Source: Ptychodera flava
Lineage: Eukaryota > Hemichordata > Enteropneusta > Ptychoderidae
Assembly: GCF_041260155.1 (NCBI RefSeq)
Contig: NC_091932.1
Coordinates: 11,271,304-11,335,303, forward strand
Length of the DNA stretch: 64,000 bases
Direction of reading: 5' to 3'
In this document: one piece after another, positions 1 to 64,000 of the stretch
Layout of the letters: each line of letters begins with the position of its first letter
Position numbering within the stretch: the first letter of the stretch is position 1
Position numbers and translations under genes: made by a program
The notes under the pieces: generated by a model
The model's database searches: none
The model's input: only the letters and a program-made list of their open reading frames with translations
Told to the model about the DNA's origin: nothing

Positions 1-3
1 CTA

Positions 4-335
4 AACAACATATATTCTCAATAGAAATAAAAAAAAAATCCTTCGAAATAGCTTCTTTCGTCGTCATTTTGCGGTCCCATATATAGTGCTACTACAGGCG
101 GCCTATACCAATGGGTGTCAATAGCCAACCGTCACTCTATTTGGCTATTGACACCCCTCCCGTTTTTTTTGCCAGTCGGCCTCCAAATTCAACCAAACCT
201 AGCCTAGTTATTCTTAACAACATATATTCTCAATAGAAATCAAAAATAAATCTTCGAAAAAGCTTCTTTCGTCGTCATTTTGCGGTCCCATAGTGCTACT
301 GCAGTACCTGTACCAATGGGTGTCAATAGCCAACC
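4..335. repeat. Direct duplication of a ~120-bp unit containing a hairpin motif
   Basis: Positions 4-130 and 216-335 are two copies of the same unit, beginning AACAACATATATTCTCAATA and ending GGGTGTCAATAGCCAACC. In copy 1 the motif GGGTGTCAATAGCC (113-126) is followed by its exact reverse complement GGCTATTGACACCC (143-156), giving a 14-bp stem and 16-base loop. Copy 2 has lost the second arm. The same motif returns at 33,529-33,572. It looks like the end or core of a short non-autonomous element. No coding potential was recognised. Confidence 0.7.
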
Positions 336-470
336 GGCACTCTCGGCCGGGCTCGCGCTCGCTCACTGTACAAAGTACTGTACGAGCCCATGGAGATAAC
401 TCCGTGTTGCAACATGTAGGTGCTTTCTTATCATCCACTTGCATGCTTATTGAATATAATTTATGTACTT

Positions 471-2009
471 AAATGGCAAAATTAGCGATCGAGGAAGGTG
501 ATGAAAAACAAAAACAAAAGTACTCTGCTTGCCATTGCCGCATTGTGATGTGGTGATTTTAATACTCCCGCCACCGTGAGAGCGCACGACCTCGTGTGAC
601 CTCGTGCCCTTTCCTGCCCCTTAAGACAGCCTCTATGTGATCGATGTACACAGTGATTAATTGAGGTGCTCGGCGATTTTACGCAATCAATGAAATTTAC
701 TGTGTTTTTTAACTAGTATAAGGCTATTTTTTGATGTTTGTGATTTTAGACTTCTGTAATTAAAATTTCATTCGTGTGTTTTAACTAGACGGAGTATTGT
801 GTGAGGGATTACTTTCCACAAATGAGTAAGGCTACAAGCAGTGATTAGTTATTTTTGTCAGATAAGCAGGTTTTGTCAGATAAGCGCCGTACACACGTTT
901 GCCATTCTGCCTGTTTCCGTTCTGTGGAGCACTCCGTCTTGTGTGCATCCTGTTTTTGTACATAGTATGTCCGGTCGCAGAGAGTAGTCAAGACATAGGT
1001 ATGTTATTTTCTTCATTCACAGACATAAAATTCACACTCGTTTACAAGTTTTTGTGTCCTGGGCTAATACTAAGCCCACAAAATACTCCAATCTACTATA
1101 GTTCTTTTTCCTCCTTTTTCGTGCAAATGGTTCTACATTTACATGTAAAAGACAAAAATGATGCCACGAGAAGTCGATATGATTGAACTTACAATAGTGG
1201 CCTGACATGGCAGGTATGAGGTAAACTTACCATTTGGGGTGGGGGGGGGGGGGTTAATGTTAGCTGGAGGAAATGGTCCACATTTTGGGAACCATTATGC
1301 ATAATAGCAATTTTATTACAAATGATATTTTGAAGCAAATGTTTTGTCTGTTTCTTTGTTTAGCAGATTGTAGGTTGTTACATATACACGTAACTGAATT
1401 TTTGCAATTCATATCACTTTCACTTATGAATTGAGAAATTGCTTGCCCAGCAACTAAATTGGTTAACTGTACAAATATCTGCCTGACATAGTAGGATAAT
1501 TTATCACAGCAAACTCACAGGAGCTAGCCTCTCTTGCTGAGAAGCAATTTTTTCTGTTGTTTTCAGAAGCAATTACCTCCTTCCCCTCCCTAGTCAAATG
1601 GTTGACGCCAAAAACATGACTGGCCTGAGATGGCATGTCAAAGTACAAGTTAAGCGACAAATACTGATACTGACGTTGATAATCGGCATATCGCGATGTT
1701 TTGTCTACAAGTAAAATAATTGACAGCTTCACATACAATGTTACAAATACGTAGTTTTTTTCAAGCCTGAGAAAACACCTACATCACCGATTGGCATGTC
1801 GCGATGCAAACCGACGTAAAAATAATTATTCTGATTGGTTTTCAGTAAAAGTGTCTGTCAGTCATGATTTTCATCCTCAAACCGCGTGTCAAACTACTCT
1901 CATCCGTTAATTCAGTTGTCAATCAAATTAACATGTGCTCCGAAGTTTGCGTTCGAGTGAAAGTTCAGGAAAGTTCTACTTCGTTCTAGCTGTCCGATTG
2001 AGAGCAAAT
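471..2009. other. Non-coding stretch before the hAT transposase
   Basis: I see no gene here. A G-run lies near 1,240-1,252. At 1,014-1,019 the hexamer CATTCA is followed by CAGA; the same hexamer follows the right end of the hAT element (4,617-4,622), so 1,020 is a weak candidate for that element's left end. The terminal match there is poor. Confidence 0.4.
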
Positions 2010-4616
2010 ATGTCACGCATAACGTCGTTTTTCAAACCGATCTTTTCGGGAAACAAGAATTCCACGGAGCCAGAGAACATCGAAATGACCGAGTTCGAAA
2101 AATCGGTGGTGAGCGACAATAGTGAATCCCGCCGTGATGCTGAAAGTTCAGATCAAGACACGCACTGTCGCGGCAGTGCAGACGACACTTCAAATATTGA
2201 TGACGCAGATGGAAATGGCTCGGAACCGCCACCTTCAAAACAGCCAAGAACTGAAACGAGGAAATTTATGCGTCGATGGTTGAACGATTTTCCTTGGGTA
2301 CGCTACTCTGAGGAAGACGGCGGCATGAAATGCCAAGTCTGTATCGATGGCAAGAAATCTAACGCGTTCACGGAAGGTAAACGATGCCGTAATTTCCGTA
2401 CCTCGACTCTAACTCGTCACGTTTCCTGTGCTGATCATCAAAATGCACTGACTGAAATGTCAATGAGGTCAGCTTTTCAAACCTCTGCTAAAACGGCACG
2501 AACAAAATCTCAGGATGGAATTATAACGGGTCTGAGATCAGTCTATTGGATGGCAAAAGAAAATATCGCTGTGCATAAATATCCTTCGCTCATGAAAATG
2601 ATCGAACTGCAAGGTTGTGAAAATATTAAATACATTGAGATTGATGTTGGGGAAAATGCTACCTACTCGTCAAAAGCAACAGCAGATGAGTTCATTGACG
2701 CGATTTCTGATGTGATCGTGGAAAATGTTGTTAGTAATGTCCGTGCTAGCCGCTACGTAGCAGTTCTTATCGACGAAAGTACAGACATTTCTGTGTCCAA
2801 GAAATTGAATGTGTACGTCCGTGTTGTATCGCCCACTGACTTTCAACCGCGAACTTATTTCTTTGGAAACGTGCTTCTAGAAAGTGGACACGGTGCTGCC
2901 GAAAACGTGTACGATAAACTGTGTGCAACTCTAAAAGAGAAGAATATGACAAAGGAATGGCGTTGGGTTCCGACGGAGCGTCTGTAATGACGGGATCTAA
3001 AACTGGCGTGAGAGCGAGACTGAAGGCAGCCAATCCGTACCTCGTCAACATACACTGCGAGCTGCGAGGCAGCGCACATCGGCTGGCCCTCGTTACAAGT
3101 CAGGCGGCTGCTGCCGTCGCGTATCTCAACGATGTTTATCAGAAAACTGACGGGTTTGTACTACTACTATTTCAGCCGTTCCGCAGTTCGTACGTCCGCA
3201 TTAAAACGTATACAAGATGTCCTTGATGACCCGACGCTCAAAATAAAGGTGGTTCACGCTGTTCGCTGGTTTTCTTTTTATGGTGCATGAGATGCCGTTT
3301 ACCGTAGCTGGGATGCATTGATAACCTACGCTTCTGAAACCGGTGATCGCGATCCGACAGCGAAAGGGTTTGGAAAAAAACTGACTAACTATGAATTTAT
3401 TGCAACAATGCATTTTTTTAATGGATGTAATGCCCCCATACAGAGCTCAGTCTTGTTTTTCAAAAGCAAGATATTGATATCAGTACCATTCGACCAGCAG
3501 TAGATGCAGTTACTAGTACTACTAGTAGGCTAAACGTCAGTTAGAATTTTTTTTAAACTGAAGACGGTCACTATTTGAAGCTCTTCTTGTCCTCATTAAA
3601 GAAGAACTCTTCAGACTCGTATGAATTGAATGGCCATGTAATCAGTTACTCTAATGCACAGGAAACTAAATTTAGAAAAGTCAGGGCAGATTTCATCACC
3701 TAAATTAATTTAATTCAGCAACTGGATTAAAGATTTCCAACACACTCTACCAATATTATTGATTCATTTGCAGTATTGTCTCTTCGCACTCTGTCATTTG
3801 TACCAAAAGATGAGCTGCCAATGTTTGGTTGTGAAAAGTTAGAGCAACTTCTTGATCAATATGATGGTATTGTTGACAGAGATGCCACCAGACAAGAGTG
3901 GGCTTTAGTCAAAGAATTGGTCTTACAGCAGCAATATCCAAGGGATAAATTGTCTACTTTATGGGGGTTGATTTTCAAGTTTCATCATGATCTATTTCCA
4001 AACTTATTGAAGTTGTGTGAAATTGCTCTGATACTCCCAGTTCAAACAGCAGATTGTGAACGTGGCTTTAGTGTCCAAAACAATGTCAAAGTTTCACTGA
4101 GAAATAGACTTGGACCAGACATTCTAAATAAACTCATGCTTATAAACATTGAAGGACCTTCTATCAGAGTCATTTGACTTCGACAGAGCATTGCGTGTTT
4201 GGTCTGCCAAAAAAGACCGTAGAATCTTTCACAAAAGGTGAACAATACTGAGTAAAACTCGACCAATGCAGTTATGTACTATATGAAAGGCCTAACAAGC
4301 AAAATGTTCTTAGTTTTTCTTTTCGTCTGTTTAACGTTCATATCACAAGTGTTCACTATTAAGAATTCAGTGTTTGTAGTCAGTCCTTACAAGTGTCACA
4401 TGATTGTTGCTCTGTGGGATGCTATACCCTTGACCGGTCACAATAAAGAACAAACATGGAAAATGAACAGAATAAACGTGTAGACTGAGTGGATTGTAAT
4501 AATATTTTATTGGTATACATTTTCTAAAATGGCCCCTTAAAATCTGTGATGGCCCCTCATTTTGTGTGAAAGGGGCCGAAATGGCCCCTGAAAGTAAAAT
4601 CCTAGATTCAACACTG
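2010..4616 (+). mobile_element. Decayed hAT-family DNA transposon (ZNF862-like transposase)
   Basis: The first open stretch (ATG at 2,010, running to 2,987) has an acidic N-terminus, a BED/TTF-like zinc finger (MKCQVC with downstream STLTRH and CADH, around 2,325-2,440) and a catalytic-core start with IDESTDIS. A second frame (from about 2,950 to 3,130) continues with GSDGASVMTG and IHCELRGSAHRLAL, typical of hAT cores. A third piece (3,776-4,177) has the C-terminal dimerisation segment with TADCERGFS and LRNRLGP. The core is thus in three pieces with the middle lost or scrambled, so no intact transposase is made. The right end is CCTAGATTCAACACTG, ending at 4,616, and it matches the terminus of the non-autonomous element at 5,935-7,066. 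GGCCCC motifs cluster just inside it. The left end was not confidently found. Confidence 0.85.
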
Positions 4617-4647
4617 CATTCATATGCTCACTGTCATTCATGCAGCA

Positions 4648-5360
4648 CCAAGAACCAATTTTCTAGAACCCCTCCATAGTTTGTGTATTGTACGGTACCC
4701 CAAAACTTAAGACCAGTATCATGCTCTGATTCTCTGTGAAAGCCACAAAATCATTTTAATAGTCGACTGTGAAAGGACTCCAGCTGGGGAAAATTATGTC
4801 ACTTGTGTCCACATTTGATTCATTTAGGCAGAGCTACAAATATGTCAAGAACCCAGGAGACTAACCCATGTGACATGCAACGTAAAATGGCCTGATTAGA
4901 CGTACGTCACGACTTTTTAATGATTTGATTGATAAGGTTTGCGATGTCGATGTTTTTGAAGAATCTCATTCAACTTTTAAAAGACATGTTAATTTGTTTT
5001 TGTCATTGTTTGACGTTTATGGTAATTTTTTGTTTGTTTAAATTTTAGTGTATTTTATCCTTTTCTTTATTTTCTTGTCTGTAAGTGGCTGCCTGATGGC
5101 GCTGTTGATGAGCAAATAAAATAAAAAAAATGACTTGACATAGTTTATATGAATGAAGTAACTCCCATGGCATTTATAGCAAATTAGTAGAGGGACAAGG
5201 GGATGACAGTGATGTAATTCTTCTAGGCTTGAGTCCTTCCACAGTCAAATGAGCAGTCTTACATCTTTGACAAAATCAGAGCATGACACTATATACTATA
5301 GGAGAGTTTGGGAGGAACGATACCAAAACTATGGGAAGTTTCAAGGCAAGGAACCAACTA
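4648..5360. repeat. Imperfect foldback element enclosing a LINE tail
   Basis: About 4,648-4,795 is roughly the reverse complement of 5,225-5,360. Anchors are TCATGCTCTGATT on the left against AATCAGAGCATGA on the right, CATAGTTTG against its counterpart near 5,330, and matching GTGAAAGGACTCCAGC-like blocks. The arms have diverged with many mismatches. The middle holds the LINE-like tail. It is probably an old DNA element with long inverted repeats. Confidence 0.5.
4885..5130 (+). mobile_element. 5'-truncated LINE 3' end
   Basis: A short open frame ending in a stop at about 5,041 contains RTSRLFNDLIDKVCDVDVF and then HSTFKRHVNLFL. This resembles the hydrophobic 'SL..FKR.L..FL' end of many LINE reverse-transcriptase ORFs. 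It is followed by about 80 bases and an A-rich tail (AAATAAAATAAAAAAA, 5,114-5,130). The family (CR1/L2/Jockey-like) is a guess. Only the tail of the element is present. Confidence 0.45.
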
Positions 5361-5732
5361 CACACACTCAAGGTTTCCAGAATAAGAAACAAGACACAAC
5401 TGATTTGATTTGATTTCTGTACTAACGAATCAAAGCCTGCATCGGTATCTCCATCAACTGCTCTTAAAAAGTGCTCATTATATATTTCACCATAAATGTA
5501 AAGTCAGCTATAATTTGTTTATGTCATAAAATGATTTTGCAGAAAGAGAGACCTAATAATTATCAACTTTTAGATGGAATATCAAACTACGTGTGCTATT
5601 TTCAGCATCGTTTGCAAATTACCTTATAGACTCTACAGTTACTGAGATGTTGATATAAAAAATTTGTCATCTTTGCCTTTTTTCACAGCCTCCTGACTGA
5701 ATGAGTGACCTTCAATTGACCTTCTGGGAATC

Positions 5733-8266
5733 ATGGCGTCTAATGTTAATTCTAAAAACAACATAGGTCCTTTCACCAGATTCACTCACAAACTGTCTGA
5801 AGAAATTGGGGAAGGTAAGGACTGACAAAATTCTAAAATAAATCTTGACAGATATTAGAAGTGATTTTTTGTGAATCAGAGAGGTAGTAAAATTTGATTT
5901 GTTTATGACCGTGCTACCACTACCACACAATACACAGAGTTAATTCTAGGACGCGCCATTGCGCAATTTGCGCAAAAAAATCTCGAATGGCCCTCATTTC
6001 TACCTTTGATGCGCCACCAAGGGCGCAACATTTTATGAATGGGTCGGTCGATCACGCAGAGCAGAGTTCACTTAGTTCATACATTTACGTAGCTCCCCGA
6101 AGGTCATTACCTCAGTCATAGTGTGCCATGTTAAACGATTTAGTTACCCTTCGACCTTTGCCCACTACGGCATATATGGTGGTGCATAGGAAGCTGGGTA
6201 AAAAGGACTGATGTAGGGGCAATGGTGTATTGGAGCCGTGCGCATGTGGTACGATCGATGAATGTAAACAACAGCTCCGGCCGCGGCCGCCGCGTTATCG
6301 TGAAAAGCTAGTCGCCGCTCAGATTTTTAACGCCAGTACTATATAATAGTTGATGAACCCAGGATGATCGGGCAGTCCCTTAAATTGAAGCGTTTGCAAC
6401 GTCTATCGTCCATACCAGCGAAACGTTGAACACTGCAAGGAAAGCATTCCTTGGCCGGCCATATGATCGTTTTGAAGAGCAACACAGTTTAGGTCGGACA
6501 TATCTCGTTATCCAGAGTAGCCAGATCAGAACCAATGATCGTAAATTTGCTAATACATACAAGTTATGTTTAAAAGTTGATGTATCAATCACTTTATGTA
6601 GGTCGTACAGGTTACACTCTCGTGTTGTATCAGTGTGATAATTGTCGACCAGTGCAAACCGGGGCCACTCGGAGAAATCCTACCGGTGCGCTAAGCTTTG
6701 ATCATGATCGTTTCCAGTCAAAATCACAGTCCGTAGTAATTTGTGCAGTTGTTAAAGTCCGACATCAATAATTCATCACATAAGTTACGTATAACATGGA
6801 ATCAAACCAAACGGTTAGTTTGCTGCTGCCATTGTTGGGCCTGTTGCGTATACGGAGCACAACTTTGCTGTAGGCTTCGTTGGTTACAGGTGGCCCGATC
6901 TCTAGTATTCTCCTTTTCTTGACTTGATAGACTATGGTATTTTCAGCAGAAAATTCAAGGGTTTTACATGTGTGATCATGACGGCCCGATTTTATAAATG
7001 GCCCCCTTGGGACAGGAGTAGGGGCCCAAAGTGGCCCCTTGTTTTTACGTCCTAGAATGAACACTGAATACATATCCTCTTTTATGCAAGTCATTCATTG
7101 AAATGAAGAGTTTCTTGCTGTAGACAGAAGCTCTGAAACCGACAACAATTTCATAAATTGTCTTGCATTTCTATTTAACTGTATCTTACAAATCAATTTA
7201 GGGGCCAGTTTTTTCACTGTTTGTTTTCATATGTCAATGACAAGTTCAACTCCCAAAAGCATGTTACCACACAGAGACTGGTTGCCAAGTTTTACAAGCA
7301 GTTCAAAGTAAAGTTTGTTCATTTTACACATCACTCTATTATTTTTGAAGTCATGAACTTTATTGATATTCAACTACAAAGAACACTGTCCTCTGAGTCT
7401 AAATTTGCAGTAACCTCGTTCTTTTACCACCTCTCCGTGAATTTGAACTGCTTGTAAAACTTGGCAACCAGTCTCTGTGTGTGTCACCATTGAAACTGAT
7501 AGCTGCTGTAAAGATATAAACATACTACATAGTAAATTAGTTTACAGACATCTTGCTGCGTCACCTGCTGTTTTAGTCTGTCTGATGTTGGCGCAAAGTT
7601 GTAAAAGTTGACCACTAAAAGGGTAAATTCGCGAGCAAACTGACAAACCTAATTAGGTAGTGTATATATATCCAGCTGTATCTCATCGTCAAAATCATTG
7701 GTAAATGTACTGTAATACACCAGCTATTTAGCATGCAAACTCTGCGTCCATACAAAGAATGCACTTTTGTTTACATTTGAATTCTAGTTCAGACCAGAAT
7801 TCACTTGTCAACAATATCATTGCAATCTAAACATGCACAGGCTGAGTTGACAAGCATCTCAACATGATAAGGGAAGTAGAATGAGATAGTGTAGTCAACT
7901 TCAACAACAAAATTAGTGAAGAACATCAAAGTTACAGCAACTATCCCTTTACAAAGTAAAGAGATATTTCATATTCATGCTGCCAATGTTGATTGATAAA
8001 GCTTTGTTTTTACTTTTTCAGTGGAGTACTTACAAATGATTGACCATTGTGAAGGTCTCAACCCACCTATCCAGAAGCGAGACCGGGAAAACTTGAAAAA
8101 GGGAGAAAATGGCTTCCGCAGTGCTTTCTATCTATTTCAAATGTTGCAGGAACGGGAGCATCTGTCCAGTACTAAGTCAGATGTTCTTATTGACCTTTTG
8201 AAGGCAATCAACCGACATGCGCTGGCTGAGGAAGTCAAGCACCAATATGAGATTGGCTTTGAATAA
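5733..8266 (+). CDS. Single death-effector-domain (DED) protein, two exons
   Basis: Exon 1 is 5,733-5,814 (MASNVNSK start, donor GAAG|GTAAGG). Exon 2 is 8,022-8,266 (acceptor TTTTTCAG, stop TAA). The phase-1 junction joins cleanly to give 108 residues. Residues ~13-105 read as one six-helix DED: helix 1 FTRFTHKLSEEIG, helix 2 VEYLQMIDHC, the loop QKRDRENLKKG, then AFYLFQMLQEREHLSS and VLIDLLKAINRHALAEEV, which align with the second half of the FADD and caspase-8 DEDs. DEDs assemble homotypically in apoptosis and immune signalling. There is no caspase, death domain or other partner domain before the stop. The RxDLL motif of helix 6 reads RHALA, so the acidic residue is missing. The nearest architecture is PEA15-like or a small DED-only regulator. 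The intron hosts a hAT MITE. More distal alternative exons cannot be excluded. Confidence 0.75.
5935..7066. mobile_element. Non-autonomous hAT element (1,132 bp) in the DED-gene intron
   Basis: Terminal inverted repeats are CAGAGTTAATTCTAGGACG (left) and the complement of CAGTGTTCATTCTAGGACG (right), 17 of 19 matching. The hexamer AATACA flanks both sides (5,929-5,934 and 7,067-7,072), a likely 6-bp target duplication. The interior has no transposase. Its right terminus matches the right end of the decayed hAT at 4,616, so both were probably moved by one transposase family. GGCCC-type and GCGC-type motifs cluster near the ends. Confidence 0.8.
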
Positions 8267-8847
8267 CATGTATCAGATGAATACCATAAAGCCAGACTCC
8301 GAAGCCTCAACATCAAATTGCCAAATCCATTTAGTGAACCATCTCAGAATGTGCAAAATCATGAGCTATGTTGAAGACTGCATTCCAAACTAAAAGACTG
8401 GACCATCAAACAAGCCGTGCATCTTGATTTTTGAGGAGAAATTTTTAATATCGATAGACAATAGCAATGGGACACAGTTCATCCAATTGTGAAAAGACAT
8501 TGTTTTGCTGACACAGAATGAACTAAATGCTTCATTAGGATATCCTGTAGAAGTCCACAGCTATTCTTGAGTGATATGCAATTCCAAATATGCAGCTTAC
8601 AGCTTTAAAAAAAGCATGAACTGGACCAGGAAAATACAGCCCCTCAGCACCGTACAATCAGAAAGTAACAATGTTGAAAGTGTTGCACAACAATTTACTG
8701 TGTGATCTCCAGCTGCAATGAGTACTCATCGAGCAATGACAAAATGGTGATCATAAATGCAACATTTTCAACCCACATTCCACATGCTGTGGTCCAACAA
8801 TTCAACAGAACACCATGGGAACAGTCCACAGTGAGCTAATTCAATAG
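8267..8847. other. Probable 3'UTR of the DED gene
   Basis: No coding exon was recognised. It follows the DED stop codon directly, so part of it is presumably 3'UTR. Confidence 0.4.
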
Positions 8848-9070
8848 TTAACCCTTTGAGAGCTGTAATTTTTCCCACCAAAATTTTAGCGCAACATTTT
8901 TCCAAATTTTATGAATTTTTCCTTAATTTCTTTGATAATTTTGGACCAAATGGATATCATATTTCATTGGCTACAGTTTCTTATCAAAATTTTCGCAAAA
9001 ATCTGAAAAAAATTGACTGGGTATATTTTTTAAAGGCGACAAAAATTGACTTTGGCACTCAAAGGGTTAA
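8848..9070. mobile_element. TTAA MITE, family A (CCCTTTGAG ends), copy 1
   Basis: The element is bounded by TTAA on both sides, with inverted termini TTAACCCTTTGAGAGCTGTA and CTTTGGCACTCAAAGGGTTAA. It is 223 bp and non-coding. Copies occur at 28,777-28,997 and, reversed, at 40,072-40,284. TTAA targets and CCC termini are typical of piggyBac-type elements; Kolobok also uses TTAA. Confidence 0.8.
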
Positions 9071-10640
9071 AGACACGACCACTGAGGAACACAGGAAAGA
9101 AACTAGCACACTGGTGCAATGCCGAGAAAAGACATGGTTTGTTTGTTTATGAACCATTCCTCTAAGTGATAAGGTATTAAAATCACTGCAGTTTTGGTGG
9201 GAGACAAATTCATACTTCACAATATTGGCCAATCAGTACATACACGTCCAACTTGAAGTCACACTAAAATAAGAACTGAAAAATATATTTTGAGATTTCC
9301 TATCAGACGATTTTTCAAAATCGTATTTTCAAAGTAAAAATTGAAATTGAATATAAATGCATTTGCCAAAACGAGTTTTTAATAGTCAGATGCTGCTTTC
9401 AGATGCTGGGTTCATCAGAGCTGTGCTCAAAGGTCGTATGGGACTTGTACCCAAGGCATGTGGGCCATTGTTGATGAAAGTTTAATCATGTTTATCACAA
9501 TGCGCATCGTAAGATCTATATAAATGTTGCAGTTATGTTGACGTGATGCAAATCTAGATATTGACCATGATATACGTTGTTTGTCAACAAGAAAGTCGCA
9601 CAGAAAATCGCTTTGCATACTGCTTAAAGTAGACAGCATACTTCATGCATAAATATAGAACTGCTTTTAATCAGTACACATGATTTCACTTTACTTTCTG
9701 GCTCCTATTAGCACAGGACATTTACAATATTTCATTTTACTGAAAAAAGTTACACTATAGGAAACTTTTTGGGTCTTTGCAGCTGCAAATTATTTGTTCA
9801 ATGCCCAGCAAAAGTCACTGAAACTTCCACTGTGTGGTGAAAAATGACTGATTTGAAATTGATTGTTGGAAGGGGGAAAGTTCAAATAAGTACATGAACA
9901 TCTAAATTTGCATGTGTGTGGGAATCTGCAACATTATTTGCATACCCACTACACAAAATAACATTGTGAATTGTATGATTTGAACTCCACAGGTTATAGC
10001 AAACAGCATATGATACTAATCAATAACTTGATGTAGCCAACATAGAGCAGAATCCCAATGTTTCAGTTCGTAACAGAGACCAGAGATGGCAAGATCTCGA
10101 CATGTTTGCTGTGTTTAAAGTAGTTTAAAACAATAAAACACTGATTTTGTGATTTTGTACAACTGTAGTTAGTGTAAGTCCATCCCCATAATGCAAATTG
10201 TTCAAGCTTTCTTCAAGGAAACTTCCAACTACTCCATTTCATGGCCAAGAAGACAAAATCACTAAGAAAACTTTTGGATTTGAGAAGCAAGTTATTGAAA
10301 GTTTACTACTGGAACTTGAAGTCCAAAATGGACTTTAATCTCAATGTTCATTCCAAGGGAAACGTAAAATTATCGAATTTCACACTGAACAGGATTGTAA
10401 AGACACTATTTACAGGTTTCAAAACGACTGCACACATGCAAGCAACCAGGAAAGAACTACAAGAATTTGTAAAATTCAACATTTTTTTTGAGGGATCTAC
10501 TTCCTTACACTTCTTAATTTTGTACAATAGGATTTACGGAGAATGTCTGAAAGCCTAGAAATGCATGTCAGTCAGGAAATACAGTGAATGTCTGAGAGAA
10601 ACATGAATAACTACATATAAATAATTATATCAAGACTTAC
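9071..10640. other. Non-coding stretch downstream of RTF2 exon 7
   Basis: This interval was scanned on the minus strand for the missing RTF2 C-terminal exon, which in other animals ends near AHWVTxxxY. No convincing match was found. No other gene was recognised. Confidence 0.4.
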
Positions 10641-13600
10641 CCTGGGAGGCTGATGATGTGCTGGCTTTGTCTGCACTTGATGAAGTACTTGCTTGATCTG
10701 CTGCAAGTTTGTGTTTTGCGGCTTTTTTAGCTTTCTGAAATGAAATGTTCCATAGTTAACTGCAAGAAAGCACTGTTTAAGCTTTATTATTACACCTCAC
10801 TCATTCAGCGTGCACTGCCATTGGTTAAACACGACTCACGTGACATGTAAAAGAACGTGATGATGCCCTCTGCGAACGTGATGATGCCCTCTGCGAACTT
10901 GATGATGCCCTCTGCATTTGATATTACATGGATGACGTCATTTTACTTACTGCGCTTCCTTTCTGCGCATAACAAATTGTCGTTCGCTTGTACTTGCTAC
11001 TATCGCTGCGAAACGTCATGCAGAGCTGTCACCGGCACAGTTAGACGATATTTTGATGCAAGTAAACAGCAAACGAACGAAAATGGCAACAAGGAATGCA
11101 ATTTCTGTGTTCAGCGACTATGCAAGCAACAAATTTGGATACGCGACCAAGGAGATCGGCAAACTTTCAGCGGCAACCCTAGACTTGGCACTGACAACAT
11201 TTTACGCTGAGGTCCGGACTCATGCAGAAAGGCGAACTGTACCCGAAGAAGTTTGTTCGGTGTAATAAAAATAATAACACATGAGAGCGAGGGCAAGATC
11301 ACGATTTATTGCCTGCCCAAGGGATGGTGGTCATGATCGAAATATTGATGATGCCCTCGCCTATGGACAGTGGATTTTACAAATGAATGGGATCTTATGT
11401 CAGCACTCTTTTATCTTTCATCAAATTGGTAGTGATCTTTGAGAGAAATGGCTGGAATCTACATGTACAGTGCCAATGTATTTTACCAGTAGTTTGAATG
11501 CAAGACCAGTGCCGTTTACAAATATTCATTACAAAGGGCACTCATGCTCAATTTTCCAATTGATATCCTGTAAGCAATATATATATCAAAGTCAGTGAAC
11601 TTTTGACAACCATTTCTACGTCTTCACCTTTGAAAAAACCCATTCACCCCGATTCCCTGAAAACAGTTTTCACAATCACCATCATTAACAATGGGTTGAG
11701 ACCAAGCCATGGTGGTGAAAGGGTTAAAATGAAGCAGGTTTAGTCAGGTTTGTTTTCAGTTGTGCAACACATCTTAAACACCTGTGAAAGAATAAAAGTT
11801 CATTTCTGAATCCTAGATTGCCCATCGCACCATGAATGGATATGAACTCGAAATTACTGCAACAGTTCTTCCAGTTTTCTACCTTCATCAAATTGCCTTT
11901 TTCTCAGTGTTACCTTTGACCCTGAACACATCTCTCTATACATTAACTACAGGGTCAATACACTCAAAGTCTCAAAAATTTCTAGGGCTGGATTTTGGGA
12001 ACTTTTTCAGCAATTTTTAAGGACATTTTGAGGTCCGAAATACAATTTTCCTGATATAATTTTTTACAATACGCCATTTTTATATACCATTTTACATTGT
12101 ATCATTTTAACAATATCGTAACTGATCCTCTTGTCATTGGTGAAAATTGAGTTCAATCCACTGGCGGATTGGCAATTTTTCAGGACTTTCCAGGAATCAT
12201 TTTCATTTGCAACAACTTTCCAGGAGACTTTAAAATTCAAGAACTTTAAAGGACTTTCCAGGAGCATACGACATTGTAACTACAATACCACTTGCACTCA
12301 CAAAAGTTTTACCATAAATGATATTTGTCACTCAAAGATGATCCCAAAGATCTTCAAGTCTACAAAGTCCAGCCACACAGGATATATCTCTGTTCAAGTG
12401 TGTTTTATAGCAACAAATTTTACAGGAAAACATATCACTCAAAATTATCACTTCTATCATAGGCAAAGGTACCCCTATTTCCCAGTATGGTAGTCTGACC
12501 AAACATTAAAATAAATGGGTTATACCATATTTTTCAGAGCTACAGGGATAAGATGTTACCTTTTCTGCTTTGGCCTTTGCTCTCCTCTCTTCCATCTTCT
12601 CTCTCAATACATCCACTTCCTCTTCGCTGCCGTTCAAGATGATTTCTTCACCAGGAGTATACGCTACCCCACACTGTAATGACAAGAAATACGTACTTAA
12701 TAAAAATTCATCTGTAGAATGAAGGAACATCAGATCAAAAACTGAATAAAAGTACAATGTTAAAAAGAGATTGCTTTTGTTATTTGGTTCTTTGCTCACA
12801 GCTGTCACTTCTCTACACCTTAACTACCACAGATGATTGTTCAAATCTGAAACTTCAGTCTTGACTATCAGCCAATCAGAAAGCATCTTATATGTACAAG
12901 GTGTTTGTGCATTCTCAAGAGAATGCACACAAAATCTCATCGGATTGGTTGCTGCAAAGCTAGGTTGTGAAAAAAATGTTCTGTGAGAGTGGATCAGAAG
13001 TAGAAGCAACAGCAGTAGAATGTTGAGCATTTATCAATAAAATGCATGTAAACCTGTGGTCTTTTTAGACACTCTGTGTTGTGACATGCTTCACATTATA
13101 ACTCTGTGACTACAATAACACCATTGATGATGGTTCTACACAGACAAAATCAAAGAATGGCACTTGATATACATGTACTTACCTTATGACAAACATCTGA
13201 TTTGACTTCTTTCAGCGCTCTCTCTGAGAAAACACATCCACATTTGGTGAGGTAACAAAATCTGAAAGATAAAGAACAGTATAAGTAATGATAACTACCA
13301 TGTAATACAAAACCAACAACTCATGTCATTAAACAGAGGCAATTTAACATACCAGAATTTATACTCAAATCTACATGACTTAGTTTGAAAGTATAAACTA
13401 CCATTTTGCTATATCAAACACATACAGACAGGTATAATTACAGCTTATGAGATCTGTATTGTAATTTTAATCTAGATCCTGTATCAAATGAGATGTCAAT
13501 AAAAGATTACATTATTGCATTCCACACTGGAAGGCACTCAAACAACACTGATCATCATGAATTGGCTTGCAAAAGGCTACTTTGTGTCTCCTTTATTGCT

Positions 13601-16600
13601 GCACTTCACTTTCTAGAAAGTTACTTATTTCACGATCTAAACATTCCACAGGATTAAAGCCACTCAATGGAAAACTGAACCACAAAAATGTGATTACAAA
13701 TTCATGTACGCCCTCTTGAGGCAAGGAACACAAAACTTTTGTTTAAAACAGAAACCAAGGAAGGGTAACACAGGAATGAAGAAAGTGCACGGCACACTGG
13801 CAGATTTTTCAATGAAAAGAACTGGCAGTCAGAACAAGTGCCTACAAGTTGAATTACAGCTCCTTGTCTGGACATTTAGAGTTCTGTGATGAACTGTCAC
13901 CTGTAATAATTTCATGTGACCTACAGTCAATAGTGCGAAGATAAAAACAATGCACGTACAGGTACAGTGGCAACCTCAAACCATAGACCCTATTAGGGTC
14001 TCTGTTCAAATTAAATGCAAGCAAACAAACACCTTCATTCATTTCTTTTTTAACCCTTTCACCACCATGGTTTAGCCCAACTCCATGGTTTTCAATGGTG
14101 GTTGTAAACCTTTGTACACAGTGAGATGGGGTGAACGATAATATTACAAAGTTTTACCAGTAGTATACTTTCAAAGCGAAATTCCATGATTGTGACTCAA
14201 CCATGCTGAATTGCTGAATAAACAAGTGAAGTTTTGAAGATTTACCTGTGTCTTCCGTTCATTTCAAGACCACTGACGGGGCATATATAGCGTGATTTCT
14301 GTCTGTCAATGTATGCATCACCTTTATCGGCACCCTGCCCGTCTCCGTAGGCTGGGTTGTCTGTCAACTGAAGCACTTTCACGTCCTGAATGAAGAAATC
14401 AAATTACAGCAAAGTTAAGTCATTGATTGTATTGTGTCCTTATCTATGACAACAGATTTGTATATTTTGAGCAAAGGAAGACAGGTCATCTAAATGGCAG
14501 GGTGTATGATAGACTGCCACAGGAAAAAAATAATAAGGTATAAACTTTCTTCCTTTGTAAAAGTACATCATGATACAAGTTCAGGGTAAGCATGTTTTTA
14601 CAGTGTGTCACTCTTGACAATCATACTTCTAGCTGTAATTCAAGCTAGTAATGGAGCACAAATGGGTATTTATACTAACACTTGGTGAGAGTGTTCAAGA
14701 CAAGACTGCAAATACATGTGATCAGTAAAGGTTGACCTACTTGTGACCTCACCAGTACATTTGTCTATTTGCACGCCTTGAACAAATCTGTAGGTGCTGA
14801 ACACACATTGAAGTATTTTAACATTTCTCCTTACCTTCAGGTTCCTGATGTGCTGTGCATTTTCACTGGTGGATTTGTCCAAGAGATATTCCAGAACTGA
14901 TTCCTTATTGTAGAGCCTTAAAAAAAAACACATGCACACTTCATCATAAAAATGGACATTTGCGTGAGATAATTAAATGCACTACTGGGCTCAATGTTAC
15001 TGCAAGTATCCGCTCACAGTACAACACTCTTTGGGTTGGTGCTTAATTTTGGGAGGATATATGGCAACAAGAACAGCTTTGGTCCTTTTTTGTGGCATTA
15101 CTTTTTTCTCGTGTCTCTGATACACTGAGAGTGTAAGAACACAACTATGGGAGCTATTTGTTTCACAATCTGCATTAGCCAATGAGTGAAAATTTCATAT
15201 GATGAATGCTCATTGATTATTCAATGTCCCTCTTGGCAACAGCTAATTTGGCTAACACCATGCATGTGGCAGTAGACATCTAGGCTGTTGACATACCAAC
15301 ATTCCTTGGGGGAGATTTTTTGTCAACAAATTACAACCAACTTCTCCTAATATTGTGTAGAAATTAATTGCACTTGATGCTTGTGAAAGGGTCAATTGTA
15401 TTTCCCATGAATATAACGTATATTACATAGAATGCTGCCAAATGCAATATCATGAAAAATGTATTTCAAATACATGTAAAGTTGTGAGCAAGCTACACAA
15501 AACCGACCAATTTTATCAAAAAAATATGTTGGACTCAGAGACTGCTGTAGAGGCCATTCTGAAACTACTGGTAACCTGTTCTGCCATATACGTAAGTGCA
15601 GTGAATCAACATTTATAATGTGATCATGGCTTGTATCAATTGAAAAATAAATCACCCCAGAATCATCAATTTCAGGGAACAAAACAGTTGTGAGTGAAAA
15701 ACCTAATTTCAAAACTTTCATGTATCACATACCTGCCTAACTCACAAGCCACAATAGGCTGTACAAGTGGTTCCTGAGAGATTGCACATAAACACCACTT
15801 AGCAACCAAATCCATGTCTTTGTCTTTCTGTAAAAAAAGATGAGAAATAGTAGATAGAGTTACAAATCTTACACACCAAAGAATGGAATTTGAAGACACA
15901 ATATCCTGGTTTGCAATGATGAGGGCCTTTTGGAACTATTAGTGTGCAGTGCATAATACTATTAACCCTTTTCCTGCCAGACAGTATCACTTCCCCATCA
16001 GCCAAGTCAGTAAAAAGCTGTATTGAGCCAAAACATGACGTATTTTCACCCACTTGGCTTGGTCTGTTACATCTTTTGTCCAAAAAAAATCAAGTTTACA
16101 GTTATGTTTTCAACAGCTTTCATAAGTAGAGTACATGTATTATGTAAAATACACCATATGGAATATGTTGCTTTTCAGTAATTTTAACCATCTTGACCTG
16201 GTGGTGAAATATGGACTTGGCAGGAAAACGGTTAAAACTTCTCAACCACGGGCCATTTGGGTATTTGTGGTTTCAACTCCAGACTCTTTGACGCACAGCT
16301 ACATGTAGATATACGCAGACTGCGTGAGGAGAGGTTTTGCACTTCTCCCATGTTTACATTAGACGTCCTGACTTCCATGTTTGCATTTGACGTCTTGACG
16401 TTGTGAGGACACTGCACAGGAAGTCAAGGTCATTTGAAATTACACGTCTTACATCTGACTTTTATCTCGTGTATTCATCAAATAAATGAAGACCAAACGA
16501 CAGGTACTCAACTTACTTAGTCGCGGTATAACTCGTGTAAAGCATACATGTACCTGTAAAGGCTGAAACTTGCACTTCCGCGTTGCGTTATGACGATGTA

Positions 16601-16900
16601 CTTTGCGATGCTTCAACGGTAAGACTACTTGACGATTGGCGCGGATGACGTATATTGTCTGTCTGTTTGGATCATTTCAACTACGACGCCTAATTGTCGT
16701 TTTCTCTTACAAATATAACCTACTGTACAAATATATTTATAAATCTTGCACAAAAGTAAAAATAGTTCATTCTTGCTTTTCACTGGGTCTAGCTGATGGT
16801 ACGCAGCTACAGAATTGAGCGTTTTACGTACCTGCTCTGGTTTTTTCTTCAATCGGACCAGCTCATCTCGCTTTGGAATAGTTCCTCCGTCGCATCCCAT
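10641..16900 (-). CDS. RTF2: Replication termination factor 2, seven exons, 3' end missing
   Basis: Exons on the minus strand are 16900-16832, 15827-15733, 14916-14835, 14385-14246, 13261-13183, 12673-12560 and 10734-10641. All have AG/GT borders and phases join without a break to give about 224 residues. The start MGCDGGTIPKRDEL is the signature N-terminus of RTF2/RTFDC1. The middle carries the RTF2-type RING-like domain: YICPVSGLEMNGRHRFCYLT, CGCVFSERALKEV, DVCHKCG, then EEIILNG. Exon 6 ends in a charged helix (MEERRAKAKAEK) and exon 7 is a Lys/Ala/Ser-rich linker. RTF2 acts at replication forks and is removed by proteasome shuttles in vertebrates. About 80 C-terminal residues of the usual ~306 are not located; reading through exon 7 would give a stop after GKS. 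Introns carry several TTAA MITEs and a recombinase-like scrap. Confidence 0.92.
10855..10915 (+). repeat. Three 21-bp tandem repeats
   Basis: The unit AACGTGATGATGCCCTCTGCG is repeated about three times with one or two changes. It lies in the last identified RTF2 intron, just upstream of a recombinase-like fragment. A similar GATGATGCCCTCGCC recurs at about 11,347, so the unit may mark element edges. Confidence 0.7.
11053..11265 (+). mobile_element. Fragment resembling the N-terminus of Crypton-like/DUF3504 recombinase proteins
   Basis: A 70-residue open stretch reads MATRNAISVFSDYASNKFG, then IGKLSAATLDLALTTFYAEV. The pattern of an aromatic/acidic helix, 'L...LD..L..FYAEVR' and a following basic turn is what I recall from N-termini of Crypton-type tyrosine recombinases and host ZMYM/KCTD1-like derivatives. 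The catalytic domain is absent. It sits inside an RTF2 intron on the opposite strand. It could also be a chance similarity. Confidence 0.35.
11637..11727. mobile_element. Short TTAA MITE, family C (CACC..CCATGG), copy 1
   Basis: A ~91-bp element with left end near CCATTCACCCC and right end CCATGGTGGTGAAAGGGTTAA. It shares sequence with copies at 14,050, 38,757, 43,408, 59,337 and 62,586. Confidence 0.65.
14050..14140. mobile_element. Short TTAA MITE, family C, copy 2
   Basis: It begins TTAACCCTTTCACCACCATG. The interior has TTTTCAATGGTGGT and the right end GGGGTGAACG is degraded. It lies in an RTF2 intron. Confidence 0.6.
15962..16235. mobile_element. TTAA MITE, family B (CCTGCCA ends), copy 1
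   Basis: Ends are TTAACCCTTTTCCTGCCA and TTGGCAGGAAAACGGTTAA. The length is 274 bp, non-coding, in the first RTF2 intron. Its sister copy is at 59,039-59,314, sharing CACTTCCCCATCAGC near the left end and CTTGACCTG near the right. Confidence 0.8.
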
Positions 16901-17304
16901 GGTTACGTGGTTTGGAAAGTCTCAAGTTACGGCTGTGTACTCAAAATTTCGCCAGAACACTTAGTCCGCAGCAAATCAACAGGGCAGCTGATACAGCGAT
17001 TATAAACACTGGGGCCATTGCGAGTTCTGCGCATGCTCCAACAGTGCATCACCAGAACAAACCATAAAGATATAGGGTGACAGTGAAGATAAACTGTGGG
17101 ATATCATTTATTTCGATTGGTAATTCATCTTTCTCAAAAGTCGATATGGCTACAAACAGTTTTTTATATGAAAATTATATAAAAAATATTCTAAAGTTGT
17201 CGAATGTGATATTTGCAAATATATTACAAATACTATGCACCCCAGAGCGTGAGTGCGACAGTATAAACGAAGAGGGCGCAATTCCTAACCGGCGGTGACT
17301 TCCT
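16901..17304. promoter_or_regulatory. RTF2 5' flank, probable old bidirectional promoter (left half)
   Basis: This interval separates the RTF2 start codon from the 9.28-kb transposon. It has raised GC and carries an NRF1-like motif in GTTCTGCGCATGCTCC (about 17,021-17,036). On the far side of the transposon lies a likely first exon of GALE1 (about 26,605-26,688). Without the insert the two start regions would be a few hundred bases apart, so this is probably half of a divergent promoter. This is inference from layout and motifs. Confidence 0.5.
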
Positions 17305-17313
17305 ATTTCCGGT
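17305..17313. repeat. Left 9-bp target-site duplication of the 9.28-kb element
   Basis: ATTTCCGGT lies directly before the left terminal repeat and is repeated exactly at 26,596-26,604 directly after the right one. The complement ACCGGAAAT is an ETS-type core. Confidence 0.85.
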
Positions 17314-17356
17314 CACAGGGGAGAAAAACGTTCTGCGCATGCCTCACCGGAAGTAG
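17314..17356 (+). repeat. Left terminal inverted repeat with promoter-like motifs
   Basis: It contains an NRF1-like core (CTGCGCATGC) and an ETS-like core (ACCGGAAGT). These are motifs typical of housekeeping CpG-type promoters. The same motifs, inverted, form the right terminal repeat. Confidence 0.85.
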
Positions 17357-17552
17357 CGTTCATCAGCTGTGTTTTCAATCAGCTGGACAACTCGGCCGCC
17401 GATTTCTGCGGGTTTTTTTAGCGTCATTCCATTACTATGTTGAGGTCACTGTACCAGTGATTATACTATGGCTTGCACTATCATTACACCTCTCGACAGA
17501 ATTCCTGTAAGCGTTTTTTATTCTACAAACCTGTTTTTATTTTCTGAATTGT

Positions 17553-17891
17553 GTGATTGTTAGCCATACGATTACGAGATGTCCTGTTCTTCCCACAGAC
17601 GCTCGAAACATCGCTACGAGAGACCCATGTGTTCAACCAGAAAGGGTTGGTTCGAGTGCCTGCGGTTCTTCCTGCCGATTTCCTGTGTGTGAGCGAAGGT
17701 ACAGGTGTTTTTACAGTCTGCCTTTTTGCCTGAGGCGACCGGGGCTGTGCTTCGTGCAGCGTGAGAAGTGTAACTCACAACAAAGAACCATACGGGTTAC
17801 ATACCCCGGTACGATCCCATGCATATCTCCTGTTGAGTTGGCTGCAGACGACACATGTGCTGATGAGTTGAGGGGCCTGACACTAGTGTGA
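17553..17891 (+). other. Open stretch of unknown meaning inside the transposon
   Basis: An open frame of 112 codons is Cys-rich (for example GSSCRFPVCERRYRCF) and matches no family I know. Possible splice sites lie nearby: an acceptor CTTCCCACAG before 17,600, a donor GCGAAG|GTACAG at 17,697 and an acceptor TTTTTACAG at about 17,718. Further short plus-strand segments with good splice borders occur at about 18,584-18,617 and 21,451-21,501. Together they might be a plus-strand transcript started at the left terminal repeat. Coding status is doubtful. Confidence 0.25.
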
Positions 17892-17944
17892 TTGCAAATG
17901 TCCTTAGAAATTAATTGACTGACATAAAGGTAAGTCAGTTCCAC

Positions 17945-19437
17945 AGTAAAGTTTTGTTTATTACGTAAATGTCGTCTTCACTATAAAAGTTGTCAAATCT
18001 GACTTGTGAGAAGGACATATAGAAATGAGCAAACATGTAAATGTTTGGTTTGAAGTATGAGAATAATATGCAATTCAAGTACATTAGTGTATTGTACATA
18101 TTGTATACTTATACAGACGTTGAAAAATTGCGGAAATTTCAAAAGCACTTTACCATGTATGTCACATATATATCCATAGAAAAATAGTAGTCCGAGTGTC
18201 AAATATTTACACAAATGAATCTGCACATATGTACATGTAGTCAGTTACAAAATGGAAGAGGAAGAGTTTAATTCAAAGGTTTTGACCTTAACTTAGCGAC
18301 TTGTAACAGTAATGCCTGTGACACAATGAATGGTGACACTTTTTAAAATTATTTGTGTTCTCCCCAGAGCAATGAAACAATATTGGACCTACTCTTTATT
18401 TAAGGGGGGAACAATGGAAGCTAATTATCATAAGAATTTGTTGCATTATGATGCCAATTAGCCAATACATTTTCAGAAATTCATGGGGAGAACACTGGTT
18501 ATACATCAAAATTGTTGCATGTCTTTCTCTAAGTATGTACAGTTCATTTTTAAATACAATTTTCATTCTGTCCTTTATTGCAGAAAAAGCATTGCACTAC
18601 TACCAGGGTGATAAACTGGTAAGCAATTCAAGAGATGGATGCACTTGAACTTTATTAAGGTAGGATATCATCATTTGTCTTCTCTCTTACATGGTGTTGT
18701 GAGAAAAATATGGTGTTTTAGCAATTCACTAAAACTTAAATAAAGTCACTGTACCAATATTATGCTCTCCATCAACCCCAATGAAACTATCATAAAACTG
18801 AAGCAAATACTTGACATTTGAATGCTGTACCTGGGCAAACAGTGCACCATTCTGACCCCACTGTGTGTATGTGAATCAGCAAGTAAAACATAGCCTTGAT
18901 TCACAATAATAAAATTGACATATTTCTTCTTACATATACTAAAGCCATTTTTGCCCTCTGTTTACAATAATCCAAGTAAACTCCAATAATCCTTGTCTTG
19001 GTTCAGACATATGATGAGTATAAACTGGTCCAATTTCATTTGAATGAAAACTTAGCTTTAATTTATTTCCTAGCAGTCTCATTCCTTCTAAGGGTGAAAG
19101 GTTGAGATGAGGAGATAATTCATTCAAACGATAGATGTCATGAGCTTGATTACCAAGAACACAGGACATAATAAATCCAACCAGCCATTCCTGTGGAAAT
19201 ACTGATGATTCTGGTAGGATCTGTATTGAACACTCTTGTAGTACCATTGTGCAAGCAGTAAACAAATCAATGTACATGCATTACTCCCTGATCGCATGTT
19301 GTTGCTATGCAATGATCCTTGTGAAATGACATTGTTACATGACCAGTAACTTACACATCCATGTGACTGTGGTTTTGGACATAAACATACCAAATGTCGC
19401 AAGTGGGCATATTTGTGAAGTTGAAGGGAAGATTGAC
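17945..19437. other. Non-coding interior of the 9.28-kb transposon
   Basis: I found no recognisable protein on either strand. A minus-strand open stretch at 18,939-19,277 matches nothing I know. This is AT-rich filler between the left end and the 3' end of the minus-strand gene. Confidence 0.4.
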
Positions 19438-19479
19438 TCATCGATTTCTGTTTTGCTTCTGTTTTATTTGTTTGTCAGA

Positions 19480-19850
19480 GACAGAATGCTGCTGTACAGG
19501 TATTGAAGAAAGGGTTGTCTCTGTCTGCAGTATTGCTGCATCTGGTGGTACATGGTGCCTGGAATGGGAAGTTTGTGTATGCGGAAGTGCTGAATCAGAT
19601 GGTGAAGGTAAGTTAGCTGTTTGTGTCTGTGGTATTGCTGCATCATTCGTTGAAGAGGGGGATATTTGAGTCTGAGGAAATACTGCACCATCTTCTGAAG
19701 ACCTAGTTGTCTGTGTCTGTGGTATTGCTTCATCAGTTGCTGAAGGCAGGGATATCTGTGTTGGGGGTATTGATGCATTAATAGATGAGGAATGGGATGT
19801 TTGTGTCTGCTGTGCTGATGTATTTGTAGAGGGAGAAGAAATGTTACTTT
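19480..19850 (-). repeat. Degenerate ~48-bp tandem repeat coding PQTQT units
   Basis: On the minus strand the units read roughly S-S-(x)4-DAAIPQTQT and recur about seven times with drift. They lie in frame with the large exon, after an in-frame stop at about 19,954. They form a low-complexity, probably disordered tail. Confidence 0.65.
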
Positions 19851-22615
19851 GTGTGGTGTGTGCATTCATCTCCTTGTGTTGTTTGTTTCGGAATTGGCCT
19901 GTCTGTGCGTTTGGTATGAGAGAGGCACGGTTTTTTATGTCATCTTCAAATTGCTATGTTAGGTAATATTGTATGTCATGTATTCTGCAAGACGTTGGTA
20001 GAGTGTCACTGTCAGTTGTTTCAGTGGATTCATTAGAAGGCTGGCTGTATATATCTTTGATGATGGTTTCATTCCAGCTGTTAGACAAGTGGACAACTTC
20101 AGCAGTTAGCAGAGGAGAACATATTGGACAGCCGCTTTGAGATAAGCAAGTTATGTGAAAGGTGTGGCCACAAGTGAGGCGTTTTGAAAGATTGGTAGAG
20201 GAAGAGATAGAGCAGTTCGGACTATCACAAATGAGATCTTCACTTGGCCGATGATGGTAGGACCATCTGAATCCAAGTGGAAGGCACTTTGCTGTGATGT
20301 CTGTGTTGAAAGTTGGAAGATGATATGTGGTGCTGTTGACTTCTGTATGTTGTTCATGTTCAGCTGCAGACTGCATTACCTGATTGATAATATCAAGAAG
20401 TGTCTCGGCACTTCTGCCAGCTAACAGTGTGAGGTCATGGTCATCTTTACCATGGTTATGGTGTTGCAAGAAGTCTCGAATGAGAGTGTTATGTTTTGTG
20501 TGGTGTAGCATATGTGCTTGTCTTTGTATGGTGATGCCGTCATCGTGAGGCTGTATGTGGTGTCTTAGTGATGAATGAAATAGTTCAACTTTCTTCTCAG
20601 TGATGATGTGTTGGTGATTTTGTGTAAGATGATTATAGCCAGGTAAATGGGATGAGTGATAGAGGTCATCAGAAAGTAAGCTAAGAAGAGACTTGTTATA
20701 ATGGTGTCTATTGGATATTATAAAGTATATTTCTAACCGCTTTAGCACTTTGAGAAGCATGTTTCGGTCTTTACCTTGAACAAATACAGGATAATGGAAA
20801 TATACAAGGGGAATTAATTCATCTAGAAGATAAAGCATAAACTGGACTTCCACAGATTTACACATTGTTAATTTGCTGATCACATAACGACGAATGCGAA
20901 TCCATCCACTGAAAGCCAAATATATACAAAGTGACACTTTGTAAGGTTTTGGAGATTTTGCTAAAATGAAACGTTTATCAAAAACCCCATTGCAGAGTAA
21001 CTGGAAGAAAAATCTTGCAGATATGACAATATCACGAGAAGCGTTTAAAGTGATATGAAATTGACCAACAGTTGGTACAAAGGAAAGTATTTCTGTGGGA
21101 ATACTTGTATCATTATCACTGAATGAAGCTATTATTTTTTTACCAAAGTACCACACTGGCCAGTCACCAGGTGCTAAAATAGCTTGCTTTGAGGTATATG
21201 TCTTCAGCTGTGGGATATCAAGAAGCATCATCCACAGTTTGAGAAGATCTTGTTTTCTCTTGAGTGGCTGCTCAATCTCGTCAACCAGTACAGTGGTATT
21301 TAGAGTATGGAGTTCTTCCACATCAACATCAGTGTATGGTCTTTAAGGCAGATCAAATTTAAAAAAAATAATTTACATTAAAGATATTGGTACACAAAAC
21401 AATGTTATCACTCAATATAATTGAAACATATGATATTTCTATTTTCAGAGAAAGTGTACCTTTCCTTGTATCTCATCAGGGACACATTTCATTGTGAACA
21501 GGTAAGTATTACTATTACTCAAATGATTTTGTTTATATGTATTCATCTATATCCAATGTCATGTGTATAATAGTATACACATATTGACAGTGATTAGGTT
21601 AATAGCATGTTTGTTTACATGAGGGACTGTAAGTACATCCCAAATTAGTTTGTTTCCCTCAGGTTTTGGTCATGGGAAACAGACTCTTTTGGGAAATTCA
21701 CAGGTTCTAGTGTACACAAAAGGTTTGCTGTTACCCAAATATTGCCAGTCAATATATGCTTTGTAACACACCTCATCCATTGCTTCATGACTTCTTCTGA
21801 ATATACTATAAATTGAGACAAATCTTTACTGTCACTGTCTGCACTGCAGATGACATTTCCAGTTTTGTGCAAGTGTAGATGGGTTGTCAAACTTATCCAA
21901 GTAACTGATTCATGTATCAGTTCCAAAATACTAGTAACTCTTCCCATATGAACATATGTTGAGGAATTGCATAGGCAACTATGGATCAGGTGTGTTGTAA
22001 TACATAATAATATTTCTTTAAAATTGTAACACAATAGACCACATGTGTATTCAGTGCCAGTAGCAAAACCAAAACAATGTCAAAAGGTGACAACCATGTC
22101 CCATCAAATGTCATTGTTATGTGATAAGATATTGGAATCCTACCTCATGTTCTTAAGGGAAGAGATGGCATGTTTTGTATCCAGTTGGTGATATTGTATC
22201 GGGAGACTCTCAAGGAAACTCAAAGCATAGTCTTGCATGAACAATTTGAATTCCTTTCGCATGACATGGGGTGCTATTCCTCCTCTCACAAGTATCTGCT
22301 GTCCATTTTTATAGATAAATATATTTCTATAATGCAAAAAATAGTACAATTAAGTGCACTTCATAATCTCTTTAATCCTTCATTCCTCAAATGTTACATG
22401 TTTTGATATGAATTCGGTGCAATAATTTAATGCGTTATGAAAACATTATTGACTAATGATTGTTAGCAGTGCACGATATAGTCACTATCAAAGTCAAGTC
22501 ATTATAAATTGACCCTTTCATACAATTGATGTTTATAAATTGACCCTTTCATACAATTGATGTTGGAGAAATTTTTTTCGTATAGATTATGTAATACACA
22601 TTTCACAAATACAGT

Positions 22616-22616
<1 letters not shown>

Positions 22617-22653
<37 letters not shown>

Positions 22654-22660
22654 TGTGTGA
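22617..22660. repeat. (TG)n microsatellite
   Basis: About 22 TG units are interrupted once by a GG. It lies in an intron of the transposon gene, next to a 30-bp direct duplication at 22,510-22,563 (TTGACCCTTTCATACAATTG twice). Confidence 0.9.
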
Positions 22661-25600
22661 ATTCTACAACAATTACAATGATGAGTCTGATGTAATTTCA
22701 ATTGTACCTGTGTATTAATTCACCAGCTGGCAGATCGAGTGACTCTACAGGCAAGATATCCAGCATTGTTGTTGCCATATGTACAGCCTGACTGGTTTTC
22801 AGTTCCTTGTGTCCAGAGGCCATCGATTTAAATCCATGGATATTATGGAAATCATCAATAAGAGCGAGGATGAATGCTTTACCTCTTGACTTAAATAAAT
22901 AGACAAACAAATAATTTTAGAAGTAAGGTAAATTACCCACATCTGTCCAATTCAGGCATTTATTCAATTATTCAATATGCTCAAAGCAAAATATGAGAAA
23001 AAATGATATTCAAATTTATTTGGTTTCATGATATCAGTGCAGTTGATATTTTGCATTTTCACTTAAAATAAAAATATTTAAAATGTATTTAAAGTGTTCT
23101 TTGTCATGTATTGATTACTGTATGTATGTAGGTCAATCATGCAAAGCTAGAAAGTAGTATTTACTTGTAACTTATTCATCAGTATGTCTTGATTCGCTTC
23201 CATGTTCTCCGGCAATCTGCTGTCTCTTTTTCAACAAAGTGCGGGGATGTTGAGATAGACCAAAAATGTGGCACATATCCTGCGCTTCTTGGGATAAGCC
23301 TTGCATATTAAAATAGATCCCCATTGCCTCCTGGAAGCCTCTTGTCTTCTGTGATCTGAATGAAAGAAATGGCAGATTCTATTCTATATGCATACATAAC
23401 AAGAACATACCAATAAAAAAAAATAAAATGACACTGAAGAGATAAAGTTGTCTCTTGATATTATTTGTTACTCCTGATAGACTGCACCACTGAGTTTTTC
23501 TAGAGTTTACTGAAATAGTCTGTTCTATCAGTGCATTGCTTGCAGCCTTTTTTTTGACATCAAATTATTTTCAAAGATTCCAGTAAACTGAAAATAGTAA
23601 GCATCAGTGTCATGGCATATACCTTCATACATCTGTGTTTCTATAGTAACAATAGTAATACTTCTACCAATGTCATTTTAGACTACTGCAGAGCATCAAA
23701 AGATATATAATTAACCTCACTAAGCTTTAATTTATGTGTCTGCACTTTATATACTACACTTCAAAGCATGTGACTGTGTCCAAAGTAAAAGAGTTATCCC
23801 TAAATTGCAATTGTGTTTCACCTGTAATATGCAAGTAAACTCAGGACAGTCAATATTCTCTTCTCTTGTTGCCTTTTTCTTTCCACAGACAATGATGGGT
23901 CAACTATTGCCCTGTAAATCTCCTGATAAAGATCTGGGACATATTTCTTGGCAAAATATTCCATTTTTTTCACATCAAGAACACACCATTTTGTTGTGAC
24001 CTGTACAGCATTTCCTGCAGTGTTTTTAATTGTTCAGAAAATGTCGAACCTGCATGAACAAATTTAAAAGGTACACAATTAATATATTTCATTAATAGCA
24101 CTTTAGCTGTATCTTTTTGAGTTATTTTTAATATCATGATTTCCAATCAAAAGTAACTCAAGCCAAAGTCCTTCCCAAAGTGTGGACACAGAAAGTTTTG
24201 AATATTGGTGGAGAACATATATTATAACTTAGATATTTTACAATAAATAATTTTTGGCTTGCAAGCAAATATGGCCGCCACCGGCAAGAACACATGTATG
24301 GGTTTGAATTGATAGACCTGGTTTGTTGCCATAGACTAATAAAGTAACATTTTAGAGATGATATAACTTAATGGCAGGGAATCAAAACCATAACTCTGAA
24401 AATTGGATGATATATTTGTTGATAAAGCAAAGAATAGAAACGACACAGCTATGGGGCTTTAATGTTTTCGATAAGAAGCCATTGCAAGATAGTGACACCC
24501 CCCAAAAGTAAATTCAATGGGATTGTTGCCAGTCATTACTTTGTCCGCTTGGAGATTTTTTGTAAATTGGTTGAATAAAGTTTGCAAAGAATGACTACAG
24601 TGCAGTAGGATGCATGGTGTATGACTTGTACAAATTCAAATAACTCCAGATCTTAACCAGTCATCCACTCTCAGTGTTTCAAATGTTTTTTTTTTTTCAA
24701 AGCTGAGAAAAGTATGTATACAATAAATTATACCAACCTTGCAACCTGGAAATAATGCCATTCCATTGAGTTTTTGACAGCAACACATGACCCTCATTTG
24801 TAGAAAGAACGGTACCACAGTACACGGAATCAGTCTTATTGAAAATTGTTGGTTGCTGCTTGTAGAAGACAAAATAAGATACAGTTTAGTAGAAATACCA
24901 GCATTATTCACCTGTTGTGATTTTGGGAATCAGGATGTGTATACAGAGTTCTCTTTGAATAAGATAAAAGGGGCGTGGGGCCCTCTTATAAATTCTGAGA
25001 GCCCTCTTGTGAAAATGCTTTGCAACAAATAATTTTTCAATCGCTGCCGAGAAAATTCACAAAAAATCATGGCCAAATCAGTGATAGTGACATTAAACAG
25101 TGTTTACTTTCTGGTTTTAATTGGAATGTGTCCCGGAGCATTCATTTGATCTCTCATCAATCCCTGAAATCTCCTATGTGTGACCGCTTCTTTCTGCAGT
25201 GCTTCACAACACATGAGTCCTATTGTGCAAATTTCCTATGGAGAATTCTGTGTATACCCAATCAGTGGATAAAAACATATGCAGGAGCTTGCATTTTTTT
25301 TGGGGGGGGGAGGGTAAAATTTATATTTTTTTATTTATTGTTATCAGTATCATCATTTTTGCAGAGTGTGGCAGCCTTAAAAATACGCCAACTAATTAAT
25401 TACTCTGTATTTAGCTTAAAACTCACAAACCTATACTTCATGATTTTGTGCAATGACCCCATTAAATGATTATGTTTTTGATAAATTGAAGATTAATTAC
25501 TCTTGACATCTTAGTTCACAATTTTTTTCCCAATTAAACCACCAACAGTTTAGTGCGCCCTCATGCACCAGTTCTCAATATTTCAGGTCAATAACCTGGA

Positions 25601-26552
25601 GTCAATACAGCCGAAAACAACACCGGCCGCCGAAGGACCTGTCACAACATACCCTCGATGTTGTTCTCGATTTACACTTACCAGTGGAGACCTGTCTCGG
25701 ATATTGCTGTTCCCGATATTGCCGCCTTTGATTTTCTTTGGTGGAAGGTACTGTGAAAACCCGGGAAAAAACTCCAGATCTGCTTTTGATTTGCATCTGG
25801 TACACCATCGCGTCCCCGGACGTACTGTTCATCTTCTTTTGCACCAATTTCATCGAAGACCTGGAATAGCCTTGATGGGATTGGACGCTCACATATCTTA
25901 TCACTGTGGGCCCATGGTGCCGGACAGGAACATAGTCGCCTGTTTCTTCTGATGACTGCTTTTAAATGATGTAAACAAATAAGATCACCGGGACTTTGAC
26001 AACACCGTCTTAATTCCACTGTCAAATGACATAAATTTCCTGTGCAAGTGGTTTTCGCACGCGTTTTACCGGCAAGTACACACTCAGACATCTTGAACAA
26101 CACTTCATTGAGTTTTAGAAGAAAAATTCGCGCCAATATTTTTATCGTCTGCTGCTATATCATATGTGTGTACAAATGACAGTTTCACGGCTCTGGTATA
26201 TACTGTCAGTGAATAGATCATGTAGAGGAAATAAATTCATTCTTGAAAAAATGGCAAGCGCCTTTATTATGTGCAAAGCCAGTAAACTAGTAGACATGTG
26301 CATATTGTCGCATTTGAAAGTTTGCACTACTAGCGATTGAAACAGACGAATGTAAACAAACATGCGTAAATTTAGCGCCACCCTTTTTCAAATAGTGTTC
26401 CTATTTTTATCCAGGATCGGTTTTTTTTAGGCAAAGGGTATGTTGTAGTTTAATAAAGAGAGTTGTTGTACACATTTATAGCAATCCCTTTTGCGTATTT
26501 TTCATCCCTTTTGAGAAAAGAGAAGACCTCCGTGTATTTCTATGCATGAAAA

Positions 26553-26604
26553 CTACTTCCGGTGAGGCATGCGCAGAACGTTTTTCTCCCCTGTGATTTC
26601 CGGT
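26553..26604 (-). repeat. Right terminal inverted repeat and right target duplication
   Basis: 26,553-26,595 is the exact complement of the left terminal repeat, with the ETS-like and NRF1-like motifs inverted. 26,596-26,604 is the second ATTTCCGGT. The transposon gene starts about 460 bp inward, so this repeat is well placed as its promoter. Confidence 0.85.
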
Positions 26605-26688
26605 ACACTGAGGCATGTGTGAAAGATCGGTAAATTGACTGTACCGGCCGCAATGTAGATAGTCGACCGCAACTCAACGGATCTCACG
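26605..26688 (+). other. Possible non-coding first exon of GALE1
   Basis: A CpG-containing stretch just outside the transposon ends in the good donor TCTCACG|GTAAGC at 26,688/26,689. The first GALE1 coding exon starts 14 bases after an acceptor (TTTTTCAACAG, ending 31,097), so an upstream 5'UTR exon must exist. This is the best candidate seen, but no transcript evidence is available here. Confidence 0.35.
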
Positions 26689-27430
26689 GTAAGCAGTGTT
26701 ATATCATGCAGTTTATTTTCTCATACGTACGTGAAATAAGAATGCGCCTTCTAATATTCTGGTATTGACGATGGGCCATATTTATTATTATTACGTTCAG
26801 CGAAGAAGGGGCACTACACAACGATGGTGTTGATTCGCTTTACACACATGAAAAAAACTTACCACTCAGAGTCATTGATCATATATAGTTCATACTAGTA
26901 AAGTTAGCTCAGGCTGCAGGCTGTGCCATTGAGTGTCAGCTTTTAATGCGGCGTTGAATAGCGATACACAGGTGTCGGCGCGGCAATTGTTTGCCGTTCA
27001 GGCAACGAATTTACCAGCTGCGCGCTTCGAACAAGACATCACTTTTTTGAGTCACAAATCGGGCGTTGCCAGTGTATGATCGTCTTCTGTGAGTGTGACC
27101 CTCCCAATTTGCTACATAATAGCCCAATATGACACGTTGCGCATCGGCGAGAGAGCCGGCCGGTCGGTTGTTATAGAGTAAACAATCATACAAGGAGTGC
27201 CACGTCAAGCTCCCGGTCTGTCTGAGTGTATCTTTCAGCCGCGCACAGATCCACCACAAATGCCGACGAATACTGTCTTGTGTTAAACTGAAGTTTTTTT
27301 TTCATAAATCTTACTTTATTTTATTTGGTAGTGAACTTTAACCGGTTGAAACCGGAAGTCGTGCATCAGTATGATTTTATTCAATTTACAGTCAACAAGA
27401 AGGTACATCGGAATTGTGTACAGTTGTTTA

Positions 27431-29246
27431 TGGAAGACCGGTCACGACATGCGACATGCGACCTGCGACTTCAAAACTGCGACCTGCGTCCTGCGAGTTT
27501 GAAACATGCGACCTGCGACTTCGGCATTTAGACCAAGGTGTAGGCCTAACCTGCGACTTCACAACAGCGACCTGCGCCCTGCGTGTTTGTCAAACTGCGA
27601 TATCAGTCTTGATTTGTTCGCATTATTGCTGTGAACACGAGCCTGAAAAACACGAGGGACACCATTGCACTATATTAAAACAGCCGGTTTACCGCATTCT
27701 CGCGACCAGAGCATAATTTTCGCACCGCTGGCCTACGCAAAAATCGGCCAGCGAAAGAATTCAACCAGCGATAGAAGTGCACGAATTTGTGACGGTAGAG
27801 AATTCCACAAACGAAGAGCACAAATTTATTTTCCTTCTTACGATAGGCAAACTGATCTGAAATAATGCAATAGCAATATGGTTTTAAACGTCTACATCAG
27901 AGTTAGTTTCTGGAACTTTTCTGCCCACATTATCTAAAATATTATATACACACACAAAATAATATGCACATATTATAGTATGTACATATTAGGCTTAAAC
28001 ACTGAAAATAGGATTGTAGGAGGGTTTAATTATGTCCTGTTTTACAGTTTTAACTCGCGTTATCTATAAAGAAAGTCGGTCACTGGCTATTCATGGTTAG
28101 CAAATATGTTTGGATTGCACTTCTGTCAATATCAGTATTATTTTAACTGCTTTTACTTTGCATATGTTATTTGTGTAGACAAATGTAGTCCGAAGTTAAC
28201 CAGTAAGAATATTTTTATTTTTCCAACTGAACAAAAGTTGGATCAATTCGATTTTTTGACGAAAAGTAAAAATGAAATTAGACGAAAAGATGGCAACATC
28301 CGATGATCAATCACTGGAGAATTGGAACAAAGTGGAAATGTTAGAAAATGAACGACAATAACTGAAAATTCGAATGTTTGCAATGACACTGACGCAGTTA
28401 TGATACAGGGGGGACAACTGATGAATTAAACAGACAGCTAGATGGTTATACCACAGTGAAATGAGGATAAATACCAGAGATATCTAAAAATCAAAAGGTT
28501 TGTCGATAACATAATGAAAGAAGCGAGGTAAGGCAGACGAAGAATATCTAAAATAATTTGAAATTATAATATAAAAATATAAATGCCTATCACGTAGCAT
28601 ATTATTTTCCATGCATTAACACGTACTGTCAACATAAAATTATCTCTCCAGATGAAATGAGTGAACTGGTGTGTACATGAATTTGAGTTTTGCCAGACTT
28701 GGTGAACGATTTACTAAAGCGAAAGCAATGGCTTATTAATTGATCGATGTTGAACATTAAATCTCATTTCCACGTTTTACCCTTTGAGCGCTGTAATTTT
28801 CTCCCACCAAAATTTTAGTGCAAAATTTTACCAATTGTATGAATTTTCTGTAATTTTTTGATAATTTTGGACCAAATCGACATCACATTTCATTGGCTAC
28901 AGGTTTTTCCCAAAATTTTTGCAAAAATTGGAGAAAAATTGACAGGGGTTTATTATATAAAGGGGACAAAAATCGACTTTGGCGCTCAAAGGATTAAAGT
29001 TCACGCAAGACGCCTCCAATCTAATACTGAGGAAAACACCATGAAGCGTTACGTGTTGTTGTCGCATGTCGCAGTTGTGAAGTCGCAGGTCGCAGTTTGA
29101 CAAACACGCAGGTCGCTGTTGTGAAGTCGCAGGTTACACCTAGGTCTAAATGCCGAAGTCGCAGGTCGCATGTTTCAAACTCGCAGGACGCAGGTCGCAG
29201 TTTTGAAGTCGCAGGTCGCATGTCGCATGTCGTGACCGGTCTTCCA
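27431..29246. mobile_element. 1.8-kb element with ~155-170-bp near-identical inverted ends
   Basis: 27,431-27,600 and 29,091-29,246 are inverted copies. The outer ~100 bp are identical, starting TGGAAGACCGGTCACGACAT, and differences further in are mainly two small indels. The arms consist of degenerate GCGACCTGCGACTTC-type units. A TA dinucleotide flanks both ends. The interior has no recognisable transposase. A family A TTAA MITE (28,777-28,997) is nested inside. The element lies in the likely 5'UTR intron of GALE1. The superfamily is unclear (TA target). Confidence 0.75.
28777..28997. mobile_element. TTAA MITE, family A, copy 2 (nested)
   Basis: The ends are TTTTACCCTTTGAGCGCTGT and GGCGCTCAAAGGATTAA, slightly decayed. 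It is close to the copy at 8,848 along its whole length. It lies inside the 27,431-29,246 element, so it inserted later. Confidence 0.75.
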
Positions 29247-31097
29247 TACTTGTTAGCATATTTGTCCATAACAAGAATGCTCTGTTCTCCTGTCATTGTT
29301 CAACATTTGCAATTTTTGTCAATTTACTAATATTGAACAATCACTTTCTTTTCTCTCAAAAATCGAGTTCATTCAAAATCTATCAAAGCTCTGTAGATAT
29401 AGGAACAATCATAGGCATAAAGAAGTTTGGCTGTTCATAAGCAGTAAAGTATCTAATAGGTTAAATCTTTTTTATTTTCATTTTCACAAGTGATAAAAAT
29501 AGAAATGTTAAAACCAAAAACACCGAAAAGACTTGTAAAATCCAAATAGCGACAGAAAGATGGAGAGAGACAGAGAGAGATGTAGTTTTATATTAAAAGA
29601 GGAAAGAGGAAGCAGTGAAGTGGCCGTTCAACTGACTATGATTTCACTCTACATCGTGGTTTAGTAGTTTTGCCAATGATACCCTAAAGTAACAGTTGAA
29701 ACTTGTTTCATGGCAAAGCTACAACATGTATAAGGGCAGTTGCTTATCATACTACACTTTGGCAATCAGACTGCTATCAAAACCCCGGCAGTGAGACACT
29801 TTACCTCATCATACATCCCAGTCAGACCAAAATCTTTCAACCTTGATAAACAGACTCTACTGACTCAGTCTGAGTGATAATTTTATAGGTTTATATAAAA
29901 ACATAAAAGGCTAGGTTTTATTTATAAAAATATAAAAGGTTTTGCGAAAGTTTGGCCCATTTGTTGTGTTTGATTTGATCAGCAGAACAAAGCATTCTCT
30001 ACCTTTATAATCAAGAATGAAAATCAGAAGTCACCGTGTGAAGTTTGGGATTAGAAAAGCAAATTAAGTAAAATTTACTGATACATGTATTTGAAATTCA
30101 AAATGGGCGCAGACCCTGTATTAACTCCAAGGGAAAAGCTAATTTTTTTATTTCCACTAGAACTTAGGAAGTTCATTTTCTCAGCATGGTTTGAAATCAG
30201 TCTGTATAATCAGCAGAATTGAGAAGTATTATAACAATTTCAGTGTGAGATAAACTGCCCCAAAGGCACATTCTCCAGTAGCACAATTCAAGTTGTTTTA
30301 GACTCCAGATAGTTTTCTGGTCCTGTCCCGTCACATCTTCATTATACAATTTAATTTAGTCAAAGTGCAGTATTTGATTTATCTCTGTCATATTTCATTT
30401 TCTCTGAAGATCCTGAACTTTAGTCAGTAATTGACGAATTTGAAGCCTGGGGATATGCAAACTAATTTTTCCAACAAAGTTTAAGGAATCTGTTGTTATC
30501 ATGTGGTGAAATCAAAGACATTAAAAGCCATATAAGAAATTACGTTGTGTGGTAATTTACAAGATCTCCTGGCATCCTTGACCAGTGATCCCATAATTTC
30601 CATAAGGACAATATTGCAAAATTAACCATTGTCATAGCAGCTTATTATGTGTGATTGAAGGAAAGTACAGCCATGCTAAACAGTAAAACCAATCTGTCAT
30701 CCACATTTCACAGATCAATTTTCTTTACATATTTACATTACCAGGGATGTAGAAAATTTTTGTTACACGTAGCAAAATAAATGAACAGGCGGTTATAAAT
30801 GCTGTGTGCGTACACAAAGTTTGTACAAAATGTCTTGATTATACTAAATTTCACAGCTGGCAAATTTTAGCTAACAGCCAGTGTTTTTGCCGGCTATTTT
30901 CTTTATCCCTGCATCGCAATAGATGTGCCAACAGTGTGATTATTGATAAAATCTTTCCACTGTCAGGAAGAGTTTTAAATGTGAATTTGTTTTCATAGTT
31001 TTAGCGTAATAGAAACATCCAATAAAATTCAACACAATAAAAAGAAATTTAATGGTCAAGACATATATTCATTTGATAAAATTTTGTTTTTCAACAG
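29247..31097. other. Intron sequence upstream of GALE1 coding exon 1
   Basis: No gene or clear repeat was recognised. It ends in a polypyrimidine tract and CAG acceptor at 31,097. Confidence 0.4.
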
Positions 31098-31108
31098 AAT
31101 TTTTATAA

Positions 31109-42728
<11,620 letters not shown>

Positions 42729-43156
42729 ACGTGAAAATCTGTTACTTAAATAAGGGAGGGGAAGGGGGGAGGGAAGATACAACTTTACATAGTTTATTAC
42801 TCCAATTCCATGACCCAAAGAAGATGCATTATTTTCATAATTATCTGTGCTGATAAATTTTGAAATATTCCATATGTGCTTTATTTTGGAAATCAGACTT
42901 GTTTCCATGGAAAACTAGGACTGTACATGCAATACTTTATATTTTTGTCTTTACATTTTGGGATAAGTTGAAAATTTGAATGTTGTACTTTGTGTCAATC
43001 ATGAAATGTGAAAGTAACAAGTGTGCCGTCTTCTGACATCATTTTGATCATATTGTTTTGATACAAACACTTACACATATTGTAAAATATATTGAAGTAT
43101 GAATTCATTGAGCCATGCTCCCATCATGTTGGTGGTTAAACAAAGTAATAATTTAT
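42729..43156. other. GALE1 3'UTR and flank
   Basis: No further coding signal was seen after the GALE1 stop. Part of it is presumably 3'UTR. Confidence 0.4.
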
Positions 43157-43317
43157 GGTGTGTACAAGACAGTCCCGTGAAAGATTCCGTCGCGTGCGGG
43201 CGCTCCGGCGCACTGCGACCTACGACCCTTTACCATAAAGGGTCGTAGGTCGCAGTGCGCCGGAGCGCCCGCACGCGACGGAATCTTTCAGTCTAGGTGT
43301 GTACAAGACAGTCCCGT
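43157..43317. repeat. Perfect 55-bp-arm palindrome flanked by 22-bp direct repeats
   Basis: 43,178-43,232 and 43,236-43,290 are exact reverse complements with a 3-base centre. The arms are GC-rich (TGAAAGATTCCGTCGCGTGC at the outer end) in an AT-rich surrounding. The 22-mer GGTGTGTACAAGACAGTCCC(GT) occurs at 43,157-43,178 and again at 43,296-43,317. The outer end resembles the hairpin at 45,753-45,833. Confidence 0.9.
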
Positions 43318-43407
43318 AAATTTAGTTTTGAAATTGTGTTTTGTATTTGATCATGGCTAATACAAGTTTATGTACTGTATACAAAATCAGTGCAATGCAA
43401 TCAACGC

Positions 43408-43490
43408 ACATTTTCACCACAATGGTTTGGCCCAAATCCCATTCTTATCAATGGTGAGTGTGGACCTGTTTACTGGGAAGAAGGGAGAGC
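43408..43490. mobile_element. Short MITE, family C, copy 4 (degraded)
   Basis: TTTTCACCACAATGGTTTGG, CCCAAATCCCATT and GTGGACCTGTTTACTGGG match the family C copies. The termini are not intact. Confidence 0.5.
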
Positions 43491-43974
43491 ATGATCAAAT
43501 CATGTTTGCCATGAGCAGCCATTGGCAAGATGTAGCTCAGCAGTGGTGGTTAGCCGTTGCTGGTGAAAGAACATTGTAACAGATTGAAGCTAGAATTTGA
43601 ATGGACTAATATACAAACAAAACCCTACCAAGAAACCTTTATAGTCATATGTATATGTTTATCCATTTGTAGTTCTTTACACTGCTATTACTTGATTTCT
43701 ACAGCCTGTGTTTTCCACAGAACAACGTTGTGGCCAGAGTGTGACATTTTTTTTTCTGATAAAACCTCGTATATCACGTGTAGTGCATGGTATTATCACA
43801 GTCTCCATCACAGGGTGCCCATTGGTAACTTTTACGAAATTAACCTAAGTATCATCTTTCTTGCTTCACCTAAATCTGAGATATTTCACTCGCAACAATC
43901 AGGCATGAATTCAAGAATGAGATGACTGACTATCAGTGTGATAGATCCAATGAGGACTCTCCCCACTGTCCCTT

Positions 43975-44182
43975 GGATGGTAGAAGCGCCCTCAAGCGAC
44001 AGATCATCAATTCTTGATAACAACTAGTGTAGACAGAAAAGTGTGACAGAGCCATTGTGAACGATAATTCTCAGGATTGTTCATCCCATCATGTCATAAA
44101 TAATATATTAATCCTAGAAGCGCCCTCAAGCAACAAGTCTACTAATTAGTGTGATGACAACTCGTGTACCTAGAAAAGCAAT
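43975..44182. repeat. Two diverged ~65-bp units with GCGCCCTCAAGC
   Basis: TAGAAGCGCCCTCAAGCGAC at about 43,980 and TAGAAGCGCCCTCAAGCAAC at about 44,115 each start a similar block that includes CAACTAGTGTAGAC or CAACTCGTGTACCT. The period is about 135 bp. Confidence 0.55.
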
Positions 44183-44778
44183 ATATAAGAGCTTGTCATA
44201 AAATTTTCAGAACTATATGGTAACTTAATATACATATATATCTTACACTGTATGTAGTATATAAAATATAAACTGAAAATTACAACTAAATGCACTTTAT
44301 GCATTATAGTGTGCATTACATATCAATTTCATTTCAAGATTTTTGTTCCATGTATCAAGTACAGTTTCTTAATCTACTAGTTTCAGCATGGCAAAAAACA
44401 CCTGGTATTTGTCTCATCAATGCAGACAGTTGGTGCATGGCCAGTACTGGCGTTGCCGACCAGTTTACTTGACAACAATAATGGTCAACAATAATGGTGA
44501 ACCATAACAGAGACACAGTCAATGTTGACAAGATAAATACTGGGCATCTAAACACTTTGAGGACAAGACCAGCTTTTATAGTCATCCTTGGAACAAGATA
44601 GAAATGGATTGTATACTATTGACAAGGTGCTTTTGTGACCATGTTTTTTCGGAGTATATCACCATGACTTCACAGGGAGATATTTTTTGTCAAATATCTT
44701 TGTCTGACATTGTAGGTATCTGTAATGTATTTACTCTCACCTTCTTGTATGAACAGAAGTTACATACTCTCACCTTCT

Positions 44779-44921
44779 TAGGTACGAAATATTTGTCACT
44801 TTTTGAAATAGCGGATATTCCGATGTATGTTTTTTACAAAACATGGCATGTTGTGGGCAGTGTTTACAAACGAAATAGTGAAGCGTTTCTCATCATGGGA
44901 CTTTTTTTCTTGGCTTTAGGT
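44779..44921 (+). repeat. Dispersed 143-bp repeat, copy 1
   Basis: It starts TAGGTACGAAATATTTGTCA and runs to CTTTTTTTCTTGGC. It is a diverged direct copy of 49,096-49,240. No coding signal. Confidence 0.7.
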
Positions 44922-45326
44922 GCAATCATCAAATTCCAAGTCCAATGTCACATTTAGGTGACTTTTCCCTGTACTCAGCCAGAAACTCGGTGTTGAACTA
45001 TTTGAATGGCGCCCTCAGTGACAGAAATCGACAAGCAGGCGACTGGGTTCTACAGCGTTAGATCAAGCTAATCTCAGGCATTCACAAATTATTTCAACGT
45101 CTCATTCATAGCAAAAAAGAAAAGTTCGGTTTGGTGCAAATAGTCAATCTGAAATCATCAATTTGAAAGTTCAGTAATTTCAAGTGCTACTGGCAGCTGA
45201 TGAAACATTTTGTACAGACCATATTGGTAAATCATGTGTCACGATTATAGGCTCTCATAAATATTGCTCCTATAAAATGTGCTGTGCAGTTTAACCTTTG
45301 ACCTGGTACTAGTTACTATTGCTGCA

Positions 45327-45517
45327 TTAAAGGTATACTGTCACCTGCTCCAATTTTGCCACAGTTACCATGGAAAGAGAAAATCTAACCAATCACAGAT
45401 TTTAAGCGGGTGGCCGCTTTTTAAAAACAGCGCCCTTACATGGGCATTTTGAATACCAAAAATGCCCATTTGACCATATATGGGCATATTTAGATTACAG
45501 GTGACTGTTTAGCTCTA
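45327..45517. mobile_element. TTAA MITE, family D, copy 2
   Basis: It shares almost the whole sequence of 40,765-40,955, including CACAGTTACCATGGAAAGAG and GGGCATATTTAGATT. The left TTAA is intact and the right end is slightly altered. Confidence 0.85.
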
Positions 45518-45752
45518 AAGCAACCATAAGGTGATATGTACACCAATTTTGCTATTCAGTTTGCATTAACTTCATCTGTAACATTTTATGTTTTCCAGTA
45601 TTTTTTCTCTTTTTTGTAAATACCATTTTTTGTTCTACACCCAAACTCATATCAAAAGGCCTGGTGTACAACTCAAAACCGCCTGTATGTGTGTGTTGTC
45701 AATTTAAATGCTACCAATGGAATTTCAAGTCGTACACTGCATTTTAGTTGCC

Positions 45753-45833
45753 TAGACTGAAAGATCCATCGCTGGAGGGCACTCTAAAGTTGGGAGCGTA
45801 AGAGCGCCCTCGAGCGACGGATCTTTCAGACTA
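45753..45833. repeat. Short hairpin element with GAAAGATCC ends
   Basis: TAGACTGAAAGATCCATCGCT on the left pairs with AGCGACGGATCTTTCAGACTA on the right with a few mismatches. An inner GGAGGGC/GCGCCCTC block also pairs. The ends resemble those of the perfect palindrome at 43,178. Confidence 0.7.
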
Positions 45834-46530
45834 TTTGTTGCCAGGCTTTGCATTTTCAAAATACTTTTGGCAATAGAATGGACAAACATATATTTTTAGA
45901 ACAGAAGTAATGTAAGAATCATCAAGAACTACAGCAGTCATTGTTTAATTTTGCTTATCCTATTTTTTTAATTTTCTTGTCCATTTAGCTGATGCTTAAA
46001 GAGCGCCTTCAGTCTTGTGATGGTACAAGAATAAATGGAATACTTTAATCAATCGGCTATGTGTGTATTGTTATTGTCTGGAAGTGTTCAATATATGTAA
46101 AATGAAATTCAAAATCTTATTACTGTACGTATAGATTGGCTCATCTGTAGTATTTCATAATCTTTATAACCAATGAGTTGAGTATTGTTACTTCTGAGGA
46201 TTTCTATCTAAAGATGCATCAACTCCTTACTAAAAGTACTGTACTGTACTGTCAGAAAACAGCATTCACCAAACCGAACACTGCGTTTGTGAATGCTTCC
46301 CACTAATTTTCTATTTAGATCAATAATAATAAATTGTTCCTCGAAATTGCCGCTAGTTTTCAGCCGATTTGGAATTTTGTAACTGCGTCAAATATATACT
46401 TCCGCATTGCTGTGATTTTGTTTCACTTTAGGGTATTTTTGTTGTAAATTTGTCCTCAGTTTCCTCTGTCTACCAATATGGTTAAAGATTATCAAGCTTA
46501 TTTAATTTTATCAAAAAAGTTTTACGTTTA

Positions 46531-46777
46531 TTTAAAGGGGAAATCGTCGTCGGAACTGCGCCTGTGCGAGTTTCATTTAAAAACGATGTATTTCGTGCAC
46601 GATATCCAGATGCACCTCATCATCATAGGTGCAACATTTAAATTATACGATGTACATTTTGACAAACATGTTTTAACTTTCATCAATCACCGTCGTACCT
46701 TGGATACAGTGTTAATATTGGTTGTATGGATCCTATACGACCTCTGAGCGTAGTTCCGTGGACTGTATCCCTTTAAA
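46531..46777. mobile_element. TTTAAA-bounded MITE, family E
   Basis: Left TTTAAAGGGGAAATCGTC and right GACTGTATCCCTTTAAA are inverted. A shared CGGAACTGCGC/ACGTAGTTCCG-type block lies further in. The length is 247 bp. The open stretch across it (46,478-46,747) looks like chance. Confidence 0.6.
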
Positions 46778-47337
46778 TATGTCTGTGCTTTCAATGACCA
46801 GTCTTTATGGAAAGACATAATAAAAAAGTTTTCACATCCATCCTGTTTTAACACTCGGATGATAAGATGTGCTTGTTGGTTACTGTCTTAACTTTTTTTT
46901 AACTTGAAGTCAACAACTGTACGGAACAAATTAAAGCAAGAGAAATCAAACTAGGAAATCACTACATTTGAGTGAGATTGGCGCGATGTAAATTGAGGTG
47001 TTGCTGATAAATCTGTACGGTGAATTCGTAGGACAAACTGTCCAGCCAGGCCCGTGAAAGCTCAGTGTCATTTGTACAACACATCAGGCGAGTCAGTAAT
47101 GAAATTACTAAGTCGCCTAATGTGTTGTGATAGTATGTTGCAAGTTAGACACAACTACCACGTAGAGTTCGGAATTACTCTGGAAAAGGACAAGTTAGAG
47201 AAGCATTGTTGTAAGTAGGTTAAAATATTACCAACGATAACTGATAATTCAGAACTGTGCTGTTGCACCTCTCTGACAAGCAATGAAACTCCTCTTAACT
47301 GTTATCAATAAAACAATCTTCAATTTACTAAAAAGTT

Positions 47338-47615
47338 AGGCCAAAAAAGAAAGAAATGTTTCTGGTCAGGTCTTTCTTTAAAAATGGTGCGGCGACGCGC
47401 ATTTTTTTTTTCCCCTCAAGGGAGAGAGGAGGGTCAGTTTTAGTTTTATCAATATAGTCACATATATACTATTCATGCAGTCACTGATCATGCCCCAAAA
47501 AGAATTTTCTCTTTCTCTTCAGCCATTTGGTTTGGTGTCAGCCACGGCCGCCGGCCACGAACAGAAAAAAAGGGTGACGCGCTGTTGTTCAAGTGACGCG
47601 CGCGCTGACCAGAAA

Positions 47616-47660
<45 letters not shown>

Positions 47661-47662
47661 CT
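47338..47662. mobile_element. Foldback element with AGGCCAAAAAA ends, copy 1
   Basis: AGGCCAAAAAAG...GAAATGTTTCTGGTCAG at the left pairs with CTGACCAGAAACATT followed by a ~44-base T run and GCCT at the right. The interior has GC-rich bits (GCGGCGACGCGC, GTGACGCGCGCGC). Non-coding. Confidence 0.7.
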
Positions 47663-47993
47663 TACATGTAGGCGAAAGCTCCAGTACCTTTAATATTTTA
47701 TACATTTTCTTGTTTTACTAAAACAAAAGACATTTTGAAATGCATAGCGTTAAATGAGATAATTAAACTTAATTGCTTGCACTGTTCGAATATCTCGTTT
47801 ACAACTGAATTTTCGTCAGCACTAAAATCCATTTGTCAACAATTACCCTGTATATTTTACACAATTCGTTGTCTACAACGCCAAATATGTTGTATTTGAA
47901 CATATTTAAGAAAAAAGTATTTCCTCTTCAGAACAAAGTAATGAAACTATTGTCAAAAGTTATCACTATTGTCACTTCAATAATTCACATTTT

Positions 47994-48322
47994 AGGCCAA
48001 AAAAATAAATAGTTTGTTTCTCATCCCCGCGCGCGTCAATGTAGACCCGCCGCGCCAACCTTTTTTTTTGCATCTCAAGAGGGAACGAAAAAAAAATGAA
48101 AAAAAAAACTGCATTCTGCACTAATAGTAAGAAAGCAGCACTGTTGATATGCTAAAAATTTGCTGTGCATTTATCTCTGCATGCATTCCTATGTTCTCAT
48201 GTTGTAAGCGCGTTGTTGTTGATGGTTGAATAAAAAAAAAAGTAGCAGCAAAAAAAAACGCGTCACCGCATCATTTTTGCAAGATGCCTAGGATGAGAAA
48301 CAAACTATTTTTTTTTTGGCCT
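47994..48322. mobile_element. Foldback element with AGGCCAAAAAA ends, copy 2
   Basis: AGGCCAAAAAAATAAATAGT, then TTGTTTCTCATCC, pairs with GGATGAGAAACAAACTAT, T-run and GGCCT. Interior CGCGCGCGTC, CTCAAGAGGGA and ACGCGTCACCGC echo copy 1. It lies 330 bp from copy 1. Confidence 0.7.
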
Positions 48323-49095
48323 TAGGTATCTATTCATCACAAAGAGAATACTCTAGCTTGAGTATGGTTGCAGCTGCTTTCCATAGAAAGGTGAGAATAT
48401 GACAATGGGGAGCTTTTCAATCATTTATGGTTGAAACATTGCTAGTTACATGTCATCGAACTTTGGCATCCATGATTTACATCTTTTCAATAACCAATTC
48501 CATTGATGTCAGTAATTCTGAAAAATGTATACCAGTTAGTATTTGATACCAAGGACAAAATTACTTAGATATATGCACACTGTCATGCAGAAAAAAATAT
48601 CATACATTTATAGAGGCAATCTGCGCAAAACCATTACACATACCTACAAACAACATTGCTAAAATGAGGCAACGATAGCACGGCCGATAACTGAAAAAAA
48701 TCTGTGTAATTTTGTTTGATGATAATACAACATTTGTTTGCTTAACTATTGTTCTATGTAGCAAAGAATGATGTATTGTAAGCATCCTTCACCCGGCCTA
48801 TTGTTCTATCATAGTAATCTCTGTCAGCTTTTATAAGGTTAAGGATTGGATTTGGAGACCTCTGGACCCTTGAAGTGATTTGAAAGCGTAAAATCCAGGT
48901 ACACATTCTTTGAAACTGTAACATGTGTATGAGACAGATGTTTTGATATGAAACATTAATGCAATCAAGCTACTTCACATGTAACAGCATCACTCATACA
49001 TTTGGGAAGAGGACGACAAGCATACGTGACAGATCTTGTCTGCCGAGTATCACCTCTGCTTGTATCCTGCTGCCGTTATTTCTATACCACCAATC
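48323..49095. other. Intergenic, nothing recognised
   Basis: No gene, RNA or clear repeat seen. Confidence 0.4.
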
Positions 49096-49240
49096 TAGGT
49101 ACGAAATATTTGTCACCTTTTTGAAATTGCTGAAATTGCGATGCATGTCGTTTTACAAAACATGACATTCTGTGGGAAATGTTTACAAACAAAATAATGA
49201 AGCGCGTTTCGCATCATGTGTCTTTTTTTCTTGGCGTTAA
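49096..49240 (+). repeat. Dispersed 143-bp repeat, copy 2
   Basis: Diverged direct copy of 44,779-44,921, starting TAGGTACGAAATATTTGTCA. It lies about 700 bp upstream of the GALE2 start. Confidence 0.7.
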
Positions 49241-49815
49241 GTTTCGTTCCCTGTAGCTGTTCGAATTTCACAACATGAAAACTAACTTTGTCAAACTACA
49301 TTAGCATGTCACCAGTTTATGTTACTGTCAGAGTTTTCTTCCTAAGGTTTCTCCTGGCGTGACCTTAAAGAAATATTTTGTCCTCCATGTTAACTGCCTC
49401 ATCAGCTGTTGATGTATTTTCAACATTTTTGTCATGCAAACAAACTTTTTTGAAGTTTTTTTGCCATTTGCATTGTCAAAATGATGTCGAAATGCCAAGT
49501 TTGGCAACTGGACTTCAACCGGATTACACTATAATTCGTTTGTGAACGTTGACAGTGACACAGCATTCTCTAGACAGTGATGCTGACAACACTGAAACAT
49601 ATTTTGGAAAATGTATTCGCTTTAATGTTTATAGGATCAAAATAACGAAAATTTTCCCACTAGTTACATGTTTCACACAGGACAATATTTCCAGATTTCT
49701 GTTTGTATGTTGACTCTATCTGTGGGAATAATTTATCTTTCACACTAACGTAGAATTGTGTCAACCGCGAGAAACAATCCCCATATATCTAATACTTCGA
49801 ATCAGTTTTACCTAG

Positions 49816-56318
<6,503 letters not shown>

Positions 56319-57540
56319 TCTCATCAATTGCAATGATGCACATGTATTACAAGGCACCACTATCCACTCTGAACACTTCTCAAGTCTGGAAATCAGTAAA
56401 GTAGAGGATAGTCTGGCAAACCATACACAATACATGCATTATTAATTAACCCCTGGAACACTGACACATACGAACTGACCATGTACTCAACTGCACACTT
56501 GATAAAACGGTTCAACATTTTTAATTTCACTTACTTTCTATGTTTCTTATTCAAATATCTAACACTAAATTTGATAACAAGGATGATTTTTCCATTTATG
56601 GGTGTTTGCCATATTATGCTATAGATAGTGGGACATGTTTAGTTGGTTTTTTTGTGAAAATGACGACTACAATCTTTTCAACAAAGTTAATTCTACTAAA
56701 TGGGGTTAAAAATGTGATGTGAAATGTATGTTAATTTGTTGTACTCAGAAACAAAGTTGAATATGGTGCTGAGACAGGCTAGCTAGCTTGTCTGGCCTTT
56801 TCTTGGTTGGTAGGGGGCGCTGTTACAGTCCCTCAAAGGACAGTGACTCTACACAGGTGGAAAACTGCCAACACGTGATAAACTGAAGATAAATCTTGTT
56901 AATAATATATATGATCCAAAAGGGTGTTTTGGTGAATAAAATCCTATACTGTAACACTGTGCATACAGGATGTGTGGTGTGTTTCTACAGACTCTGTGAA
57001 CCCTAGATATCACATGTTGGCAATACAAACTAACTCAAGCGACAGGAAAGTTGTAATATGTTTAGGCTTCCATCAATGCACTTTTGTAACTATACCTAAA
57101 TAAATCATGGAGTCAGAAGGCACAACGCCAATCACACAAAATGGAATCAGGAATTACCTGGCTGGAGTGATAGATTTTCATCTGAAGACAATGAACTTTG
57201 AACCCTGCTACTGCCAAGTTCTTGGCTATTGCATACATTTTCAGAATACCACATCATACATACACTATTTCCAGTTAACTTATATGGTGTTTAAACTGGA
57301 AAGATAGGCAGATGTACCCATACATTACATTCCTGTGTATGAGACATGTCAAGGCAGTGAAAATGCATCTTGGATCAATACCACTTTTTTCACTGACGTG
57401 ACAAGATACTGGCTGGTGGGCCAAGTAGCAAAGGGTCAAAAAGTTCAAAGTTCAGTGATATTGTTCAGAAGACTATCACATGTACACATGGAGAGCTGCA
57501 CTGATACACAAGGAAAACATCACACAACAAGTTAGTCTAT
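56319..57540. other. GALE2 3' flank, no gene seen
   Basis: It contains a second CTCF-like match, TTGGTAGGGGGCGCTGTT (56,806-56,823). No coding exon was recognised; part is GALE2 3'UTR. Confidence 0.4.
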
Positions 57541-59038
57541 ACATTTTTATTATAACAACTTTACATATTTTTCCTGAGGAAAAGCTACATACAAATGACA
57601 CTACGATGTTTACTAAATCAAGACAAAAATGGTCTTTTCTCAAATTGGCATAAAAACATTACTCATTTTTTTTTTATTTGGAAAAGACAAGTTGTGACCA
57701 ATACCAGGTCTCAATTTTCCTTGTACAAAAAATTTTCAAACTCTGACAAAAATGTCAGAAATTCTTGGAAAATATCACAATGTACAGATAATCTGCATCC
57801 AGTCAAAGCTAGCCAATCACATTCTATAATACAAAAGACCAAATTTGGGTCCCTCTTTACTGTGGCCAGAATTGGCCAATCAGAGTTAATGTTGTATATT
57901 TTGGTCAAGATCTAGTTTTATCATGTGACAACCATGTGACTATCATGTGACTTGGTCTAAACTACTGATGCAGTAGTAGTCATATCTCTGCATGCACTCT
58001 TTCAAATAAAAAACAATCCTTTTACTCATTTTCCCAGAGTCATGTTTGCAATGTAAAAAAATTATGGAAAAAAAAGGCAAGGGGAAAGAAGAATCTTGAA
58101 AACACAGTTGCCCTTTCAAAGATATTGCAAAAAATGAGAATGACAATGAAATATACAATGTTCACTGTTGGTAAGTTTAATAAAATTGACACAACAATAC
58201 AATAGGTTACACAGGCTATGACCTTTGACCTTCGATAATCATGTCATTGACCTTTGACCCATGATTTAAAACTGTTTCATGATTAACTACTTTTTGGCAA
58301 GACTTTTTGTGGTGAGCAGACAACAACCCCTACTACAACACTAAACTAAGCTGTCTGTGTACGCTTTGATATTAAGATGCCGGTTCAGTGAATTATCAGC
58401 ACTATTCTTGTATGCCTATCCCAATATAAAAAAAATATACATATAAATTCTGATCTATTTTCGGATCTAGTCTTCAATCAGATTTAACCTGATTTTGTTG
58501 GAAAATTGTATTTTTACCACACACTGTATGAAGGAAACCCACTTATTTAGATTGAAAACCAGTTCAAAGTTTACCGAGAGAACATAATCTTTGTCACTTT
58601 TTATATACATCCATGAAAATGCACTGTCTTTCTTGCAAAAGATTTTCCCTTCCCAACTGGTGGAACACGCACTCCAAGTATCATTGTGACCTTTGACACA
58701 AGGTCAAAAGTTCACCAGACACAATCATTGACAAGATTCATCACTACTTTCAAATTCTGCACAGCTGATTACTCACTTGACGTGCAATCTTGAGTCCACC
58801 TAAACCAAAACAGTGCTCTTCCGTTTTTAAAATAAAATTGGAAAATTTCACAAAACGTGACATTGATAAGACATTCAGAACAGCTATGAATTCTACAGAC
58901 AGAGCCAGATAGGTTTGTTAATGATTTCAATTTCTACAAAAGCTGCAAAAAACTACTTGGCTGATGTTAATACTCTTTGTTGGCTGTGAAATGTATGGCA
59001 TGGACATAAAAATGATACATCCCAAAAAACCACATGCC

Positions 59039-59314
59039 TTAAACCCTTTATCCTGCCACACTTATCACTTCCCCATCAGCTAGGTCAGTAAATCACGGTG
59101 CTAAATCACAACCTAGTGATATTTTCACCTATTCAGCATGGTGTGTTATGGTAGCTTTAGTCTGTAAAAATCATATTTATGGTATTTCTGTTTTCTGGTG
59201 CTTTCCAATTTCAAGTCTTCATTAAAATGCTGCGTATGGGACATGTTATGCATTAGTAGTGTTTAACCAACTTGACCTGATGGTGACATATGAACTTGGC
59301 AGGATTACAGTTAG
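59039..59314. mobile_element. TTAA MITE, family B, copy 2
   Basis: It begins TTAAACCCTTTATCCTGCCA and ends ACTTGGCAGGATTACAGTTA. It shares the internal blocks CACTTCCCCATCAGCTAGGT and CTTGACCTGATGGTGA with the copy at 15,962. Confidence 0.75.
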
Positions 59315-59336
59315 TAACAATGTGTACGTGTGGAAC

Positions 59337-59430
59337 CTTACCCTGCTCACCCCTAATATCCTGTACACAGGTCCACAATCACAATTGATAACAATAGGCA
59401 TGGGCCAAACCATAGCCATGAAAAGGTTAA
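59337..59430. mobile_element. Short TTAA MITE, family C, copy 5
   Basis: It has CCTGTACACAGGTCCA and GGGCCAAACCATAGCCATGA, then AAAGGTTAA at the right end. It starts 23 bases after the end of the family B copy. Confidence 0.55.
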
Positions 59431-62400
59431 ACCATTATAATTGCATTGAAATATCAGGTGCCCACAAGGAAAGAGCCCACATCAGGGGAAGGGCGGCATA
59501 CCATACATATTACATGACATAATACAATTGTGTCATTTCACAAATATTTTGGGTTAATTTCAGTTTGATATTTTCTATTCAGCCTTTATAAAATTTTGTC
59601 ATATAAAAATTTATGAAATTTTCATGAATGGGTCTACCACAAGCCGTTTTTTGACAAAAGAAAGACATTCCATAGATGGAATAGATGGGAAGAAAGGATG
59701 GCAAACAAATATTGAACAAGAAGTAGAATGAAAACAGTGAATAAATTGGCAACTGTCAAATGACCTCTGCAGTTCAGAGTTGAAAGGTCACACACAGCAA
59801 TGACAGCCAATAGGTTTCATTAAGTGATCATTTGAAATATTTTCATAGTTAGGTAAAACTGTGGACTTCTTCACACCTAGTGAACATGGACCAATCAAAA
59901 CCATGTAACCATGGTGACAATTACCACGGACGCAGTTGCAATATATTAGTGCACGCTTAGTTTTCACAAAATGAGAAATTTTTACACCTGATTATATTTT
60001 GCAAAGTTGCTTTAAAATTTTGCGCAATATGAAAAATTGAACTTGAAATAGCTAAGTACAAAGCTGTATCTCCTATTGTCAGCTTTTTATTTAAAAGACC
60101 AAAAATACTAATTTTTCTATTTTGTTAATTTTTTTCACTTTTCTTTCCCTTTTTGTTTATCAACATTGCAATACTTATGCCAGGACCCCATTATGATGCA
60201 AAATGAAACCAGAAAGACCAAAATGTAATTTGACAATTTTCAAAGATAAGCAAAAGAAAAACCTGTACAATATTGATATTTTGTTTCTTCTTTCTACAAT
60301 TTAAATTATGTGTCTGGGACTGCAACCATAACAAATTGGTTAAAAAAAACTGTGAATACTTTCTTGACTACAGTTGACAAAGTTTCCTAGGTGATGATTT
60401 TACACTGTTTCTCTGGTCATATAGTGGGCTGAATGGGACAAAGTTGCTGTTATATAGGTGCAATTTTTGCAATTATCTGAAAAAAATATGATAAAGAGAT
60501 CAGCCATGTATGTGAATACTGCTGGTGTGATACGGGTTGTGTCAAATATTGCATAACCTTGTTGTAATCCTTGCTGAAGTTTTCAGTTTGTTGGAACTGT
60601 CATTTGCTTTATCGCACATTGGTGTGTCTTTCATCTCACTATTTCTCAAATTCTTTCATCAATTTTTTTATATTTCCTTGGGTTGGTATTCTTCCTGCAC
60701 ACATATATAGTTTTCTGAAGTCAAATGACAACACTATTCAGAGAGTGGTATGTCAAATAGGTTCAGTGGGCACACTATTGCACATACTTCAAAAGATATG
60801 AATTACTATCCTATAGGGGCAATCACAACTGTAGGGCTATTCAAGTTTGTAATGAAATGTACCAACATGCAGTCGACATTTGCTGTTGCCAGTAGGAATT
60901 TGAACAAATTCTGTATAAATGGTTGGACCCTTTCACATGTGATTTACATAGTTTCAATCAGAGCATTGTTGATAAAAAGTACTAATTTCATTATTCCTGA
61001 AAGACTAATTTCTGAAAGTCTCGTCAATATTTTCAGACAAATATTTATTTTTTGCATATTAATGATGGAATTGTGACGTTATCACAAATCAGCCCTATAG
61101 AATAAGTCATCTCTTCAGTCCAGCGGCTGGATTGTTTTGTTGCTAACACTTTAACAGCAATATTACTTGACTTCTCAACTGACACAAAGCTGACCCAAAC
61201 AGTGTACCTACAAGACAGCAACTTTGTCCCCTAGTTCTGAACACCAGAAATCACGGGTCATTTCAGATATATCTTTGAAATGAAAGATTGCTTCAAACAT
61301 GGGCTAGTTGAGCAACGTATGAAAAATGTTATTAAAAAAAATTCAAAGAAATTTCCAGAAAATCATCGGGATAGAGAAATCAGCACTGATGTTATGTAAA
61401 TAGTCATTGAAAGAAAAAAGCCACTCAATAAATACTTTATAATTATTTGTATAATATTGACTCTCAGAATATACTGGGGCAGGCTTAACACGGGACCATC
61501 CTACTTTCTACCTCATCATGATAATTTGAATATCACATGATATGCAAATACTATCATTTGCATACCATTTAATATTCAAATTACAATGTGGCTTATTCAA
61601 CTCTCAGGGGCACACAAGTGTGCAGATTATATAGACAGACCAGCTGTGTTTAAAGTACATGACTTAAGATTTCCTCGGGTTTGAAATAAAATGGGAAATT
61701 TGGGAAATTCTGACTTTTCTGTAGATATACTTTGATGTTCACTGTAGACTAATGAAGTGATGTAGTTGACTTCAAAACAATTTGACAAAGTCTAATCTGA
61801 ATAGGCATTTTTCAGAAAAAAAACTTTAAAAAATACCTAGTTGTCAGATATGATAAATATGTCCCCTCTTTGTAATCATATCTGTAGGACAATACTATAC
61901 TATCAACAACTAGGGAGTGAGTCAGAACAAACAGATATGCAAAAACTAGCAAAAATGCCTTCATACCACTTTGGTAAGACAGGTCCAATCTCTCAAAAGG
62001 CAAAACAAAGAATCTGGTATCAAGTCAGTGGTGCCACATCAGCCCAGTAATCACTGAAGATACTGAGAAATTCTTCCTGTCCCTAGCATAAACGTTTGCT
62101 TTAAATCCGATATAGATGAACTTTATGTCACAGCTACTGGCATACACAGTGGGACCATGGTTCACAAACTGGTTGGAAAGCATTAACTTCTGATAAGCAT
62201 TTCATTTCTGGTGCACTAAGCTATCTGAGATGCCCTACTATCCAACACAATCCATCAACTGTCGACTTATGATACCATTAAACCTTGTCACTCTTTCTGT
62301 AGCTGAAATTATTACCTATCCTGCCCTTATCAATAAAGTTTTATGTCCGTAAATATCAAGACCATTTACCCCTAGAAACAAAACATTAGTCTGGGCTAGT

Positions 62401-62585
62401 AGAAAACGCATGTGTTACTGGTGCCTACATACTGACTGGTGTGATTTTAACACTATGTATTGTAAAAGTTGACACAGAAATAAACTGTACTCATTCATTT
62501 CAGTAAGGCAAATAAACCTATAATGCTCAAAGTACAGCTGATACAGCAATTAATGAGAATTCTAGCATTTGTGAATGCCATTTGC

Positions 62586-62677
62586 TTAAGCCTTTCACCC
62601 CAGTTCCCTGTGTACAGGTCCAACTTTACCATAGAAAACCATGGATTTGGGACAAACCATGGTGGTGAAAGGCTTAA
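62586..62677. mobile_element. Short TTAA MITE, family C, copy 6 (best preserved)
   Basis: TTAAGCCTTTCACC on the left and GGTGAAAGGCTTAA on the right are perfect 14-bp inverted ends, both carrying TTAA. The length is 92 bp. The interior reads TGTGTACAGGTCCAACTTTA. Confidence 0.8.
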
Positions 62678-63424
62678 GTCATAATTTTAAAGACAAAACG
62701 GTAAATACTAAGCACTGTATTCTACATGTGAACTCTGCTCTCTGACATAGACCCCTGGCCTTTGTAATGACCTTTGACCATGCCATGACCTTTGACAGTG
62801 ACCCTCACTGGCACTGGCAGTTATGACTGTTGCCAGACAATGTTTTTCCAAAGCCTGGGTCATGAAATCAAAATTGAAATCGAACTGAACAGAATTGAGT
62901 CTGTACAAAAGAGACCAACAGGACTCAGTCTATGAAGCCACATGCTTTTATGAAAGGATGCAGGTCAAAGGACAAAGGCAACAGGTGAGAGGTCATTCAC
63001 ATTTTTACAACAGATTCTGGGTGCCACTTTGGTAAACTCCCGTTTTTTCACTCTTTTTTGTGCATCTCTCTTATTGCAGATTGTGTTTTTATTGCAAATA
63101 GTGACTTCTCATTCCTGACAATCTAGTCCTTGTCACATAGAGAGTTAGACAGAGATCTGACAACGCACACTTGACAGGCGGGAACACCGTTTAGATGTTA
63201 ACAAAGTTAACACACTGTACAATAGCTACACATGCACTCTGGGATAGCTGATATTACTGGCTCAGCTTTCTAAGCAGCGTAATTCCCTTTTGGATTGTTT
63301 TGTTTTTGTTTTCCCAGGTGAAGAAAAAGATGAAAGAAAATAAACTTTGAAAGTTGTCAAAAAGACAGAAATTAAATACTCTGCATATTTGTAAATTGCA
63401 ACTGAGGATACTGTCTTGTAATTT

Positions 63425-63718
63425 TCAAGGCCGATGAAACCTAGGGAGAAACAAAAAAATATATATATATATAAGATTCTCACAAAGATGCTTCTTTTTG
63501 AATATCTACGAGGAACATGTAATCAAAATTGGCTTAGCGCCCTCTTGTGACAAGAATATGAAATCAATCAACATTCACTTCATACCATTGATTTGGTTGT
63601 GCATTTCCATGGGAATAACACCAACGCTGAAAACAACTCACCTTGTGTATTGCCTGCTGTCTTCATGTACTTCCATTTCTGCACTTTTATAATCATTAAG
63701 TTCCTTTCTTATAGCAGC
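63425..63718 (-). CDS. PHACTR: Phosphatase and actin regulator, last two coding exons
   Basis: Minus-strand exons 63718-63642 and 63440-63425 (acceptors CCCGCAG and CCCTAG, donor CACAAG|GTGAGT) encode the C-terminal 30 residues: AAIRKELNDYKSAEMEV, HEDSRQYTR and FHRP, then stop. This is the near-invariant PHACTR C-terminus that binds the catalytic subunit of protein phosphatase 1; the family also binds G-actin by RPEL motifs, which must lie in exons beyond the window. The paralogue number cannot be told from so short a piece. The gene runs in from the right and is tail-to-tail with GALE2. Confidence 0.92.
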
Positions 63719-64000
63719 CTGCGGGATATAATAAAATGGGGCAATGTCAAGGGTTTGTAACATGCGAAGAAAGACCGGCCACATAGTTGATACAGTATAT
63801 TTGTGGTGAAATGATATTCAAAATCATCATATTCCATCTGATATTGAAAAGTGCAATGATAGTTCATTATGTCAGGATATGCCTATTCAATACTCACTAA
63901 TATATTTTCAGTAGATGAATCCCGATCTGTTGCATTACAGGCACTAGACTCAAACTAATTCACCTTGACAGACAAAACTCTGAATGGTTAGAGGGCGCAT

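Follow-up and report, generated by a model that had tools for sequence, protein, structure and literature searches.

The element at positions 17314-26595 (9,282 bp) in Ptychodera flava raises the question of whether a protein with no family match belongs to a mobile element and, if so, to which transposon group. Positions refer to the window, the whole 64-kb stretch of DNA that was analyzed. We consider it likely that this is one copy of a class II cut-and-paste transposon, inserted here and now broken, whose minus-strand gene is most likely its own and probably encodes a DDE-type transposase.

Ends and target-site duplication

The preliminary description had called the borders secure, and the repeats, the flanking 9-mer and the coordinates all proved exact. 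The features are as follows.

17305-17313: left target-site duplication ATTTCCGGT, 9/9 match to 26596-26604
17314-17356, plus strand: left terminal inverted repeat (TIR), 43 bp, 43/43 identical to the right end
26553-26595, minus strand: right TIR, 43 bp, 43/43 identical to the left end
26596-26604: right target-site duplication ATTTCCGGT, 9/9 match to 17305-17313

Inverted ends (43/43 bp) and a flanking target duplication (9/9 bp), the marks of a class II TIR transposon, were thus both found. The 9-mer occurs twice in the 64-kb window (at 17305 and 26596), its reverse complement is absent there, and the chance of a 9/9 agreement between two given flanks is 4^-9, about 4e-6. With up to three mismatches allowed, the first 20 bp of the TIR were found in the window only at these two ends and in none of 100 shuffles.

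Beyond the 43-bp TIR, two mismatches are followed by five further matching bases, and inclusion of the outer T/A pair gives arms of 51 nt at 96% identity. The borders could alternatively be parsed with a 7-bp target duplication (TTTCCGG) and ends beginning TCACAGGG; the outer T/A bases can also pair, which extends the arm to 51 nt (17313 to 26596), but the 9-bp direct repeat then requires two chance matches, and we regard this parse as very improbable. By reasoning, the 9-bp parse is clearly preferred because it requires no coincidence.

Within the 64-kb window, the TIR search returned no second copy of the element, and no further copies of the protein were found (one stray match, E 3.5). A search for subterminal repeats returned no 10- or 11-bp word common to both 400-bp ends once the TIRs were set aside.

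The minus-strand gene and its protein

A multi-exon gene had been proposed, and our model of it, which lies wholly between the TIRs and extends over about two thirds of the element, is given below in the order of transcription. All features are on the minus strand.

25682-26091: exon 1, placed by reading the frames, with the ATG, a Cys/His-rich N-terminal domain and RPGTRWCTRC; frameshift near 25825; donor score 6.6
24738-24858: exon 2, phase-compatible with exons 1 and 3 given the chosen donor
23822-24049: exon 3, placed by frame and phase, with ERKRQQEKR; frameshift near 23985
23165-23355: exon 4, placed by frame and phase; frameshift near 23200
22708-22889: exon 5, placed by frame and phase, with LIDDFHNIH, tentatively a possible site of the first catalytic Asp
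22144-22326: exon 6, placed by frame and phase
21735-21796: exon 7, with HEAMDEVCYKAY; its join to exon 8 is out of phase with the better donor
19954-21340: exon 8, in a 462-codon frame, with GDWP, VGQFHITLN, FSGW, EKKVELFHSSLR and a RING-H2 finger; ends at TAG
19438-19953: continuation after the TAG in the same frame, 171 codons, rich in Gln, Ser and Thr; coding status unsure

Of 300 first-order Markov simulations of the element, none produced a frame as long as the stop-to-stop frame of 462 codons (21342-19954, minus strand); the longest frame per simulation averaged 119 codons and reached at most 190, and the 171-codon frame after the TAG falls inside this simulated range. A 45-bp repeat (3.5 copies, 66% matches) lies under the latter frame at 19622-19778. 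Phase is compatible at six of the seven introns, of which several have weak splice sites, the sites having been picked by eye and in part for fit. A crude finder of exon chains, applied to the entire minus strand, returned a different chain; it agrees with the proposed one in its ATG, in the donor at 25681, in the acceptors at 24049 and 22326, and in the final stop. A multi-exon minus-strand gene is upheld by the above-chance frame and the intron phases, while the full exon chain is a predicted one. Every motif named in the preliminary description was found on the minus strand; the set had been called reproducible there, and it was seen in one copy.

The gene is damaged by three frameshifts and by the exon 7-8 join that does not fit in phase, and the sequence as it stands cannot specify an intact protein. 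This damage is absent from the preliminary description. With its coding region broken and its ends intact, the copy could therefore be mobile only with enzyme from an intact relative.

In the open reading frames, stitched protein and pieces scanned, no transposase, helicase, nuclease, RNase H-like or DNA-binding model of Pfam or NCBIfam scored above its cut-off; hAT, piggyBac, Mutator, Merlin, P, Academ and Zisupton were tested solely through the models in these two collections. With these models the protein stays unclassified, as had been stated, and its one recognizable part is the C-terminal finger, also noted earlier as RING-like. The ligand order of the finger is C-C-C-H-H-C-C-C, which is RING-H2 spacing, and its RING matches are below threshold (the best, PF23412, at E 1.4e-4 with 22.0 bits against a cut-off of 27.3). 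Single-sequence AlphaFold2 models of exon 8 (mean pLDDT 34.3) and of the RING piece (47.4) were both too poor to give a fold.

Other weak matches were set aside. Sub-threshold Pfam matches to DUF5869 (E 0.014), TMEM239 (0.01), Transgly (0.025) and zf-C5HC2 (0.17) were taken as chance, and matches in the PDB (RING proteins from E 0.016, haemoglobins, p300 and Lon protease) were attributed to the finger or to chance. Kinship with DUF6589 is not claimed, the stitched protein and its pieces having no such Pfam match and a literature search being also negative.

Candidate catalytic residues in exon 8 are a possible second Asp in GDWP and a possible Glu in EKKVELFHSSLR. With the Asp of exon 5, the putative D-D spacing would be 190 residues and the D-E spacing 193; the former is a long distance, and the first Asp may be another residue. 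The VGQFHITLN motif, 33 residues past GDWP, recalls by eye, rather than through a profile, the C/DxxH motif found after the second Asp in transposases of the hAT, Kolobok, P, MuDR and Dada groups (PMC3706591).

The failure to recognize a transposase domain would also suit a non-autonomous element whose transposase is encoded elsewhere and whose protein comes from a host gene that it captured, for example one for a RING-finger protein. RING-H2 fingers are common among host proteins, and large elements can capture genes. Against this, about two thirds of the element is taken up by the exon chain, and host genes that have been captured can usually be recognized; here, the finger apart, nothing similar was found in Pfam or the PDB beyond weak matches taken as chance. 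We consider capture improbable and retain the reading in which the gene is the element's own.

Relatives were sought more widely. Protein scans of the IMG/VR viral sequences and an exact scan of them with the first 20 bp of the TIR gave no confirmed relative; none was found in the GTDB genomes scanned, and no match was obtained in phages with exon 8 as query or in plasmids with a 529-aa core as query.

Comparison with known superfamilies

The preliminary description had suggested that the 9-bp target could help to define a transposon group. This length is not distinctive, because duplications of like length are made by Rehavkus (9 bp) and AcademH (9 or 10 bp). Mutator-like elements in general have TIRs, as here, and duplications of 8-11 bp, a range that includes the 9 bp of this element (PMC6446971). 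No Pfam MULE match was found in the open reading frames, the stitched protein or the pieces scanned; for the stitched protein and pieces this holds up to E 10 in a one-sequence search whose filters drop weak matches, so a remote kinship may have escaped it.

Rehavkus, an outgroup of the Mutator-like elements, is tabulated with 9-bp duplications, TIRs of 26-400 bp, one ORF, a PHD finger and "Minisatellite in Cterm", and with arthropods and annelids as hosts (PMC6446971). A divergent Rehavkus-type element with one large zinc-finger protein and a minisatellite would account for the 9-bp duplication, the 43-bp TIR, the large size (Rehavkus-1_TC is 9.5 kb; PMC10218199), the C-terminal finger and the 45-bp repeat adjoining the C-terminus. 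The finger has RING-H2 rather than PHD (C4HC3) spacing, however, and no C4HC3 pattern occurs in the stitched protein. Rehavkus is also noted for a minisatellite before the 3' TIR; here the 45-bp repeat lies some 2.3 kb inward of the left TIR, within or next to the reading frame, and the termini hold no satellite. Given the spacing of the finger, the satellite-free termini, the tabulated hosts and the failure of the MULE model to match, a Rehavkus assignment is unlikely.

AcademH elements reportedly occur in animals and fungi. They have 9- or 10-bp duplications, as would suit a divergent, AcademH-like Academ element here, and the two Academ lineages described, AcademH and AcademX, encode a helicase or a nuclease (PMC10045372). 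No helicase or nuclease scored above cut-off in 30 of the 43 open reading frames of at least 60 aa between 17200 and 26700, or in the stitched protein; the nearest match, to Rad54_N (E 0.048, 14.3 bits where the cut-off is 27.5), came from a frame that overlaps exon 1 and was taken as chance. An Academ origin, compared here by description, is rather unlikely. Of the features tested, one was not found here for each group: the PHD finger of Rehavkus and the helicase or nuclease of Academ.

Dada is similar in size and build: Dada-U6_DR has 8,963 bp, 11 exons and 1,402 aa (PMC3706591), and the two share a length of about 9 kb, many exons, a protein of >1,000 aa, zinc motifs at both termini and, by eye, the putative C/DxxH-like motif after the second Asp. 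Dada elements differ in their 6- to 7-bp duplications, in their CCCC and CCHC fingers as against RING-H2 here, and in targeting small RNA genes, with U6 and U1 families that lack TIRs (PMC3706591); no Rfam model matched the 64-kb window at its gathering score.

An undescribed DNA-transposon superfamily is possible, although somewhat doubtful when all of its features are taken jointly: a transposase of about 900-1,100 residues with a Cys/His N-terminus and a RING-H2 C-terminus, 9-bp duplications, a GDWP/FHITLN/FHSSLR catalytic core, 43-bp CACAGGGG ends and possibly a second, convergent gene. Through the defined ends and target duplication, an orphan protein is linked with a mobile element. Should homologues in other genomes carry like ends, "uncharacterised" RING-bearing proteins of this type could be recognized as transposases, and the 24 superfamilies of eukaryotic DNA transposons counted in Repbase (PMC12730594) would gain a further lineage. 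The element may belong to a little-described group; there is one broken copy only, and the value of the finding is therefore that of a lead.

Proposed transposition and surroundings

In the proposed cut-and-paste mechanism, the N-terminal Cys/His-rich zinc domain would probably bind the 43-bp ends, and the central region would probably form a DDE catalytic domain of the RNase H-like type that contains a long insert; the RING-H2 finger would be the C-terminal domain of the transposase. The transposase would pair both ends and excise the element, which would then be joined to the two target strands at positions offset by 9 bp, and host gap repair would leave the ATTTCCGGT duplications.

New relative to the preliminary description is a second gene that may start at the left end and run convergently to the first.

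17468-19607, plus strand: candidate second gene, exons approximately 17468-17506, 17599-17698 (or to 17704), 18584-18618 and 19479-19607

Three acceptors and two donors of this candidate score above the 99th percentile of the element's sites, the two other donors are weak, and the chain scores relative to controls shift with the settings. Also new is the position of the insertion site, 405 bp upstream of the host gene RTF2.

Element ends and insertion site

17314-26595: the element, a DNA transposon; ends are inverted repeats
15675-16900, minus strand: start of an RTF2 (replication termination factor 2) gene; the element lies upstream of it, within CpG-rich sequence

The terminal 43 bases of the element (CACAGGGGAGAAAAACGTTCTGCGCATGCCTCACCGGAAGTAG) form a terminal inverted repeat (TIR) that matches perfectly between the two ends and is followed by two mismatches and then five more matching bases. 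TIR bases 1-20, searched with up to three mismatches, were found only at these two ends and in none of 100 shuffles. ATTTCCGGT is exact at both flanks and has no other occurrence within the window. The transposon proposed in the preliminary description is real, and its ends and target-site duplication are exact. Because the outer T and A at the flanks are complementary too, a 7-bp duplication with a TIR longer by one base is formally possible; a 9-bp duplication is the simplest parse. The 43 identical bases set only a loose limit on insertion age.

On the left side, the minus-strand MGCDGGTIPKRDELVRL... and the next exon matched Pfam Rtf2 (PF04641, E 7.3e-22). The RTF2 ATG (16900) and the duplication are 405 bp apart. 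CpG, counted on the joined flanks over a 3-kb span, was mostly 6-14 per 150 bp within ~1 kb either side of the site and 1-4 beyond. From the ATG position and the CpG-rich flanks, the element is upstream of RTF2 and may have inserted within its promoter. The TIR contains CCGGAAGT and GCGCATGC, which resemble ETS and NRF1 sites; that the element ends act as a promoter would be a guess. The host is a eukaryote and probably an animal.

Structure of the probable transposase gene

All of the protein motifs listed in the preliminary description were found, on the minus strand. Eight exons of the probable transposase gene were read by eye.

26091-25682, minus strand: exon 1, ATG at 26091
24858-24738, minus strand: exon 2
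24049-23822, minus strand: exon 3
23355-23165, minus strand: exon 4
22889-22708, minus strand: exon 5
22326-22144, minus strand: exon 6
21796-21735, minus strand: exon 7
21340-19954, minus strand: exon 8

Using the frame at each exon edge, the joins 1-2, 2-3, 3-4, 4-5, 5-6 and 6-7 (six introns out of seven) were phase-compatible, which is support and not an independent test because the sites were picked by eye, partly for fit; the exon 7-8 join was out of phase with the better donor. Splice sites were scored with a rough, vertebrate-like frequency matrix and gave a mixed picture; donor 25681 (6.6) and acceptor 23355 (6.2) were strong, and others were weak (exon 8 acceptor, -3.3). When the entire minus strand was given to a crude chain finder, which is unable to follow the whole chain given the frameshifts, the by-eye chain was not recovered; the two agreed on ATG 26091, the final stop, donor 25681 and acceptors 24049 and 22326, but on no other site. 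The open frame of exon 8 (462 codons) exceeded the longest frame in 300 of 300 simulated sequences (maximum 190).

Frame changes were needed to keep the coding motifs together in exons 1 (~25825), 3 (~23985) and 4 (~23200); these breaks could be explained by decay after insertion or by assembly errors. Past the TAG of exon 8, 171 codons continue in frame (Gln/Ser/Thr-rich, containing a 45-bp repeat), and since this length falls inside the simulated range (maximum 190), the tail may once have belonged to the protein or may be non-coding. Within intron 7, plus-strand positions 21449-21501 look like an exon and have a very strong donor (8.7).

Protein domains and comparison with known groups

Read through with an X at each break, the protein was 1,097 aa with the tail and 897 aa without. 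The 897-aa version gave only sub-threshold RING matches against Pfam and no match against NCBIfam, and six element pieces (seven were scanned, one being host RTF2) gave nothing near the Pfam cut-off. The protein had been called unclassified, and within these profile searches the gap is genuine. By ligand pattern, the C-terminal finger fits RING-H2 (C-x4-C-x13-C-x-H-x2-H-x2-C-x5-C-x2-C), for which a C-x4-C start is unusual, and does not fit PHD spacing. Fifteen Cys/His residues lie within 138 N-terminal positions. Candidate catalytic positions, picked by eye, are LIDDFHNIH (first Asp), GDWP (second Asp), VGQFHITLN (starting 33 residues past GDWP; C/DxxH-like) and EKKVELFHSSLR (starting 190 residues past GDWP; Glu). 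The candidate D-to-D distance of 190 is long, and other Asp residues might serve.

No helicase or nuclease match was above cut-off in the stitched protein or in 30 of the 43 ORFs of at least 60 aa at 17200-26700; a sub-threshold Rad54_N match (E 0.048) was taken as chance. Mutator-like elements have 8-11 bp duplications and Rehavkus 9 bp (PMC6446971), and AcademH has 9-10 bp (PMC10045372). Rehavkus agrees with the element in several features and differs in its PHD finger, which was not found in the element protein; AcademH agrees in duplication length and differs in that no helicase or nuclease was above cut-off in the sequences scanned. Dada agrees in size and build and differs in duplication length and target. 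Because each of these groups mismatches on some feature, the element was filed solely as a TIR cut-and-paste transposon, with its superfamily left unassigned.

Neither protein nor TIR scans found relatives in IMG/VR, and no relatives were found in GTDB, phages, plasmids or PDB; as animal genomes fall outside all of these collections, this says little on rarity. No account of the family turned up in the literature, covered partially and without Repbase entries. Calling the element a transposon group, as had been suggested, needs further copies.

Candidate second gene and other repeats in the window

A candidate second gene (17468-19607, plus strand) runs from the left end towards the transposase gene.

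Plus strand, from the left end: ATG 17468, donor 17507, acceptor 17599, donor 17699 or 17705
Plus strand, continued: acceptor 18584, donor 18619, acceptor 19479, donor 19608

Sites on the two strands of the element (1,001 acceptors, 1,110 donors) had 99th percentiles of 5.1 for acceptors and 4.4 for donors. The acceptors of the candidate gene (6.8, 6.3, 5.9) and two of its donors (5.7, 7.8) all exceeded these values, in a region picked after the fact, having first been noticed by eye. Donors 17507 (2.2) and 17699 or 17705 (0.6, 1.9) were weak. In a crude scoring of exon chains, the best one in 17314-19800, which included three extra weak-site exons, scored 37.7, a value that none of 100 simulations and none of 40 control segments from the window reached; three other settings gave 0, 5 and 0 per 100 simulations and 2, 2 and 0 per 40 controls, with best chains differing in detail. 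The peptide had no match in Pfam. A second gene in the element is suggestive, not established; convergent genes from both ends would recall maize MuDR.

Elsewhere in the window, a hAT remnant lies at 1932-4177 on the plus strand (C17orf113-type zinc finger, E 1.3e-13; hAT dimerisation domain, E 2.5e-9). Five matches between 37017-41673 and 51257-55284 (72-85% identity, same order and orientation, ~14-15 kb apart) look as if from a tandem segmental duplication. A ~225-bp interspersed repeat has three copies (8848-9079, 28776-28999 and 40063-40284; 78-86% alike, one inverted). Self-complementary stretches at 43178-43290 (97% over 113 bp), 52049-52335, 45753-45833 and 61522-61583 are possibly small palindromic repeats. 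An inverted pair (27429-27600 and 29090-29248; 92% identical) carries many short repeats resembling GCGACCTGC.
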